Shown here: positions 1-64,000 of the stretch, piece by piece
Numbering within the stretch: the first letter of the stretch is position 1
Layout: each line of letters opens with the position of its first letter
DNA from: Solwaraspora sp. WMMA2065
GTDB taxonomy: Bacteria > Actinomycetota > Actinomycetes > Mycobacteriales > Micromonosporaceae
Direction: 5' to 3'
Length of the DNA stretch: 64,000 nt
Assembly: GCF_030345075.1 (NCBI RefSeq)
Contig: NZ_CP128361.1
Location: forward strand, 5,952,001-6,016,000
Made by a program: the position numbers and the translations under genes
Notes under the pieces: generated by a model
Seen by the model: only the letters and a program-made list of their open reading frames with translations
What the model was told of the DNA's origin: nothing
Databases searched by the model: none

Positions 1-1379
1 CCGACAGGGCCCTCTCCGACCCGCTGGTGGGTCCCCAGGAAGGTGTCGTCACGGAAGGCGATCGTGCCGTTTCCGCCCCGGTTGTCGCGCCAGGCCAACC
101 GGGTGAGCGGGCGACCACCCACCCCCACCGCGAGCAGGAGGTCGTGCGAGGGATACCAGCCACCACCCCAGCCTTCCTGGGCCACGTATCGCGAGGTATC
201 CCTGGTGGCGGGACTACGTTCGATGAGCTGGCCCCGGAACTCCTTCGGTCGCTTGCCCGGCCGGCGACACCAGCCGTAGAAGGCGGCTTGCTGGGCCTCG
301 AAGGTGACGGCGTACTCGGCGCCGGACTCGTCCGCCCAGGCCACGTGCTCGAGCAGGCAATGCTCGCCCCGGTCGATGAAGAGAGTGACCTCACCCCGGC
401 TGGTGGCGTACCTCAGCACCGGATCTGCGATCAGCTGGCTTTCGAGCGCCGACCTGGCCTGGTCATGTGCGTGCATCGGGTCGATCGTCACCCGGTACAG
501 CCACAGCATGCTCTTGGCATCGCCACCGCTTTCCACCCGCAGCGTATTGCGGCCGGCCAGCAGATCCTCGGCCGAGACGGCGAAGATCAGCCGCTGCGGC
601 AGCCCGCCACCGTTCGGGATCCGCAGCCGGTCGGCCAGTGGCCTGCCGTTGAGGCGAACGGTCAGCGGGGCGTGTCCGGGCGAGCCGGAGAGCATCGACG
701 CGAGCGCCACGACGGCGACGCATGCCTCGCCGACGACGCCCGGATCGGGCACGTCGAACTCCAGCTCGACCGAGCCGCATGCATTGATGGCCAGGTGACC
801 GTCGGCGTTCCACGACCGGTCGATGCCGGTGATGGTCACGTTGCCGGTGCGCGCCGGGTCGGTGCCGAAGTCGGCGTAGGTGGGCTCCATCTGGACGCCG
901 GTGCGGTCGTCGACATGTGCGGCAGGAGCCGGCTGCGGGTCCAGCAGCACCTCGTACGTCGCGACCGTGCGTTCGTTCTTGCCGTACCCGATGTTGGCCG
1001 CGCCGAAAGCGGGCCGCACCTTGCCGACGTGCAGCGCGCCGGGCGCGACCGCGGCACGGGCGACGTAGAGCGGTTCGCCGCTGTGCTCCCGGCCCACCGG
1101 CGTCGCGTCCGACGGCACTGCGCCGTCTGACCCGATGCCCCAGACGCCGCGATCCATCAGCACTTCGTACTCGTCGACGCTGACCTCCGCGCCGCCCCAG
1201 GCGATAAGGGCGGCACCAAGATCAGGACGGACCCGGCCCGGGTGCATACCCCCGTGCAGCTCGGCGCGGCACACCCAGAGCAGCGCGCCGTTCTCCTCGT
1301 AGCCGTGGGGTGCCGCGCCGGCCGGGATCTGTCCTGCGCTGGCGGTCTCCCAACGGTATCCGCTTTCGGACTCTTCCAT
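1..1379 (-). CDS. DM9-repeat (DUF3421) protein, C-terminus beyond window
   Basis: The frame is open from ATG 1379 to the window edge (about 459 residues seen). The N-terminus holds two DM9-type repeats, about residues 8-75 and 78-148. Each has the pattern of a W/G start, 'RAELHGGMHPGRV' or 'RAAVAPGALHVGKV', and an ending 'YEVLMD' or 'YEVLLD'. DM9 repeats are best known from insect and bivalve sugar-binding lectins, so carbohydrate binding is an inference. A second region (about 150-290) has the beta-rich look of a galactose-binding fold ('APLTVRLNGRPLADRL'). The remainder is unassigned. No signal peptide is visible. A GAGGAG motif lies 18 nt upstream of this ATG; an ATG 4 nt earlier is out of frame. 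Confidence 0.72.
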   Translation of the reverse strand, partial: MEESESGYRWETASAGQIPAGAAPHGYEENGALLWVCRAELHGGMHPGRVRPDLGAALIAWGGAEVSVDEYEVLMDRGVWGIGSDGAVPSDATPVGREHSGEPLYVARAAVAPGALHVGKVRPAFGAANIGYGKNERTVATYEVLLDPQPAPAAHVDDRTGVQMEPTYADFGTDPARTGNVTITGIDRSWNADGHLAINACGSVELEFDVPDPGVVGEACVAVVALASMLSGSPGHAPLTVRLNGRPLADRLRIPNGGGLPQRLIFAVSAEDLLAGRNTLRVESGGDAKSMLWLYRVTIDPMHAHDQARSALESQLIADPVLRYATSRGEVTLFIDRGEHCLLEHVAWADESGAEYAVTFEAQQAAFYGWCRRPGKRPKEFRGQLIERSPATRDTSRYVAQEGWGGGWYPSHDLLLAVGVGGRPLTRLAWRDNRGGNGTIAFRDDTFLGTHQRVGEGPV

Positions 1380-1444
1380 CCATGAAGGATAGTTCAGCTC
1401 CTCGGGCCGACGGCCACCCTGGGTCGTCAGGACGCCGTCAGGGT

Positions 1445-2386
1445 CTACCTGTCCCGGGTGGCGTCCTGCTGTTCAAGCCAGGTCAGGATCGTCCGGGTCG
1501 TCTCTTCCGGCTTCTCCTGCTGGATCCAGTGCCCGCAGTCCAGGGTGACCACGTCCACATTGGGCACGAACTCCGCCAGCCTGGCGGACTTGGCGATCGT
1601 GTCCCGGTCGCCGTAGATCATGAGGGTGGGCTGTCGGATGATCGGGTCGACGTCCGCCAGCAGATGCCAGTTGCGGTCGAGGTTGCGGTACCAGTTGATG
1701 CTGCCGGTGAACCCGGTCGACTCGAACGCGGCGACGAAGACGGCCAGTTCGCTGTCGCTCATCACCGGCTCACCGAGTGGTGCTGCCGCCCTGGCCAGCT
1801 CGATGAACGCCATGCCCGGCCGAGGCTGCACCATGGGCAGGTTCTTCCGGTACAGGTTGCGCAGGAACTGGTAGGTGTTCTCGTCGAACACGGCGTCCGC
1901 GACACCCGGCTGCCGGTTGAAGTGGACGAAGTAGAAGTCGCCGCCGAGTACGGCTTCCATCAGCTCGATCCAGGGCGTCTCGCCGCGCTCCTGGTACGGC
2001 AGGCTCAGGTTGATCACCTTGTTGACGCGGTCCGGATGCAGCAGGGTCAGCCCCCAGACGACCATCGCACCCCAGTCGTGGCCGACGAAGGTGGCATCGT
2101 CGTACCCGTAGTGATCGAGCAGCGCGACGAGATCACCCGACAGGTGCGCGATGTCGTAGTCGGTCACCTCGCTCGGGCGCGACGAATTGCCGTAGCCGCG
2201 CTGGTTCGGGACGATGACGTGGTAGCCCGCTTCAGCGAGGGCCGGCATCTGGTGACGCCACGAGTAGGCATGCTCCGGCCAGCCGTGACAGAGCACGATC
2301 GGCTTTCCGGCATTCTGCCGGCCAGCCTCGAAGACTTCGAGCTTCACACCGTTGACGGGGACAAGACTGGGTTCGGGAAAGTTCAT
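1445..2386 (-). CDS. epoxide-hydrolase-like alpha/beta hydrolase
   Basis: A 313-residue alpha/beta-hydrolase-fold enzyme. Family signatures: the oxyanion motif HGWPE (residues 34-38), the nucleophile motif GHDWGA with Asp104, an acid in 'YGDRDT' (about 260) and the catalytic His286 in 'DCGHWIQQEKPEE'. An Asp rather than Ser nucleophile, with HGxP and a cap region between, fits epoxide hydrolases; haloalkane dehalogenase is the alternative. I chose ATG 2386 because AGGA lies 7 nt upstream. An earlier in-frame ATG at 2416 would fall inside the operator-like repeat at 2407-2429. The gene is divergent from a WYL regulator, its likely controller. Substrate unknown. Confidence 0.85.
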   Translation of the reverse strand: MNFPEPSLVPVNGVKLEVFEAGRQNAGKPIVLCHGWPEHAYSWRHQMPALAEAGYHVIVPNQRGYGNSSRPSEVTDYDIAHLSGDLVALLDHYGYDDATFVGHDWGAMVVWGLTLLHPDRVNKVINLSLPYQERGETPWIELMEAVLGGDFYFVHFNRQPGVADAVFDENTYQFLRNLYRKNLPMVQPRPGMAFIELARAAAPLGEPVMSDSELAVFVAAFESTGFTGSINWYRNLDRNWHLLADVDPIIRQPTLMIYGDRDTIAKSARLAEFVPNVDVVTLDCGHWIQQEKPEETTRTILTWLEQQDATRDR

Positions 2387-2406
2387 GTCGCCATCCTGCC
2401 GACCAT

Positions 2407-2429
2407 AACCGGTCACCTCATGACCGGTT
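2407..2429. promoter_or_regulatory. inverted repeat, probable operator of the WYL regulator
   Basis: Perfect 9-bp arms AACCGGTCA and TGACCGGTT separated by CCTCA, in the 63-bp gap between two divergent genes. It lies 20 bp upstream of both chosen starts. Its position and symmetry fit autoregulation by the adjacent WYL protein plus control of the hydrolase (inference). Confidence 0.6.
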
Positions 2430-2449
2430 TATCTGACAATCTTGGCGGC

Positions 2450-3397
2450 ATGCGAACCGACCGGCTGGTGGCCGTACTCCTGCTGCTGCAACAGCGCGAG
2501 CAGGTGACCGCGGCGGAGGTCGCCCGGGAGCTGGAGGTCTCCGAACGCACCGCCCGCCGCGACCTCGACGCCCTGGCCATGGCCGGGGTGCCCGTGTACT
2601 CGACGCAGGGCCGGGGCGGCGGCTGGCGCCTCGTCGGCGGTGCCCGTACCGACCTGTCCGGGTTGACCGCAGGCGAGGCCCGCGCCCTGTTCCTGGTCGC
2701 CGGCCCGGCCTCGGCCACGACGCCGGCCGTGAAAACCGCGCTGCGCAAGCTCGTCCGTGCCCTGCCGGAGCCCTTCCGGGCGCCGGCCGAGGCGGCAGCG
2801 TCGTCGATCGCGATCGACCCGCAACGATGGGGGGCGGGCCGGGCCGATCGCCCGCCGCCGCGCCTCCTCGACGAACTCCAGGACGCGGTGATCCGGGGCG
2901 TCCAGGTGCGGCTCGGCTACGTCGACAGGACCGGCACCGTGAGCGAGCGGACCGTCCACCCGCTGGGCATCGTCGCCAAGAATCCGTGGTGGTACCTCGT
3001 CGCCACCACCGGGACCGGCCGCCGGACCTTCCGGATCGACCGCGTCTCGTCCGTCGACCCCACCGACGATCCGGTGCACCGACCCGCGGACTTCGACCTT
3101 GCCGAGAGCTGGCGGGAGATCGCCGACGAGGTCGACCGCAGGCGGATGCCCGTCGAGATCCAGGCGGTCTGCGCGCCCGACGGGATCGGCACGCTCCGGA
3201 TGGCGCTCGGCGACCGGCTCGAGGTGGGTGGCCCCACGGCCGACGGCCGCGTCGAGGTCGTGATCCGTGGCTACAGCGAGTACACGCTCGCCGGCGAGCT
3301 CGCCTGGCAGGTCGAATGGCTGGAGGTGACCGGCCCCGCCGGGGTGCGGGACCAGCTGGCCGCGATCGGCACCGGGCTCGTCGAGCGGTACGGCTGA
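2450..3397 (+). CDS. WYL-domain transcriptional regulator (YafY-like)
   Basis: 315 residues. The N-terminus is a winged HTH of the DeoR/HTH_11 type ('TAAEVARELEVSERTARRDL', residues 20-39). The middle carries a WYL domain (about 145-210) with 'NPWWYLVATTG' followed by 'RTFRIDRV'. The C-terminal 100 residues match the WCX extension usual in this family. WYL regulators bind small ligands or nucleic acid and commonly act on a divergent neighbour. Here that is the epoxide-hydrolase-like gene, across the inverted repeat 2407-2429. The start is ATG 2450. A second, broken WYL-hydrolase divergent pair lies 1 kb downstream. Confidence 0.9.
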   Translation: MRTDRLVAVLLLLQQREQVTAAEVARELEVSERTARRDLDALAMAGVPVYSTQGRGGGWRLVGGARTDLSGLTAGEARALFLVAGPASATTPAVKTALRKLVRALPEPFRAPAEAAASSIAIDPQRWGAGRADRPPPRLLDELQDAVIRGVQVRLGYVDRTGTVSERTVHPLGIVAKNPWWYLVATTGTGRRTFRIDRVSSVDPTDDPVHRPADFDLAESWREIADEVDRRRMPVEIQAVCAPDGIGTLRMALGDRLEVGGPTADGRVEVVIRGYSEYTLAGELAWQVEWLEVTGPAGVRDQLAAIGTGLVERYG

Positions 3398-3449
3398 AAG
3401 CCCGTCGATCGGTACGGCTGAGAGCGCCTGCGCCAGCGGAGGCCCGTCG

Positions 3450-3947
3450 TCACCCGGTCTGGAGCAGGCCGCGGTTGACCATGAAGTCCCGCAACGTCTC
3501 GACATCGTCGGCGGACATCAACTCACGGGGGATCACGGTCGCCGGCATCCGGCCCACGTACACGATCCAGAAGCCGGGGGTGTCGAGCACCTTGCTGACC
3601 CTGTCCCAGGCGATGTCGCCGAACTCCGTACCGCTGCGCATCGTGATGGTGTCGTCGGTGATGTCGTAGCCGCCGTCGACCGCGTACTCGCCGGACCGGC
3701 GCCGGGCCCGCGAGCGCACCCACGGCCCGTACAGCATCGACAGCACACCGGCGGTGACCAGCGACATCCACAGCAGCGAGAACTGCTCGCCCCAGCCGTA
3801 CTCCCGCCCGCCGACGAAAGCGGCCACCCCGGTCGCCGCCAGGACCGCGCCGATGTAGCCGTACTTGGCCAGCCGCACCCGGCTGAGCGCGGCGGCCGCC
3901 TTACCCGGGTAGTCGGGATCGGCGGGGACGTCGAAACGGATGCGCAC
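3450..3947 (-). CDS. YcxB-like membrane protein
   Basis: 165 residues. It has a short cytoplasmic start, two predicted membrane helices (about 29-48 'YIGAVLAATGVAAFVGG' and 55-75 'FSLLWMSLVTAGVLSMLYG'), an Arg-rich stretch, then a soluble beta-rich domain. 'DITDDTITMRSGTEFGDIAW' and 'FWIVYVGRMPATVIPRELM' in that domain resemble the PH-like C-terminal domain of YcxB proteins. Function unknown. The start is GTG 3947 with no Shine-Dalgarno, but a TATCGT -10 element sits 6 nt upstream, so the transcript may be leaderless. It ends 52 bp from the convergent WYL gene. Confidence 0.7.
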   Translation of the reverse strand: MRIRFDVPADPDYPGKAAAALSRVRLAKYGYIGAVLAATGVAAFVGGREYGWGEQFSLLWMSLVTAGVLSMLYGPWVRSRARRRSGEYAVDGGYDITDDTITMRSGTEFGDIAWDRVSKVLDTPGFWIVYVGRMPATVIPRELMSADDVETLRDFMVNRGLLQTG

Positions 3948-3953
3948 GCCAGC

Positions 3954-3959
3954 ACGATA
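3954..3959 (-). promoter_or_regulatory. -10 element (TATCGT), probable leaderless start
   Basis: TATCGT on the minus strand, 6 nt before the GTG start at 3947, the spacing expected when transcription begins at the start codon. No Shine-Dalgarno is visible. The remnant of the neighbouring hydrolase ends just upstream of this element. Confidence 0.4.
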
Positions 3960-4410
3960 GTGCCCACACCCGCCGCCGCCGCGAAGTCCCGCCGGGCCTG
4001 CTCGTCCAGGTCGGCCGCGTCCGCGCCGTCGAACGGCTCCCAGCCCGGAATCGGCACGACACCGGCGTCGACCTCGAAGAAGTCTGCGTACGTGTCTCCG
4101 TCGACCGCCGGGACGCCACCGATCAGCACGACCTTCGCCACCCGCTCGGGCCGGGCGTCGGCCGCCATCCAGACCAGGGTGCAGGCCGCCGAATGCCCCA
4201 CCACCACCGACCTGCCCGGTCCCGCGTCCACGGCCGCGAGCACCGCGGCCAACTGGTCGGCGAGCGTCGCCGACGTGTTCCCGTCGCCTGACCCGGCAGG
4301 GTCACCGGCACCCGACGCCGGTCCATCTTCTCCAACTCGGCGGCGACGTCGGTCCACGCCGACCCGTCGAGCCACAAGCCACCGATGAGCACGATCTGTT
4401 CTGCGGTCAT
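3960..4410 (-). pseudogene. alpha/beta hydrolase, frameshifted and 3'-truncated
   Basis: ATG 4410 begins an alpha/beta hydrolase ('MTAEQIVLIGGLWLDGSAW'), but the frame breaks after 'VTLPGQ'. The continuation is in another frame from 'GDGNTSATLADQ' onward and includes the nucleophile elbow GHSAACT and 'RVAKVVLIGGVPAVDG'. Restoring one G at about 4285 rejoins the two as LPGQGDGNTS. The protein then stops resembling the family after 'DEQARRDFAAAAG', where it runs into the upstream region of the YcxB-like gene. The C-terminal third with the catalytic His is gone. One indel could be a sequencing error, but the 3' deletion argues for a true pseudogene. Confidence 0.75.
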
Positions 4411-4450
4411 GGCCTCAACCTAACGGCGATTCCGGACGTTCTACTTCCGG

Positions 4451-4456
4451 TACTGT
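4451..4456 (+). promoter_or_regulatory. -10 element (TACTGT) of the broken WYL gene
   Basis: TACTGT lies 7 nt before GTG 4464, fitting a leaderless start. Two near-direct repeats, TTCCGGACG (4432-4440) and TTCCGGTAC (4445-4453), sit just before and over it and could be the old regulator site. Confidence 0.35.
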
Positions 4457-4463
4457 CTGCGTC

Positions 4464-5472
4464 GTGCGCACCGGACCGAGCCCGACCGCCCGCGCCGTCC
4501 GGACGCTCGAAATCCTGCGGGAACGCCCCGGCACCACCGCCGACCAGCTCGCCGCCGCCCTGGGCGTGACCGAGCGGGCTGCGCGACGCTACATCGGCAT
4601 CCTTCCGGGAGGCCGGCATCCCGGTCGAATCGGTCCGAGGGCCGTACGGCGGCTACCGGCTCGGCCGGGGCACCCGGCTGCCGCCGGTGGTCTTCACCCA
4701 GGAACAGGCTCTCGGCCTGGTCATGGCCGTACTCGACGGGCAGCCCGCCGCGATCGACCCCGACGACCCGATCGGCGCGGCACTCAGCAAGGTCATCCGG
4801 GCGCTGCCCGACAGCGTCGGCTGGCAGGCGGCGGCCCTGCGGGGGTACGCCTCGGCCACCCCCGACCGGCATTCGGCCCGTACGGACCCGACCATCACGA
4901 ACGCCCTGGTCACCGCCGTCGCCGACCGGCGCCGGGTCGCGATCACCTATCGCGGCGAGAGCGGCGAGCAGTACGACGCCGAGGTCGACCCGTGGGCGGT
5001 AGTGGTCCGGCACCGACGCTGGTACCTGCTGTGCCACTCGCACCGCGCCGACGCGGTACGCACGTACCGGATCGACCGGGTCCGGGCCGTGCGGCAGCTG
5101 CCGCACGGCTTCACCCCGCCCGACGACCTGGACCCGGTCGCCGCGCTGGAGGTCCATCTCGGCGCCGGCTGGCAGTACCGCACCCGGGTCGTGTTCCACG
5201 TGCCGCGGGAGCGGGTCGCCCCGTGGATCCGGCCGCCAATGGGCCGCCTCACTCCGGACGGAGACCGGTGCGTCCTGGTCGGCAGCACCCGCAACCCGAC
5301 GATGTACGCCAAGGAATGGCTGGCGGTCGTCCCGTTCGACTTCACTGTGGAAGAAGGCCCCGAGCTGCGGGCGGCCGTCGCCACGGTCGCGGCCCGCTTC
5401 AGCGCGGCTCTCTCGCCCGCGCCGGACCCGCCGCCGCTGGACGGACGACCGAACCAGCGCCGGACAGAATAG
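4464..5472 (+). pseudogene. WYL-domain regulator, frameshifted
   Basis: GTG 4464 opens an HTH ('TTADQLAAALGVTERAARRY'). The frame is lost just after, at 'CTTCCGGGAGGCC' (about 4601-4613). Removing one C there restores 'ILREAGIPVESVRGPYGG' and joins the open frame that runs to 5472. The latter holds the WYL domain ('RRWYLLCHSHRADAVRTYRI') and a WCX-like C-terminus ending 'EEGPELRAAVATVAARFS'. The rest is full length (about 335 aa). It is divergent from the broken hydrolase, mirroring the intact pair at 1445-3397. Both halves of this pair are broken. Confidence 0.78.
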
Positions 5473-5706
5473 CGAATACCGTGACGAGGAGTGACTTGCG
5501 GCGGCGCATCCTGCATTACTCCCGATTCTGGACAGATCTGTCATGCAGGTAGGAGAGCGCCGGGTCATCGTGCTGGGCGCTGTCAATCGTCACTACCGCT
5601 ACTGAGCGTTAGGTGCGAGGGGCGGGCACACTGTGCGGGTGAGCATCGTTGGTTGCCTCCTACCGTCGCGCCTCTCCGACACCGACCGGGTGCCGGTGGT
5701 ACGGCG
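5473..5706. other. intergenic, with 12-bp palindrome
   Basis: No gene seen. A perfect palindrome GACAGATCTGTC lies at 5531-5542 and could be an operator. Nothing else is clear in this stretch. Confidence 0.3.
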
Positions 5707-6826
5707 ATGACCACCCCCGGGTCGGGTGCCATCCTGACGATGGTCGAGGCGATCAGCCGGACCCGCGACCTTGGTGAGTTCGCGGAGGCCGGCTGTCGCG
5801 AACTGTTCCGCCTCGTGCCCTGTGTCAGTACGTCGTACAGGGAGGTCAACCTCAGGACCAAGATGGTGTCCGGATACCTGTGGCCGTACCCGGGCGTCGA
5901 ATGGTTCGAGCGGCACGCCGCACTGCTCGGCCGCCTCGCGCTAGAGAACCCGTTGATCGCCCACATGGCTAGCGGCGACGGCTCGGTGGTGTCCTGGGCG
6001 GACGTCGACCCGGACGATACATTCCGCCAGACCGAGCTCTTCCGGGAGTTCTACGCCGTGAACGGCGTCGAGAGTCAGGTCGCACTGGGCGTTCTCAACC
6101 AGCCCGGGTTGGTGACCGCCTTTCACGGTCAACCGCGACGGCACTCCGTTCAGCGCTGACGAGTATCAGGTCCTCGGCGACCTGCGTCCGCACCTGATCA
6201 ACCTGCACAGGCTGGTCAGCGGGTCGGGACGGGCCCGCGCCAACGACCTCCTCCTGACAGCGGACGGTTGGACCGGGGTCCGGCTCGCCGAGGGCGGCAC
6301 GGTGCTGACCACGAGCGTGGAGGCAGTGGCGATCGGTGACCGGCTCGGGCTCGACCTGCGCGTTGGAGCCGACCTCACCTCGACGTCGTTCTGGCGGCGG
6401 CTCCGCGAGACCATCGGGTCGCGCTGGCAGGTCGGCAGGATGACGAGACCGATCCAGCTCGGTGCCGCCGATTGCCCGGTCGAGGCGATGGTCGCCACGA
6501 CGGCAGTCGGCCCGTACTCGCTGATGTTCCGCGACCGGGACGCCGTGCGGCGCCGCCGCTGCCAGGAGTTGGGCCTGACCGGCAGGCAGGCCGAGATCGC
6601 CCGGCTGGTCATCGCCGGCGCGACCAACGCGCAGATCGGCAGGGCGCTGGGCATCACCGCCTCCACGGTGCGCAAGCACCTGGAGGCGACGTTCCGCGTT
6701 GCCGGCGTGCAGTCCCGGGCGGCTCTGGTTGCGGCGCTGCTCGGATCCCGGCTGACGGGCGGGCCGGATGGTTTCCAGGAGTCACGGCTTGTCGAGAACG
6801 CAGACGATCTCCATCTCGACCGATGA
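5707..6826 (+). pseudogene. LuxR-type regulator, frameshifted
   Basis: ATG 5707 begins a helix-rich sensor region ('GAILTMVEAISRTRDLGEFA'). The frame breaks at about 6120, in 'GCCTTTCACGG'. Removing one T gives 'TAFTVNRDGTPFSADEYQVL' and continues to 6826. The C-terminus is a typical LuxR/GerE HTH: 'LTGRQAEIARLVIAGATN', 'IGRALGITASTVRKHLEATF', then 'AGVQSRAALVAALLG'. Corrected length is about 372 aa. If real, the break separates sensor from DNA-binding domain. A single-base sequencing error remains possible. The 3' end overlaps the convergent lipoprotein gene by 45 bp. Confidence 0.72.
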
Positions 6827-7342
6827 GCCGGCGCTGGTCGAGCCCACCAGCCGCACCAGTGCGATGTCCGCACTCGTGCCCTCGGTGACCGGCCCGGTGA
6901 CGTCGATCGAGTCGAAGGTGCTCTTGAAGCCGCTTTCGCTGTTGACGTGCCGGAACGACCGATTTGAGATGGCGGTGAACGACTGGGCGTTGGGGTCGCC
7001 GGAGTCGAAGTTGTCGACGCCGAGGATGAGCCGGACGTCCTCGGCGAACGGATCCGGGACGGGCTGCGCACCGAAACTCCTGGTGAACTCGCACTCGCCC
7101 TCGAAGTCCTCGTGGGTGGTGCCGTCGATGGTGACCGTCCCGGTGCCTTCGTCTGATCGCTCGTAGCCGTCGCCGGGCGGGGTGTCGGACCCCGGTTGCG
7201 TGTCGGCAGCCGCAGCGGTCCCGTCGTCGCGACTGGCGGTCGTATCGTCGGGCTCGGTGAGGGAGCCCGAATCGGCGCACCCGGCCAGGGCGATCGTCGA
7301 GAGGGCGGCTATGAAGGCGAGGCGGGACCGGAACTTGACCAT
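6782..7342 (-). CDS. secreted lipoprotein, function unknown
   Basis: 186 residues. It has a type II signal peptide ('MVKFRSRLAFIAALSTIA') with lipobox LAGC (Cys22), then an acidic Thr/Asp-rich spacer to about residue 65. A compact domain follows ('GTVTIDGTTHEDFEGECEF' to 'EMEIVCVLDKP') with two Cys (in GECEF and IVCVL) that could pair. It reads as an extracellular beta-sandwich, and I do not recognise the family. The start is ATG 7342. It is intact although surrounded by broken genes. Confidence 0.7.
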   Translation of the reverse strand: MVKFRSRLAFIAALSTIALAGCADSGSLTEPDDTTASRDDGTAAAADTQPGSDTPPGDGYERSDEGTGTVTIDGTTHEDFEGECEFTRSFGAQPVPDPFAEDVRLILGVDNFDSGDPNAQSFTAISNRSFRHVNSESGFKSTFDSIDVTGPVTEGTSADIALVRLVGSTSAGSSVEMEIVCVLDKP

Positions 7343-7416
7343 GGTCGCACCTTAGGGACGGACGGCGCGCCGGCCAACGGGACGAACGTCGTATTGCGCC
7401 GGCCACGGCCCGAAGG

Positions 7417-7437
7417 GGGTCCGGTGAAACCGGACCC
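7417..7437. terminator. hairpin in a 270-bp gene-free gap
   Basis: Arms GGGTCCGGT and ACCGGACCC with a GAA loop. No T-tract follows. The 7343-7612 stretch holds no other gene that I can support. Confidence 0.35.
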
Positions 7438-7612
7438 GGCCTGGTCCGAGCTGAACCACAGCGGCCTACCGTTGGTGATGACAGCGACCCCGCCGCCGGA
7501 GCGCAGCAGCGGCCGGGCTGCGGGGTCAACCGGTTGGTTGATGCGCGGATCGACCGACCTCGGTGCCGGCTGGGCGATCCGGCAACCCCGGCGGCGGGCC
7601 ACGCTGGTCCCC

Positions 7613-7648
7613 ATGGGCATCATCGAGGTGACGAACCTCCACAAGCGC
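7613..7648 (+). pseudogene. 12-codon stub of an ABC transporter ATPase
   Basis: ATG 7613 encodes MGIIEVTNLHKR, the conserved opening of a DrrA/daunorubicin-type ABC ATPase, where a Tyr-Gly and then the Walker A would follow. After codon 12 the sequence runs directly into the 3' end of the convergent NmrA-like remnant (corrected stop 7652-7654). The rest of the gene is absent, so this is a deletion junction. The match is short, hence moderate confidence. Confidence 0.5.
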
Positions 7649-7651
7649 GGG

Positions 7652-8472
7652 TCAGGAGAACGTCCGTCGGGCCCAGGTGCGCAGGTCGGTGGTGGGCAGG
7701 CCGAGCGCCTGGGCGATCTCCGGACGCGCGGGGGGAGCCGTTCTCGTTGATCTGCTCGGCGGCGTTGACCGCGAACGGCGGCAGCCCGCGTTCCACCGCT
7801 TCCTCCGGGGTGAGGACCGGGGTGGTGACGGTCCGACCGGTGACCTCGCTGAGGATCGCGGCGACCTCGGTCATCGTACGCAGGTCGCTGGCGAGTTCCA
7901 CGTCCAGACCGTCGAGGGTGCCCGGCGTGGTGAAGGCGGTGGCCGCGGCGTGGCCGATGTCGTCGACCGCCACCCAGACGATGCGGGTGTCCTCGGCGAA
8001 GGCGGTGACGATGGTGCCGCTGGACCAGTCGCCGAACATGTAGGACCAGCCGATCAGGTTCTCCATGAAGGTCGCGGGCTTGAGGATGGTCCAACGGGCG
8101 AAGCCGCCGGTGCGTACCAGTTCGTCGACGGCCGCCTTGCTCTCCCAGTAGTGCCGTTCCCAGCGACCCTCGGCCCAGCCGGGCTGGTTGCGGTGAAAGT
8201 CGCCAGCGCCGGCGACGCTGCTGTGGACGAACTGTGCCACGCCGGCCTTGCGGGCGGCCTCGACGACGTTGCGGCCCCGGCGGAGCTCGGCGTCGCCCTG
8301 CAGATTACGGGATGGAGAAGACCCCGTCGGCCCCGGTGGCGGCGGCGAGCAGCGACGCGGGGTCGTCCAGGTCGCCCCGGACCAGGGCGCGCACCGCGAC
8401 ACCCCGGTCGAGCAGGGCCCGGGCGGTGGCCCCGCCCTGCTTGCCGGTCGTGCCGATGACAAGGACGGTCAA
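7652..8472 (-). pseudogene. NmrA-like NAD(P)-binding protein, two frameshifts
   Basis: TTG 8472, 4 nt after AGGAGG, opens '[20 protein letters not shown]', a Rossmann GxxGxxG nucleotide-binding start. The frame stops after 'GVFSIP' at about 8311. Removing one T there restores 'SIPNLQGDAELRRGRNVVEA' and the long NmrA/HSCARG-type body ('FVHSSVAGAGDF', 'KPATFMENLI'). A second break occurs in a run of six C at about 7735-7740. Dropping one C gives the expected C-terminus 'PARPEIAQALGLPTTDLRTW' and a stop at 7652. Corrected length is about 273 aa. Two indels in one gene argue against chance error, though one is in a homopolymer. Confidence 0.75.
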
Positions 8473-8504
8473 GCTTCCTCCTGGGTGAGTGGGGTGGTGC
8501 CCCG

Positions 8505-8900
8505 CCGGACGCCGGCCAGGCGCTGACGACCTGGCTGTGCGAGCTGGCGGCGTACAACGCGACCACCCGTGGCCTGGTCGCCTCGCTGCTGCAGGAGCCA
8601 CCGGAGGACGAGTCCTGCTGCGCGATGCTCGTGGCGGCCGGCGAACCGCTGCTGCGACGGGCCGTCGACAACGGAGCCGTACGCCCGGACGTCGCGATGG
8701 CCGACCTGGTGACCCTCGTCAACGCGATCGCGCTGGCCACGGAATCGGCCAGCGCGGCCGAGGCGCAACGGCTGATTGCGAGCAGGTACGCCCGCAGGTC
8801 GGGGTGCTGGCCGAACTTGGCGAGGTTGCCGCCGTACGGCCAGCGACGGCTGAGCCCGCAGGAGGTCGGGCTTTGGCGGCGAGGCTGTAGCACCTCGTAG
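8505..8900 (+). pseudogene. TetR-type regulator remnant lacking the HTH
   Basis: From 8505 the frame reads like a TetR C-terminal ligand-binding domain: '[20 protein letters not shown]', then '[20 protein letters not shown]' and '[18 protein letters not shown]'. No start codon or N-terminal HTH precedes it. The 5' side runs straight into the NmrA-like gene's ribosome-binding site. The recognisable part ends near 8790; the frame stays open to a stop at 8898-8900. It probably once regulated the divergent NmrA-like gene. Confidence 0.6.
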
Positions 8901-8920
8901 CACAGCTGTTAGGCTGTGCT
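8899..8920. promoter_or_regulatory. toxin-antitoxin operator over the -10 region
   Basis: Perfect 8-bp arms AGCACAGC and GCTGTGCT with spacer TGTTAG, ending 1 bp before the antitoxin ATG 8922. A TAGGCT -10-like hexamer (8910-8915) lies inside it, 6 nt before the ATG, so the mRNA may be leaderless. It fits autorepression by the antitoxin complex. Confidence 0.6.
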
Positions 8921-8921
8921 T

Positions 8922-9191
8922 ATGGCTGAACCGATGCCGAGAGAGATCACCCAGCGCGAGCTACGCAACGAGTCCGGTGCGATCATGCGCGGCGTCGAGC
9001 GCGGCGAGTCGTACGTCATCACCCGCAACGGCACCCCGATCGCCCGGCTCATCCCACTGCGCCGACGGACCTTCGTCCCACGGGCCGAGGCGATGGCGGC
9101 CTTCGCCACTGCCCCCGTCCTCGACGCAGAGCGGCTCCGGGCTGACCTCGACGACGCGGTCGACCAGGATCCGTTCGATCGTGACTGGTGA
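8922..9191 (+). CDS. Phd/YefM-family antitoxin
   Basis: 89 residues. The N-terminal half is the Phd/YefM DNA-binding fold: 'REITQRELRNESGAIMRGVE' then 'GESYVITRNGTPIARLIPL'. The C-terminal tail (from about residue 50) is Asp/Ala-rich and would wrap the toxin ('LRADLDDAVDQDPFDRDW'). The start is ATG 8922; a GTG 6 nt upstream is also in frame. It overlaps the PIN toxin by 11 bp, so the pair is translationally coupled. An inverted repeat at the start codon is the likely autoregulatory site. Confidence 0.88.
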   Translation: MAEPMPREITQRELRNESGAIMRGVERGESYVITRNGTPIARLIPLRRRTFVPRAEAMAAFATAPVLDAERLRADLDDAVDQDPFDRDW

Positions 9192-9612
9192 GAACTTGAC
9201 TGATGCACCTGCGGGTCGTGGCCTGATCGACACGAACATCGTCGTGCATCTGGCCGCGCTCGACCCCGACCACCTGCCGAACGAACTCGTGATCAGCGCG
9301 GTCACCCTCGCGGAGTTGTCGGCCGGCCCGCATCACACCGATGACCCGGCCGAGCGGGCGAGGCGACTCAACGTCCTGCAGCACGCCGAGGCCACCTTCG
9401 ACCCATTGCCGTTCGACGCGGAGGCCGCCCGTGCATACGGGATGATCTGCGCGGCCGTGCTCGGCACCGGCCGTAAGCCTCGGCGTCGGCTCGCCGATCT
9501 GATGATCGCCTCGGTGGCGACGGTCAACGGGCTACCGCTCTACACGACCAACCCGGACGATTTCGTCGGCTTGGCCGACCTGGTCGACGTGCGGTCGGTT
9601 CCGCGTCCCTGA
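9181..9612 (+). CDS. vapC: PIN-domain toxin (VapC-like ribonuclease)
   Basis: 143 residues from GTG 9181, inside the antitoxin's last codons. PIN-domain acidic residues are visible: Asp in 'GLIDTNIVVHLA', Glu in 'VTLAELSAGP', Asp in 'RRRLADLMIASVA' and Asp in 'LYTTNPDDFVG'. VapC toxins are Mg2+-dependent RNases that cut tRNA or rRNA; the target here is unknown. The four-acid set is complete, so it should be active. It is intact within an otherwise decaying neighbourhood. Confidence 0.9.
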   Translation: MTGENLTDAPAGRGLIDTNIVVHLAALDPDHLPNELVISAVTLAELSAGPHHTDDPAERARRLNVLQHAEATFDPLPFDAEAARAYGMICAAVLGTGRKPRRRLADLMIASVATVNGLPLYTTNPDDFVGLADLVDVRSVPRP

Positions 9613-9681
9613 CCATTCCTACCGGGGCCGTCGCGGGTCACCGGATCCGCGTACGGTCGGCGGTCACCCGTCTCCTCCTGC

Positions 9682-10116
9682 TCAGTCGAGGCAGAACTCG
9701 TTGCCCTCGACGTCCTGCATGACGAGGCACGACTCGCTGACACCGTCGGCGCGCAGCAGCCGTACGCGTACCGCGCCGAGCGCGACCAGTCGGGCGCATT
9801 CGGCCTCGAGTGCGGCCACGCGCTCGTCACCGACGAGACCAGTGCCGACCCGTACGTCGAGATGCAGCCGGTTCTTGACGGTCTTGCCTTCGGGCACGCG
9901 CTGGAAGAACAGCCGTGGACCCACCCCGGTGGGATCGACGCAGGCGAACGCCGAGCCCTGACGCTCGGGCGGCAGTGCGCGGTCGAAGTCGTCCCAACCG
10001 GCGAACCCCTTCGGGGGCGGCGGTACGACGTACCCCAGCGCCTCGCACCAGAAGCGGGCGACGCGCTCCGGTCGTGCGCAGTCGAAGGTGATCTGGAACT
10101 GCTTGACCGACGCCAT
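9682..10116 (-). CDS. VOC-family (glyoxalase-like) protein
   Basis: 144 residues with two beta-alpha-beta-beta-beta halves. The first is 'FQITFDCARPERVARFWCEA' and 'GYVVPPPPKGFAGWDDFD'; the second is 'KNRLHLDVRVGTG' to 'CLVMQDVEGNEFCLD'. Metal-ligand-type residues are present (His in 'RLHLDV', Glu in 'EGNEFC'). It matches the Glyoxalase_6 type of actinobacterial VOC proteins, whose substrates are mostly unknown. The start is ATG 10116. Confidence 0.82.
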   Translation of the reverse strand: MASVKQFQITFDCARPERVARFWCEALGYVVPPPPKGFAGWDDFDRALPPERQGSAFACVDPTGVGPRLFFQRVPEGKTVKNRLHLDVRVGTGLVGDERVAALEAECARLVALGAVRVRLLRADGVSESCLVMQDVEGNEFCLD

Positions 10117-10197
10117 CAGCCCACCATAGAGGTGTTTCCTTCCTCGTCCGCCCTGGGCACGCCCCGGCGGTACATCGGCTTGATGCCTCTCGTCGGA

Positions 10198-10707
10198 TCA
10201 GCAGCTGAAGGCCAGCGCGGCATGGAGGTGCCCTGCGGTGTCCTCGTCGAACGCTACGAGCCGGATCCGTTCGACGGTGGTCGGGGTGGCCGCGAGGGTC
10301 ACGGCGGCGACCCGGGCGGCCTGGTCGGCGGGGAAGCCGTACACGCCGGTGGCGATCGCGGGGAAGGCGATCGCCCGCACGCCGAGTCCATCGGCGACCC
10401 GCAGACTGCGCCGGTAGCAGGAGGCCAGGATGTCGGCTTCGCCGTGGCCGCCGCCTTCCCAGACCGGCCCGACAGTGTGGATGACGTGCCGTACCGGCGG
10501 GTCGAGGTCGAACGCCGGCGTAGCCTTGGCGTCGCCCGGCTCGCAGGGGGCGATCGCGCCGCCGGCCCGCGCCAGGCGGGGGCCGGCCGCACGGTGGACG
10601 GCCCCGTCGACACCACCGCCGCCGAGCAGTGACTCGTTGGCGGCGGTGACGATGGCGTCGACGTCCACACGGGTGATGTCGCCGACGACGACCTCGATGA
10701 CTGCCAC
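10198..10707 (-). CDS. macro-domain protein (O-acetyl-ADP-ribose deacetylase-like)
   Basis: 169 residues, essentially one macro domain of the YmdB/MacroD class. It shows 'GDITRVDVDAIVTAANESLL', then 'GGGGVDGAVHRAAG' and 'AFPAIATGVYGFPADQAA'. These proteins bind ADP-ribose and remove O-acetyl or mono-ADP-ribose groups. The Asn-Ala-Ala-Asn and GGGGVD catalytic loops are intact. I chose GTG 10707 (AGGA 7 nt upstream) over GTG 10725. Confidence 0.9.
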   Translation of the reverse strand: MAVIEVVVGDITRVDVDAIVTAANESLLGGGGVDGAVHRAAGPRLARAGGAIAPCEPGDAKATPAFDLDPPVRHVIHTVGPVWEGGGHGEADILASCYRRSLRVADGLGVRAIAFPAIATGVYGFPADQAARVAAVTLAATPTTVERIRLVAFDEDTAGHLHAALAFSC

Positions 10708-10803
10708 GACGCGATCCTGGCACACCGGCCGGGAATATGAAGCTGCCGCTGTGGTGACCCGCCGAGCGGGAACCTAGCCGGTGGTGGCGGACAGACACAG
10801 GAC

Positions 10804-11620
10804 ATGACGACGGTCCTACGCGCCCGGACGCGGGCCGGTGACCCCGCCGCCTTCGGCGAGCGTTGGCCGGTCTGACCGTCGTCGGCCTGGCGTTGAACCC
10901 CGGCGGCGATCCGGCCGGCCCAGCGGGCACCACCGCCGGTCCCGACCAGTCCGCCGCCGGCCCGGCGCAGGTCGCCGACCCGACGCCGGCACCGCCGAGG
11001 GCGCGACGGTGCTGCTCGACGAGATCGCGCTGGTCGCCGCCACCCGGGCCACCGGCCCGGTACGGCCGGACCAGTTCATCTACATCGAAAGCCAGATCGC
11101 CGACACGTACGAAGCCCTCAACGCGGACACCGGCGAAACCCCGACTGGTACGCCAAGGCTGCACAAGCGTCAGGTGCGGCTGTCGCCGGACGGCCACCGT
11201 GGCTGGCTGGTCGACGAGTTGAACGAGCCGGCCGGCATCGCCCTCGACAGCGACGCGGTGCCGCATTTCGGCGCGTACGACCGGCTGACCACGCTGCCGA
11301 TCGATCCGGAGGTGCTGCTGGAGTGGATCTACGCCGAGACGCGGGGGCAGGGCAACCACCCGGACCACCAGGCGTTCACCACCATCGGCGACGATGGGAC
11401 CGACGCGATCGGTCGCAGCGGCGTCGCGGTGGCCCGGGTGGAGGAAGGCACCGGCGTCCGCCACGAGTGGATCTTCGACCGGGAGGACCACACCTACCTC
11501 GGGTCGCGGTCGGTGTACACCACGGCGGTGCCGGACAGCATCATCCCGGTCGGCACGGTGACGTTCAGCCAGGCGGTGGTGCGGCGGACCGTTGTCGACG
11601 AGCTGAAGCAGTTGCCGTAA
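10804..11620 (+). pseudogene. ECF sigma N-terminus fused by deletion to a CU044_5270-family gene
   Basis: ATG 10804 encodes 'MTTVLRARTRAGDPAAFGER', the typical opening of an actinobacterial ECF sigma factor. The frame then ends (stop 10873). In another frame, at 10863, a membrane-like stretch starts ('LAGLTVVGLAL'). After a further indel at about 10995-11010, a long frame to 11620 carries the extracellular part of the CU044_5270 family: 'ATVLLDEIALVAATRATGPV', 'FIYIESQIADTYE' and the ending 'VVRRTVVDELKQLP'. These two families are normally adjacent genes. Here almost the whole sigma gene and the partner's N-terminus are missing. The sigma assignment rests on 20 residues. Confidence 0.62.
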
Positions 11621-11621
11621 C

Positions 11622-12320
11622 GGAAGAAGCAGCGGCCCGCCACTGCGCCGGGGGTGACGGAGTGTTCGGCCCGGAACCGCTTGATGAAGTAGCTGACGTC
11701 GGGGTATCCGACCCGGTGGCTGATCGCGGCCACGGTCAGCGAGGTCTCGGTGAGCAGCACGCGGGCCTGCTGCATGCGCCGTTCGCTCAGGTCGAAGACG
11801 GCCGCGAGCAGCGGTTCGTCCGAGGCTCGCAGTTGGTCGGCGACGCTGGTCGACAACCGGGCCGCCTCCACCAGCAGCAGGGTCAGATGGGCGAGCGCGG
11901 CGTCCTGGTGGCCGTCGCGTCGCACCCGCAGCTCCTCGGCGAGCGCGGCGAAGCGCCCGGACCAGGTCGCCCGGTCGTCCGGGGGTACGTGCAGCCGCTG
12001 CGCCCGGTCGGTGCCCCGGGCGAACGGGAACAGCAGCGGGTGGGTCCGCCACGAGGCGTACGCCCCGGCGGTCCCGGGCCGGACCGCGTCGGCGGGGAAC
12101 CACACCACCCAGCCGTCGATGTCGAGCTGTTCGGGCCGTTCGCCGAAGGAGACGACCTGGCCCGGGGCGACGATGAGCAGATCCCCCGTCGGTCACCGGC
12201 CAGGTCCGATCGTCGATGCACACCGTTGCGTCGGTCCTTCGGCGTAGCAGAGCGCGACGAATTCGTGGGTGTGCGCGTCGGCGGGAAGCCGGATCCGAAC
12301 TTTGTCGCATCGTCTCCACA
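11622..12320 (-). pseudogene. AraC-type regulator, internally deleted and frameshifted
   Basis: The 5' part ('VRIRLPADAHTHEFVALCYA') is cupin-like. Two frame changes at about 12230 and 12185 must be undone to pass through 'ATVCIDDRTWPVTDG' into 'LLIVAPGQVVSFGERPEQLD'. The C-terminal DNA-binding domain has only its second half: 'ERRMQQARVLLTETSLTVAA' and 'ISHRVGYPDVSYFIKRFRAE'. The first HTH (about 40 residues) is missing between 'LLAAVFD' and 'LSERRMQ'. Its 3' end has lost its stop and reads into the convergent CU044_5270 remnant. It sits divergent to a methyltransferase that it probably once controlled. Confidence 0.72.
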
Positions 12321-12399
12321 ACCTCGCCGATGCCACGCTGCGGTCAGTGGCCGATGCTGGGAAGAGTGACCGAATCTCGTCCGACATTAGGAGAGTGAC

Positions 12400-13077
12400 A
12401 TGACCGGACAGGGCAGCGGCAGTCGTCCGCACCAGCACTACCTGCCCGCGATGGGGCGGCAGTGGTTGCTGCCGATCTACGACCCGTTCAGCCGGCTCGT
12501 CGGCGCGGGGAGGATGCACCAGCAGTTGCTCGACCGGGCCGAGATCCGGCCCGGCCAGCGTGTGTTGGAGATTGGCTGCGGCACCGGCAACCTGCTGCGG
12601 GCGCTGCTGCGCCGGCAGCCGGACGTCGATGCCGTCGGCATCGACCCGGACCAGGGCGCGCTGCGGCTGGCCCAGCGCAAGGCCGCCCGCGCCAAGCTGC
12701 CGATCCGCTACGAGGTCGCCTTCGCCGGCGACCTGCCGCTGCCCGACGCCAGCGTCGACCGGGTGCTGTCCGCGCTCATGATGCACCACCTGGCCGATGA
12801 GGAACGGGGCCGCGCGCTGCGGGAGGTCCGCCGGGTGCTGCGCCCCGGCGGTCAGCTGCACGTCGTCGACATCGACGGTACGGCCCCGGGCCACGGGTCC
12901 GGATGTCTGCACAACGACCCCCGGTTGGTGGCCAGCCGGCCCGAGCGGGTGCTGGCCGCGCTGGCCGAGGCCGGCCTTACCGGCGGTACGGAGAACGGCC
13001 GCAGCCGCGGTCGACTCGGTCGAATCGCCAGCTTCGTCTTCTACCGCGCCATGGGCCCGACGGAGCATGGCAAATAG
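12400..13077 (+). CDS. class I SAM-dependent methyltransferase
   Basis: 225 residues. The Rossmann core has motif I 'VLEIGCGTGNLLRALL' (about 53-68), an acidic loop 'VGIDPDQGALRLAQ', motif II 'LPDASVDRVLSALMMHHL' and motif III 'LREVRRVLRPGGQLHVVDID'. It is of the UbiE/Methyltransf_11 type; substrate unknown. ATG 12400 has AGGAG 7 nt upstream. It is intact, whereas its divergent AraC-type neighbour is broken, so expression may now be deregulated. Confidence 0.85.
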   Translation: MTGQGSGSRPHQHYLPAMGRQWLLPIYDPFSRLVGAGRMHQQLLDRAEIRPGQRVLEIGCGTGNLLRALLRRQPDVDAVGIDPDQGALRLAQRKAARAKLPIRYEVAFAGDLPLPDASVDRVLSALMMHHLADEERGRALREVRRVLRPGGQLHVVDIDGTAPGHGSGCLHNDPRLVASRPERVLAALAEAGLTGGTENGRSRGRLGRIASFVFYRAMGPTEHGK

Positions 13078-13143
13078 GGCCGGCGGCGCGGTAGCACCCT
13101 GCCCAGGCGCCAAGTGGGTCGCGCCAGTCAGGCATTCTGCCCC

Positions 13144-13210
13144 CATGATCACTTAACGTTCTGCTGGGCGCCACGCCGATGCTCTCCCAGCTGCAGGTTA
13201 AGTGATCATG
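13144..13210. repeat. 67-bp intergenic element with perfect 14-bp terminal inverted repeats
   Basis: CATGATCACTTAAC (13144-13157) and its exact reverse complement GTTAAGTGATCATG (13197-13210) flank a 39-nt core. The core holds a second, imperfect repeat (CTGCTGGG / CCCAGCTGCAG). It encodes nothing. The symmetric ends look like a miniature mobile or recombination element; no flanking target duplication is obvious. There is no other full copy in the window. Confidence 0.6.
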
Positions 13211-13296
13211 CTGAACCACAGTCGGCGGGTGAGACGTGCGGTGTTCGTCTGCCGGACAACTCGGCGCAGCGCGCTGGAAAGACTTATATCGATCTA

Positions 13297-14613
13297 ATGA
13301 TTGGCATGAGTGGATCACGCCCCCACCGCTGCCATCACACACCCGACGACCACCAGACAGGCCAGATACCGTACGGCCAGATCGACCCCGCCACGCACCC
13401 GGCCGGTGGCCTCGGACGCAGATCGATGCTGGCCGCCGCCGGCGGCATGCTGATGCTCGCCGCCGTCCCCGGCACCGCGCGGGCCGCCACCGCGATGACA
13501 GCCGGTGCGACGTCGGCCGGCGCGACGGCGGTGGCCGCACCCGGCGCCTCCCGGGCGTCGCGGATCAGCCAGGGGACCACCCTGGTCCACGCCGACCTGC
13601 ACAACCACACCGTCATGTCCGACGGGGACGGCAGCGCCGACGACGCGTTCGCCTCGATGCGCGAGGCCGGGCTCGACGTCGCCGCGCTCACCGACCACGC
13701 GACGATGTTCGCCATCAGCGGGCTCAGCCAGTCCGAGTGGCGGGCCACCGGAGACCTCGCCAACGCGGCCGACGACCCCGGTCAGTTCACCGCGATCCGT
13801 GGCTTCGAGTGGTCGCACCCGTTGCAGGGTCACATCAACGTGTGGAACACCTCGGACTTCGCCGACCTGCTGCGGGCCGGCAGCCCCGGCAGCCTCTACC
13901 GGTGGCTGACCGGCCGGCCCGGTGGCCTGGCCAGCTTCAACCACCCGGGCCGGGAGATCGGCCGGTTCGACAACTTCTCGTACGACGCCTCGGCGCGGCA
14001 GCAGCTCGTCGGCCTGGAGATGTTCAACCGCACCGACGACTACCTGTTCGAGGGCTGGTCGTCCCGGACGGCCTCGCCGCTGGTGGCCTGCCTCAACGCC
14101 GGCTGGCGGCCCGGTCTGACCGGGGTCACCGACGAGCACGGCACCACCTGGGGCTTCCACGAAGGCAAGGGCCGAAGCGGTCTGTGGGTCGCCGAGAACA
14201 CCCGCGCGGCGGTGTTCGAGGCGATGGCGGCCCGCCGCTGTTTCGCCACCCGGGTGTCCGGCCTGCGGCTCGACGCGGCCGCCAACGGCGTACGGATGGG
14301 AGGGGTCCTCGGTCTGGCCGCCGGTGACGTCCGGTTCCAGGTGGACCTGGACCGGGGAGCGGTCTGGGACGGCAAGCCGCTGCGGATCCAGGTGCTGCGT
14401 CCCGGGACGTCGGTGCCGACCGTCGTCGACGTCGTCGACACCGTCTCCGGGTCGGTCGCCGACTTCACGGTGCCGCTCGACGTCGCCGACGGCGACTGGA
14501 TCGTGCTGCGGGTCTCCGACCCGGAGCTGGTCAACCCGACGCCCGGCCCGGCCGGGCACCCGTGCAACGACTTCGGGGTGGCGTACAGCAGTCCATGGTG
14601 GCTGCAGCCCTGA
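13297..14613 (+). CDS. secreted PHP/CehA-McbA-type metallophosphoesterase
   Basis: About 438 residues. The N-terminus has a twin-arginine-like signal: 'GLGRRSMLAAAGGMLMLAAV' followed by an Ala-rich cleavage region. The catalytic domain starts with 'LVHADLHNHTVMSDGDGSAD', the HxHxH-type metal motif of the PHP fold. Further metal ligands follow in 'VAALTDHATM', 'RGFEWSHPLQGHINVW' and 'ASFNHPGREIG'. Related proteins hydrolyse phosphoesters outside the cell; the substrate here is unknown. ATG 13297 is chosen; ATG 13306 is equally possible. Confidence 0.83.
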   Translation: MIGMSGSRPHRCHHTPDDHQTGQIPYGQIDPATHPAGGLGRRSMLAAAGGMLMLAAVPGTARAATAMTAGATSAGATAVAAPGASRASRISQGTTLVHADLHNHTVMSDGDGSADDAFASMREAGLDVAALTDHATMFAISGLSQSEWRATGDLANAADDPGQFTAIRGFEWSHPLQGHINVWNTSDFADLLRAGSPGSLYRWLTGRPGGLASFNHPGREIGRFDNFSYDASARQQLVGLEMFNRTDDYLFEGWSSRTASPLVACLNAGWRPGLTGVTDEHGTTWGFHEGKGRSGLWVAENTRAAVFEAMAARRCFATRVSGLRLDAAANGVRMGGVLGLAAGDVRFQVDLDRGAVWDGKPLRIQVLRPGTSVPTVVDVVDTVSGSVADFTVPLDVADGDWIVLRVSDPELVNPTPGPAGHPCNDFGVAYSSPWWLQP

Positions 14614-14686
14614 TCAGAGGTTGCGGAGGCAACGTCGGTAGGCGCCCGGACCAGTTTGAGGGATAGCCCCTATGTAGAAGACCGAG

Positions 14687-14692
14687 TATGGT
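14687..14692 (+). promoter_or_regulatory. -10 element (TATGGT) of the PadR gene
   Basis: TATGGT lies 6 nt before ATG 14699 and no Shine-Dalgarno is visible, so translation may be leaderless. CTATGTA (14670-14676) and ACGTATG (14696-14702) form an imperfect inverted pair around it that could be a PadR site. Confidence 0.35.
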
Positions 14693-14698
14693 CCACGT

Positions 14699-15055
14699 AT
14701 GACTGAGCGTGTCCGGGTCACCACCAGCGTGGCTCAGGTGTTGGCGGTACTACTCGACGATCCGCAGGCCGGCCGGTACGGCCTGGAACTCATGCAGGCC
14801 ACCGGCCAGCCCAGCGGCACCTTGTATCCGATCCTGGCCCGGCTGCAGGAGGCGGGCTGGCTACGGGCCGACTGGGAGGACATCGACCCCAGCAGAGAAG
14901 GACGGCCTGCCCGGCGCTACCACCGCCTGACGCCGGAGGGGGCGGTGGCGGCCCGCGCCGAGCTCGCCGCCCTGCGGGCGAAACTGCGCCCGCGCGGCGC
15001 CGGTGGCACCCGGGCCGCCGACGCCGCGACCTTCACGTCGGCGCCGGGGTGGTGA
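14699..15055 (+). CDS. PadR-family transcriptional regulator
   Basis: 118 residues. The winged HTH occupies residues 10-85: 'VLAVLLDDPQAGRYGLELMQ', the PadR signature 'PSGTLYPILARLQEAGWL' and the wing 'REGRPARRYHRLTPEG'. The C-terminal dimerisation helix is short. It overlaps the next gene by 4 bp (GTGA), so the pair is co-expressed and the regulator probably controls the membrane protein. Confidence 0.92.
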   Translation: MTERVRVTTSVAQVLAVLLDDPQAGRYGLELMQATGQPSGTLYPILARLQEAGWLRADWEDIDPSREGRPARRYHRLTPEGAVAARAELAALRAKLRPRGAGGTRAADAATFTSAPGW

Positions 15056-17226
15056 GCACCTTGACGCAGCGGATCGCCGATTGGCTGCTGGCCGTGGCGG
15101 CACGGCGTTGGCCGGCACACCTGCGCGAGGAGATGAGCCGGGAGTGGGCCGGCGAGTTGTACGCACTCGGCCATGAGGAAAGCGCTGTCGCTGCGCTGCG
15201 GAAGTGGCGGCAGCTCCGCTTCGCGGCCAGTCTCGCGCTCGCCCGCCCACCGGGTGCGGATCCGGTACCGCTGCCCCGGCTGCCCAGACCCTCACCCACC
15301 CAGATACACGCGGGATGGTTGTTCCTCGCACCCCTGTTCAGCCTGGTGCTGGCAATGGCAGCGGTGGTCCTCCTCAGCCGGCTGATCGATGTGGTGACTC
15401 GTACGCCGACGACCGCAGCCGTCTCCTACATTGTCATGAACTATGTGGTTCAGGTCGCCATCGCGGCAGTGGTCGGCACGCTGCTGGCCCGGCGGCTGCT
15501 GCGGCGGCGTGCCGGCCGGGCGCTCGGTGTGGCGGGCTCCGGATCGGCGACACTACCGGTGATCGCCGGCCTGCTCGCCGTCGATGTGCTCGCCCGTGCC
15601 GCGAACCAGGTCTGGGACAGCGCCCTGTTCGCCGTCGGCGCAGCCCTGTGCCTGGCAGTGCTGCTCCCGCCGGTGGCGGCGGGCATCGCCCTGCTGTCCC
15701 GCCGAGTACGGCGGCCGGTGCCGGCCGTCATCGTGGCCATCATCCTGACAGGGCTCGCTGCCCCCGCCCTCACGCTGGCCAGCACCTACGCCATGGTGCT
15801 CCTGGCGTCGCGGACACCGGCCGTGGCGACCGGGCAGCCCTGGTGGTGGCTTGCCTACCTCGGCCGCGACCCGATCCCGCTCGTGGGATACCAGAACCGG
15901 TCCGACTCACTGCCGATCGAGACCGTCCTGCCGAGCGTACCCACCTTCGTACTTACCGCGGTGGTGCTTGCCCTGGCCCACACGATCCGCCTGGCCAGAC
16001 CACTCAACTCCGCCGCGCCCGCGACGGCGACTACGGCGCCGTCCGCGACCACATCCGCGACCGAGCCCGACCATGTCGCGGCCAGCGAGATGCCGGCCCC
16101 CGCGCGCGGTCCGTGGTGGCACCGGGTCGCATTGGCAGGCGCGATCTACTCGGTCGTGGCCTGGGCAGTGACGCTGACCTACCTGACTCCCAACATCGGG
16201 GTGCAGAACTCCTGGCCCAGCCGGATCATGCCGGACGGCTCGGTGGTGCCCCCACAACCCGCCGGCTGGCCGGAATGGTCAAGTGAGGAGGGGCGGGTGT
16301 GGATGCACGAGCTTCAGCTCTCCGGCATCGTCTGTGCCGCGCTGTGCCTGCTCCTCGCCGCCGCCTACCGTGGCCGACCACTGTTGCCGACATTGGCCGG
16401 CTCTGCCGTACTGCTGGGGGTCAACATGGCAGTGGTGCGCGGCGGCTGGACGACACCCCGGCTGCTGCCCTGGCTCGCTGCGGGCGGGCTCATCCTCGGC
16501 ATCGCCGTCTGGACGGCCGCGACGAGCTCGGCCATGACCCGGCGGCCACCCCGGCGACCACGCCGGCTCGTCATCACCATCACCGTGCTGGCCGCGTTCC
16601 TCGTCCCGGGTGGTTTCCTCGCCCGGCTGTATCTGGGGGACAGGCAGGCACCAGCCGCCCTGCTGCTGGTCGCGGTGGGCCTGCCGACCGTACTGGCCGT
16701 TGTCGCCGCGATGGGTGTCCTGGCGACCTCCAGCCGTCAGCCGAGCCGGCCGTACTGGCGGCCACCTGCCACCTTCGCACTGCTGACCGCCGTCGGTGGG
16801 GTCCTCTACTACCAGTACTCTCCCGAGCCCACCCTCTCCGGTGAACGGCCCATGGTCGACTTCCTCGCCATCATGGCCGTACCGGGATTGGCGGTTCCCG
16901 TAGCGGCCTGGACGATCGTCGCGATCCGCAGCCGATCCGCCTGGCCGCGACGCCTCGGACAACACCTGCTTCTCGCCGTACCGCTGTTCGTCGTCGGTGT
17001 CCTCGCCGTGTCCGGCACGCTGACCGTCAGTCTCGCTCTGTCCCTGCTTGTGCTCTTTCCGATGGAGTACGGGCGAGCCTACGACGGTCTGCCGTACCTA
17101 CCGGGTGCGATCGCTGTCGGTCTGCTGCTCGCATACATCACCGCAACCCGCCTCGATCGAGCCGGACCAGCACCGTCACCAGCCATCCGCAGCGACCCGA
17201 CACCTGCTCAGCATCCGTCGGGCTGA
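15052..17226 (+). CDS. polytopic membrane protein paired with PadR
   Basis: 724 residues from GTG 15052. The N-terminal 65 residues are cytoplasmic with the motif 'RRWPAHLREEMSREWAGELY', seen in permease-type proteins encoded next to PadR regulators. About a dozen or more membrane helices follow in two blocks (about residues 85-330 and 365-710), separated by an Ala/Thr/Pro-rich linker ('ATATTAPSATTSATEPDHVA'). No transporter motif or catalytic residue is recognised. It ends 179 bp before the RHS gene. Confidence 0.78.
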   Translation: MSTLTQRIADWLLAVAARRWPAHLREEMSREWAGELYALGHEESAVAALRKWRQLRFAASLALARPPGADPVPLPRLPRPSPTQIHAGWLFLAPLFSLVLAMAAVVLLSRLIDVVTRTPTTAAVSYIVMNYVVQVAIAAVVGTLLARRLLRRRAGRALGVAGSGSATLPVIAGLLAVDVLARAANQVWDSALFAVGAALCLAVLLPPVAAGIALLSRRVRRPVPAVIVAIILTGLAAPALTLASTYAMVLLASRTPAVATGQPWWWLAYLGRDPIPLVGYQNRSDSLPIETVLPSVPTFVLTAVVLALAHTIRLARPLNSAAPATATTAPSATTSATEPDHVAASEMPAPARGPWWHRVALAGAIYSVVAWAVTLTYLTPNIGVQNSWPSRIMPDGSVVPPQPAGWPEWSSEEGRVWMHELQLSGIVCAALCLLLAAAYRGRPLLPTLAGSAVLLGVNMAVVRGGWTTPRLLPWLAAGGLILGIAVWTAATSSAMTRRPPRRPRRLVITITVLAAFLVPGGFLARLYLGDRQAPAALLLVAVGLPTVLAVVAAMGVLATSSRQPSRPYWRPPATFALLTAVGGVLYYQYSPEPTLSGERPMVDFLAIMAVPGLAVPVAAWTIVAIRSRSAWPRRLGQHLLLAVPLFVVGVLAVSGTLTVSLALSLLVLFPMEYGRAYDGLPYLPGAIAVGLLLAYITATRLDRAGPAPSPAIRSDPTPAQHPSG

Positions 17227-17358
17227 GTTACCAGCTTCGTCCTTCGAGGACTATCGACGAACTCTGGGTGGAGTCTGTCGCGAAGTTCCCGGGCGAACGG
17301 CGAACAATCTCCTCAGATCTTCCTCAAGCTTCCCGGGCACCTGTACCCGACGATGTAC

Positions 17359-17381
17359 TGCGATCCGATTGACGGATCGCA
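17359..17381. promoter_or_regulatory. inverted repeat immediately upstream of the RHS gene
   Basis: Perfect 9-bp arms TGCGATCCG and CGGATCGCA with loop ATTGA. It ends 4 nt before the AAGGGGAAGG ribosome-binding region of the 11-kb toxin gene. It could be an operator or a leader hairpin. Confidence 0.45.
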
Positions 17382-17405
17382 ATGCCAAGGGGAAGGTCGC
17401 CGCCG

Positions 17406-20400
17406 ATGGGCACGGGCCGGAGTACTCAGCAGTGGACTCGAGCAGAGCAGGCGCGGCTGCGTGCCGTCTGGCAGCGTTCGGTGGCCGGGGTGGCGACCGC
17501 CCTGGTGGTGCTGGTCGGGCTGACCGCGTCGGCGCCGCCGGGCGCGGTGCAGCCGGGTGGCGAGTTCCCGATCGGCTGGTTGACCTCCTGGCTCACCGAT
17601 CGGCCGTCGTGGCTGCTGGGGTTGAGCGGGTCGCCGGTGGAGCTGCCGACGGCGCGGGTCGGTGACGGTGCCGGCCCGGGCGGCTACGTGTCGTCGGCGG
17701 CGACCCGGGCGTCCGGTGGCGCGGGCTCGGCGCAGGAGCTGGTCGACGGTCTCCCCGGGTGGGCGACGCAGCCGGCGGTGGACCGGACGGTGACACCGGA
17801 CACCGGGAGTCAGTTCGAGCCCGAGACGAGCCGGCGGGACGCGCGGGCGTCGCGGTCGAACATGGACGTGTACGTCAACGCCGACGGTTCGAAGACGGCG
17901 GAGATCTCTACCGGGCGGGTCAACTACCAGGCGGCGGACGGGTCGTGGCGGCCGATCGACTCGACGTTGACGCGGCGCGGCGACCGGTGGACGGTGACGG
18001 ACAACTCGCTGGGGATCTCGCTGGCCGACACGGCCGAGGCCTCGCCTGAGCCGCTGGTGGAGCTGACCCTGCCGGCGGGCGGGTCACTGGGGTGGAGTCT
18101 GGCCGGTGCGGCGGCGGTGACGCCGACCGTGACCGGTGCGACCGCGATCTATCCGAAGGTGCTGCCGGGCACCGATCTGGAGCTGGTGGCACGGCCGGAC
18201 GGGGTGAAGGAGACGCTGATCCTGGCGTCACCGCGCGCGGCGTCGGAATGGGTGTTCCCGCTCGTCCTTGCCGGGTTGACGGTCCGGGCCGGCGACGGCG
18301 GATCGATCGAGCTGGTCGACGACGCGGGCGAGGTGGCCGGGTCGATTCCGGCGCCGTTCATGCTGGACTCGTCGGTCGACGCGAAAACAGGCCTGCCGGC
18401 CCAGTCGCCGGCGGTGTCGATGGAGCTGGTGGAGGTCGACGGCGGGCCGGCGATCAGGCTGGTCGCGGACCGGGCCTGGCTGACCGACCCGGCCCGGGTG
18501 TTCCCGGTGCGGGTCGACCCGACCGTGCTGGCCGACTCCGAGGTCGACACCGACGGCGACGTGTTCGTCGACAGCGACCCGGACACCGACGAGACCGTGC
18601 AGGACGGCAACTACCTGGCGATCGGGGTGGACGAGGACGGAGTCAAGGCCCGCACCTTCCTCGAATTCGACATCTCGTCGGAGTTGATCAACGCGACGCC
18701 GACGATCCGTAACGCACGGCTCGAGCTGTACCTGACCTACCGGCCGGTCTGTGAACAGCTGCCGGTGGGCAGCCACCTGGTCGAGAAGGAGTGGACGGTC
18801 GACGAGTTGGCGACCGCCTCCTATCCCGGGCCGGGCGTCGACACGAGGTACGCGCCCAGCCTGGTCGAGTCGGCCTGGGCGCAGGCGGTGTGCACCAACT
18901 CGTCGGTGAATCCGTCCGTCGGCCGGTGGGGGACGTACGGGCTGGGGAGGTCGCTGATCGGCGGGTGGGCGCTCGGTGCCCCGAACTTCGGGCTCGCGCT
19001 GGACGCCGTGGCGGCGACGAGTCCGGTCACCTGGGCGCTGTTCACCTCGTCCGACTACGGCTCCGGACAGTACGCGCCCAAGCTGGTGCTGGAGCTGAGC
19101 GGCAACCTGGCACCGCTGGTCGAGGCACGCTCCCCGGGACCCGGGACGGTGATCTCGACGCTGACGCCGGAGCTGCTGATGTCGGGTCGCGACCTGGACG
19201 GCGTTTTCGGCATGGTCTACCACATCTACGTCCATGACAGTGACGGTGACGTCATCTTCTCCGGGACCGCAGCGCAACCACCGGGGATGAAATCTGCCTC
19301 GCTCACCATTCCGCCCGGCGTGTTGGAATGGAACCAGACGTATTCGTGGTCGGTGCAGCCCGAGGACATTATTGGGGCAATTGTCAACGGTGTCCTCGGC
19401 GCGCGGTACCCGAAGTACGCGTTCTACACGCGGGCGCCGCAGCCGGCGTTGGGGTCGCGGTTGGTGCAGAACCCGGGGGTGGGCTACCACCCGGAGATCG
19501 GCAACTACACCACGTCGGCGACGGACGCGCAGGTCGCCGGGCTGGGGCCGGCATTGGAGATCACCCGGTCGTACAACAGCCTGGACACCCGTCGGTCGGG
19601 GGCGTTCGGGCAGGGCTGGTCGAGCCTGCTCGACACCCAGGTGGTGGAACGCCGGAACTGGACCGGCCTGTTGCGCACCGCGACGGTCACCTATCCGGAC
19701 GGGTCGGCAGCAGGGTTCGGGCCGAACACGGACGGGTCGTTCGCGCCACCGTCGGGGCGGCATGAGGTGTTGACCGCGGTGAAGTCCGGGACCACGGTGA
19801 CCGGGTACCGGTTGACCGTCAAACACGGGACGACGTACGTGTTCGGCCGGGCCGCCGGTGGCGGGGTCTTCAAGCTCACCTCGGTGAGCGACGCGAACGG
19901 GAACACCCTGACGTTGACCTACAACGGCAGTGGGCTGGTGTCGAAGCTGACCAGCGCGTCGGGGCGGTCGCTGACGTTGACCTGGGGGGCGACGGCGAGT
20001 CCGTCGGTCGGGTCGCATGTGACGAAGGTGACGACGGACCCGCCGACCGCCGGTGGCGGTGGGTACGTGTGGGAGTACACGTACGGCAGTCATGACCGGT
20101 TGACGAAGGTGTGTCCGCCGACGGCGTCGTGTACCACGTACACCTGGGGTAACAGCGTCAACCAGGGGGCGAACGCGGTGCTGAACCACGCGCCGTCGTC
20201 GTACTGGCGGTTGAACGAACCCGCCGGCGAGAGGTGGGCGACCAGCAGCGTGCTGGACAACGGCGGCACCGACCTGGGGTTCCACCAGAACACGTCGGCG
20301 GGCGTGGTGCCGGGGGTGTGGTCGGGATCGACCTCCGCGTCGACCGACTTCAACGGTTCGTCGTCGCGGGTGCGGTTGCCCCGTCGGCTGGTGACCGACG

Positions 20401-23400
20401 GGGCCTACCAGTCGATCAGTCTGTGGTTCCGGACGACCGACACCGATCAGGTGCTCTACTCGTACCAGAAGGATCCGATCACAGCGGGAAGTACGGAGGA
20501 CGGCTTCACACCGGTGATGTACGTCGGCGCGAGCGGCAAGCTGCGGGCGAAGTTCTGGGACGGCGAGTTCGACACGATGGTGACCGCCCAGCGGGTCGAC
20601 GACGGGCAGTGGCATCACGCGGTGCTGGCCGGAGCGGGTGACAGCCAGGCGCTCTACCTCGACGGAGCGCGCCAGGACACCGCCGACGGCATCATCGACA
20701 TGTTCCAGTACGGTGGGGCGGCCAACGAGTACGTCGGCGCCGGGTTCCTGGGTGGAAAATGGCCGGACCAGAGCCTTCACAACCCCGTTGTCCACCTCGG
20801 ATTCGCGAACTTCTTCGACGGGCAGGTCGCGGACGTCGCGTACTTCGACCACTCGCTGACCGGAGCGGACGTCACCGAGCTGTACACGGCGGCGACGAGC
20901 CAGAGCTGGCAGCTGTCGAAGGTGACCAGCGCCGAAGGGCGGACGCTGGCGTCGCTGTCGATGGATTCGGTGACCGGGAAGCTGGCGTCGGTGACCGACA
21001 GCAACGGTGGGACCTGGGGGTTGGGGACGCCGCGGGTGGCGGGGACGAGCGCTGTGTACGCCGCGGCGGTGCTGTCCTCCGAGCCGACGGACTACTGGCG
21101 GTTGCGGGATGCGGCCGGTGCGCAACCTGTCAACGAGACGCGACAGCCGAGTGATTCGTTCGAGTCGGTGAGGTTGGGGGCGGCGGGTCCGTTCGCGGAC
21201 GGAACGGCGGCGGAGTTCGACGGGGAATCGTCGTCGGTGTACGTGCCAGGGGGGCGGGTGATGCCGGCGGGGCCGCGGTCCCAGGAGCTGTGGTTCAGGA
21301 CCACGGCGACCAGCGGGGTACTGGTGGGCGCGCCGCTGCCCACGCTCGGTGGCATCCCTTCGCCGGCGCTGTGGATCGACGCCGACGGCCGGTTGCGGGG
21401 GCTGACGCCGTCGGAAGATCCGAACGGGCCGTTGACGGGGATCGCCGGCAAGTGCGCGGAGTGGGACAAGGCCGACAACAGCGTGCGGCTGCGCACCTGC
21501 AACGGTGAGTGGGAGCAGAGCTGGCTCTTCGACCGCGAAAGCCAGCAGCTGCGCCAAGGCACCAAATGTCTGGGTCTGACCGGTCAGGCGACCGGCAACG
21601 GCACCCTGGTCCAGGTGCAGGACTGTTCGAGCAGCTCGAGGCAGCAGTGGGCGCCGGACCGGGACGCATGGCGCAATGTGGGTGCCGGCCGTTGCCTGGA
21701 GGTGCCCGGCTCGTTGACTACGGACGGCACCCAGCTGGCGATCCGCAACTGCAACGACCAGGCCAATCAGTCGTGGGCGTTCGCGTTGGTGTCGGCGGTG
21801 CCGGTCAACGACGGCAAGTGGCACCACGCGGTGCTGACCGCGAGCAAGGAATCCACCGGCACGGCCCAGTCGCTGTACCTGGACGGCGTGCACGTGCAGA
21901 CCACCACGAGTGCCGAGCCGTTCGACGGGGCACCTCCGCTCAGCCGCGCGAGCCTGGGCGCGGGGTACGTGGACAACGGTTGGTCGGGGTTCCCGGAGGA
22001 AATATGGGTCGCGCTCTACGCGGGTTCGTTGGCGGAGGTCGCGCTCTACGACCGGGCGTTGAGCGCGGACGAGGTGGCGTTGCACTACGAGTCGGTGGGT
22101 CGGACGGTGCCGTTGGTAGTGACTGCGGCGGGCGATGAGGTTGCCGAGTCGTCGTTGTCGGAGACGGCGGCGGGTGGGTTGCCGGTCGAGGTGTTGCCGC
22201 CGGGTGCGGTGCGGGTCGACGAGGCGGCGGAGCACGTGCAGACGACGACGGTGTCGAATCCGGTGAAGATCGTGTCGGTGACCGGTCCGGGTGGCAACGA
22301 GGTGTCGTACTCGTACGACCTGGTGTCGGGGCGGAGGGTGTCGCAGACCGACGCGTTGGGTCAGACGACGTTGTACGGCTATGACACGGGTGGGTTCACG
22401 AGTCTGGTGTACGACCCGAACGGGAACGTGACCCGGTCGGTGCAGGACGAGCGGGGCAACACCATCCAGGAGGTGACCTGCCAGGATCAGGCCGCGGACA
22501 AGTGTTCCAGCAGCTACTACCGCTACTTCTGGAACAGCGACAACGTGGCGGATCCGCGGAACGACCGGCTGATTGAGCTGCGCGGCCCGGGCTCGGATAG
22601 CGCGCAGGACAACGAATACCTCAGCCGCTACTCATACGACCACAAGGGCAACCTGACCGAGTTGCGGGACCCGGTCGGCCGGCAGATGAGAATCACCTAT
22701 GGCGTGTCTGGCAGGTCGGCAGGTATGCCTTTGCGGGTGCTGGACTTCTCCGCCGGATCCCAGGAGATCACGTACACCACGGCGGGTGACGTGGCCGGGG
22801 TGTTGGACGCGGCGAATGCGGAGACGACGTTCACGTACGACGGGTTGGGTCGGACGTTGACGGAGACGGTGGTGACGTCGTCGTTTCCGCAGGGGCGGAC
22901 GACGTCGTTCACGTACGACTCGGTGGGTCGGGTGGTGACGCGGACGGGTCCGGCGGTGACGGACCGGGTGTCGGGTGCGGTGCATCGGGCGGTGACGCGT
23001 TTTTCGTACAGCGTGGACGGGTTCCTGGTGGAGGAGCGGGTGAGTGACGCGTCGGGTGGGGATGTGGCCCGGGTCAGTACCTGGTCGTACGACTGGCACG
23101 GTCGTCGGTCGGCGTCGGTGGACGCCGAGGGCGCGGTGACCGGCTACGGCTATGACGTGTACGGGCACCTGGTGGAGCAGACCGATCCGGACGGTGTGGT
23201 GAACGCCTACGAGGTGGATGTCAACGGGAATGTGCTGTCGCGGACGGTGAAGGGGTTCACCGGGGATCCGAATGATCCGACGGATCCGGTGGATCTGGTG
23301 GTGGAGTCGAACGTGTACGACCCGGCGGGTCGGTTGGCGTCGGCCACGGACGCGATGGGCTTTGTGACGCGGTACACGTATACCGATGATGGGCGGACGG

Positions 23401-26400
23401 CGTCGGTGACCCGCTCCGACGGTGACAGTTCGTTCCTGCTGGAGGGCAACGGTTACGACGCGGCGGGGAACCTGGTTGAGCAGGTCACCGACAACGGTGC
23501 GACGGTGACGGCGTTCGAGTACGACGCTGCGGGTCGGCAGGTGCGGAGTGTGCTGGATCCGGGCGGCCTGGAGCGGGTGTCCGAGGTGGCGTTGTCGCCG
23601 GCTGACCGGGTGTTGTCGCGGGTGGATCGGGACGCTGCGGGGGAGGCGTTGTCGGTCGTCGATTATGCGTATGACGTGTTGGGTCGTCCGGTGTCGCAGA
23701 CCCGGTATCTGTCGGCGGACCGGATGGTGACGCCGGTGGCGCGGTGGCGGTTGGACGAGGCGGGTGGGACGACGGCCGCTGACTCGGCGGGTAACAGTCC
23801 GGGTACGGCCACGGACGTGGTCTGGGCGTCGGATGCCGAGCGGGGTCGGGTCGCGTCGTTCAATGGTTCGTCGTCGCGGATCGTCACCGATGCGCCGGTG
23901 GTGGACACCACCCGGCCGTACACGGTCGCCGCCTGGGTGAAGGTGGACGACGTCGCGGCTGACGCTCTGGTACTGGAGATACCCGGCTCCGCCCGCCTGG
24001 GTCGGACCGCGTTCCTTGCCGCCTTGCAACTGAGCTTCGACTCCGCCACCGATGGATGGCGGATGACCATGACCGAGCAGGTGGGCCCGGGCGCCTACGT
24101 GACCCGCGATCAGACCTTCGGCCAGGGCACGGTGCAGGCGGGCGAGTGGCAGCACGTGGCCATCGGGCTGAACCCGCTCTCCGGATCGACCACGGTGTAC
24201 CTCGACGGCGTCTACATCGGTCACTTTTTGGCGCTGAGCAACCAGGCGCGGGGCGGTCTGCGGATCGGTGGCGGGCTCAAGGGGGCCGTCTCCGATCTGC
24301 AGATCTATCAGGGGGTGCCGGGCGACGACGGCTGGGCCGCTGGGGTGATGGCGGGTGCGGTGCCGGTGGCGGATGCGGGGGTGTCGCGGACGAGTTATGT
24401 GGTTGATGAGGCGGGTCTGGCGACGTCGGTGGTGGATCCGTTGGGTCAGGCGACGTTTGTGGAGTATGACGAGGCGGATCGTCCGGTGGTGACGACGGGT
24501 CCGGCGGTGCAGGTGGAGTCGGGTGAGTTGGATGGTCCGGTGGTGTCGGCCCGGCCGGTGGAGCGGGTTGGTTACAACACGTTCGGTGAGGTGGTTGCGG
24601 AGTCGGATCCGAACGGGGCGGTGACGACGTTCGGGGTGGATCGGGTGGGTCGGCCGGTGGAGGTGCGGTTGCCGAGCTACACGCCGCCGGGGAGTTTGAC
24701 CCCGGTCACTCCGGTCAGGACGGCGAGTTACGACAGTCTGGGGCAGGTGGTGTCGCAGACGGATCCGCTTGGCCGGGTCACGGAGTTCGACTATGACCAG
24801 TTGGGTCGGGTGGTGACGCGGGTGGCGCCGGACGGTGGCACGTCGACGGCGCGCTACGACCTGGTGGGCAATGTGTTGGCGGTCACGGATCCGACGGGTG
24901 CGGTGGCCGGTAGTGGTTACGACTTCCTGGGTCGGGTCACGAGTGTGAGTGAGGCGGTGCGGCAGACCGGTCAGGTGCACACGACGACGGTGGGTTATGA
25001 CGCCGCCGGGCGGTTGTCGTCGGTGCGGTCGCCGGCGGGGGTGACGGTCGGGTACGGCTACAACGCTGCTGGTGAGGTGACGGGTGTGGTCGACGGTGCG
25101 GGGCAGACCCGGGGTGTCGTCCACGACGGGTTGGGTCGTGCGGTGAAGGAGGTCAATCCGGACGGTACGTACACCACCACGGGTTACGACATGTTGTCCC
25201 GGCCGGTGTCTGCGGCGGCGTTCCGGGCGTCCGGCGGGGCGGCGTTGGCCACGTCGAGTTGGACCTACGACGCCGCCGGCAACACCGTGTCGGCGACGGA
25301 CGCGCGGGGCACGGTGACGCGGTTCGGTTATGACGCGGCGGGGTTGTTGCGGACGCAGTCCGAGCCGGTGGATGCGGCGACGACGATCGAGTCGTCGTTC
25401 GGGTATGACCTGGCGGGGAATCCGACGCGGTTCACTGACGGTCGTGGTCAGGCGTTCCGGTCGACGTACAACGTGTGGGGGTTGCCGCAGTCGCGGATCG
25501 AGCCGGTGACGGCGGCGTATCCGGATGCTGCGGACCGGACGTTCACGACGGTGTACGACGTGGCCGGGCAGCCGGTGTCGCAGCGTGCCCCGGGTGGGGT
25601 GGCGCGGACCCTGGTCTACGACGACGCGGGCCGGTTGGTGCGTCAGTCCGGCTCCGGTGCGGAGGCGGCCACCACGGATCGGACGTACGGCTACGACGCG
25701 GCGGGTCGGTTGGTGGAGTTCTCCGCGCCGGGGGGCAGCAATCAGGTCGTGTACGACGATCGGGGCCTGCCGTTGTCGGTGACCGGTCCGTCGGGGGACG
25801 CGGCGTTCACGTACACGGCGGACGGGTTGATGGCGTCGCGGGATGACGCGGCGGGGTTGACCGAGTACGGGTATGACGGTGCGGGCCGGTTGGCGTCGGT
25901 GGACAACACGGACATGGGCACGGCGATCGGCTACACGTATGACGTGATGTCGGCGGTGTCGTCGATGACGTTCGGGACGTCGGGGAACCGGCGGGTGTTC
26001 GCCTACGACGATCTGCACCGGTTGACCAGTGACCGGTTGGTGTCGTCGGGTGGGTCGACGATCGCGTCGATCAGCTACGGCTGGGACGTCAATGGTAACG
26101 AGACCAGTAGGACGGTCACCCGTGGCTCGTCGACGACGGTCAACACGTACAGCTACGATCTGGCGGACCGGTTGACGTCGTGGGACGACGGGAACACGAC
26201 GGTCGGTTACCGCTACGACAGGGCGGGGAACCGGACCGGGGTCGGGGATGTCGACTACGTGTACGACGCCCGTAACCGCCTTGTGTCGGACAGTACCGGT
26301 GTCGGTTACCAGTACACGGCGCGGGGCACCCGCAGCGCGGCTGGTGGTGCGGCGACGGTGTCGGACGCGTTCGACCAGGTGGTTGAGCACGTTCCGGCGG

Positions 26401-28442
26401 GTGGTAACGCCCGGGTGTTCGACTACGACGGGTTGGGTCGGGCGTTGCGGGACGGCTGGGAGTACACCGGTCTGGGTAACCATCTCGCGCGGGACAGTTC
26501 CAACGCGTTGTTCACCCGGGATCCGGGTGGTGGTGTGGTCGGGGCGCGGCACAACACCACGCGCCGGTTGGTGTGGACGGATCTGCACGGTGACGTGGTC
26601 GCCCAGTTGAACCCGGCCGGGGCGTCGGTGACCGGCAGCCGCACCTATTCGCCGTTGGGTGAGGTGACCGCGGACAGCGGCATGCTCGGTGACCTCGGCT
26701 ACCAGTCGGAGTGGACCGACATCCGCAGCGGGCAGGTCAACATGCATGCCCGCTGGTACGACCCGGTGACGGCGCAGTTCGGTGCCCGCGACAACCTGAC
26801 CGTCAGCCCGGTGCCGGACTCGGTCCGGGCCAACCGCTACCAGTACGGCGACGGCAGCCCGTTGACGGTGGTCGACCCCACCGGCCACGTCGGAGAGCGG
26901 TTGACGAAGGGCTGGGACGACTTCACCGACTGGGCCGGCGACAGATGGGAAGACGTCACCGACTGGGTCGGCGACCGGTACGAAGACGCGACGAAGCTTG
27001 TCAACGACATCAAACAGAACGTGCAGCAGACGTACCAGGACGCCGCCCGGGCATTCGAAGCCGGTCTCGACCAGATCGGACAGTGGGCCCGTACGGCCCA
27101 TGACTGGATCGTCGAGCACAAGGCCGCGATCGTCGGCGCGATCGTCGGCATGGTCGTCGAGGCCGGCTGCCTGGTCGCGATCGGTTGGACCGGTGTCGGG
27201 GCGGTCGCCTGCGGCATGGTCGGCGGCATGACCGATGCCCTGGTCGCCGGCCTCATCGACGGCAAGAGAGGCTTGGAGCTGCTGCAGGACGTCGCGATCG
27301 GCGGCCTGGCCGGTGGCCTCGGCGGCGCCCTGCCGATGATGGGCCCCGCTGCCGGTAAAGCCCTCGGCAAGCTCGGCTCCACCGGGGCGAAGAAGGTCGC
27401 CGGTACGAGCCTCGGCAAGGCCGCCGCCAGGGTCGGCGCGAAGGCCGTCGCCGGGGCCCGGTCGTTCAGCCGGGCGGTCACCCGCAAAGCCGACGACGCG
27501 TCCCGGGCGGTGTCCCGCGGCTCCAGCCGGTCCACCCGGGAAGCCGCCGAACACACCGACGACGCCGCCCGCGCTGGCGGGAGCCGGGTCGACGACGCCG
27601 CCGGGACTGGTGGCAGCCGGGTCGACGACGCCGCCGACGGGACGGCGGACGGGGCCGCCGGCTGCATGCTGCACAGTTTCGCCCCGGACACCCGGGTGCG
27701 GATGGCCGACGGCAGCACCAAGCCGATCGGCGAGGTGGAGCTCGGTGACGAGGTGCTGGCGACCGACCCGGCCACGGGGCGGAGCTCCGCCCGGCCGGTG
27801 CGGGTGCTGCACGGTCACGTCGACCGGGAGTTGACCGATGTCACGGTCATCGACACCACGACCGGTGAGAGCGCGGTGGTCGAGACGACCGCCCGGCACC
27901 CGTTCTGGAATGTCGACACCAACAGGTGGACCGACGCCGCGGACCTGCGTCCGGGTGACCGGTTGCGCAGTCCGGACGGCGAGACCAGCCAGCGGGTCGC
28001 GGCGGTCCGGGTGTGGACCGGCCTGAAGTGGATGCGCGACCTCACCGTCGGCGGCGTCCACACCTACTACGTCCTTGCTGGTGAGGCGCCGGTCCTGGTG
28101 CACAACTGCAGCCGGAAGACCACGTTGCTCGGCCGGTTCGCGGACATCAAGCGGTACATGCTCGATCGGCCCAGTGGAGCCTTCGACGCGGACTTCCTGA
28201 ACATCAGGGGGACGTTGAACAACGGTAAGGGCGGCGTGGGTGGCTGGAACTGGACGCGGAACAAGCGGTTCATCAACGACGCTTTCGCCAACGGCAACGA
28301 GGTGCGGATCGTGACCAACCCCAACGTTCCGAACTATGCGGGTGGGAACGTGTTCCAGCGGGAGTTGAAGTACCTTCGGGACAAGGGCTACGGGTGGGCG
28401 CCCGTGGGTGACCACTGGTTGGTCACCAAGGTCCGACCGTAG
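17406..28442 (+). CDS. giant RHS/YD-repeat polymorphic toxin with LamG, lectin and Hint domains
   Basis: 3678 residues from ATG 17406 (GGGGAAGG upstream); ATG 17382 is the alternative. Domains: membrane or signal segment (about 25-50); DNRLRE-type domain (about 378-565); Fn3-like strands, then the RHS start ('EITRSYNSLDTRRSGAFGQG'); YD repeats; LamG 1 (about 922-1175); LamG 2 (about 1219-1568) interrupted by a ricin-type beta-trefoil (about 1342-1462, 'EQSW', 'RQQW', 'NQSW'); more YD repeats; LamG 3 (about 2109-2315); YD repeats; the RHS core ('ARWYDPVTAQFGARDNL', about 3115). A Gly-rich hydrophobic pre-toxin region and DDAA repeats follow. The Hint self-cleaving domain starts at Cys3420 and contains 'TARHPFW' and the terminal 'VLVHNC' (HN3566-3567, Cys3568). 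The last 111 residues are the toxin, family unknown. It is probably exported and shell-packaged, acting on neighbouring cells. Confidence 0.9.
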   Translation: MGTGRSTQQWTRAEQARLRAVWQRSVAGVATALVVLVGLTASAPPGAVQPGGEFPIGWLTSWLTDRPSWLLGLSGSPVELPTARVGDGAGPGGYVSSAATRASGGAGSAQELVDGLPGWATQPAVDRTVTPDTGSQFEPETSRRDARASRSNMDVYVNADGSKTAEISTGRVNYQAADGSWRPIDSTLTRRGDRWTVTDNSLGISLADTAEASPEPLVELTLPAGGSLGWSLAGAAAVTPTVTGATAIYPKVLPGTDLELVARPDGVKETLILASPRAASEWVFPLVLAGLTVRAGDGGSIELVDDAGEVAGSIPAPFMLDSSVDAKTGLPAQSPAVSMELVEVDGGPAIRLVADRAWLTDPARVFPVRVDPTVLADSEVDTDGDVFVDSDPDTDETVQDGNYLAIGVDEDGVKARTFLEFDISSELINATPTIRNARLELYLTYRPVCEQLPVGSHLVEKEWTVDELATASYPGPGVDTRYAPSLVESAWAQAVCTNSSVNPSVGRWGTYGLGRSLIGGWALGAPNFGLALDAVAATSPVTWALFTSSDYGSGQYAPKLVLELSGNLAPLVEARSPGPGTVISTLTPELLMSGRDLDGVFGMVYHIYVHDSDGDVIFSGTAAQPPGMKSASLTIPPGVLEWNQTYSWSVQPEDIIGAIVNGVLGARYPKYAFYTRAPQPALGSRLVQNPGVGYHPEIGNYTTSATDAQVAGLGPALEITRSYNSLDTRRSGAFGQGWSSLLDTQVVERRNWTGLLRTATVTYPDGSAAGFGPNTDGSFAPPSGRHEVLTAVKSGTTVTGYRLTVKHGTTYVFGRAAGGGVFKLTSVSDANGNTLTLTYNGSGLVSKLTSASGRSLTLTWGATASPSVGSHVTKVTTDPPTAGGGGYVWEYTYGSHDRLTKVCPPTASCTTYTWGNSVNQGANAVLNHAPSSYWRLNEPAGERWATSSVLDNGGTDLGFHQNTSAGVVPGVWSGSTSASTDFNGSSSRVRLPRRLVTDGAYQSISLWFRTTDTDQVLYSYQKDPITAGSTEDGFTPVMYVGASGKLRAKFWDGEFDTMVTAQRVDDGQWHHAVLAGAGDSQALYLDGARQDTADGIIDMFQYGGAANEYVGAGFLGGKWPDQSLHNPVVHLGFANFFDGQVADVAYFDHSLTGADVTELYTAATSQSWQLSKVTSAEGRTLASLSMDSVTGKLASVTDSNGGTWGLGTPRVAGTSAVYAAAVLSSEPTDYWRLRDAAGAQPVNETRQPSDSFESVRLGAAGPFADGTAAEFDGESSSVYVPGGRVMPAGPRSQELWFRTTATSGVLVGAPLPTLGGIPSPALWIDADGRLRGLTPSEDPNGPLTGIAGKCAEWDKADNSVRLRTCNGEWEQSWLFDRESQQLRQGTKCLGLTGQATGNGTLVQVQDCSSSSRQQWAPDRDAWRNVGAGRCLEVPGSLTTDGTQLAIRNCNDQANQSWAFALVSAVPVNDGKWHHAVLTASKESTGTAQSLYLDGVHVQTTTSAEPFDGAPPLSRASLGAGYVDNGWSGFPEEIWVALYAGSLAEVALYDRALSADEVALHYESVGRTVPLVVTAAGDEVAESSLSETAAGGLPVEVLPPGAVRVDEAAEHVQTTTVSNPVKIVSVTGPGGNEVSYSYDLVSGRRVSQTDALGQTTLYGYDTGGFTSLVYDPNGNVTRSVQDERGNTIQEVTCQDQAADKCSSSYYRYFWNSDNVADPRNDRLIELRGPGSDSAQDNEYLSRYSYDHKGNLTELRDPVGRQMRITYGVSGRSAGMPLRVLDFSAGSQEITYTTAGDVAGVLDAANAETTFTYDGLGRTLTETVVTSSFPQGRTTSFTYDSVGRVVTRTGPAVTDRVSGAVHRAVTRFSYSVDGFLVEERVSDASGGDVARVSTWSYDWHGRRSASVDAEGAVTGYGYDVYGHLVEQTDPDGVVNAYEVDVNGNVLSRTVKGFTGDPNDPTDPVDLVVESNVYDPAGRLASATDAMGFVTRYTYTDDGRTASVTRSDGDSSFLLEGNGYDAAGNLVEQVTDNGATVTAFEYDAAGRQVRSVLDPGGLERVSEVALSPADRVLSRVDRDAAGEALSVVDYAYDVLGRPVSQTRYLSADRMVTPVARWRLDEAGGTTAADSAGNSPGTATDVVWASDAERGRVASFNGSSSRIVTDAPVVDTTRPYTVAAWVKVDDVAADALVLEIPGSARLGRTAFLAALQLSFDSATDGWRMTMTEQVGPGAYVTRDQTFGQGTVQAGEWQHVAIGLNPLSGSTTVYLDGVYIGHFLALSNQARGGLRIGGGLKGAVSDLQIYQGVPGDDGWAAGVMAGAVPVADAGVSRTSYVVDEAGLATSVVDPLGQATFVEYDEADRPVVTTGPAVQVESGELDGPVVSARPVERVGYNTFGEVVAESDPNGAVTTFGVDRVGRPVEVRLPSYTPPGSLTPVTPVRTASYDSLGQVVSQTDPLGRVTEFDYDQLGRVVTRVAPDGGTSTARYDLVGNVLAVTDPTGAVAGSGYDFLGRVTSVSEAVRQTGQVHTTTVGYDAAGRLSSVRSPAGVTVGYGYNAAGEVTGVVDGAGQTRGVVHDGLGRAVKEVNPDGTYTTTGYDMLSRPVSAAAFRASGGAALATSSWTYDAAGNTVSATDARGTVTRFGYDAAGLLRTQSEPVDAATTIESSFGYDLAGNPTRFTDGRGQAFRSTYNVWGLPQSRIEPVTAAYPDAADRTFTTVYDVAGQPVSQRAPGGVARTLVYDDAGRLVRQSGSGAEAATTDRTYGYDAAGRLVEFSAPGGSNQVVYDDRGLPLSVTGPSGDAAFTYTADGLMASRDDAAGLTEYGYDGAGRLASVDNTDMGTAIGYTYDVMSAVSSMTFGTSGNRRVFAYDDLHRLTSDRLVSSGGSTIASISYGWDVNGNETSRTVTRGSSTTVNTYSYDLADRLTSWDDGNTTVGYRYDRAGNRTGVGDVDYVYDARNRLVSDSTGVGYQYTARGTRSAAGGAATVSDAFDQVVEHVPAGGNARVFDYDGLGRALRDGWEYTGLGNHLARDSSNALFTRDPGGGVVGARHNTTRRLVWTDLHGDVVAQLNPAGASVTGSRTYSPLGEVTADSGMLGDLGYQSEWTDIRSGQVNMHARWYDPVTAQFGARDNLTVSPVPDSVRANRYQYGDGSPLTVVDPTGHVGERLTKGWDDFTDWAGDRWEDVTDWVGDRYEDATKLVNDIKQNVQQTYQDAARAFEAGLDQIGQWARTAHDWIVEHKAAIVGAIVGMVVEAGCLVAIGWTGVGAVACGMVGGMTDALVAGLIDGKRGLELLQDVAIGGLAGGLGGALPMMGPAAGKALGKLGSTGAKKVAGTSLGKAAARVGAKAVAGARSFSRAVTRKADDASRAVSRGSSRSTREAAEHTDDAARAGGSRVDDAAGTGGSRVDDAADGTADGAAGCMLHSFAPDTRVRMADGSTKPIGEVELGDEVLATDPATGRSSARPVRVLHGHVDRELTDVTVIDTTTGESAVVETTARHPFWNVDTNRWTDAADLRPGDRLRSPDGETSQRVAAVRVWTGLKWMRDLTVGGVHTYYVLAGEAPVLVHNCSRKTTLLGRFADIKRYMLDRPSGAFDADFLNIRGTLNNGKGGVGGWNWTRNKRFINDAFANGNEVRIVTNPNVPNYAGGNVFQRELKYLRDKGYGWAPVGDHWLVTKVRP

Positions 28443-28466
28443 GAGACAGTCCGACCGTAGGAGACG
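28431..28466 (+). repeat. 18-bp tandem duplication across the RHS stop codon
   Basis: GTCCGACCGTAGGAGACA (28431-28448) is followed directly by GTCCGACCGTAGGAGACG (28449-28466), 17 of 18 identical. The first copy supplies the toxin's last codons and its TAG stop. Confidence 0.85.
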
Positions 28467-28505
28467 GTCCCGGTCGGGGTGACCGGGGTGGAAGGTGGAC
28501 GTGCG

Positions 28506-28937
28506 GTGGCCGGTAAGGGGTTCGTCACCGTCCAGAAGGCGTTCGCCGAGGAAGCGGGAACCGCGTTCAGCTTCCTCGGCGACGAGTTCGGGCTGGTCGG
28601 ACCGGTGTACGACGATGTCGTCCCGCAGACTGTCACGTTCACCTCGCCGGTGGCCCGGTACGCCGTCATGCTCGACCCGGCCGACAAGCTCGTGCTGACC
28701 CAGGTCGCGATGGACGTCGGCGCCAAGACCCTGGTCGCCGACCTGCCGGATCTCGTCGCGGCCGCGGAACTCGGCCCACGTAACCAGGTCCCGCAGTCCG
28801 CGCACACGCTGACCAGCCTCCGGAAGGCCCTGACCGGGCAGGCCGGCTACCTCAGGGCGATCCACCCGCGGATCGGAGCCGACTCGGCACCGACCCTGCT
28901 ACGCGCGGCAAATGCCCGGGAATGGGCGGGCAGGTAG
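28506..28937 (+). CDS. putative immunity protein for the RHS toxin
   Basis: 143 residues from GTG 28506 (GGAAGG 10 nt upstream), 63 bp after the toxin stop on the same strand, the usual place for a cognate immunity gene. No signal peptide, so it is cytoplasmic, as required to neutralise self-toxin. Visible features: 'AFSFLGDEFGLVGPVYDDVV', 'YAVMLDPADKLVLTQVAMDV' and a helical second half. I do not recognise the family. The same frame stays open for 38 codons past its TAG, so the gene may be shortened by a nonsense mutation. Confidence 0.6.
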   Translation: MAGKGFVTVQKAFAEEAGTAFSFLGDEFGLVGPVYDDVVPQTVTFTSPVARYAVMLDPADKLVLTQVAMDVGAKTLVADLPDLVAAAELGPRNQVPQSAHTLTSLRKALTGQAGYLRAIHPRIGADSAPTLLRAANAREWAGR

Positions 28938-29054
28938 GCCGCGCCGGTGCTCGATGGTCCTGATGCGGTGGCGTGGGACGAGCTGTCGCAGGAAACGCTT
29001 CTCGACGAGCTGCTTCAAGCGGAGATTAGCGTGATCGCCTGTCTCCGCAACTAG
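28938..29054 (+). other. in-frame continuation of the immunity ORF after its TAG
   Basis: The frame after the 28935-28937 stop runs 38 codons ('AVAWDELSQETLLDELLQAE' in the middle, ending 'IACLRN') to TAG 29052. It reads like an acidic, helical protein C-terminus. It may be the lost end of the immunity protein, or a separate 35-aa ORF from GTG 28947 preceded by AGGTAGG. Its last bases overlap the convergent oxidoreductase stop. Confidence 0.4.
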
Positions 29055-30037
29055 GTAGCCGGGGCATCGCTGTCCGCGACGGTGATCACGACGTTGCCGA
29101 CCTTGTGCCCGCTGTCGACGTACCGGTGGGCCTCGACGATCTCGGCCAACGGGTAGCTGCGGTCGATGACGACCCGGAGCCGGCCGTCGCCGAGCAGGTC
29201 CCGCAGCGCGGCCAGGGCGGCGTGCTTGCGTACCGACATCCCGGTCCGGACCCGCCGGCCGCCGGTGACGGCCGTGCCGGCAGCCAGCAGGCTGTTCGTC
29301 ATCAGCCCGGTCGTCGGCAGGTAGCGGCCGCGCCGGTTCAGCACCGGCCGGCACCGGGCGAATGAGCTGCGACCTACGGTGTCGAAGACCACGTCGTAGC
29401 GTTCGCCGCTGGCGGTGAAGTCCTCGGCGGTGTAGTCGAACACCCGGTGTGCGCCGAGCGAGCGGACCAGTTCGGCGTTGCGGCCGCTGCACACGCCGTG
29501 CACCTCGGCGCCGAGGTGCTTCGCGAGCTGGACGGCGTACGTGCCGATGCTGCCGGAGGCGCCGACGACCAGCACCTTCTGACCGGGACGCAGGTCGGCC
29601 AGGTCGTGCAGGAAGTGCCAGGCGGTGGTGAAGCCGTCGACGGTCGCAGCCGCCTGCGGATACGTCACGTTCGCCGGCATCGTCGTCATCGACGCCCGCT
29701 CCGGCAGGCACTTGTACTCGGCGTTCGCCCCGACACCGAAGCCGGTGAAGCCGAAGACCCGGTCGCCGACCCGGAACCGGCTGGTCGCCGGCCCGGTCGC
29801 GGTGACCTCGCCGGCGAACTCCAGCCCGAGCACCCGGATCCCCTTGCGTGGACGCCGTACGCCGATGATTGCCCGGCCCCAGCGGGGTTCGCCCCTGCGC
29901 ATCCCGCACTCGGCGGACGTCACAGTGGTGGCGTGCACCCGGACCAGCACCTGGTCGCCACGGGGCACGGGGGTCGGCAGGTCGACCTGGGTGAGTACGT
30001 CGGGCGGGCCGTACGCGTCGAACATCACCGCTCGCAT
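29051..30037 (-). CDS. MDR-family NAD(P)-dependent alcohol dehydrogenase/quinone reductase
   Basis: 328 residues from ATG 30037 ('MRAVMFDAYGPPDVLTQVDL'). N-terminal GroES-like domain, then a Rossmann domain with 'VLVVGASGSIGTYAVQLAKH' (an AxGxxG variant used for NADPH), 'GAEVHGVCSGRNAELVRSLG' and 'YDVVFDTVG'. Catalytic and structural zinc ligands of classical ADHs are absent, which places it with the zinc-free quinone oxidoreductase-like MDRs. Substrate unknown. The C-terminus ends 'VGNVVITVADSDAPAT'. Confidence 0.88.
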   Translation of the reverse strand: MRAVMFDAYGPPDVLTQVDLPTPVPRGDQVLVRVHATTVTSAECGMRRGEPRWGRAIIGVRRPRKGIRVLGLEFAGEVTATGPATSRFRVGDRVFGFTGFGVGANAEYKCLPERASMTTMPANVTYPQAAATVDGFTTAWHFLHDLADLRPGQKVLVVGASGSIGTYAVQLAKHLGAEVHGVCSGRNAELVRSLGAHRVFDYTAEDFTASGERYDVVFDTVGRSSFARCRPVLNRRGRYLPTTGLMTNSLLAAGTAVTGGRRVRTGMSVRKHAALAALRDLLGDGRLRVVIDRSYPLAEIVEAHRYVDSGHKVGNVVITVADSDAPAT

Positions 30038-30194
30038 GTGGCGATGATGGTGCAGGCACGCTGTGAGCGTGCTGAGAGGGAGCGGGACCACCTCCGATCA
30101 CCAGGACAGCAGCGGTACCTGGCTGTCCGTACCGAGGTGTTCAGACGTTCGGCCAATCCCATGATCCGCCGGTGTCCGACCGCCGTACCCCGAG

Positions 30195-30223
30195 TTGCGA
30201 CAGGTGCAGGACAACCCTATTGA
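30195..30223 (+). promoter_or_regulatory. candidate promoter of the polyester hydrolase
   Basis: TTGCGA (30195-30200) and TATTGA (30218-30223) with a 17-bp spacer, 44 bp before GTG 30268. The -10 lacks the final T, so this is a modest match. Confidence 0.35.
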
Positions 30224-30267
30224 CCTGCGTAAACACCCCTGTGGCGACGAGGAAGGGCAGCAGGATC

Positions 30268-31218
30268 GTGACAGGACAGACAGCATCGACGGCGGCCTAC
30301 CGGTCGCCGCGCGGGCGGCGGCGCCGCCCGCGCAACCGGCCGGGCTGGCTCCGGCTGCGGAACCTCTTCGTGGGCGGCGCGGCGGCGGCGGCGATCTCCG
30401 CCGGCGTCGTACTGGCGCCGACCGCGCAGGCGGCGGAGAGCCCGTTCGAGCGGGGACCGGCGCCGTCGGCGGCCAGCATCACGGCGGCCAACGGTCCGTT
30501 CGACATCGACGAGACGGTGGTACGTCGTTCCCAGGCCTCGGGCTTCGGGGGTGGGACCATCTTCTTCCCGACGTCGACCACGGAGGGCACCTTCGGCGGG
30601 GTGGTGATCGCGCCCGGTTTCACCGCCCGGCAGTCGTCGATGGCGTGGCTGGCGCCGAGGCTGGCGTCGCAGGGCTTCGTGGTGTTCAACATCGACACGA
30701 ACACGACGACCGACCAGCCGGCCAGTCGGGGCCGGCAGATGCTGGCCGCGCTGGACTTCCTCACTCAGGACAGTCCGGTGCAGGACCGGGTTGATGCCGA
30801 CCGGTTGGCAGTTATCGGACACTCGATGGGTGGGGGAGGAGCTCTGGAAGCGGCGGACGCCCGGCCGGAACTGCGGGCAGCCATCCCGTTGACCCCGTGG
30901 AACCTCACCAAGAACTGGTCCGACCTGCAGGTGCCGACGATGATCATCGGCGCAGAGCGGGACGGCATCGCTTCGGTACGGCGCCACTCGGAACGGTTCC
31001 ACGCGAGCTTCCCGGACGACCTCGAGTCGGCGTATCTGGAACTGCGGGGTGCCAGCCACTTCGCGCCCAACATCCCGAATGCCACGATCGCCTCGTCCAG
31101 TGTCGCCTGGTTGAAGCGGTTCGTCGACGACGACCTGCGGTACGAGCAGTTCCTCTGCCCGCCGCCGGCCGACGACCGCGCCTTCTCCGAGTACATCGAC
31201 AGCTGCCCGCTGCTCTGA
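30268..31218 (+). CDS. secreted polyester hydrolase (cutinase/PETase-like)
   Basis: 316 residues from GTG 30268 (AGGA 5 nt upstream). An Arg-rich N-terminus and hydrophobic segment end at 'APTAQAAES', a signal peptide. The mature enzyme follows the TfCut2/IsPETase family line by line: 'FERGPAP', 'SGFGGGTIFFP', 'APGFTARQSSMAWL', 'GHSMGGGG', 'LTPWNLTKNW', 'GASHFAPNIPN' and 'SVAWLKRFVDDDLRYEQFLC'. Inferred triad Ser186, Asp232, His264; oxyanion Met187; subsite Phe118 (Tyr in the well-studied enzymes) and Trp211. Cys297 and Cys313 should form the family's C-terminal disulfide. It hydrolyses cutin-like or synthetic polyesters by family analogy; activity on PET is untested. Confidence 0.9.
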   Translation: MTGQTASTAAYRSPRGRRRRPRNRPGWLRLRNLFVGGAAAAAISAGVVLAPTAQAAESPFERGPAPSAASITAANGPFDIDETVVRRSQASGFGGGTIFFPTSTTEGTFGGVVIAPGFTARQSSMAWLAPRLASQGFVVFNIDTNTTTDQPASRGRQMLAALDFLTQDSPVQDRVDADRLAVIGHSMGGGGALEAADARPELRAAIPLTPWNLTKNWSDLQVPTMIIGAERDGIASVRRHSERFHASFPDDLESAYLELRGASHFAPNIPNATIASSSVAWLKRFVDDDLRYEQFLCPPPADDRAFSEYIDSCPLL

Positions 31219-31280
31219 TTGGGTAGGACGTGCCGGACCCGGGGGCGGCCGGGAACGGCACGGTGCGCGAGGATGAGCAA

Positions 31281-31622
31281 GTGGAAGCTCTCAGACTCGT
31301 ACTGCTCTACGCCCACCTGATCGGGTTCGCGTTGCTACTCGGTGGGGCTGTCGCCCAGTGGTTCAGCGGTCGCATCCGGATCAACCCGGCGATGCTCTGG
31401 GGCGCGGTGATCCAGGTCGTCACCGGCATCGGGCTGTCCGCGCCGTTGCGGGACGGCGCCGAGCCGGCCCCGGCGAAACTCGTTACCAAACTGGTGCTCG
31501 GGCTCGCCATCCTGGCGATGGTCTTCTTCTCCCGTAAGCGCGAATCGGTCAACAAGGGGCATTTCCTGGCGATCATCGTGCTGACGTTGGTCAACGCCGC
31601 CGTCGCCGTCTTCTGGCGCTGA
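31281..31622 (+). CDS. small four-helix membrane protein
   Basis: 113 residues from GTG 31281 (GAGGATGA upstream). Four hydrophobic segments: 'LLYAHLIGFALLLGGAVAQW', 'AMLWGAVIQVVTGIGLSA', 'LVTKLVLGLAILAMVFF' and 'FLAIIVLTLVNAAVAVFW'. It is of the kind often annotated as integral membrane protein in actinomycetes; no function is known. It is 62 bp downstream of the polyester hydrolase on the same strand, so co-transcription is possible. Confidence 0.7.
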   Translation: MEALRLVLLYAHLIGFALLLGGAVAQWFSGRIRINPAMLWGAVIQVVTGIGLSAPLRDGAEPAPAKLVTKLVLGLAILAMVFFSRKRESVNKGHFLAIIVLTLVNAAVAVFWR

Positions 31623-31751
31623 CGCCACGCCACCGTACCGCGACCGACCGTGCCGTCACCTGCCCCGGTCACGACCGGGTGAACCGCCGACGACCCGCTG
31701 CCGCCCCTTATAGGGTCGGCGGCGGGAGCGACCCTGCGGATCCGCGGGTGA

Positions 31752-31783
31752 TCTCCCGCGCGGGAGAGTTACGCGAGGGTAAC
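31752..31783. promoter_or_regulatory. palindromes in the leader of the nucleoside-uptake operon
   Basis: A perfect 16-bp palindrome TCTCCCGCGCGGGAGA (31752-31767) is followed by arms GTTAC/GTAAC (31768-31783). A TATAGGGT -10-like sequence lies about 40 bp upstream. The 302-bp gap 31623-31924 holds no gene. These are candidate operators for nucleoside-responsive control. Confidence 0.35.
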
Positions 31784-31924
31784 GGCGGCTCAACAGTCGT
31801 GCACGATTGTCGGCCGGTGGACGGGACCGCGCGTACGCTCCCGTCCAAAGTACGTCCGGTCCGACCGGCCGGGTGGGGACGCGATGCCGCGACAGTCTGC
31901 GGTGTGCAATGGAAGGAGACCGTC

Positions 31925-33019
31925 TTGCGCGCTACGCGTGGGATGCGGATCGTCTCGATGATCGCGGCGGGTGGGCTGGCGCTCACCGCTGCCGCGTGCG
32001 GCGAGGCACCCGATAACGAAGGCACGGACGGCACCGGTGGCGAGCCCACCGAGGCGTACAAGGCGTGCATGGTGACCGACGTCGGCGGCATCGACGACCG
32101 GTCCTTCAACGCCTCGGCCTGGGCCGGGATCGAGGCGGCGCAGAGCGAGAACGACGCGGTCGACGGCGACTACGTCGCCTCCAGCGCCGAGGCCGACTAC
32201 GAGCCGAACCTGACCGGCTACGTCACCGGGGACTGCGACTTCATCCTCGCCGTCGGCGGCCTGATGCGCGACGCCACCATCGCGGTCGCCGAGGCCAACC
32301 CGGACCAGCAGTTCGGCATCGTCGACGCCACGACCGACCTGGCCAACGTCTACCCGATGCAGTTCGACACCGCCCAGGCCGCGTTCCTCGCCGGCTACCT
32401 GGCGGCCGGGTTCTCCGAGAGCGGCATCGTCGGCACCTACGGCGGCCTGCCGATCCCGCCGGTGACCATCTTCATGGACGGCTTCGTCGACGGCGTCGCC
32501 CACTACAACGAGGTCAAGAGCGCCGACGTGCAGGTGCTCGGCTGGGACAAGGCGACCCAGAACGGCTCGTTCACCAACGACTTCGTCAAGCAGGACGAGG
32601 GCAAGAAGGTCGGCGACAGCCTGGTCGCCCAGGGCGCCGATGTGATCATGCCGGTCGCCGGTGGCGCCGGGCTCGGCACCGCCGCCGCCGCGCAGGCCGC
32701 CGGTGGCGCGTACAGCGTCATCTGGGTCGACGTCGACGGCTGCCAGAGCGCCGAGCAGTACTGCGACACCTTCCTGACCACCGTGGTCAAGAACATCCCG
32801 GACGCGGTGAAGCAGGCCGTGCTGGCCGGCGCGAACGGCGACGAGCTCGCCGCCGACCCGGGCTACCTGGGGAACCTGGAGAACAACGGCGTCTCGCTGG
32901 CCCCGTACAACGAGTTCGACGACCGCGTCTCCGACGAGCTGAAGGCCGAGGTCGAGCAGCTCAAGGCGGACATCATCGCCGGCACCATCGAGGTCACCTC
33001 CGACGCGCAGCCGGAGTAG
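31925..33019 (+). CDS. BMP-family nucleoside-binding lipoprotein
   Basis: 364 residues from TTG 31925 (GGAAGGAG 6 nt upstream); ATG 31943 would be the next choice. Signal peptide with lipobox-type 'TAAAC' (Cys25). The BMP/PnrA domain follows: '[20 protein letters not shown]', '[20 protein letters not shown]', '[20 protein letters not shown]' and '[20 protein letters not shown]'. The protein captures nucleosides outside the membrane and delivers them to the permeases encoded just downstream. It starts the uptake operon; a strong hairpin follows its stop. Confidence 0.93.
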
Positions 33020-33071
33020 CCGGCGGCCGGCGTGCCGGGGCTGCCCCGGCACGCCCCGCGAGCGACACCCC

Positions 33072-33111
33072 GCCCCTGTCACCGGGGTCCACAGACCCCG
33101 GTGACAGGGGC
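33072..33111 (+). terminator. 18-bp perfect hairpin between binding protein and ATPase
   Basis: Arms GCCCCTGTCACCGGGGTC (33072-33089) and GACCCCGGTGACAGGGGC (33094-33111) with a CACA loop and no T-tract. It probably limits read-through or protects the 5' message, so the binding protein is made in excess over the transporter. Confidence 0.75.
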
Positions 33112-33174
33112 GGCCTCAGCCATCGACCCCTCCGGGCACCCGCCGGTGGCCCGGAGTCTCCCCGGGAGGCTCCG

Positions 33175-34700
<1,526 letters not shown>

Positions 34701-34704
<4 letters not shown>

Positions 34705-35978
34705 GCAGCGACAACGGCTCGTCGGCCGGTTCGCCGGACAAGCCGCCCGCCGAAGCCGGTGACTCCCTCGGCCAGCGCTTCCTGCACAACCTGTGGGCCG
34801 CCAACACCGTCACCGTGACGGTGCTCGCCCTGCTGCTGGCCGTCGTCATCGGCGGCGTACTGATGATCGTCTCCGACCCGGAGGTGCTCGCCACCTACAC
34901 CTACTTCTTCGCCCGCCCGGGTGACGCGCTGTCCGCCAGCTGGACCCTGGTCAGCGAGGCGTACGCCAACCTGTTCAAGGGCTCGGTGATCGACCCGGCG
35001 GCGGTGCGGTCCTTCGCCGCCGGCGACGCCGAGTGGTCGACGGTGTTCCGGCCGATCTCCGAGACGCTGACCTACACCGCGCCGCTGGTCTTCACCGGGC
35101 TGTCGGTGGCGTTGGCCTTCCGGGGCGGCCTGTTCAACATCGGCGCCCAGGGGCAGGCGATCATCGGCGTCGTGGTGGCCGCGCTGGCCGGCTTCCTGCT
35201 GCCGCTGCCGCTGGTGCTGCACGTGGTCGTCGCGGTGCTGGCCGGGGCGCTCGGCGGCGCGCTGTGGGGCTTCTTCCCCGGTTTCCTCAAGGCCCGCACC
35301 GGCGCCCACGAGGTGATCACCACGATCATGCTCAACTACGTGGCGCTGTACTTCCTCACCTGGATCATCGTGCAGCCCGGGGTGCAGAACCCGGACCGGC
35401 CGGACGCGATCAGCCGGCCGGTGGACACCACCGCCCAGCTGCCCCGGCTGCTCGGCGACGGGCTGCGGGTGCACGCCGGCATCCTGCTGGCGGTCGTCGT
35501 CACCGCCGCCGTCGCGTGGCTGCTCAACCGGTCCACGTTCGGTTTCGAACTGCGCGCCGTCGGCGCCAACCCGGACGCCGCGCGGACCGCCGGGATCAGC
35601 GTCACCGGCACCTACGTACTGCTGATGGTGGTCGCCGGCGGGCTCGCCGGGCTGGGCGGCGCCAACATGGTGCTCGGCAGCACGGCGAACGCGTTGACCC
35701 CGCTGGTCGCGGCCCAGATCGGCTTCGACGGCATCCTGGTCGCCCTGCTCGGCCGGGTCAAACCGTGGGGTGTCGCGCTGGCGGCGCTGCTGTTCGGGGC
35801 GCTGCGGGCCGGTGGCAACGCGATGCAGTCGGGTTCCGGTATCTCACTGGAACTGGTCACCGTGCTCCAGGCGTTGATCGTCATCTTCATCGCCGCCCCC
35901 GCCCTGGTGAAGGCGATCTTCCAACTCCGGGCGGCCCGGTCCGCCCGGTTGCAGACCAGCATGGCGAAGGGCTGGTGA
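34701..35978 (+). CDS. nucleoside ABC transporter permease 1
   Basis: 425 residues, BPD_transp_2 type. A cytoplasmic N-terminus of about 30 residues, a first helix '[20 protein letters not shown]', a periplasmic loop, then the conserved block '[20 protein letters not shown]' and '[20 protein letters not shown]'. The coupling region '[16 protein letters not shown]' contacts the ATPase. It lies second in an ATPase-permease-permease run with 4-bp overlaps on both sides. It forms a heterodimer with the next permease. Confidence 0.92.
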
Positions 35979-37261
35979 CCGCGTTGTCCACCATGATCGC
36001 AACTGACGCCCCGGTGGCGGTGGTGCAACGGTTCTGGAACCGTACCCGGATCAGCGGCGCCGTCCTGGTCGCCGCCGGCGTGGTCGCGGCCGCCGTCTTC
36101 GGCTCGCTCGCCGCCGAGCAGCAGGCCCGGTTCACGCTCAGCGAGACCGCCGGCGGGGCCGCGCTGCGGATCCCCGGCAACCTGGGCGCGGTGCTGTTCG
36201 GCCTGGCGACCCTCGCCGCCGGTGCGCTGCTGCTCAGCCCGTACGGTGCCCGCTGGTTCCGCTGGCTGCTCGGCGTCGGCATCGTCGGCTTCGTGGTCAG
36301 CTTCCTCTGCTGGCAGATCTCCACCGCGCCGACCGGGCAGAACTTCATGCCGATGGTCAACATCGTCCGGGGCACCTTCCTGCTGGCGTTGCCGCTGGTC
36401 TTCGGCTCGCTGGCCGGGGTGCTCTGCGAACGCTCCGGGGTGGTCAACGTGGCCATCGAAGGACAGCTGCTGATGGGTGCGTTCGCCGGTGCGCTGATCG
36501 GCACCATGTCCGGCAACGTCTGGGTCGGGCTGATCGCCGCCGCGTTCGGCGGGGCGTTCATCTCGCTGCTGCTGGCCCTGTTCGCCATCCGCTACCTGGT
36601 CGACCAGGTGGTCATCGGCATCGTGCTGAACCTGTTCGCGATCGGCCTGACCGGCTTCCTCTACGAGCGGCTGATGCAGACCGACCAGCCGGCCTACAAC
36701 CAGCCGCCGCACTTCGGCACCTGGGAGATCCCGCTGCTGTCCGACATCCCGGTGCTCGGGCCGGCGCTGTTCCGGGGCAGCATCTTCCTCTACCTGGCGC
36801 TGATCCTGGTCGTGGTGATCAATGTGGCGCTGTTCCGGACCCGGTGGGGGCTGCGGACCCGGTCGATCGGCGAACACCCGATCGCGGCGGACACCCTCGG
36901 CGTACGGGTGCTGGGATTGCGTTACCGCAACGTGCTGCTGGCCGGCATGGTGGCCGGGATCGGCGGCGGGTCGTACACCCTGCTGCTCTACTCGTTCACC
37001 AAGAACATGATCGGCGGCAAGGGCTTCATCGCCCTCGCCGCGATGATCTTCGGCCGGTGGAGTCCCACCGGGGCGCTGCTGGCGTCGCTGTTCTTCGGCT
37101 TCGCCGACCAGCTCGGTGCCTACCTGGGGGCGATCAGCAGCGCCATCCCGAGCCAGTTCCTGGCGATGCTGCCGTACCTGGCGACGCTGCTCGCGGTCGC
37201 CGGACTGGTCGGCCGGGTACGGGCACCGGCCGCCGACGGCAAGCCCTACATCAAAGCCTGA
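35975..37261 (+). CDS. nucleoside ABC transporter permease 2
   Basis: 428 residues from GTG 35975, overlapping permease 1 by GTGA. Two extra N-terminal helices precede the BPD_transp_2 core: 'LCERSGVVNVAIEGQLLMGA', 'RYLVDQVVIGIVLNLFAIGL' and the coupling motif 'RSIGEHPIAADTLGV'. The ending is 'LVGRVRAPAADGKPYIKA'. It pairs with permease 1 to form the nucleoside channel. The deaminase and phosphorylase genes that follow would use the imported substrates. Confidence 0.92.
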   Translation: MTALSTMIATDAPVAVVQRFWNRTRISGAVLVAAGVVAAAVFGSLAAEQQARFTLSETAGGAALRIPGNLGAVLFGLATLAAGALLLSPYGARWFRWLLGVGIVGFVVSFLCWQISTAPTGQNFMPMVNIVRGTFLLALPLVFGSLAGVLCERSGVVNVAIEGQLLMGAFAGALIGTMSGNVWVGLIAAAFGGAFISLLLALFAIRYLVDQVVIGIVLNLFAIGLTGFLYERLMQTDQPAYNQPPHFGTWEIPLLSDIPVLGPALFRGSIFLYLALILVVVINVALFRTRWGLRTRSIGEHPIAADTLGVRVLGLRYRNVLLAGMVAGIGGGSYTLLLYSFTKNMIGGKGFIALAAMIFGRWSPTGALLASLFFGFADQLGAYLGAISSAIPSQFLAMLPYLATLLAVAGLVGRVRAPAADGKPYIKA

Positions 37262-37361
37262 TCAACGCCGGTTACCGTTTACTACTGGCCGGTCAGGTCC
37301 GGTCGAACGAACCGGACCGACCGGCCGGTGGCGGTGGCCGGTGCAGGTGAGGAGGGCAGTC

Positions 37362-38183
37362 GTGGAGATCGACTGGGTGGAGCTGCGGCGGGCCGCGACC
37401 GAGGCGATGCGGCACGCGTACGCGCCGTACTCGAACTTTCCGGTCGGCGCGGCCGGGCTGGTCGACGACGGCCGGGTGGTCGTCGGCTGCAACGTCGAGA
37501 ACGCCGCGTACGGCGTGGTGCTCTGCGCCGAGTGCGGCGTCGTCTCGTCGCTGCACAGCACCGGCGGTGGCCGGCTGGTGGCGTTGTCCTGCGTCGGCGG
37601 GGACGGTCAGCCGCTGATGCCGTGCGGGCGCTGTCGCCAGCTGTTGTGGGAGCACGGCGGGCCGGAATGCCAGGTCGAAGCGCTGCCTGCGCCGTTGACC
37701 GTGGCAGAGCTGCTGCCGCACGCGTTCGGCCCGGCGGACCTCGCGGCCGCCGCGCTCGCCCCGGGCGTCGGCGTCGGCCGGGGCACCGGACGCGGTGCCG
37801 GTCGTGGCGCGGCGGAGCGGGACCGGGTCGGCCCCGAGCACGTCGGGCGGGCCGACGCCGCCGGCCGCCCGGTGGTGGCACCGGACACCGCGGTGCCGGC
37901 CCGGCTGGCCAAGTGGCGGGGCCGGGGCACCGTCTTCGTGCACCCCGATTCGGCCGGCGGCGAGCTGGTCTGGACCGGCTACTGGGAACGGTCCGAATCC
38001 ACCGGCGAGGCGGCCGGCTCGGGCATCCTGGAGGAGGCGCCGAGCTGGCCGTCGGCCGAGTCGGTGGTGGCCTGGGGCCGGGCGCGCACCCACCGGGTGG
38101 TGGTGGTCGACGCCGACGGCGGGGTCTCCTGGGCCGGCGAAGGCGACCCGCCGACCGAGGTGAGCACCCGCTGGACCAGCTGA
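37362..38183 (+). CDS. cdd: cytidine deaminase with C-terminal extension
   Basis: 273 residues from GTG 37362 (GAGGAGGG 5 nt upstream). Residues 1-125 are a standard homotetrameric-type cytidine deaminase: 'AYAPYSNFPVGAAGLVDDGR', the zinc/catalytic motif 'CNVENAAYGVVLCAECG' (Cys-Ala-Glu) and 'MPCGRCRQLL' (PCxxC). It converts cytidine or deoxycytidine to uridine forms. Unlike ordinary Cdd (about 130 aa), it continues through a Gly/Arg linker ('GVGRGTGRGAGRGAAERD') into a further domain of about 90 residues ('WRGRGTVFVHPDSAGGELVW', 'RTHRVVVVDADGGVSWAGEG') that I do not recognise. Confidence 0.92.
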   Translation: MEIDWVELRRAATEAMRHAYAPYSNFPVGAAGLVDDGRVVVGCNVENAAYGVVLCAECGVVSSLHSTGGGRLVALSCVGGDGQPLMPCGRCRQLLWEHGGPECQVEALPAPLTVAELLPHAFGPADLAAAALAPGVGVGRGTGRGAGRGAAERDRVGPEHVGRADAAGRPVVAPDTAVPARLAKWRGRGTVFVHPDSAGGELVWTGYWERSESTGEAAGSGILEEAPSWPSAESVVAWGRARTHRVVVVDADGGVSWAGEGDPPTEVSTRWTS

Positions 38184-38297
38184 TCGAGCGCGGTAGCACC
38201 GCGAGCACCCGGCAGCAGCACCGCGAGCATCCGGCAGCCGATTTTCCTACCCCGCCCTCTCCGGCGTCGCCCGCGACCCTGGAACCATCGTAAAGGT

Positions 38298-39620
38298 ATG
38301 ACCGATTTGTCTAGTTACAGCACCAAGATAGCCGGCGTAGTCGACGTGATCCGCACCAAACGCGACGGCGGCCGGCTCAGCGACGCCCAGATCGACTGGA
38401 CCATCGCCGCGTACACCCGGGGTGAGATCGCCGACGAGCAGATGTCGGCGCTGGCCATGGCGATCCTGCTGCGCGGCATGGACACCGCCGAGATCGCCCG
38501 GTGGACGGCCGCCATGATCGCCAGCGGCGAGCGGCTCGACCTGTCCGGCGTAGCCCGGCCCACCGTCGACAAGCACTCCACCGGCGGCGTCGGCGACAAG
38601 ATCACCCTGCCGTTGACCCCGCTGGTCGCCGCCTGCGGCGCCGCCGTACCGCAGCTGTCCGGCCGAGGGCTCGGCCACACCGGCGGCACCCTGGACAAGC
38701 TGGAGTCGATCCCCGGCTGGCGGGCGGACCTGACCAACGACCGCTTCGTCGACCAGCTGCGCGACGTCGGCGCGGTCATCTGCGCGGCCGGCGACGGCCT
38801 CGCCCCGGCCGACCGCAAGCTGTACGCGTTGCGCGACGTCACCGGCACCGTCGAAGCAATCCCGCTGATCGCCAGCTCGATCATGAGCAAGAAGATCGCC
38901 GAAGGCACCGGCGCGCTGGTCCTCGACGTCAAGGTCGGCAGCGGAGCCTTCATGGCGTCGGTCGCCGACGCCCGGCAGCTCGCCCGCACCATGGTCGACC
39001 TGGGTGCCGCGCACGGCGTCCGCACGGTCGCCCTGCTCACCGAGATGTCCACCCCGCTGGGCCGGGCGGTGGGCAACGCCGTCGAGGTGACCGAAGCGGT
39101 CGAGGTGCTCGCCGGCGGCGGGCCGGCCGACGTCGTCGACCTCACCCTCGCGCTGGCCCGCGAAATGCTCGACGCCGCCGGCCTGCCCGACGCCGACCCG
39201 GCCGCCGCGCTGCGCGACGGCCGGGCGATGGACACCTGGCGGGCGATGATCGCCGCCCAGGGCGGGAATCCGCACGCCCCGCTGCCGGTCGCCGCCGAAG
39301 CCGAACTGGTCCGCGCCGACCGGGACGGCTACGTCGCCGCGGTTGACGCCCGTGCGATCGGGGTGGCCGCCTGGCGGCTCGGTGCCGGCCGGGCCCGCAA
39401 GGAGGATCCGGTCAGCGCCGCCGCAGGAGTGATCCTGCACCGCAGGCCGGGGGAGCCGGTCCGGGCCGGTGACCCGCTCGTCGAGCTGCGCGCCGACGAC
39501 CCCGACCGGATCGCCGACGTGCTGCCGGCCCTCTCCGGCGGGTTCGGCCCGACGGATCCCGTTCAGCTCACCGACGCACCACCGGCGACTACCGAGCTGG
39601 TCGTCGACCGGATCGCCTGA
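38298..39620 (+). CDS. deoA: thymidine (pyrimidine-nucleoside) phosphorylase
   Basis: 440 residues. The family's glycosyltransferase-family-3 fold is clear: 'VDVIRTKRDGGRLSDAQIDW', 'DEQMSALAMAILLRGM', the phosphate/nucleoside loop 'VDKHSTGGVGDKITLPL', 'SGRGLGHTGGTLDKLESIPG' and 'IMSKKIAEGTGALVLDVKVG' with the Lys pair. The C-terminal PYNP domain ends in 'VELRADDPDRIADVLPALSG'. It cleaves thymidine or uridine with phosphate. With the upstream transporter and cytidine deaminase it completes pyrimidine nucleoside salvage. Confidence 0.95.
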   Translation: MTDLSSYSTKIAGVVDVIRTKRDGGRLSDAQIDWTIAAYTRGEIADEQMSALAMAILLRGMDTAEIARWTAAMIASGERLDLSGVARPTVDKHSTGGVGDKITLPLTPLVAACGAAVPQLSGRGLGHTGGTLDKLESIPGWRADLTNDRFVDQLRDVGAVICAAGDGLAPADRKLYALRDVTGTVEAIPLIASSIMSKKIAEGTGALVLDVKVGSGAFMASVADARQLARTMVDLGAAHGVRTVALLTEMSTPLGRAVGNAVEVTEAVEVLAGGGPADVVDLTLALAREMLDAAGLPDADPAAALRDGRAMDTWRAMIAAQGGNPHAPLPVAAEAELVRADRDGYVAAVDARAIGVAAWRLGAGRARKEDPVSAAAGVILHRRPGEPVRAGDPLVELRADDPDRIADVLPALSGGFGPTDPVQLTDAPPATTELVVDRIA

Positions 39621-39742
39621 TCCGCCGCGACCGGCGTACCGACACCCCTTGTCGTGGTACCCGTGACACAGAGCGGATATCCTGCCTCGCCGGGGGTCCG
39701 TTCAGGAGAGAAGCCGACGCCGACTAGCAGGGAACGAAGCCT

Positions 39743-40423
39743 GTGACCGTACTCGCTCCTGACCCCCGGGCCATCCGCGCGGAGAGTCTCGACGAGCTGC
39801 GTCGGCTCCGCCTACCGTTGCCTCCGGCCGGCTTCCCGCTGGTCTGGGAGCCGGGTGACGGGGTCGAGCTGCGGCCCACCCCGGAGATCGAGGCCCGCAC
39901 CGCGATCCTGCATCTGGTGCTGGCCCGCTGCTTCGGGATGCCGCCGCAGGCGGCGATGAGCTGGCTGCTCAACTCGCACCTGGTCGAGCTGGTCACCCCG
40001 CCGGAGTGGCAGTTCGTCATCGGGGGGCGTGGCGACCACCGCTCGTTCGTCCTGCACCACGACGCGATCTTCGCGTTGGCCTGGGTGCTGGGGCTGACCC
40101 GGCACCTCGACCCGGTCGCGGTCTCCGACGACCGACTGATGGCGTTGCTGCCGAAGCTGGCGGCCGGCGAAACCTTCGCCCAATGGCGTTCCCGGACCCT
40201 CGTCGCCCCCCGCGACGCGGCCGAGGCCGCCGTACTGCTCGACTTCTACTACTGCCTGGACTGGGGTTACCTGGAAGCGGAACGGCGGGGCGACCCGTTG
40301 CCCGGGGTGGTGGACGCCAACGCCATCGGGCAACGGCGGTGGGCCCTGGAATGGGCGGTCGTCTTCCGGGGCCCGTACCACGACGCACCGCCCGGCTGGG
40401 AAGAGGTTGACCTGTCGACCTGA
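39743..40423 (+). CDS. DUF4272-like protein
   Basis: 226 residues from GTG 39743. Soluble and helical, with recurring Trp: 'RTAILHLVLARCFGMPPQAA', 'FVLHHDAIFALAWVLGLTRH', 'LLDFYYCLDWGYLEAERRG' and 'IGQRRWALEWAVVF'. The order (short N-terminal strand region, helical bundle, 'ALAWVLG' and the RRxALEW ending) resembles DUF4272. No function is known. It is on the same strand as deoA after a 122-bp gap and converges on the rRNA methyltransferase. Confidence 0.65.
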   Translation: MTVLAPDPRAIRAESLDELRRLRLPLPPAGFPLVWEPGDGVELRPTPEIEARTAILHLVLARCFGMPPQAAMSWLLNSHLVELVTPPEWQFVIGGRGDHRSFVLHHDAIFALAWVLGLTRHLDPVAVSDDRLMALLPKLAAGETFAQWRSRTLVAPRDAAEAAVLLDFYYCLDWGYLEAERRGDPLPGVVDANAIGQRRWALEWAVVFRGPYHDAPPGWEEVDLST

Positions 40424-40438
40424 CCGGTCCTCGGTCAG
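40420..40438. terminator. bidirectional hairpin between convergent genes
   Basis: Arms CTGACCG and CGGTCAG with loop GTCCT, spanning the stop codons of the DUF4272-like gene and the rRNA methyltransferase. Confidence 0.45.
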
Positions 40439-41382
40439 CTGCCCGGCTGGCAGCGGTAGATCGCCAGTTGGACGGCGGCGGAGACGGTGACCGGTTCCGG
40501 CAGCGCGGCGATCGCCGAGGCCAGGTCGGCCGGGTCGGTGTGCCGGGCGCTCGGCCCCATCCGTACCAGCGCGGTGACGTCGCGGTGCGACAGGCGCAGC
40601 CGGCGGCGCAGGACGTGCAGCGCGACCCGGTCGAAATGGTGCCGTAGCGCCGCGCCGGTACGGTCGTCCTTCGCCGGGTCCACCCGGAGCAACCCGAGGG
40701 GGCCGATCACCTCGCCGAGATGGTCGGGCAGCGGGGTGACCACGACCAGCGCGCCGCGCGGGCGCAGGATCCGGGCGAACTCCCCGCCGTTGCGCGGAGC
40801 GAACACGTTCAGCACCAGGTCGGCGCAGGCGTCGGCGACGGGCAACGGTCGCCAGGTGTCGCAGCGGACCGCGGCGGCCGACGGATGGGCGCGGGCGGCC
40901 CGGCGTACCGCCGCCTTGGACAGGTCCAGGGCGAGTCCGACGGCGCCGGGCAGCGCGTCGAGCACCGCCGCGAGGTAGGCCCCGGTCCCGGCGCCGGCAT
41001 CAACCACGATCGGCCCGGCCCGGTCGTCCGGAGCCGGCTTGCCCGCGACCCGGTTGTCGGGGGCTCGGTTGTCGAGGGCCGGGCTGCCCACCGCCTCGAC
41101 CAGCCCCGTGGCGACAACGTCGAAATGTCCGGTTCGAAGGAACTCGTCGCGGGCGGCGACCATCTCGGCGGAGTCGCCGGCGTGCCGGGCCCGGCCGGTC
41201 ACCAGGTCCACGTAGCCCTGCCGGGCCACGTCGAAGCTGTGTCCAGCCGGGCAGCGCAGCGCCCGCACGGCGCCGTCGGCGTTGCCGTTGGTGCCGCCCG
41301 CGCGGGGGACGCCGCCGTCGCGGGCGGCGAGCGGCGCTCGGCAGACCGGGCAGCGCAGGTACGGCAGTACGTCGGTGAGCAT
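40435..41382 (-). CDS. RlmA-type 23S rRNA (guanine-N1) methyltransferase
   Basis: 315 residues from ATG 41382 (GGCAGG 9 nt upstream; ATG 41391 is alternative). The N-terminus has a Cys/His zinc finger ('YLRCPVCRAPL' and 'RCPAGHSFDVARQGYVDL'), the hallmark of RlmA/TlrB enzymes. The SAM domain follows: 'IVVDAGAGTGAYLAAVLDAL', 'GLALDLSKAAVRRAAR' and 'ADLVLNVFAPRNGGEFARIL'. RlmA(II) members methylate G748 in actinobacteria and can give resistance to 16-membered macrolides; which guanine this one modifies is not determined. It is divergent from adenosine deaminase. Confidence 0.85.
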   Translation of the reverse strand: MLTDVLPYLRCPVCRAPLAARDGGVPRAGGTNGNADGAVRALRCPAGHSFDVARQGYVDLVTGRARHAGDSAEMVAARDEFLRTGHFDVVATGLVEAVGSPALDNRAPDNRVAGKPAPDDRAGPIVVDAGAGTGAYLAAVLDALPGAVGLALDLSKAAVRRAARAHPSAAAVRCDTWRPLPVADACADLVLNVFAPRNGGEFARILRPRGALVVVTPLPDHLGEVIGPLGLLRVDPAKDDRTGAALRHHFDRVALHVLRRRLRLSHRDVTALVRMGPSARHTDPADLASAIAALPEPVTVSAAVQLAIYRCQPGS

Positions 41383-41471
41383 CGTAGACATCCTGCCTGG
41401 CTGGTGACCGGCACCCGCGCAGGCATCGGCAATACCCGTGTCCCGTGCCGGAGCGCGACGTCGGAACCTAC

Positions 41472-41477
41472 TACCCT
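41472..41477 (+). promoter_or_regulatory. -10-like element (TACCCT) before adenosine deaminase
   Basis: TACCCT ends 6 nt before ATG 41484, and no Shine-Dalgarno is visible there, so a leaderless start is possible. No clear -35 element. Confidence 0.3.
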
Positions 41478-41483
41478 CCACCC

Positions 41484-42563
41484 ATGGTGGCTGTTTCGTT
41501 GGCGGAGATCGTTCGGGCGCCGAAGGTGTTGCTGCATGACCATCTGGATGGTGGGTTGCGGCCGGCGACGGTGGTGGAGTTGGCGGACGAGGTGGGTCAT
41601 GTGCTGCCGGTGACGGATCCGTCGGAGTTGGGTCGGTGGTTCGTGTCGGCGGCTGATTCGGGGTCGTTGGAGCGGTATCTGGAGACGTTCGCGCACACGG
41701 TGGCGGTGATGCAGACGGAGGCGGGGTTGTTCCGGGTGGCGGCGGAGTGTGCGGTGGATCTGGCGGCGGACGGGGTGGTGTACGCGGAGGTGCGGTTCGC
41801 GCCGGAGCAGCATCTGTCGCGGGGGTTGGGGTTGGGTCAGGTGGTGGAGGCGGTGTTGGCGGGGTTCGCGGCGGGGTGTGCGGAGGCGGCGGAGGCGGGT
41901 CGGGTGATCCGGGTGGGGACGTTGTTGACGGCGATGCGGCATGCGGCGCGGTCGCAGGAGATCGCGGAGTTGGCGGTGCGGTACCGGGATGTGGGGGTGG
42001 TGGGGTTCGACATCGCGGGTGCGGAGGCGGGTTTTCCGCCGACGCGGCATTTGGACGCGTTCGAGTTTTTGCAGCGGGAAAATTTTCATTTCACGATTCA
42101 TGCGGGTGAGGCGTTCGGGTTGCCGTCGATCTGGCAGGCGATTCAGTGGTGTGGTGCGGATCGGTTGGGGCATGGGGTGCGGATCGTGGATGACATCGAG
42201 GTGGGTGGGGGTGGGGTGCGGTTGGGGCGGTTGGCGTCGTATGTGCGGGACAAGCGGATTCCGTTGGAGTTGTGTCCGTCGTCGAATGTGCAGACGGGTG
42301 CGGTGGGTTCGATTGGTGAGCATCCGGTGGGGTTGTTGCGTGATCTGCGGTTCCGGGTGACGGTGAACACGGACAACCGGTTGATGAGTGGGACGTCGAT
42401 GTCGCGGGAGATGTGGTTGTTGGTGGAGGCGTTCGGGTGGGGGTGGTCGGAGTTGCGGTGGTTGACGGTGAACGCGATGAAGAGTGCGTTCATCCCGTTC
42501 GACGAGCGGCTGGCGGTCATCGACGACGTCATCAAGCCTGCGTACGCCAAGCTGATCGGCTGA
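41484..42563 (+). CDS. add: adenosine deaminase
   Basis: 359 residues. Metal and catalytic motifs: '[12 protein letters not shown]' (HxH), 'HAGEAFG' (His and catalytic Glu), 'DRLGHGVRI' (His), 'CPSSNVQTG' and '[17 protein letters not shown]' (Asp; NTDNR replaces the usual NTDDP, as in other actinobacterial enzymes). It deaminates adenosine or deoxyadenosine to inosine forms and fits the nucleoside salvage theme. Codon use is odd: third positions are dominated by G (TTG, GTG, GCG, CGG) from the start to about 42485, then switch to the C-rich pattern of neighbouring genes for the last 25 codons. Confidence 0.95.
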
Positions 42564-42966
42564 CCTGGTAGCCAACCCGCCGGTGGCCCATCGGCCGCCG
42601 ACAGTGGTCCCCCGTTCGGGCCACCGGTAGCCAACCACCCGGTCGGTGGCTGGTCGCGGAGGGCCATGTCCGGCGGGTCCTATCGGTGGTGGCGGCTCGA
42701 CGTGGTGGGCGTAAGATGCTCGTCGCGCTCCGAGAGCACAGTTGCCCTCGAAGCCGGCAACACGGACCGAAGTGTTTACTTAACGTGATCAGGCAAGTGC
42801 TATTTGTCACAGGTCGGGATAACCATCGCATCACACTCGCAGTGACGAGCCACCTGGGCTTTCTCTTTGCGTGGTGTCGTGATGGAATCTCGGGGGTCCG
42901 ATCCGCCCGGGTCGGCCGATGGGGTGTCCGGTGCAACGAACCGGCACCGATGAGGAGGGCGGTGAC
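42564..42966. other. 403-bp gene-free leader of the conservon
   Basis: Holds a direct repeat, GGTAGCCAACC at 42567-42577 and again at 42626-42636, each followed by a CCGGT. CCGGTGGC (42580-42587) and GCCACCGG (42620-42627) are complementary and may terminate the adenosine deaminase message. A relatively AT-rich patch at about 42770-42840 (with TTTACTTAAC and TTGTCA) probably contains the conservon promoter. No ORF is supported. Confidence 0.5.
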
Positions 42967-45900
42967 GTGAGCGAGCGGCCGAAGACGGCAGATTCATTCC
43001 TGTCGCGTCTCCGCCGGCCGGTTGGCCGGCTCAACGATCTGCCGATCTGGTCCAAGCTCGGTCTGATCATGATCGTGCCGACCCTGGCGACGATCGTGGT
43101 CGGTACCAACGGCCTCATCGGGCACCTGGAGACCGCTGGGAACGCGTCTCAGGCACGCACACTTGCCACCTTGGCCGCCGCCTCCGGCGACCTGGCCCAC
43201 GACCTGCAGAACGAGCGGGCCGCCGCAGTGCTCCTGCTCGGCACCGGCAACGAGCAGCGCCGGCAGGGCTACCTCGATGCGTACAACGCCCTGCACGGCA
43301 CCGTCGACGAGGCCCGGACGCCGTACTCGCAGCGCCGCGCGGAGCTGACCGACCTGCCGGTGAACTTCCGTAACCTGCTTTCCCGGATCGACCAGAACCT
43401 CGCCGACCTGCCCGGGGTACGCAGCCAGGTGGTCAACAGCGCCACCGCCGACGGCACCTACCGTCTCACCGAGGCCGCCCGCGCCTACGAGGTGCTGCTC
43501 AGCGACCTGCTCGACATCCGCGACTCGGCCGCCCAGCTGGCCAACGACACCGAGCTGAGCGACCACATGCGGGCCGCCGCTTCGCTGGCCCGCAACAAGG
43601 AGTTCCTCTCCCGTGAGCGGATCGTCGTGCTGCGGGCGTTCAGCCAGAACGCGTTGACCCCGTCACTGCGAACCGACTACATCAGTACCCGGGCCGGCCA
43701 GGCCCAGTCCCGGCAGAGCTTCGAGGCCGCCGCCGTCCAGGAAGACCTGGAGTTCTACAACCAGACGGTGGCCGGTCCGGCGCTGCGGGAAGCGGACACC
43801 TACGGCGGTTTCATCCGGGGCCAGAACGAAGAGTCGATGCGTGACACGCCGTTCGACGCCGACGCCTGGGACGCGGCGCTGACCGGACACGCGGACCTGA
43901 TCCGCACCGTCGAGCAGAAGATCGACAGCGACGTGGTCAACGAGGCCACCATCCTGCGCGACGACGTACAGCAGCAGTTGTTGATCGAGACGATCCTGCT
44001 GCTCGTCGTGCTGCTGCTGGCGATCCTCTTCGCTGCTCTGGTCGCCCAGGCGATGGCGCGTTCGCTGCGTGAACTGCGCCAGGGCGCGCTCGCTGTGGCC
44101 CAGCACGGTCTCCCGCATGCTGTTGCCCGACTGCGGGACCCGCAGGTCACCGCGCAGAGCTCGCCGATGCAACTGGCCAACCAGATCGCCGAGCCGCTGC
44201 CGGTCCGCAGCAAGGACGAGTTCGGTCAGGTGACCGAAGCGTTCAACGCGGTTCACCTGGAGGCGGTCAAGACCGCCGCCGAACAGGCCGCACTGCGTTC
44301 GTCGGTGTCGACGATGTTCGTCAACCTCGCCCGCCGGTCACAGATCCTGGTCGACCGGTTGATCGGCCACCTGGACCGGTTGGAGCGCGGCGAGGAGGAC
44401 CCGGACCGGCTCGGCGAACTCTTCCAGCTCGATCACCTCGCCACCCGGATGCGGCGCAACGACGAGAACCTGCTGGTTCTCGCCGGCGCGGACTCTACCC
44501 GCGTACAGCGTGAGCCGGCGGCACTGAGCGACGTGCTGCGCGCCGCGCAGTCCGAGGTCGAGCACTACACCCGGATCGAATTCGGGATGGTCGACCGGGA
44601 CATCGAGGTCGCCGCGCACGCCGTCAACGACCTGGTCCACCTGGTCGCCGAGCTGTTCGACAACGCCACGGCCTTCTCGCCGCCGGACTCGCAGGTGATG
44701 GTCGAGGCCCGCCGGGTCGGCGACCGTGCCGTGCTCTACGTCGAGGACCGCGGTATCGGCGTCAGCGCCGACCAGCTGCGGGAGCTCAACGACCGGTTGG
44801 CCAACCCGCCGATGGTCGACGTGGCAGTGTCCCGGATGATGGGTCTCGTCGTGGTCGCCCGGCTGGCCAAGCGGCACGGTGTCAAGGTCGAGCTGCGCCC
44901 AGCCGCCGACCGGGGCACAGTCGCCGACGTCACCCTGCCGACCTCGGTGCTGATTCCGCGGGCCCTCGCCGGCCGCAACGCCGCCCCGGCCGCGTTCGGC
45001 TCCGGTGGCGGCCAGGAGATGCCCGCCGTCGCCCGGCCGTCGTTCGCCGCACCCCTTGCGTTGGAGGGCGGCAACGGGCCGTCGGGCGGTGGCTTCGGCG
45101 GCCGACCGGCCGAGCCACCGGCACCGGCACCGGCCGGCCCCCCGCCACGACCGTTCGAACCGGCACCGATCAACGGTGGTGGCCCGGCGACCCCGCCGGC
45201 CGCCCCGGCCCGCCCGATGCCAGCCTGGTCGGACCTGACCGGAGCGACCAACGGCACGAACGGCGCCAACGGCTCCGACGTGCTGGGAGCCCCGCCGGCC
45301 AATGGCCAGCAGCGCACCGGTCCGCTGCCACAGCGCCGATCCAACGATCACTGGACAGTCGACGGCGAGGTGACCGGAGCGGCGCCCACCAGCGGCATCC
45401 CGCGTCAGGCCCCCACCTCGCCGGAGACCCACGGCGCGCCGACCGGCCACCAACCGGTCAGTGGGCAACCGTACGTCCCGCCGGTATCCGCACCCCCGGT
45501 CCGGCCGTTCTCGGCCCCGCCGGCGCCACCACCGGCAGCCGCCCCACAGCCCGCCGCGTTCCAGCAGCCGGCCAGCTTCCAACGCCCGACGCAGCCGCCG
45601 CCGCACCAGCAACGACCGGCGACACCGCCACCGGCTGCTCCGGCACCCTCGGCCGCGCCGCCGCCCAGCGCGGCACCACCGGCCTGGCCGCCGGTCGCGG
45701 CGGAGCAACGGGACACCCCGGCACCGCCGGTCCCGGAGAAGCTCGCTGCGGCGCTGGACATGACCGCCGAACTGCCGAGGGTGTCCCGGTCAGGTCCGGA
45801 CAACGCGGCGACCGCCCAGCACCCGACGATCACCCCGCCAGCGGCACCCAAGCAGTTCGCCGACGAGACCATGGAACTGCCGATCTTCCGCGAGCTCGAG

Positions 45901-46479
45901 TCGGCTTGGTTCCGGACCCGGCGCCCCACCGCAGACGAAGCGCGGGCGGCAGCGGGAGCAATGATCAAGCAGTCCGGTGGTGCGGCCTCGACCGCCACCA
46001 CCCAGCCGATCGCCAAGGTGGAGGCCTCCCAGCCACCCGCTCCGGCGACGGAATCCGGGACGACCACGGCTGGCAGGCCCGGTTCGTCGTTGCCGCGTCG
46101 ACCCGAGCCGGTGGCCGCCACCTCGCGGTCGGCTGCGGCCGGTGGCGGCGGTGGCGAGGGTCCGCAGGACAGCTGGCAGACCGCCGCAGACGACGGCTGG
46201 CGCGCGGCAAGCGCTGCGGCTGATGTCGAAGTGGCCGAAAAGACCCAGGCGGGCCTGCCCAAGCGGGTCCCGATGGCACAGCTAGTACCAGGTGGCGTAG
46301 ACAAGGCGTCAGGTTCGGTACAGCGTCGCACACCGGAAGCGGTCCGTGGGCTATTGTCCGCGTACCACCGTGGTGTGCAACGCGGCCGTACTCAGCCCAA
46401 GGACGACCACTCGACCAACCCGGGGGCGACCCCGGGAGGGCAGCAATCCTCGCAGGCTGGCAAGGAGCATGAGGGATGA
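42967..46479 (+). CDS. cvnA: conservon sensor histidine kinase (CvnA-like, nitrate-sensor type)
   Basis: 1170 residues from GTG 42967 (GAGGAGGG 7 nt upstream). A first helix (about 30-50), an extracytoplasmic helical sensor of the NIT type (about 60-330, with '[20 protein letters not shown]'), a second helix (about 338-362), then HAMP. The dimerisation region has '[19 protein letters not shown]'. The HATPase domain shows '[15 protein letters not shown]', '[12 protein letters not shown]' and '[11 protein letters not shown]'. A Pro-rich tail of over 300 residues ends in the blocks '[13 protein letters not shown]', 'DDGWRAA', '[15 protein letters not shown]' and 'YHRGVQRGR'. It signals to the three proteins encoded downstream. 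It overlaps cvnB by ATGA. Confidence 0.92.
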
Positions 46480-46880
46480 CAACTACGCAGGATCTCGGTT
46501 GGCTGCTGGCCAACTTCGCCGATCGCGTGCCGGGGGTCGCTCACGCGATTGCGGTCTCAGCGGACGGTCTGCTCCTGGCGGCGTCCCGGGATCTTCCCCG
46601 GGACCGTGCGGACCAGCTCGCGGCCATCGCCTCCGGACTGGTCAGCCTCACCCAGGGCGCGGCGCGGTGTTTCGAGGGTGGTGCGGTGCTGCAGACAGTG
46701 GTTGAGATGGACAACGGCTTCCTCTTCCTCATGTCGATCTCGGACGGTTCGTCGTTCGCGGTACTGGCCGCCCGAAGCTCTGACGTCGGCCAGGTGGGGT
46801 ACGAGATGGCTCTGCTGGTGGACCGGGTTGGCGAGGCGCTGACGCCAGCGCCCCGCACGGCCGCCGGAATGCTGGGCTGA
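46476..46880 (+). CDS. cvnB: Roadblock/LC7 protein (CvnB-like)
   Basis: 134 residues, a single Roadblock/LC7 domain: '[20 protein letters not shown]', '[20 protein letters not shown]', '[20 protein letters not shown]' and '[16 protein letters not shown]'. In conservons this protein is thought to bridge the kinase and the small GTPase. The start ATG overlaps the kinase stop. A strong hairpin separates it from the DUF742 gene. Confidence 0.95.
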
Positions 46881-46892
46881 CCACGCTGACGA

Positions 46893-46927
46893 GACCGGTG
46901 CCGGCGTCGACGACCGGCACCGGTCTA
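46893..46927 (+). terminator. 13-bp perfect hairpin inside the conservon
   Basis: Arms AGACCGGTGCCGG (46893-46905) and CCGGCACCGGTCT (46915-46927) with loop CGTCGACGA, in the 118-bp gap between cvnB and cvnC. No T-tract. It is probably a partial terminator or RNA-processing element tuning output within the operon. Confidence 0.65.
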
Positions 46928-46998
46928 GCAGAGAAGAACTGGACGCTACGAGCTCCGACAGGTGGAGCTGCGGGCAGGACGAGAGGGGGTGACGGCAG

Positions 46999-47376
46999 AT
47001 GACCGAGCGCGATGAACCGACCGGTGCTCTGGTCAGGCCGTACGCCGTTACCCGTGGTCGTACCCGGCCGAAGCTGGAAATCGCCCTCGAGGCGCTCGTG
47101 GAAACGACGGTGCGCGGCCGGTCCTCAGGCGCTGTGCAAGGCGGCTCGGGCCGGGAGCACCAATACATTGCCGCGCTATGTGACGGCCGGCTGCAGTCGC
47201 TCGCTGAGATCGCGGCGCGGATGCAGCTCCCACTCGGAGTAGCCCGGGTCATCATCGCGGACATGGCCTCGGACGGCCTGGTCGCGGTGTACGAGCCGAC
47301 ATCCTTGGACGACACGAACGACGCGGTGGGCACGGAACTGCTGGAGAGGGTGCTGAGTGGACTTCGCAGGCTCTGA
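46999..47376 (+). CDS. cvnC: DUF742 protein (CvnC-like)
   Basis: 125 residues. A basic N-terminus 'LVRPYAVTRGRTRPKLEIAL' is followed by a winged-helix-like DUF742 body: 'EHQYIAALCDGRLQSLAEIA', 'MQLPLGVARVIIADMASDGL' and 'LLERVLSGLRRL'. The role in conservons is adaptor-like and not well defined. ATG 46999 has GAGAGGGGG about 11 nt upstream. It overlaps the GTPase gene by 20 bp. Confidence 0.94.
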   Translation: MTERDEPTGALVRPYAVTRGRTRPKLEIALEALVETTVRGRSSGAVQGGSGREHQYIAALCDGRLQSLAEIAARMQLPLGVARVIIADMASDGLVAVYEPTSLDDTNDAVGTELLERVLSGLRRL

Positions 47377-47965
47377 CATGGCGCACCGCCCCATGGCCGG
47401 GCGCGTGACATCGGCGAAGATTGTGATCGCCGGTGGGTTTGGCGTCGGCAAGACGACGCTGGTCGGCTCGGTCTCGGAGATCACGCCGTTGACCACCGAG
47501 GCGATCATGACCTCGGCCGGTGTCGGCGTGGACGACACGCGACAGGTGCCGGGAAAGACGACCACCACGGTCGCCATGGACTTCGGACGTATCTCGATCG
47601 ACCGAGATCTGATCCTCTATCTGTTCGGTACGCCGGGCCAGACTCGATTCTGGTTCATGTGGGACGAACTGGTGCGAGGAGCGATCGGGGCGGTGGTGCT
47701 GGTCGACACCCGTCGACTAGCCGACTGCTTCGCGGCGATCGACTTCTTCGAGCATCGGCGGCTGCCCTACCTGGTGGCGATCAACTGCTTCGACGGCATG
47801 CAGTACCACGATCCGCAGGACGTGCGTGACGCGCTGGCCATCTCCAGCGACGTCCCTGTCGTCCCGTGTGACGCGCGGAACCGTGAGTCGACGAAGCACG
47901 TGCTGATCTCGCTGGTCGAGTACGTGCTGACCATGCGGCGTCAGCGCGCGGTGGCACCGGCCTGA
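47357..47965 (+). CDS. cvnD: conservon GTPase (CvnD-like)
   Basis: 202 residues from GTG 47357. P-loop 'IVIAGGFGVGKTTLVGSV' (about 23-40), a Thr-rich switch 'KTTTTVAMDFGRI', G3-like 'LFGTPGQTRFWFMW', and 'VAINCFDG' where classical GTPases have NKxD. This substitution is typical of CvnD proteins. The C-terminus ends 'LVEYVLTMRRQRAVAPA'. It is the probable output switch of the membrane-associated conservon complex. A strong terminator follows. Confidence 0.95.
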   Translation: MDFAGSDMAHRPMAGRVTSAKIVIAGGFGVGKTTLVGSVSEITPLTTEAIMTSAGVGVDDTRQVPGKTTTTVAMDFGRISIDRDLILYLFGTPGQTRFWFMWDELVRGAIGAVVLVDTRRLADCFAAIDFFEHRRLPYLVAINCFDGMQYHDPQDVRDALAISSDVPVVPCDARNRESTKHVLISLVEYVLTMRRQRAVAPA

Positions 47966-48010
47966 CCGCCCCGACCCACCCGGCACGGACTCTCCCGATC
48001 TGCGACCCGA

Positions 48011-48041
48011 ACCGGCGGCACCTGACCCAGGTGCCGCCGGT
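48011..48041 (+). terminator. terminator hairpin after the conservon
   Basis: Perfect 14-bp arms ACCGGCGGCACCTG and CAGGTGCCGCCGGT with an ACC loop, 45 bp after the GTPase stop. It could serve both convergent transcripts. Confidence 0.75.
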
Positions 48042-48183
48042 AGGTGTCGTTTGCGGCCGGCCCGCGTGTGGTGCCTGCCGACATCAGCGGGGTGGGAGCG
48101 ACATCGGCGTGGGCGGCAGTGGCACCTGCGGCAGGACGGGCGTTCCACGACGGGTGTACGGAGCACGGCGGGCACGACTCTCG

Positions 48184-48221
48184 GGCACCAGGCCCGAGCA
48201 GGCCGGCACCAGGCCCGAGCA
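48184..48221. repeat. 17-bp direct repeat, period 21
   Basis: GGCACCAGGCCCGAGCA occurs at 48184-48200 and 48205-48221, in the 216-bp gene-free gap between the conservon terminator and the convergent 820-aa gene. Confidence 0.6.
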
Positions 48222-48257
48222 CGCGGGTACCCGTCAGCGGCGGGTGGTGACCCCCGG

Positions 48258-50720
48258 TCAGGAGTGGTGACCGGCCGGTCGGTACTCGTACTCGCGGCCG
48301 TCGCCCTGTCCGCTCTGGTCCCGGCTGAAGTCCCATCCGCCGGCGGCTTCCCGGCCGGGCCGTCCGCCGACGGCGTACCCGCCGATCTCCTGACCTCGAC
48401 GCCAGCCCCGGAAGTAGCCGTTGGTGTGTTCGGCGATGCTCGCCGCGTCTCGGACGATCCGCAGCGGGCGCTCGTCGCGCAGCGGTGAGCCCGGAACCAG
48501 GTTGGCCTGCGGCACCCGCTTCGGTAGCCCGGCGTTGGTTGCGGCACCGATCGACGGCTGCGCGGCCAACTCGGCAGCCCGCCAGCCGTTGTCCGCCTGC
48601 GTCGCGAACTCCGCCCCGTCGGTTTCCGGATGCCGGACGAACCAGGCCGACCGTGCCGCCGCGAAGATCAGCAGGTCGCCGTCGCCCTCATCGGGTACGG
48701 GCGGGGCGCTCAGCGGCTCTACGGCGGCCCGACGGCCGCGACCGTACTCGGTGGGCTGGGGAGCGTCCACGAGACGCAGCGGTGGAGTCTCCGCCGGGGC
48801 GTCGGGCCGGCTGTAGTCGTCGGGCCGGTAGCTGTCGGGCCGTCCGTAGCCGTCGGCTCGGAAGTCGTCCTGTCGGACCTGGTCGGCGACCGGCGGTTCG
48901 ACCAGACGCAGCATCGGTGGCTCCGGCGGCAGGTCGTCGGCCAGCCACGGTGGCTTGACCCGGCCGCTGTGCCCGTTGGACGCGGCCGGCAGGTGTTCCT
49001 CGTGCCCTCCCGGGTAGACCGGATCGGGCTCGTCAGCGCCGTCGGGACCGGGCGGCACCAGCGGCCAGTTGGACCGGGAACCGGGTGGTGACGACGTCGG
49101 CGGACCGGGTCGGGGGGCGGGAACGGGCAGGCTGTAATCGGTCGCGGAGAAGCCTCCGGTCGGCGGCTCGGCGAGCGGCGAACCACTGACCGGTGCTGCC
49201 GAGGCCGGTGCCCCGGACATCGGTGCCCCGGACATCGGGCTGCCAGAGACCGGGTGCGCCGACACCGGGGTCCCGGAGACCGGCGCCGTACCCGCCGGTG
49301 GCGCCGACTGTGGCGAGATGGTCGGGGCGGGGCCGGCCGGACCGGCACCTGCCCGGGTGTTCGGCCGAGGGGTGATCGGGGTCGGCCGGCGCTGTGCCCG
49401 CGCGTCGTTGATGGCAGCAGTGGTGAGCGTGGCGCGGAACGGCTCGCCGGCGTCCGCTGGTGCGATGCCGGGACGTTGCGCCGGCATCGGGGTCATCCCG
49501 GGCGGTGGCGGGGGAGGGGGAGGGGCGGACACCGGACGGTCGCTGCCCGGTTCGGCGGAACGCCGGGCCACCGGGGCGAGTGGGGTGAGTGGCGTCGGCG
49601 CGTTCGGCGGCGGCGCCACCGGGGCCGGTGCCACCGGCGGCGTGGTCATCGGCTGAGGGGAGGTGGGGGTGCCACCGCCTACCGGCTGCGGGCGGGCCCG
49701 CCGGCCGCCGGCGGGGGTGCGACTCGGGCCGGCGTCCGGGGCCGGCGGTACCGCGTGCAGCCCGGGTGCCGGCGGCCCGGAGGTCGGGTCGGCCGCCCGG
49801 CGCGCTGCGTGCGGCGCGCCGATCGGGGGCGGGGCGACGACCCGGGCGGTCAGGGTGGCGACCAGGGCATCGGCGGCGGCGTCGCAGGCCCGGACGGCGG
49901 CGACGGCGTGCCGCACCGTCTCGGCGGTGGCCGAGGTGAGCGCCTTGTTGACAGTGCTGCGGCGGGGCGACTCGACGATCGCCACCCGTAGGGCGGTCAC
50001 CGCCGCGTCGATGGTCTGCGCGTCGGCCACCCCGTCGGAGGCGAGGTGGGCGGCGACCGCGTCAGCGGCGACGGTGAGCTCGCGGTTGCGTGAGCTGGTG
50101 CCGCTGAGCATGCCCGGCTCCGGCAGGGCGTCGAGCACCGCGAGCGCGACCGGCTCGGCCGGGTCGGGGTAGGCCCGCAGCGCGGCCGGGTACAGCTCCC
50201 GGAGCACCTCGCGCAGTGCCACGGCGGCGGCCTGCCGGCCGTTGGCCAACGCGGCGTGCGCGGCCAGCACCGGCTTGTACGCGACAAGGTCGCGGGAGAC
50301 GGGCAGGGCCACCGCGGACATCGCCCCGGCCTGGAGCGACCGGGCCAGCCCGACGGCGCGCCGCTGGGCCGGCGCGGAGGACATCTCGTCCAGCGACTCG
50401 TCGTCGGCGAACCGCTCGGCGTAGTCGTCCGCGGCGTCGTCGTCGGCCACCGCGAGTGGGCGACCGGCAGCGGTCAGCAGCGAGGTGACGACGTGGTCGT
50501 CACTGTCGGCGGCGATGGCAGCTCCGCTCGCGCCACCCGACCGCTCGATGAGCATGCAGCTCAGCCGGGCGTAGCCAGCCGGGTCGTCGCCGATCTCGCA
50601 GACGTCGAGCAGCCGGCCGGCGTCGTCGACTATCGCGGCGGACAGGGCCGGACCGGTCGAAGCCGACCGGGCAGCCCGGTCCGCCGATGCCAGACCGCAG
50701 TACACCCGCACGAGCGCCAC
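48258..50720 (-). CDS. 820-aa proline-rich protein with a conservon-kinase-like C-terminus
   Basis: I chose GTG 50720 (GAGGAGG 7 nt upstream); ATG 50750 is also open. Residues 1-320 form an Ala-rich domain ('ALSAAIVDDAGRLLDVCEIG', 'DPAGYARLSCMLIERSGGAS', 'VALREVLRELYPAALRAYPD') whose order loosely resembles the RNase H-like DEDD domain of IS110-type transposases, but the acidic residues are not convincingly kept. A Pro-rich linker of about 380 residues follows. The last 130 residues carry 'DLLIFAAARSAWFVR', 'DNGWRAAELAAQ', '[15 protein letters not shown]' and 'YFRGWRRGQ', matching in order the tail of the facing conservon kinase. No signal peptide. Function unknown; a link to conservon signalling is inferred. 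Confidence 0.75.
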   Translation of the reverse strand: MALVRVYCGLASADRAARSASTGPALSAAIVDDAGRLLDVCEIGDDPAGYARLSCMLIERSGGASGAAIAADSDDHVVTSLLTAAGRPLAVADDDAADDYAERFADDESLDEMSSAPAQRRAVGLARSLQAGAMSAVALPVSRDLVAYKPVLAAHAALANGRQAAAVALREVLRELYPAALRAYPDPAEPVALAVLDALPEPGMLSGTSSRNRELTVAADAVAAHLASDGVADAQTIDAAVTALRVAIVESPRRSTVNKALTSATAETVRHAVAAVRACDAAADALVATLTARVVAPPPIGAPHAARRAADPTSGPPAPGLHAVPPAPDAGPSRTPAGGRRARPQPVGGGTPTSPQPMTTPPVAPAPVAPPPNAPTPLTPLAPVARRSAEPGSDRPVSAPPPPPPPPGMTPMPAQRPGIAPADAGEPFRATLTTAAINDARAQRRPTPITPRPNTRAGAGPAGPAPTISPQSAPPAGTAPVSGTPVSAHPVSGSPMSGAPMSGAPASAAPVSGSPLAEPPTGGFSATDYSLPVPAPRPGPPTSSPPGSRSNWPLVPPGPDGADEPDPVYPGGHEEHLPAASNGHSGRVKPPWLADDLPPEPPMLRLVEPPVADQVRQDDFRADGYGRPDSYRPDDYSRPDAPAETPPLRLVDAPQPTEYGRGRRAAVEPLSAPPVPDEGDGDLLIFAAARSAWFVRHPETDGAEFATQADNGWRAAELAAQPSIGAATNAGLPKRVPQANLVPGSPLRDERPLRIVRDAASIAEHTNGYFRGWRRGQEIGGYAVGGRPGREAAGGWDFSRDQSGQGDGREYEYRPAGHHS

Positions 50721-50779
50721 CGCGCCGTCCTCCTCCCGGACACCCGTCATGCCAAGGACTGATGGTCCCTGGTGAGGGG

Positions 50780-51793
50780 TCAGTCGCGCCAGTCCGCAGC
50801 GGCAGAGATCTTGCCGATAATCGTGCGCCAGCCGAGACTTGCCGTTTGTGCCCCGATTTTCTTCAACTTGCGGCGCGCCATGAAACCGCCGATGCCGCCG
50901 TCAACCGTCGACCTTAGCGCCTCGTCAAGATCGTCCAGCCTGGATCCGGTGGAGAGCATGTCCAGCACTGAGGGCATCCGCAGAGCGTACGCGAGGTCCC
51001 TCGCGACCTCGCCGGACTGGATCAGCAGCGCCGCGTCCCAGGCGTCGTGGCCGCCTCGCAGGTTCTCCACCACGAGATCGAGTTCGTAGGTGTCCTCCGG
51101 GAGCGCCGCGACGTCCGCCGGCTGCAGCCGGTCGACCAGATCCGGCCAGCTGTCCAGCTGCGCGAGGTCGTGCGACGCGCCGGACCGGACGAAACTGACG
51201 AGCGCCTCGGGGTCGCGGAACAGCAGCAGCTTGCCCCGGTGGCTGAGGAAGATCGGCACCTCTTCACCGCCGTCGGCCGACTCGGTGACATCGACATCGG
51301 CATCCGCATCGGCGACTTCGTCGGCGTCGTCACTCCCACCGGCTGCGTCACCCTTGCCGGCCTTGCCACCCTTGCCCGACTTGCTCGTTGACCCGGCCTG
51401 CTGCTCCTTCTCTTCCTCCGCGAGCGCTGCGGCGAACTCCTCGTCCAGGATGACCACGGACTCGTCGTCCTCGTCCTCCTCGGCGGCTGCCCGCTGCCGA
51501 GCGGCGAACAGATCATCCTCCTCGCGCTCGGAGATGTCGGTCGGGGTCAACGCGGCGGACGGCCGGTAGGCGCGCAGCGTGTAGCCGACGCCAGCCGGCA
51601 ACGCGATCTCGACCGGGTCGATCCGTACGTCCTGCCAGAGCGACCGGTCGGCGGCGAGCGCCGTGTCGTCGGGGTCGGATACGGTGTCGGCCGCTGCTTC
51701 GACGTCGGCCGTCGCGGCGTCCACCGCGTCGTCAGGACCCTCGGATCCGGCCGTGCGCCGGTCGGCATCGGGCTGGTTCGGCAACTTGGCCAC
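50780..51793 (-). CDS. acidic protein of unknown function
   Basis: 337 residues from GTG 51793 (GGAGG 5 nt upstream). The N-terminal half is acidic and low-complexity, with an Asp-rich run and a short Lys/Gly patch ('SKSGKGGKAGKG'). The C-terminal 165 residues look folded: 'PIFLSHRGKLLLFRDPEALV', 'LDSWPDLVDRLQPADVAALP', 'YELDLVVENLRGGHDAWDAA' and 'SLGWRTIIGKISAAADWRD'. I do not recognise a catalytic motif; relatives in this group of bacteria are sometimes labelled primosomal, without support I can see. It lies 59 bp upstream of the 820-aa gene on the same strand, probably one operon. Confidence 0.65.
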   Translation of the reverse strand: MAKLPNQPDADRRTAGSEGPDDAVDAATADVEAAADTVSDPDDTALAADRSLWQDVRIDPVEIALPAGVGYTLRAYRPSAALTPTDISEREEDDLFAARQRAAAEEDEDDESVVILDEEFAAALAEEEKEQQAGSTSKSGKGGKAGKGDAAGGSDDADEVADADADVDVTESADGGEEVPIFLSHRGKLLLFRDPEALVSFVRSGASHDLAQLDSWPDLVDRLQPADVAALPEDTYELDLVVENLRGGHDAWDAALLIQSGEVARDLAYALRMPSVLDMLSTGSRLDDLDEALRSTVDGGIGGFMARRKLKKIGAQTASLGWRTIIGKISAAADWRD

Positions 51794-51909
51794 GCTGACC
51801 TCCGTGTGTTCTCCGGTGACGGCGCCCAGACCCGGACTGTCGGGTGGGTGACTCTGCGCACACCCTAGTGGGCTGCCCGCCGTGTGGCATGCCCGGACCC
51901 CGTCCCGCC

Positions 51910-53703
51910 TCAGTTGGCTGCCGCCAGGTAACCCTGTTCGGCGGCCCGCTGCATGATCCACTGTTCCTGGTACCAGCCGGGCCGTCCGGTCAGCTCGGCG
52001 TGGTCGCCCCGTTGGACGATCCGGCCAGCGTCCAACACCAGGATCTCATCCATCGATTCGAGCCCGGTCAGCCGGTGGGTCACCAGCACCACGCTGCGGC
52101 CGTCGGCGGCGGCCAGCGCCGACGCCAGCACCGTGTCCGCCGTCGGCGGGTCGAGCCCTTCGGTGGGTTCGTCGAGGACCAGCACCGATGGGCCGACCAG
52201 CAGCGCCCGGGCGAGGGCGAGCCGCTGCCGCTGTCCACCGGAGATCCGGCTGCCGGCCGCCCCTACCAGGGTCTGCCAGCCGTCCGGCTGCTCGCGTACC
52301 CAGTCGAACAGGCCGGCCGCAGCCGCCGCAGCGGCGAGCTCGTCGTCGGTCGCCGTGGGCCGGCCCAGCAGCAGGTTGTCGCGAACTGTGGCGTTGAACA
52401 CGTACGCCTCGGCGAGCAGCCCGCCGACCAGCCGGTGCCGCCCTCCGGCCGGCACGTCGGCCAGGTCCACGTCGTCGACCGTCACCCGGCCGCCGTCCGG
52501 TGGCACCGCCCCGGTGAGCACGCCAAGCAGGGTGCTCTTGCCGGCGCCGCTCGGACCGACCACGGCGATCCGGCGATCGGGCGGCAGCGACAGATCGACC
52601 CGGTCCAACGCCGGCGACGCGCCGGCCCGGTATCGCACCGTGACGCCGTCGAGCACCAGCGTCGGCCGTCGGCCGTCGGCCGCCGCAGCGCCGACCGGGT
52701 CGGCCGCGAACTGTTCCGTCGTACGCGGCTCGGCGTCGGTCTGTCCGGCGTCGGCCTGTCCCGCTTCGGTCAGCAGGTCGGCGACCCGGCGCAGCCCGCC
52801 GCGCAGCTGTGCCCACTGCCGGGCGGCGGCGACCAGCGCCAGACTCATCTCGACGGCGGCCAGGGCACCGACCGCGAGGACGCCGACCAGTACCCCGCCG
52901 ACGTCGTCGCGCAACGCGGTCACCGTCACCGCCGCCACGGTCAGCCCGGCGACGAGCACGCCGACGCCGTCGACCGCCCAGCCGGTCGCCGCCAGCCGCC
53001 GCTCCAGCCGGGCGAGTTCCCGGGCCCGCCGGGTGCTCCGGCGCAGGGCGTCGGCGGTGCCGCCGAACGCCGCCAGGTCGGCCGCCCCGTGGATCAGATC
53101 GGCGCCGTCCGCCGCGAACTCGCCGCGCAGCGGCGCCACCCGGTCAGCCGTACGCCAGGTGAGCAGCGCCGCGACCGCCGGCAGACCGCCACCGGCGACC
53201 GCCAGCCCGGCCGCCAGTGTGAGCGCCGCCGCCGGGCTGACCGTCGCGGCGCCGGCGACCGCGAGCACCGCGACGGTGGCCGCAGCGGTACCGGGCACCA
53301 GCACCCGCAGCAGCAGATCCTGCACGGCCTCGACGTCGGAGACCAACCGGCTGAGGGCGTCGCCGGAGCGGTCCTCGGTGGTCGGCCGTCGCGCGGCCAG
53401 CGCGGTGAAGATCCGGAACCGTACGTCGGTGACCACCCGTAACGTGGCGTCGTGACCGGCCAACCGTTCCGTGTAGCGCAGCACGCCCCGGCTGATCGCC
53501 AGCGCCCGTACGCCGACGATCGCCACGGTGACCGCGTCCAGCGGCGGCCGACCAGCGGCGGTGATCAGCAACCACACGGCGGTGGCCATCAACGCGAGCG
53601 CGGCCGCCTCGGTCGCCGCGGCCAGCAGGCCGGCACCGACCAGCCGGCCGAGGTACGGCCGGGCCAGCGACAGCACGGTCCGCTCCGGCCGCACGCCGGT
53701 CAC
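51910..53703 (-). CDS. cydC: thiol reductant ABC exporter subunit CydC
   Basis: 597 residues from GTG 53703. An ABC exporter half: six membrane helices (about 15-310, 'RALAISRGVLRYTERLAGHD' is CydC-like), then the ATPase with Walker A 'VVGPSGAGKSTLLGVL', signature 'ISGGQRQRLALARAL', Walker B 'VLVLDEPTEGLD' and 'LVTHRL'. With CydD it exports cysteine or glutathione, needed for cytochrome bd assembly and redox control of the cell envelope. It overlaps cydD by GTGA. No cydAB is in the window. Confidence 0.9.
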   Translation of the reverse strand: MTGVRPERTVLSLARPYLGRLVGAGLLAAATEAAALALMATAVWLLITAAGRPPLDAVTVAIVGVRALAISRGVLRYTERLAGHDATLRVVTDVRFRIFTALAARRPTTEDRSGDALSRLVSDVEAVQDLLLRVLVPGTAAATVAVLAVAGAATVSPAAALTLAAGLAVAGGGLPAVAALLTWRTADRVAPLRGEFAADGADLIHGAADLAAFGGTADALRRSTRRARELARLERRLAATGWAVDGVGVLVAGLTVAAVTVTALRDDVGGVLVGVLAVGALAAVEMSLALVAAARQWAQLRGGLRRVADLLTEAGQADAGQTDAEPRTTEQFAADPVGAAAADGRRPTLVLDGVTVRYRAGASPALDRVDLSLPPDRRIAVVGPSGAGKSTLLGVLTGAVPPDGGRVTVDDVDLADVPAGGRHRLVGGLLAEAYVFNATVRDNLLLGRPTATDDELAAAAAAAGLFDWVREQPDGWQTLVGAAGSRISGGQRQRLALARALLVGPSVLVLDEPTEGLDPPTADTVLASALAAADGRSVVLVTHRLTGLESMDEILVLDAGRIVQRGDHAELTGRPGWYQEQWIMQRAAEQGYLAAAN

Positions 53704-55493
53704 GGGGCGGCCGCCGCGAGGTCGCGTCCGGTGATCCGGCCGGCGTCCAGCCGGACGACCCGCTCGACGCCGTCGAGCAGCGCCGGCCGGTGCGCCACGA
53801 TCAACGCGGTCCGACCGGTGACCAGCTGCCGTGACCCGGCCAGGACCGCCGCCTCCGAGGCGCCATCCAGCCGGGCGGTCGGCTCGTCGAGCAGGACCAC
53901 CGGCGCGTCCCGGAGGAAGGCGCGGGCCAACGCGACACGTTGGCGCTGCCCGCTGGACAGCCCGTGGCCCCGTTCGCCGAGCCGGGTGGCCAGCCCGTCG
54001 GGCAGCGCCGCCACCACATCGGTGAGCGCGGCGGCGCGTACCGCCGCCGACAGCTCGTCCGGGTCGGCGTCCGGCGCGCCCAGCGCGATGTTGTCGGCGA
54101 GCGAGGCGGCGAACAGGTGCGCGTGTTGGGGCACCCAGGCGAGCCGTAGCCGCCACTGCTCGATGTCGAGTTCGGCGAGGTCGACCCCGTCGACGGTGAT
54201 CCGGCCGGCGGTCGGCGTGACGAAGCCGAGCAGCAGATGCAGCAGGGTGCTCTTGCCGGCTCCGCTGGGACCGATCACGGCGATCCGTTCGCCGGCCCGG
54301 ATCGTCAGGTCGACGTCCCGCAGCGCTGTGGTCCGGGGGTAGGCCACGGTGACCGACTCGAACCTGATCTCCGCCGGCGGCGACCCGACGACCGCCGGTG
54401 TCGCTCGGCCCGCCCACCTGCCCGCGCCGTCGGCGGCGTCGCGGGCCGGATCGCCGTCGGCGTCGCGGGCCGGATCTATGCCGCTGACGTCGCGCGCCGG
54501 ATCGTCCTCGCCGATCAGCGTGAGCGCCTCGTCGAGCACGGTGAGACCCTCCATGCTGGCGTGGAACCGGCTGCCTGCGGTGCGCAGCGGCAGGTACGCC
54601 TCCGGGGTGAGCAGCAGCACCAGCAACGCGGTGGACAGCGCCATTCCACCGGTGAGCAGCCGCAGTCCGATCGGCACCGCGACCAGCGCCACCGCCAAGG
54701 TGGCTACCAGCTCCAGAACCAGCCCGGAGAGGAAGGCGATGCGCAGCGTACCCATGGTGGCGACCCGGTGCCGGTCGGCCATCCGGCGTACCACCTCGGC
54801 CTGCGCCCGCTGCCGGCCGAAGGCCCGCAGCGTCGCCAACCCCGCCACCATGTCCAGGAAGTGGCCGCCGAGCTGGGCCAACCGCCGCCACTGCCGTTCG
54901 GTCGCGGCCTGCGCGTGCCAGCCCAGCAGCGCGCCGAAGACCGGGATCAGCGGCAGGGTGACCGCGACGATCAACGCGGAGCTCCAGTCGGCGAACGCCA
55001 GCCGGGCGAGCACCGCCACCGGCACGGTCACGCTCAGCACCAGCTGCGGCAGGTAGCCGGTGAAGTAGCCGTCGAGCGCGTCGACGCCCCGACCGGTCAG
55101 GGTGGCGAGCTGGCCGGCGCGCTGACCGGACAACCAGGCGGGGCCACGTCGGTGGATCGCGGCCAGCAGGTCCGCCCGCAACTGCGCCTTGACCACGGCT
55201 GCGGCGTCGGCGGCGAGGTAACCCTGCGCCCAGAGCAGCGCGGCGCGGCCGGTGACCGCCAGGACGAAACCGCCGAGCGCGGCACGGTCCAGCTCGCCAC
55301 CGGCGGCCGCGGCCAGCACCAGTGCCAGCGTGGTGGCCTGGGCGATGATCAGGCCGGCGGCGACCCCACCGAGTACGCCGAGCAGGGCGAGCCGTACCCG
55401 CACCGCCGGCACCTGGCGCACCAGCCGGGGATCGAACGGCCGGCGGCGACCGGCCCGGTCGGCCGGTGCGGTGGCGGTGCCGGCGGTGCTCAC
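53700..55493 (-). CDS. cydD: thiol reductant ABC exporter subunit CydD
   Basis: 597 residues from GTG 55493. Membrane domain about 30-320 (with 'LTGRGVDALDGYFTGYLPQL', typical of CydD). A linker repeats 'DPARD' three times. The ATPase has Walker A 'VIGPSGAGKSTLLHLL', signature 'LSSGQRQRVALARAF', Walker B 'VVLLDEPTARLD' and 'IVAHRP'. It forms a heterodimer with CydC. Its start overlaps the M56 peptidase stop by 4 bp, placing it in the BlaI-M56 operon. Confidence 0.9.
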   Translation of the reverse strand: MSTAGTATAPADRAGRRRPFDPRLVRQVPAVRVRLALLGVLGGVAAGLIIAQATTLALVLAAAAGGELDRAALGGFVLAVTGRAALLWAQGYLAADAAAVVKAQLRADLLAAIHRRGPAWLSGQRAGQLATLTGRGVDALDGYFTGYLPQLVLSVTVPVAVLARLAFADWSSALIVAVTLPLIPVFGALLGWHAQAATERQWRRLAQLGGHFLDMVAGLATLRAFGRQRAQAEVVRRMADRHRVATMGTLRIAFLSGLVLELVATLAVALVAVPIGLRLLTGGMALSTALLVLLLTPEAYLPLRTAGSRFHASMEGLTVLDEALTLIGEDDPARDVSGIDPARDADGDPARDAADGAGRWAGRATPAVVGSPPAEIRFESVTVAYPRTTALRDVDLTIRAGERIAVIGPSGAGKSTLLHLLLGFVTPTAGRITVDGVDLAELDIEQWRLRLAWVPQHAHLFAASLADNIALGAPDADPDELSAAVRAAALTDVVAALPDGLATRLGERGHGLSSGQRQRVALARAFLRDAPVVLLDEPTARLDGASEAAVLAGSRQLVTGRTALIVAHRPALLDGVERVVRLDAGRITGRDLAAAAP

Positions 55494-56452
55494 CAGCTGA
55501 GGTACAGCGACGCGGGCAGCAGGAGCAGCGCGGCGGCGACCACACTCGCGGCCGCCGGCCGCAGCCGGGGTGCCGGACCGGCGAGCAGCAGCCGCTGCAC
55601 CCGGGCGTCGAGCTCCAGGTCGGCGGCGCCGAGCGCACCGGCCGGGGTGATCCGGCTACCGGCGCTGGCGAACCGACGCAGCGCGGTGGCGAGCGGCTCG
55701 TCGGCGTGCTGACGCCGGGCCTTGTCGTCGGCGCGCATCTCGACCAGCAGGGCGACCGCGTCGTGCGCCGCCCGCAGCCAACGCACCCGGGGCAGCGCCC
55801 GGCACAGCGCGGTGAACGGCAGCAGTACCAGGTCGTGCCGTTCGTCGGCGTGCGCCCGCTCGTGGCTGAGCACGGCGGCGAGCTCGCCGGGGCCGAGCAG
55901 GTCGAGCGTGCCGGCGCTGACCACCACGGTCGGCCGAACCCCGGGCAGGCAGTAGGCGGCCGCCCCCGGGTGGTCGAGCACCAGTGCGCCCGGTGCGGCC
56001 GGATCGGCGCGGCCGACCAGTGCGAGCAGGTCCCGGTGCCGGCGCTGGACCCGTACGGCGGCGAGCAGGCTGCGTACGGTGGATCCGAGCAGGACGGTGG
56101 CGATCGCGGCGGCGAGGCCGACCAGCGCCAGCCGGACCGGCCCCAGCCCGGCCGGGAAGCCGCCCGCCGGCCAGCCGTGTCCGGTGGCCAGGCTGGTCAC
56201 CCCGGCGGCGAGGTCGCCGACGAACAGGCCGGTGGCGCGGCCCGGCCCGGTGCCGTACGGGGCGAGCCCGACCGCCAGCGGAACGCCGATCGCGGCCAGC
56301 CCGACCGCCAGACCGAGCGCCTGCCAGCAGAGGATCGCCACCCGAGGGCTGCGCCAGGTCCAGCCGGGGCCGAACCAGACCGAGCGGGTCAACGCCTGGG
56401 CGGTCAGATAGCAGGCGAGGATCACCGCGGCGAAGTGCGCGCCGTAGGCCAT
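55490..56452 (-). CDS. M56-family membrane metallopeptidase
   Basis: 320 residues with four or five membrane helices. The zinc motif is 'LSHERAHADERHD' (HExxH) with preceding 'GAAAYCLPGVRPTVVVSAGT' (the BlaR1-type substrate-strand region), then 'LVEMRADDKARRQ' carrying the third ligand region. There is no C-terminal penicillin sensor, so it is the short actinobacterial type that partners BlaI. It lies 7 bp after the BlaI gene and presumably cleaves that repressor on an envelope signal. Confidence 0.9.
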   Translation of the reverse strand: MAYGAHFAAVILACYLTAQALTRSVWFGPGWTWRSPRVAILCWQALGLAVGLAAIGVPLAVGLAPYGTGPGRATGLFVGDLAAGVTSLATGHGWPAGGFPAGLGPVRLALVGLAAAIATVLLGSTVRSLLAAVRVQRRHRDLLALVGRADPAAPGALVLDHPGAAAYCLPGVRPTVVVSAGTLDLLGPGELAAVLSHERAHADERHDLVLLPFTALCRALPRVRWLRAAHDAVALLVEMRADDKARRQHADEPLATALRRFASAGSRITPAGALGAADLELDARVQRLLLAGPAPRLRPAAASVVAAALLLLPASLYLSW

Positions 56453-56459
56453 GGCAGCG

Positions 56460-56840
56460 TCAACTCCGCCGGTCCGCCGCCTGCGCCTGGTCGGTGAGCG
56501 CGGCCCGGAGCACTTCGGCTTCGGTGCCGGTGACCGATCTGGCGAATCGGACCAGGGCCGCGTCCCGGCTGCCGGCCAGGTCCAGCGCGTCGAGCATCAA
56601 CTGGGCGATGTACGCCTCACGGCTGGCCGCCGGCTGGTAGTGCCACGCCCGGCCGGCGCGCTCCCGACTGACCATGCCCTTGCCGGCCAGCCGGTCCAGC
56701 ACCGTCATCACCGTCGTGTACGCCAGGTCGCGGTCCTGCAGGGTTTCGGCGACGTCGCGGACGGTGACCGGACCGGCTGCCGGGTCGCGGTCCCACAGCA
56801 CGTCCATCACCGCGCGTTCGAGGTCACCCAGTCGCGTCAC
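56460..56840 (-). CDS. BlaI/MecI/CopY-family repressor
   Basis: 126 residues from GTG 56840. The winged HTH shows 'RLGDLERAVMDVLWDRD', 'VTVRDVAETLQDRDLAYTTV' and 'MTVLDRLAGKGMVSRERAGR' followed by 'AWHYQPAASREAYIAQLM'. The C-terminal helices dimerise. These repressors are released by proteolysis. It is the first gene of a run that continues with M56 peptidase, cydD and cydC, so it likely represses all four. Confidence 0.92.
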   Translation of the reverse strand: MTRLGDLERAVMDVLWDRDPAAGPVTVRDVAETLQDRDLAYTTVMTVLDRLAGKGMVSRERAGRAWHYQPAASREAYIAQLMLDALDLAGSRDAALVRFARSVTGTEAEVLRAALTDQAQAADRRS

Positions 56841-56846
56841 CTCGCG

Positions 56847-56868
56847 ATCCTATCGCCCGTAGTAGACG
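56847..56868 (-). promoter_or_regulatory. promoter/operator region of the BlaI operon
   Basis: Read on the minus strand: a TACTAC half-site (56861-56866, BlaI-operator-like) is followed by GGGCGATAG, then a TAGGAT -10-like hexamer at 56847-56852, 6 nt before GTG 56840. AGGA in the same place could act as ribosome-binding site. Autoregulation is expected for this family. Confidence 0.4.
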
Positions 56869-56958
56869 TGCGGACCGCGATACCTGGCTGCCTCGGCTCG
56901 CCGGCCTTTCCGGTCGGTACCGGTTGGTATCGGCGTCGGAGCACCCGACGGGTGAGTT

Positions 56959-57825
56959 CTAGGCCGGTTTGCGCCAGTACCGGCACGTCCAGTCGACCTG
57001 GTGGAGCTGGTCGTCGATGCCATGAGCGCGCCGGAAGTCGTCGACCGCCTGACGACAGCCGCGTACGGCGTGATAGTCATCGACGATGACGTAGCCGCCG
57101 GCGGAGAGCTTCGGATACAGCGAGTCGAGCGCCACCATCGTCGAGTCGTACAGGTCTCCGTCGAGTCGCATGACAGCGACCCGGTCGACGTCGGCCGTCG
57201 GCAACGTCTCCTCGAACCATCCCGGCAGGAACCGGACCTGGTCGTCAAGCAGGCCGTACCGGCGGAAATTCGCCTGGACCCGGTCCAGCGGCACTGCGAG
57301 GAACGGCTCTTTCCAGAGGGCGTCCTCTACATCCTCGAGTCGATCGGGATCCGGTCGGGGCAGCCCTCGAAATGAGTCGGCTACCCAGACCACGCGATCG
57401 GTTTCCCCGTACGCCTTGAGTAGCGCGCGCATGAAGATGCAGGCGCCACCGCGCCACACCCCGGTCTCGATCAGGTCTCCAGGAACCTGGTTCCTGATCA
57501 CCTCAGTCACACATCGTTCAAGGTTGTCGAGTCGCCGTAGGCCGATCATCGTCTCGGCTTCGGGGGGCCAGTCGCGGCCGTTCGCGCGTTCGTCCGCGTC
57601 GAACGGGAATCGCACCACGATGTCCATGTCTCGCCGGTTGAGTAGCCGCTGACCCTGACGGAGCAGGGTGCTGCGCAATGAATTGCGGCGCGGGTGGTAA
57701 CGGATCCATGATTCGCCGAAGGCGTACCTTGTCAGGGCGCGCTTCATGAGGTCCAGGTACAAGGCGCGTGGGTCGCCGGCGGCGGTGACGGTGGGTTCCG
57801 GGTCTAGGGCCGGAATGACGCTCAT
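56959..57825 (-). CDS. TylF/MycF-type O-methyltransferase
   Basis: 288 residues from ATG 57825 (AAGGAG 5 nt upstream). Family blocks: 'YLDLMKRALTRYAFGES', 'MIGLRRLDNLERCVTEVIRN', 'GDLIETGVWRGGACIFMRAL' (SAM motif I), 'VWVADSFRGLP', 'VAVMRLDGDLYDSTMVALDS' (metal Asp pair) and 'GYVIVDDYHAVRGCRQAVDD'. TylF and MycF methylate deoxysugar hydroxyls on macrolides. Here the neighbours are exopolysaccharide genes, so a sugar of the polymer is the likely substrate. It lies 106 bp after the Wzz-like gene. Confidence 0.9.
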   Translation of the reverse strand: MSVIPALDPEPTVTAAGDPRALYLDLMKRALTRYAFGESWIRYHPRRNSLRSTLLRQGQRLLNRRDMDIVVRFPFDADERANGRDWPPEAETMIGLRRLDNLERCVTEVIRNQVPGDLIETGVWRGGACIFMRALLKAYGETDRVVWVADSFRGLPRPDPDRLEDVEDALWKEPFLAVPLDRVQANFRRYGLLDDQVRFLPGWFEETLPTADVDRVAVMRLDGDLYDSTMVALDSLYPKLSAGGYVIVDDYHAVRGCRQAVDDFRRAHGIDDQLHQVDWTCRYWRKPA

Positions 57826-57931
57826 CTGAACTCCTTCTGAGAAGTGGTTTCATCAATCAAGATTGGCCGTACAGACGCCGGTGGCCATCATCTGCTGAAA
57901 CACGTTACTACTGACCGGCATCGAATGGCCG

Positions 57932-59389
57932 CTATTCGGCGCGAATCGCTGATTGTGTAGCGCCGGTCAGTGCTGCGGACTGCGTCGCTCGAGGAGCCGT
58001 TGCCGTCGGCGTGGCGGCAGCGGCCGGAGTCTCGGCGCCAGCCGGCGGATCCGTCCGCCGGTGCCGGCCGCCGTCGGAGCCCGGGGCCGCGATTCGGTCG
58101 GGGCGACCGGACAACCGGTGGGACAGCATGGCCGCGCCGTCAACGACGACGACACCGACGAACGGCACACCAAGATGCCGCATCAGCATCGAGGCCTGCC
58201 TGGCGTCGGCCGCGTCGGTGTCACCTCGCCGGACCACCAGCACGACGGCGTCGACCCTTCTGGCGAGCGTGGCCGCCGTGGTTCCGGTCAGGACCGGCGG
58301 CGCGTGCACCACCAGGTCGTCGTCCTTGCGACCGATGGTCTCGTCGAGCTGCCCGCCGATCGACCACTGGCCCGCCAGGTCCGCACCGACGACGGTGGGA
58401 ACAGGCCCGGTCGCCGGCTGGCGGCCGAAGGTGCGTTCCATGAAGCTCAGGAGGATGCGGTCGGCAACCGGCTGCGGGTCACCTTGGTCGGCGGTCTGAG
58501 CTTCGACGAGAGTCACGTCGTCGCGGCCGCCGGCGATCCGAAGGGCCAGCAGGGCGGCCACCATGGCCTTCCCGTCGTCGTGTCGGGCGCTGGTGACCAA
58601 GATCCGCCGGCCCGGCAGCGAATCGACGAAGACGCTGAGGCCTGCGACCAGGGCGTCCGCTGCCACGGTAGCCGCACCGTGTCGCAGCATCCGGACATGT
58701 CGCGGCACGAAGCGTCGCGGCAGTTGCGGGAAGACCGCCAGCACCGGTAGACCCAGCTGGGCGTCCACGGCCTGAACATCGCGCAGCCGGTTGTCGAATC
58801 GATTGCGGGCGGTCGCCAGGCCGAGGCCGACGAGCAGGCCAGCTATCGCACCCAGCGCGCTGTTCAGCGTGGGTTTCGGTAGGACCGGCCGGGCCGGCGC
58901 AGTGGCCCGGTCCAGTACCCGCGCATCGACCTGAACCTGCTCCGCGAGCGCGAAGTCAGCGAGCCGCCCGATCACCGCCGCCGCGGCTTCGTTTGCGATC
59001 CCGGCCGCCCGGTCGGCCGACCGGGCGGCCGCCGCCACGGTGACAATCTGCATGCCGGGCTCGAACTGTCCGGTCACCTGCCCGACGACCTCGTCCGCCG
59101 GCAACCGCAAACTGTCGGCGGCTCTGGTCGCGACCTCGCGCGTCTCGGCCATCCGGGCGATCGTCGGCGCCAGGCTCTGCGCGAGAGTGATCGACGCTGT
59201 CTCCTGGCCGGCAACCTCCCCGTCGGCCTTCGCGCTGATCAGCAGCGAAGCCGACGCCTGATAGGTGGGCGGGGTCCACTGGGTGACCAACTGCGCGGCG
59301 AGCAGCCCGAGGCACAGTCCGAAGGCCGGAAGCCCGGCGAGCCGGGCGACGGCACGGACTGTCGACCGGCCACGGGACCATCGGGTCAT
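57932..59389 (-). CDS. Wzz/BY-kinase-like polysaccharide chain-length protein
   Basis: 485 residues. A Wzz-type N-terminal helix ('FGLCLGLLAAQLVTQW'), an extracytoplasmic region with 'YQASASLLISAKADGEVAGQ' and 'EPGMQIVTVAAAARSADRAA', and a second helix ('LNSALGAIAGLLVGLGLA'). A cytoplasmic domain related to BY-kinases follows. Its Walker A is degenerate ('VTSARHDDGKAMVAALL' instead of GxGKS/T) and there is no Tyr cluster, so it is probably not a kinase. The Ala/Thr/Pro-rich tail is disordered. It sets polymer length or export by analogy. It overlaps the GT4 gene by ATGA. Confidence 0.82.
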   Translation of the reverse strand: MTRWSRGRSTVRAVARLAGLPAFGLCLGLLAAQLVTQWTPPTYQASASLLISAKADGEVAGQETASITLAQSLAPTIARMAETREVATRAADSLRLPADEVVGQVTGQFEPGMQIVTVAAAARSADRAAGIANEAAAAVIGRLADFALAEQVQVDARVLDRATAPARPVLPKPTLNSALGAIAGLLVGLGLATARNRFDNRLRDVQAVDAQLGLPVLAVFPQLPRRFVPRHVRMLRHGAATVAADALVAGLSVFVDSLPGRRILVTSARHDDGKAMVAALLALRIAGGRDDVTLVEAQTADQGDPQPVADRILLSFMERTFGRQPATGPVPTVVGADLAGQWSIGGQLDETIGRKDDDLVVHAPPVLTGTTAATLARRVDAVVLVVRRGDTDAADARQASMLMRHLGVPFVGVVVVDGAAMLSHRLSGRPDRIAAPGSDGGRHRRTDPPAGAETPAAAATPTATAPRATQSAALTGATQSAIRAE

Positions 59390-60618
59390 GGGTTCGCCTC
59401 CAACTGCTGCGCTGCGGTGGTACGCGGCGTACGTTGCGGTTCCCTGCGGTGTCGGGGCAGGCTCGTCGCCGAGCGCCGGTCCCCGGCGTCGCGAAGCCCG
59501 TTCCACACATCGCACATCGCGTCGGCGATGCTCTCCCAGCTGAACAGCCGGTTGACTCGGGCCAGTCCGTTGGCGGACAGCCTGGCTGCGAGCTCCGGAT
59601 CGTCCCGGAGTCGGGAGAGACAATTGGCAAGACCGACCCAGTCGCCAGCGGTGAAGGTCAGGCCGGCATCGCCGATCACGTGTGGTATCTCGCCGACGTC
59701 GCTGCCGACCACCGGTGTGCCACAGGCCATCGCCTCGACAAGTACCCGGCCGAACTGTTCGCGTAGCGGTATGCCCACCCACGGCAGGACGTTGCGCTGC
59801 ACGACCTCGATGGAGGGCAGCGCCAGGGCATCCATCCGATTGAGGTGGCCGGGCAGGTCATGGTGATCTGCCCAGGAATGCAGCACGATTCGCCCTGGTC
59901 GGTTCTCGATCGCCTGCTCGACCAGGTGCCGGAGGGCTCCTGCGCCGATGAACGCCACGTCACAGTCGACCGACTCGGCCGCGCGCAGCAGATCGGCGAT
60001 ACCCTTGTGGTGTTCGAGCCGACCGACGAAACCAACGGTGAAGCGGCGGTTCACGTCCCCGGCCGGTTCTGGCCGAAACAGTTCCGGGTCGACGCCCAGC
60101 GGCACGACCGAAGCGCTGCCGGAGTATCCCTTGACTCGAAGGACGTAGAGCGCCGCCGGGGTGATCGGGAACATGTGATCGACCTGACGGTAGGAGTAGC
60201 GCTCGATGGTGGGAAAGGGTGCCGGGAACCTGATAACGATGTTCTGCGCGGCGTAGAGCGAGACCGGTACACCCGGCCAGCGTCGCCGGCAGGAACGGAT
60301 CACTTGCCAGGTCGACAGGTAGGCGGCCTCACCGATGATGTGCACGACATCCGGAGGATGCTCCACAAATCGGCTAACGTCAGTCCGGAAGAGGACCGAT
60401 GCCATGTGCCCGGTCCGGCCTTCCCCTAACAGGTGGGGAACGACGTGGTACCGGAACCTGGGGGATCTGCGGGACACCAGGTCGAGTTCGGTCCGGGTCA
60501 GCTTGGAAACATCGGCCGCGACAACCGTGACCGTGACGTCAGGGCGATTCGCCAGGGCGGCGAATAATTCGATCCAGTGTTCCGTCCGTGCGCCGACGAC
60601 GGTGACCATCACGTGCAC
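59386..60618 (-). CDS. glycosyltransferase family 4
   Basis: 410 residues from GTG 60618 (GGAGG 5 nt upstream, inside the preceding gene). GT-B fold: N-terminal 'PPDVVHIIGEAAYLSTWQVI' and 'VSLYAAQNIVIRFP', hinge 'VVPLGVDPELFRPEP', C-terminal 'FTVGFVGRLEHHKGIADLLR' and 'EQFGRVLVEAMACGTPVVGS' with the retaining EX7E nucleotide-sugar motif. It adds one sugar to the exopolysaccharide repeat unit; donor and acceptor are unknown. Confidence 0.9.
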   Translation of the reverse strand: MHVMVTVVGARTEHWIELFAALANRPDVTVTVVAADVSKLTRTELDLVSRRSPRFRYHVVPHLLGEGRTGHMASVLFRTDVSRFVEHPPDVVHIIGEAAYLSTWQVIRSCRRRWPGVPVSLYAAQNIVIRFPAPFPTIERYSYRQVDHMFPITPAALYVLRVKGYSGSASVVPLGVDPELFRPEPAGDVNRRFTVGFVGRLEHHKGIADLLRAAESVDCDVAFIGAGALRHLVEQAIENRPGRIVLHSWADHHDLPGHLNRMDALALPSIEVVQRNVLPWVGIPLREQFGRVLVEAMACGTPVVGSDVGEIPHVIGDAGLTFTAGDWVGLANCLSRLRDDPELAARLSANGLARVNRLFSWESIADAMCDVWNGLRDAGDRRSATSLPRHRREPQRTPRTTAAQQLEANP

Positions 60619-61571
60619 TTTTTCCTCCACGAAGTCTCCGGCCGGCTGGACAACGCGATCCGTGAAATCTCTGACCAGGCTCGAGCGCGGGCCGCTCCGG
60701 TTCGAGGTTGGATGGGCAACCGCATCCCGGCGATACCAATACCGAGCATCGCGCGCAGCAGCACCACGGCACGGAGAGCCGCGAGCGTCGCAGGTCGGTG
60801 GAGCGCGAAGAAGCGCAGCATGCTCCGGTACAGGTGCGGCCAGGTGCGGGCGGGGTCGGCACTGCTGCTGCCGCCGCCCACATGCATCGCCTCTGCGGAC
60901 GGCAGGTACAGGACTGCGACGTCGTTGCGCCATGCCTGGAGGCACAGCTCCTCGTCCTCGTAGTAGAGGAAGTAACCCTCGTCGAGGCCGCCGACTCGCC
61001 GCAGCAAGTGGACGCGCACGGCCATGCACGCGCCGGAGATCCAGTCGACGGAGACCGGGCCGCCCGTGCCCCAGCACGCGTCGTACGCCGCCCGGCGGGT
61101 TCGCCCGGACACGAACCGGCGTAGCTGCACCGGTAGCAGATTGCCGCCGAACCGGGACGCAACGACCGTGGCCAACGATTCGAACGGGTGCGCACTAATG
61201 GCTATCTGTCCGTCCGGGCGGCGAATGCGCGGCCCTACGATTCCGGCCCGAGGGTGGTCACGCAAGGCAGTGAGGAGGGCGTCCACCGTAGCGGAAGGGC
61301 AGATGCAGTCCGGGTTCACCAGCAGTACGACATCAGTCCGGACGGTCGTGACCGCCTGATTGACGGCAGTCGCGAACCCGACGTTGACGATGTTCGCCTG
61401 CAGTGTCACCTCGGGAAACTCTGATCGTACGATCGCTACTGTGGAGTCGCTGGATGAATTGTCCACCACGATGACCGGCAGTCGGCTTCTCGCCAGTTCC
61501 GTCAGGGTGGCGCGAATATGATCTTGCGAGTTGTGCGTCACGATCACCGCGGTCGCGTTTGACTCGGTCAT
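60609..61571 (-). CDS. glycosyltransferase family 2
   Basis: 320 residues. GT-A fold: 'AVIVTHNSQDHIRATLTELA', 'IVVDNSSSDSTVAIVRSEFP', 'NVGFATAVNQAV' and the metal motif region 'VVLLVNPDCICP'. Then 'WISGACMAVRVHLLRRVGGL' and 'FLYYEDEELCLQAWRNDVAV' (ED acceptor motif), as in rhamnosyltransferase-like WbbL proteins. The ATG overlaps the Wzy-like stop by 4 bp. It acts on the growing lipid-linked oligosaccharide (inference). Confidence 0.9.
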   Translation of the reverse strand: MTESNATAVIVTHNSQDHIRATLTELARSRLPVIVVDNSSSDSTVAIVRSEFPEVTLQANIVNVGFATAVNQAVTTVRTDVVLLVNPDCICPSATVDALLTALRDHPRAGIVGPRIRRPDGQIAISAHPFESLATVVASRFGGNLLPVQLRRFVSGRTRRAAYDACWGTGGPVSVDWISGACMAVRVHLLRRVGGLDEGYFLYYEDEELCLQAWRNDVAVLYLPSAEAMHVGGGSSSADPARTWPHLYRSMLRFFALHRPATLAALRAVVLLRAMLGIGIAGMRLPIQPRTGAARARAWSEISRIALSSRPETSWRKKCT

Positions 61572-62845
61572 GTCCTCACCTCCTCGGGGACGGTCGGCTG
61601 GGGTGAATCGGCGGAGCCCGTGGTCATTGTCAGAGCTGGCAACAGGCCGAGTTCCCAGTGGCCCGCCGTCGGTCCGGCGAATGCTGCTCCGACAAGAAAC
61701 CCACAGGTGAGCGCGGCGAACCCGAACGCTATGCCGTTACCGTACAGAAATCCGTTCCGTATTGTGCGGTAAAGTGGCCATAGCACGACGATGAGGCCGA
61801 GGATTCCGATGTTCGCCAGGACGGTCACGTAGAAGGCGTGGTAGACCGGGCCGACATCATCTCGAGCGAAGTCTGGTAGGTAGATGTTTCGCACCGACTG
61901 CCCCAGCCCACCACCGGTGAAAGGGCGCTCCGCGAAGACGTTCATCCCGACAGCGGACTCGGGGCCCCGGTAGCCCGACGACTCCTGCAGTTCAAGGGCC
62001 ACCACGTCGACGTGGTTGGCAAGGTTCGACCCCAGGGCCAGGAACGCGACACCTGCGACGGCGACGGCGACCGTCGCCGCCATGCCACGACGTAGGGTGC
62101 GTCCGCCCCAGACCAGCATCACCGCGAGAGCGACTGCTGCGGCCAACCACAGCGCCCGGTACATCGACATGGCGACATCGGCGAGGAGTAACCCGGCGAG
62201 CAAGGCGAAGCCGGCCCGGCTCCAACCTTCGGCGAGCCCGGCCAGGACGATCAGCGGTGGTACGGCGAGTAGCGCGATCAGGCCACCGGTCTGGTTCGCT
62301 GTGGCCAGCGCAGTCAGTGTGAGTGCCACGGTCGGCACCAGGTACAGAATGGCGGCTGCGCGCAGCCGTCTCAGGTCGCCCAGCGTCTGGGCCGCGATCC
62401 AGAAGTAGACCGGAATGACCGCGATCTGGTAGGCACCGACCAGGACGTCCCGGGGTGGGTTGCCGAGCGAGAGGCCGTACACCGCCGCCAGCAGCACCAA
62501 CAGCGTGAGACCCAGCATCGGCAGGTCCGCAGTCGTACGCCGGATCTTCTCCACTCGGATCAGCACCCGGATCAGTAGTGCGAGCCCTCCGGCACCGAGT
62601 GCGGCCGCGTGCATCGCGACGATCGTGGCGACGTCGCCGCCACCGACGGTTGCGCCGGCGATCGTGCCGCCGATGATGGCGACTGGGAGCACCGCCCACG
62701 GCCAGAGTACGAACGCCGCACAGCAGACAGCCGAAGCTGCCAGGACGGTACCGAGGAGGCCAGGCGAGACGGCCAGTGCTCCGACGACGGTCGCGGCGAA
62801 CACCATCGGCAGCGGCGCGGTCCACAAGCTGTACGCCGGTCTCAT
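61568..62845 (-). CDS. O-antigen ligase/polymerase-like membrane protein
   Basis: 425 residues with about ten to twelve membrane helices and one larger extracytoplasmic loop (about 295-345, 'ELQESSGYRGPESAVGMNVF', 'ERPFTGGGLGQSVRNIYLPD', 'VYHAFYVTVLANIGILGL'). That loop pattern, with a His after a Gly-rich turn, fits the Wzy/WaaL (O-antigen_lig) family. It would polymerise or transfer the repeat units made by the neighbouring glycosyltransferases. ATG 62845 overlaps the upstream GT4 stop. Confidence 0.82.
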   Translation of the reverse strand: MRPAYSLWTAPLPMVFAATVVGALAVSPGLLGTVLAASAVCCAAFVLWPWAVLPVAIIGGTIAGATVGGGDVATIVAMHAAALGAGGLALLIRVLIRVEKIRRTTADLPMLGLTLLVLLAAVYGLSLGNPPRDVLVGAYQIAVIPVYFWIAAQTLGDLRRLRAAAILYLVPTVALTLTALATANQTGGLIALLAVPPLIVLAGLAEGWSRAGFALLAGLLLADVAMSMYRALWLAAAVALAVMLVWGGRTLRRGMAATVAVAVAGVAFLALGSNLANHVDVVALELQESSGYRGPESAVGMNVFAERPFTGGGLGQSVRNIYLPDFARDDVGPVYHAFYVTVLANIGILGLIVVLWPLYRTIRNGFLYGNGIAFGFAALTCGFLVGAAFAGPTAGHWELGLLPALTMTTGSADSPQPTVPEEVRT

Positions 62846-63999
62846 CGTGGCGGCCCGGCCAGATCTGTGAGCAGGGCACGCAACTGGGCACCCCGTACCG
62901 CCCAGCTGTTGTCGACCGCGACGGACCGGCGTAGTGACACCTCGGCCGGACCGTTCGCCGTCTGCAACGCCTCTTCGACCGCAGCGCCGAACTGCTGCGG
63001 CCCCGCCGCCAGCCGGATCGGAGCGCCGATGCCACGCAGCGCTGGTAGCGGTGTGGCGACGACGGGTTTGCCTGTCGCGAGATACTCGTAGCACTTCTTG
63101 GGATGCACGTAGTCGATCAGCCCGCCGACCCGGTAGGGGATGATCGTCACGTCACAGCCGCGCAGGATCGCGGGGACGTCCGTGAAGGGAACCGGACCGG
63201 TGAGGACGATGTTGGGCAGCCTCGCGAGCGGAGTCCGGCCGCTCCGGGTCGTCGGACCGGCGAGTACGAAGGTCCACTCTGGGTGCTCCGTTGCCAGCTG
63301 TGCCACCAGGTCGGCGTCGAACGCCCGAGTGTCGACCGCACCGACGTAGCCCAGCACCGGACGGGGCAGCCGGGCCAGCCACGAGGAGACCGGCCCGGCT
63401 GGATGGAACCTGTCCGGGTCACAGCCGTTCGGCAGTACCACCACCGACCGCTGCCCGGTGGGTAGCCGCGTGGGCAGCGCCGACGACGAGGCCAACACCA
63501 CATCGGCGGCGGCCAGCGCACTGCGCAGTGCCCGCCGTAGGTGCCATCGGTTCCACCGCCGGGTGAACGTCCAGTCCAGATCCGTCGCGTCGTAGACGAC
63601 AGCTAGCTCTCCCAAGCGCCCGGCGACCGTCGCGGCCAGGTCCTCGTCGATCCACAGCAACCGGTGACCCGGCCGGTCGTCCAACCATCGACGGATGAGT
63701 GACGCGCCGCATCGGCGGTTGACCAGGTTGGCCGGGGGCAGCTGTCGGCCGAGGGGTAGAAGGACGGGCACCTCGGCGCGCCACAGGTTGTGCTCGACCG
63801 GGGTGACCGACATCCGCCAACTCGGTAGCTGGCCAGGGGGATCCACGTAGAGCACCCGCCGGTCTACCGCGATCTGACGGGCCAACGCGTGCTGGCGGTG
63901 GGCTCCGCCGCGCCATGGCGTAGCGCTGAACATCACCACCCACCCGCTGCCGACGTCGGTGGGGCGTCGTGACACATCGGTGTCGCCGGTACGGTGCAT
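62842..63999 (-). CDS. glycosyltransferase (GT4-like), start may lie outside the window
   Basis: 385 residues from ATG 63999, 1 bp from the window edge; a longer protein cannot be excluded. Features: 'VVMFSATPWRGGAHRQHALA', 'RVLYVDPPGQLPSW', 'VVYDATDLDWTF', 'VVVLPNGCDPDRFHPAG', 'PVLGYVGAVDTRAFDADLVA' and 'IIPYRVGGLIDYVHPKKCYE', then 'YLATGKPVVATPLP'. This is the pattern of TuaH-like GT4 proteins of polysaccharide clusters. It is the first visible gene of the overlapping exopolysaccharide operon. Confidence 0.85.
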   Translation of the reverse strand: MHRTGDTDVSRRPTDVGSGWVVMFSATPWRGGAHRQHALARQIAVDRRVLYVDPPGQLPSWRMSVTPVEHNLWRAEVPVLLPLGRQLPPANLVNRRCGASLIRRWLDDRPGHRLLWIDEDLAATVAGRLGELAVVYDATDLDWTFTRRWNRWHLRRALRSALAAADVVLASSSALPTRLPTGQRSVVVLPNGCDPDRFHPAGPVSSWLARLPRPVLGYVGAVDTRAFDADLVAQLATEHPEWTFVLAGPTTRSGRTPLARLPNIVLTGPVPFTDVPAILRGCDVTIIPYRVGGLIDYVHPKKCYEYLATGKPVVATPLPALRGIGAPIRLAAGPQQFGAAVEEALQTANGPAEVSLRRSVAVDNSWAVRGAQLRALLTDLAGPPR

Positions 64000-64000
64000 C

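Follow-up and report, generated by a model that had tools for sequence, protein, structure and literature searches.

Conservon histidine kinases (CvnA) have been described as carrying a C-terminal LPxR motif (PMC4316618, in the available part of the text), whose arginine was singled out by Wuichet and Sogaard-Andersen in 2014, with caution as to its function, on the grounds that no arginine finger is conserved in group 2 MglA and MglB. The accessible portion of PMC8510531 reports that CvnA9 binds CvnB9 and CvnC9, and that of PMC13343842 that the accessory protein CvnF8 binds and stimulates its CvnA. Here we describe P2, a protein that carries the tail of such a kinase on a different N-terminal domain and is probably an unrecognised part of the conservon signalling system. 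The window, i.e. the whole stretch of 64,000 nucleotides that was analysed, contains the following features.

42919..46479, + strand, CvnA-type sensor histidine kinase, 1186 aa, with NIT, HAMP, HATPase_c, Pro-rich linker and tail
45877..45912, + strand, CvnA tail motif 1 (12 residues)
46174..46209, + strand, CvnA tail motif 2 (12 residues)
46249..46293, + strand, CvnA tail motif 3 (15 residues), including LPxR as published (PMC4316618, available part)
46327..46389, + strand, CvnA tail motif 4 (21 residues)
46476..46880, + strand, CvnB, Roadblock/LC7 (Pfam Robl_LC7, 8.6e-23)
46999..47376, + strand, CvnC, DUF742 (Pfam DUF742, 2e-28)
47357..47965, + strand, CvnD, MglA-like small GTPase (Pfam ATP_bind_1, 5.2e-34)
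48258..50750, - strand, P2, 830 aa, degenerate IS110 core, Pro-rich linker and CvnA-type tail
48261..48389, - strand, P2 C-terminal extension, starting GGRPGREAAGGWDFSRD
48390..48452, - strand, P2 tail motif 4, RDAASIAEHTNGYFRGWRRGQ
48489..48533, - strand, P2 tail motif 3 (15 residues, LPxR)
48573..48596, - strand, P2 tail motif 2, ADNGWRAA
48639..48674, - strand, P2 tail motif 1, LLIFAAARSAWF
48675..49811, - strand, P2 Pro-rich linker, of variable length and sequence
49812..50711, - strand, P2 N-terminal domain, IS110 recombinase-like (predicted RNase H-like fold plus long helices), catalytic residues replaced
50780..51961, - strand, SatS-like gene (export chaperone SatS, weak likeness), upstream of P2 in the same orientation, 29 bases apart

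The kinase matches Pfam NIT (1.2e-40), HATPase_c (7.4e-13) and HAMP (2.5e-6), and the ATG of cvnB overlaps the cvnA stop by 4 bases. The facing protein described in the initial annotation as having 820 residues does exist, but counted from its first ATG it has 830, and the two genes together occupy 42919-50750, a wider span than the 45860..50720 originally given. The C-terminal extension is present in the core-genus tails inspected and absent from the six divergent genera.

The same annotation had proposed that the kinase and the facing protein share a multi-block C-terminal module, and sequence comparison confirms that the two tails are one homologous module. Each is preceded by a long Pro-rich linker and contains, in common order, (L/P)IFxxxxSAWF, D-(D/N)-GWRAA, the 15-residue LPxR block and a Tyr/Arg-Gly helix. 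The CvnA and P2 tails aligned by BLASTP with 30/73 identical residues (E=8e-10, composition-adjusted), and comparing the last 216 residues with the last 150 gave a local score of 134, against a shuffle maximum of 76 (n=2000); when the comparison is widened to include both Pro-rich linkers, the separation is poorer (281 versus a shuffle maximum of 243, n=500). Aligning the P2-tail profile with the CvnA-tail profile (hhalign) gave a probability of 99 and E=1.9e-18 over 77 columns, which cover the last three motifs, while the IF-x4-SAWF motif lies beyond a variable spacer in CvnA and is matched on the basis of its order and its conservation inside each family. P2 has both the GLP(R/K)R block and the Arg-Gly-rich C-terminal helix that mark a kinase tail, and the Gly, Leu, Pro and Arg of GLPxR, together with the next Pro, are invariant in 20/20 P2 tails.

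This tail is typical of conservon kinases. A tail profile matches 174/394 class genomes, and of 19 tail frames read from 18 regions in such genomes, 16 are kinases and the other 3 overlap a kinase in another frame. Across the scanned loci, 69 frames bear the tail: 40 have a kinase core, 24 a P2 core, and five are fragments, of which L124, L125 and L128 overlap a kinase ORF read in a different frame, while L225 and L230 lie at contig ends. No third architecture appeared among these 69, with a wide-flank sample of 18 usable regions for 174 positive genomes, so one may yet exist. The tail is present in the P2 of 24/25 family genomes, the P2 of the 25th (G008) running off its contig. The kinase-core HMM matched 0/24 P2 frames, and Pfam gives nothing for the window P2 at E<=0.1 (so no HAMP and no HATPase_c); without kinase domains, P2 is therefore not a CvnA.

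What P2 has in place of a kinase is an IS110 transposase core of 300 N-terminal residues with a degenerate catalytic tetrad. Searching with the P2 profile retrieves IS110 frames at up to 3.8e-24. Pfam DEDD_Tnp_IS110 is matched at E<=1 by 8/20 P2 N-terminal stretches, the best being L057 (1.4e-10, 41.6 bits against a cut-off of 29), which is the sole P2 above the cut-off, and by none of the remaining 12, including the window copy, whose assignment to IS110 was made through the family profile and the fold. Structure prediction gives the core an RNase H-like fold with long helices, and the seven best matches of this fold among solved structures are, by title, ISCro4 and IS621 recombinases; when solved structures were searched by sequence, the P2 core profile found one weak coiled-coil chain (E=0.015) and no IS110 recombinase, and a PHROGs search gave nothing.

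At the alignment columns that we take to be the IS110 catalytic DEDD tetrad, the first Asp is found in 26/26 transposases and 0/20 P2 proteins, the Glu in 26/26 and 0/20 (Asp in 18), the third-position Asp in 24/25 and 3/20 and the fourth in 24/25 and 1/20. Transposase_20, which was found in the transposase L099, had no match in the 11 of 24 P2 frames scanned at full length (the window P2 and 10 relatives). There is a single P2 match in 23/25 family genomes and a second weak one in G008 and G022 (5.7e-5 and 9.9e-4), that in G008 being an ordinary-length 420-aa frame. The locus is fixed in the core genera, rather than mobile or multicopy in the manner of IS110 transposases, and the core would be soluble and dimeric. 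An IS110 origin for this domain was absent from the initial annotation.

IS110 recombinases bind a bridge RNA as well as DNA (by title, complexes of IS621 and ISCro4 are the top fold matches), and conservons alter gene expression and contain no response regulator, according to the accessible parts of PMC8510531 and PMC4316618. Both points would suit a P2 that serves as an output or input arm, its ex-recombinase core binding DNA or structured RNA and its tail coupling that binding to the state of the G protein. We consider such an arm unlikely, given that the tetrad is degenerate, that Transposase_20 was not found and that the intergenic stretches, read by eye, show only gene-end-type hairpins. 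A bridge-RNA-like conserved RNA beside P2 was sought by eye, without covariance, in 15 relatives and the window, and was rejected, as only terminator-like hairpins were seen. Decidedly doubtful, too, is the domestication of a bridge-RNA-type core in which the dead IS110 domain would bind RNA or DNA while the stolen kinase tail plugs the signal into the Roadblock-GTPase switch, replacing the membrane sensor.

P2 was present in 25/25 sampled family genomes. It is convergent with a conservon in 18/18 assessable core genomes and 54/54 assessable named loci, and lies beside one in 3/6 divergent genera; for the other three, the nearest DUF742 gene is ~13 kb away (G019), ~175 kb away (G010) or on another contig (G018). 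A lack of recurrent linkage had been named at the outset, alongside the lack of a shared binding partner, as a result that would count against a conservon role, and since linkage does recur, the first of these objections falls away, within one family only. All of the linkage lies inside this one bacterial family, 69/80 named loci come from one genus, and none is independent of common descent. Beyond the family, the P2 core is matched at profile E<=1e-6 in 23/391 other class genomes; none of the P2-core-like (IS110-like) frames of other families carries the tail in 27 loci fetched (1.8-3.7 kb each), and the match in G037 was rejected as a P2, being a plain IS110 transposase fragment. As the tail is common to P2 and the kinase, and the genes are kept together across much of one family, P2 is probably a conservon component, with the recurrent cvnABCD linkage of a conservon accessory protein.

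The conservon is not the only constant neighbour. The SatS-like gene is found upstream of P2, in the same orientation, in 76/77 assessable named loci and in 5/6 divergent genera. Since its linkage equals that of the conservon in strength, P2 may work with this gene in the envelope or in export, the conservon being a mere neighbour. We hold this to be most improbable: it leaves the conservon-kinase tail of P2 unexplained, and the SatS likeness is itself weak (NCBIfam NF050072, 7.9e-9, 34.9 bits against a cut-off of 700).

Returning to P2 as a conservon component, a candidate partner for its tail emerges from the divergent genera. A Roadblock gene lies directly after P2 in 6/6 of them, like CvnB after CvnA, and in 4/6 its start overlaps the P2 stop (ATGA/GTGA) in cvnA-cvnB style; where there is room downstream, tail-bearing kinases too are followed by a Roadblock gene (38/38). 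In the 18 core genomes P2 has no P2-linked Roadblock gene behind it, and a genome-wide search of 13 core genomes found none either, so the partner in the window is a presumed one. When the P2-linked Roadblock profile was run against the assessable core genomes, the top hit in 13/13 was the CvnB that faces P2, by small margins. The Roadblock tree (48/53 rows, five near-identical same-genus rows having been dropped) groups the six P2-linked proteins as one clade (100/100) apart from CvnB, on a branch of 1.82 and outside the facing CvnBs (with which the CvnB of G019 is grouped although it faces no P2); the bootstrap is unsettled. A recent duplication of the 3' end of the facing cvnA plus cvnB was not supported as the source of P2 and its Roadblock gene, since the tree places the P2-linked clade elsewhere, even though the facing CvnB ranks first among the remaining Roadblock genes in the profile search.

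The P2 tail and the Roadblock protein of L061 were folded as one chain from an alignment of 32 rows, unpaired except for that chain. The Roadblock part was confident, the tail was of low confidence (10-residue block means of 36-72), and no tail-Roadblock contacts were readable from this fold, which we counted as no support. Of the original interpretation, the genuine module and its recurrent linkage stand, whereas a common docking partner gains no support from the single-chain fold, which gave no confident docking. Three divergent genera retain P2 and a Roadblock gene without an adjacent conservon, which is why we favour a Roadblock protein of the CvnB type over CvnC or CvnD. A tail acting instead on the GTPase CvnD (or DUF742 CvnC), where the LPxR arginine would act in trans to aid GTP hydrolysis or exchange, P2 being a soluble CvnD regulator, strikes us as rather unlikely. 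The attention already given to that arginine in PMC4316618, the invariant GLPxR block with its next Pro in 20 P2 tails and the full conservon facing P2 in core genera all accord with it; yet L057, L061 and L062 have P2 and a Roadblock gene without cvnC or cvnD alongside, albeit with DUF742 genes elsewhere in those genomes, and the accessible part of PMC8510531 lists CvnA9 binding for CvnB9 and CvnC9 only.

Purifying selection acts on the P2 tail: in six overlapping pairs its dN/dS is 0.10-0.32, compared with 0.24-0.52 for the linker, and is the lower value in every pair. This argues against P2 as what remains of an IS110 insertion into a duplicate of a conservon kinase gene, with tail and neighbourhood passively inherited and no present conservon role, as do the retention of P2 in 25/25 family genomes and of the tail in core genomes that have no P2-linked Roadblock gene. 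Insertion into cvnA upstream of cvnB would be expected to leave the tail-then-Roadblock order of the divergent genera, and linkage is indeed confined to one family, but we judge a relic very unlikely.

The reading that we prefer, at about even odds, makes P2 an accessory protein of the conservon, with a tail that docks on a Roadblock protein. An IS110 core would have lost its catalytic residues and Transposase_20 domain, and the dead core would have acquired, by way of a Pro-rich linker, the LPxR tail found at the C-terminus of conservon kinases. In divergent genera the tail would dock on the dedicated Roadblock (MglB-like) protein encoded directly behind P2, and in core genera on the CvnB of the facing conservon. 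By occupying the docking site in trans, P2 could compete with CvnA or bridge to it, and so might adjust the control that CvnB exerts on the GTPase CvnD. The data show the tail homology, the IS110 ancestry, the replaced catalytic residues, the linkage and the purifying selection on the tail; it is the tail's partner, the competition with CvnA and the output that we infer here.

With the kinase's own tail on a second protein, P2 offers a clean route to the partner of that tail and to signalling by the kinase-GTPase module, and the LPxR motif of the kinases becomes a testable docking site. The GLPxR block of P2 appears to fit the published motif. From the available text of PMC4316618, the LPxR extension was published for histidine kinases, whereas P2 is a non-kinase, and the module shared here is bigger, with three more blocks, two of them within the profile-profile match. 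The same source describes an orphan actinobacterial MglB clade, to which the P2-linked Roadblock proteins may correspond; they are a clade of their own, separate from CvnB, and 3/6 lie away from conservon genes, but 3/6 face a conservon. With the IS110-family, bridge-RNA recombinases (IS621, ISCro4), P2 shares its N-terminal fold, helical region and sequence profile matches; it differs in having its catalytic residues replaced in all or most members, in giving no Transposase_20 match (11 full-length P2 proteins) and in being fused to a linker and tail at a fixed locus. As far as our literature searches went, an IS110 recombinase core domesticated for signalling is unreported. Finally, CvnF (GAF) and CvnE (cytochrome P450) are, like P2, encoded by accessory genes adjoining cvnABCD (PMC13343842, in the part available), and accompany kinases without a NIT sensor domain, whereas P2 faces a kinase with NIT; the window P2 and 10 full-length relatives have no GAF or P450 match, and P2 is convergent rather than a fifth operon gene and bears the kinase's own tail.

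The window's conservon is faced by an 830-aa protein, P2, in which a Pro-rich linker joins a transposase-like core to a tail of the type found in the kinase CvnA. The genes concerned are as follows.

42919-46479, + strand, CvnA (Pfam NIT/HAMP/HATPase_c)
46476-46880, + strand, CvnB (Pfam Robl_LC7)
46999-47376, + strand, CvnC (Pfam DUF742)
47357-47965, + strand, CvnD (Pfam ATP_bind_1)
48258-50750, - strand, P2 open reading frame, 830 aa, facing the four-gene conservon
48261-48389, - strand, conserved C-terminal extension of P2 (GGRPGREAAGGWDFSRD), a feature of core P2 proteins
50780-51961, - strand, SatS-like protein, 393 aa, weakly matching the export chaperone SatS of mycobacteria

The reading frames of cvnA and cvnB share 4 bases. 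The SatS-like gene lies directly upstream of P2, a position kept in 76/77 named loci that could be assessed, and the cdd-deoA-add genes on its other side resemble what we take to be the satS neighbourhood of M. tuberculosis. Elsewhere in the window, a very long open reading frame (17382-28442, + strand, 3686 aa) has coding-like third-position GC.

The initial annotation proposed that CvnA and the facing protein share a multi-block C-terminal module, and all four blocks (IF-x4-SAWF, D-(D/N)-GWRAA, GLPxR/LPxR and a Tyr/Arg-Gly helix) are indeed found in both proteins in the order given. BLASTP aligns the two tails with E=8e-10 (30/73 identities), and the local score of 134 between the last 216 residues of CvnA and the last 150 of P2 exceeds the shuffle maximum of 76 (n=2000); adding both Pro-rich linkers narrows the margin (281 versus a shuffle maximum of 243, n=500). 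Profiles built from 20 P2 tails and 16 CvnA tails match in hhalign with a probability of 99 and E=1.9e-18 over 77 columns, which contain the last three blocks, while block 1 is conserved within each family and is set apart in CvnA by a variable spacer. The resemblance reflects homology, not low complexity. The tail is partly known already, as Wuichet and Sogaard-Andersen describe a conserved LPxR motif in an extension at the C terminus of conservon kinases and comment on the arginine in it (PMC4316618). A 2026 MfpD preprint describes the long C-terminal domain of the actinobacterial kinase as without notable sequence conservation (PMC13015309), and the term "C-terminal" is absent from the main texts of the CvnF8 and Cvn8 papers.

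Across the class, the P2-tail profile matched 174 of 394 genomes, with at most 12 candidates scored per genome, so that per-genome counts are minima. In 18 wide regions from tail-positive class genomes, kinases account for 16 of the tail frames, and the remaining three overlap a kinase ORF read in a different frame. When all loci were scanned together, the conservon kinase core was present in 46 ORFs, 40 of which carry the tail by HMM and three more of which have it in an overlapping frame; the last three, all from the window's genome, miss the tail HMM, two having a divergent GLPxR and one nothing clear. The 69 tail-bearing frames comprise 40 kinases, 24 P2 proteins and 5 fragments, and a Roadblock gene follows every tail-bearing kinase with room downstream (38/38). 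A second conservon kinase of the window's genome has all four blocks, slightly altered, and a third has a divergent version, GLPRRVRQ. In three genomes (L124, L125 and L128), kinase core and tail lie in different, overlapping frames, reflecting either sequencing error or a real frameshift, and the L128 kinase frame contains a masked stretch. Seven contigs from genomes of another family (G094:C19, G189:C1, G253:C7, G296:C12, G344:C9, G360:C3 and G406:C21) have three to four tail-bearing frames spaced ~10-18 kb apart, which look like conservon arrays. The fifth DUF742 match in the window's genome (G000:C1:6444323-6444664) falls inside a 556-aa open frame adjoining a divergent conservon kinase (L228).

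The first 300 residues of P2 are an IS110 transposase core. The window copy itself has no match at E<=0.1 in Pfam, NCBIfam or PHROGs and is among the 12 of 20 family members unmatched by DEDD_Tnp_IS110; the other eight match at E<=1, the best being L057 (1.4e-10), the only member above the Pfam cut-off (41.6 versus 29 bits) among those whose bit scores were inspected. Run against class genomes, the P2 family profile in turn picks up IS110 frames with E-values as low as 3.8e-24, and the frame giving that score matches DEDD_Tnp_IS110 at 8e-38. When the AlphaFold2 model of the core (pLDDT 85.7, pTM 0.79) was compared with solved structures, the seven best matches were ISCro4 and IS621 recombinases (best E=8.2e-4); their whole-chain TM-scores are low (0.31-0.35), and the fold match is therefore a ranking rather than a close superposition. 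Searching these solved structures by sequence, with a profile of the P2 core, did not recover ISCro4/IS621. We aligned the 20 P2 proteins with 27 transposase frames and compared four columns, which we take to be the IS110 catalytic residues. The first Asp is present in 26/26 transposases with a residue there versus 0/20 P2 proteins, and the Glu in 26/26 versus 0/20 (Asp in 18); the third and fourth residues are each kept in 24/25 transposases, versus 3/20 and 1/20 P2 proteins. Transposase_20, present in the transposase L099, gave no match in 11 full-length P2 proteins, the window copy and 10 relatives. The IS110 match, the replaced catalytic residues and the missing Transposase_20 together mark P2 as a dead, domesticated IS110 core joined by a Pro-rich linker to a conservon tail. 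The window's genome also has five equal-scoring IS110-type frames (G000:C1 1295981, 2258934, 3924621, 4483448 and 4491051), probably copies of one element.

Of 41 relatives searched, 26 have the core: all 25 genomes of the window's family, and one of the 16 outside it (G037), where the match is an IS110 transposase. The tail is present in all 24 family P2 proteins readable to their end; the remaining one, in G008, runs past the contig end. In the class sample the core occurs as P2 only in the family's three genomes; 23 of 391 other class genomes have IS110-type matches, and the 27 loci retrieved from these show no tail. A named-genome sample of 80 loci, kept from 212 related stretches, consists of Micromonospora (69 loci), with Plantactinospora, Verrucosispora, Phytohabitans, Salinispora, Asanoa and one Micromonosporaceae bacterium making up the rest, which identifies the family as Micromonosporaceae. 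Eighteen of these loci end within P2 at a contig end, and 59 of the 62 complete ones match all four tail motifs; in L205 and L211 the tail is encoded behind a frame break, and in L210 motifs 3 and 4 are visible. The recurrent linkage to conservons proposed as a check is borne out within this one family: the conservon is convergent with P2 in all 54 named loci with >4.5 kb downstream and in all 18 assessable core genomes, window included. Since the linkage is confined to one family, it indicates long retention and not independent association. The intervening gap ranges from 162 bases to ~2.3 kb (two frame-broken loci left out), and in the six gaps >1.2 kb that were read (L049, L050, L053-L056) a gene for an ABC-type substrate-binding lipoprotein of ~410-450 aa, recognized by eye, lies between P2 and CvnD. 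A similar-looking gene (L013 11315-12652) adjoins the second conservon in the window's genome.

The most telling part of the distribution is the six divergent genera (L057-L062), where P2 is shorter and is directly followed, in the same orientation, by a Roadblock/LC7 gene; the two that were scanned match Pfam at 4.1e-17 and 2.7e-16. P2 stop and Roadblock start overlap (ATGA or GTGA) in four of the six, abut in one and are 15 bases apart in one. Three of these loci (L058-L060) also face a conservon; in the other genomes DUF742 lies ~13 kb off (G019, single copy), ~175 kb off (G010) or on other contigs (G018), so the smallest unit travelling with P2 there is the tail plus Roadblock. A search of G008 and 13 assessable core genomes, which did not extend to five further core genomes, found no Roadblock gene of the P2-linked type: the best profile scores there are 100-110 bits, versus 249-262 bits in G010 and G013. 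In 13/13 core genomes the top match that remains is the CvnB facing P2, by small margins over the next. Core P2 proteins end in an extra conserved stretch absent from the six divergent ones, and the genera lacking it are the same six that keep the P2-linked Roadblock gene.

In our reading, P2 is a soluble accessory protein that would reach CvnA's own partner through the kinase tail, most likely the Roadblock protein, and would thereby compete with, or bridge to, CvnA. According to PMC8510531, Komatsu et al. found that CvnA9 binds CvnB9 and CvnC9; another sentence there has all four conservon proteins interacting with one another. The main alternative, that the tail acts on the GTPase instead, is raised by the LPxR arginine (PMC4316618). 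With regard to Roadblock docking, the L061 tail was modelled together with the Roadblock protein as an artificial single chain, and the Roadblock domain came out with confidence but the tail with low confidence. The model lends docking no support; nor does it refute it, as it held a Roadblock monomer and its contacts were unreadable. Nei-Gojobori dN/dS, over six overlapping pairs drawn from six sequences, is 0.10-0.32 for the tail, 0.11-0.25 for the core and 0.24-0.52 for the linker, with the tail below the linker in every pair. An IS110 insertion within the gene for a conservon kinase would leave behind an IS110 core, a linker, a CvnA tail and a Roadblock gene in that order, and P2 may have arisen this way. 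In the Roadblock tree the P2-linked proteins do not come out as recently copied from the facing CvnB. Among the matches listed from literature on conservons, CvnA/Roadblock, LPxR kinases and IS110 domestication, drawn from a collection with few subscription papers, no P2-like protein is reported. We file P2 as a variant type of conservon accessory component, neither CvnE/CvnF nor a transposase.
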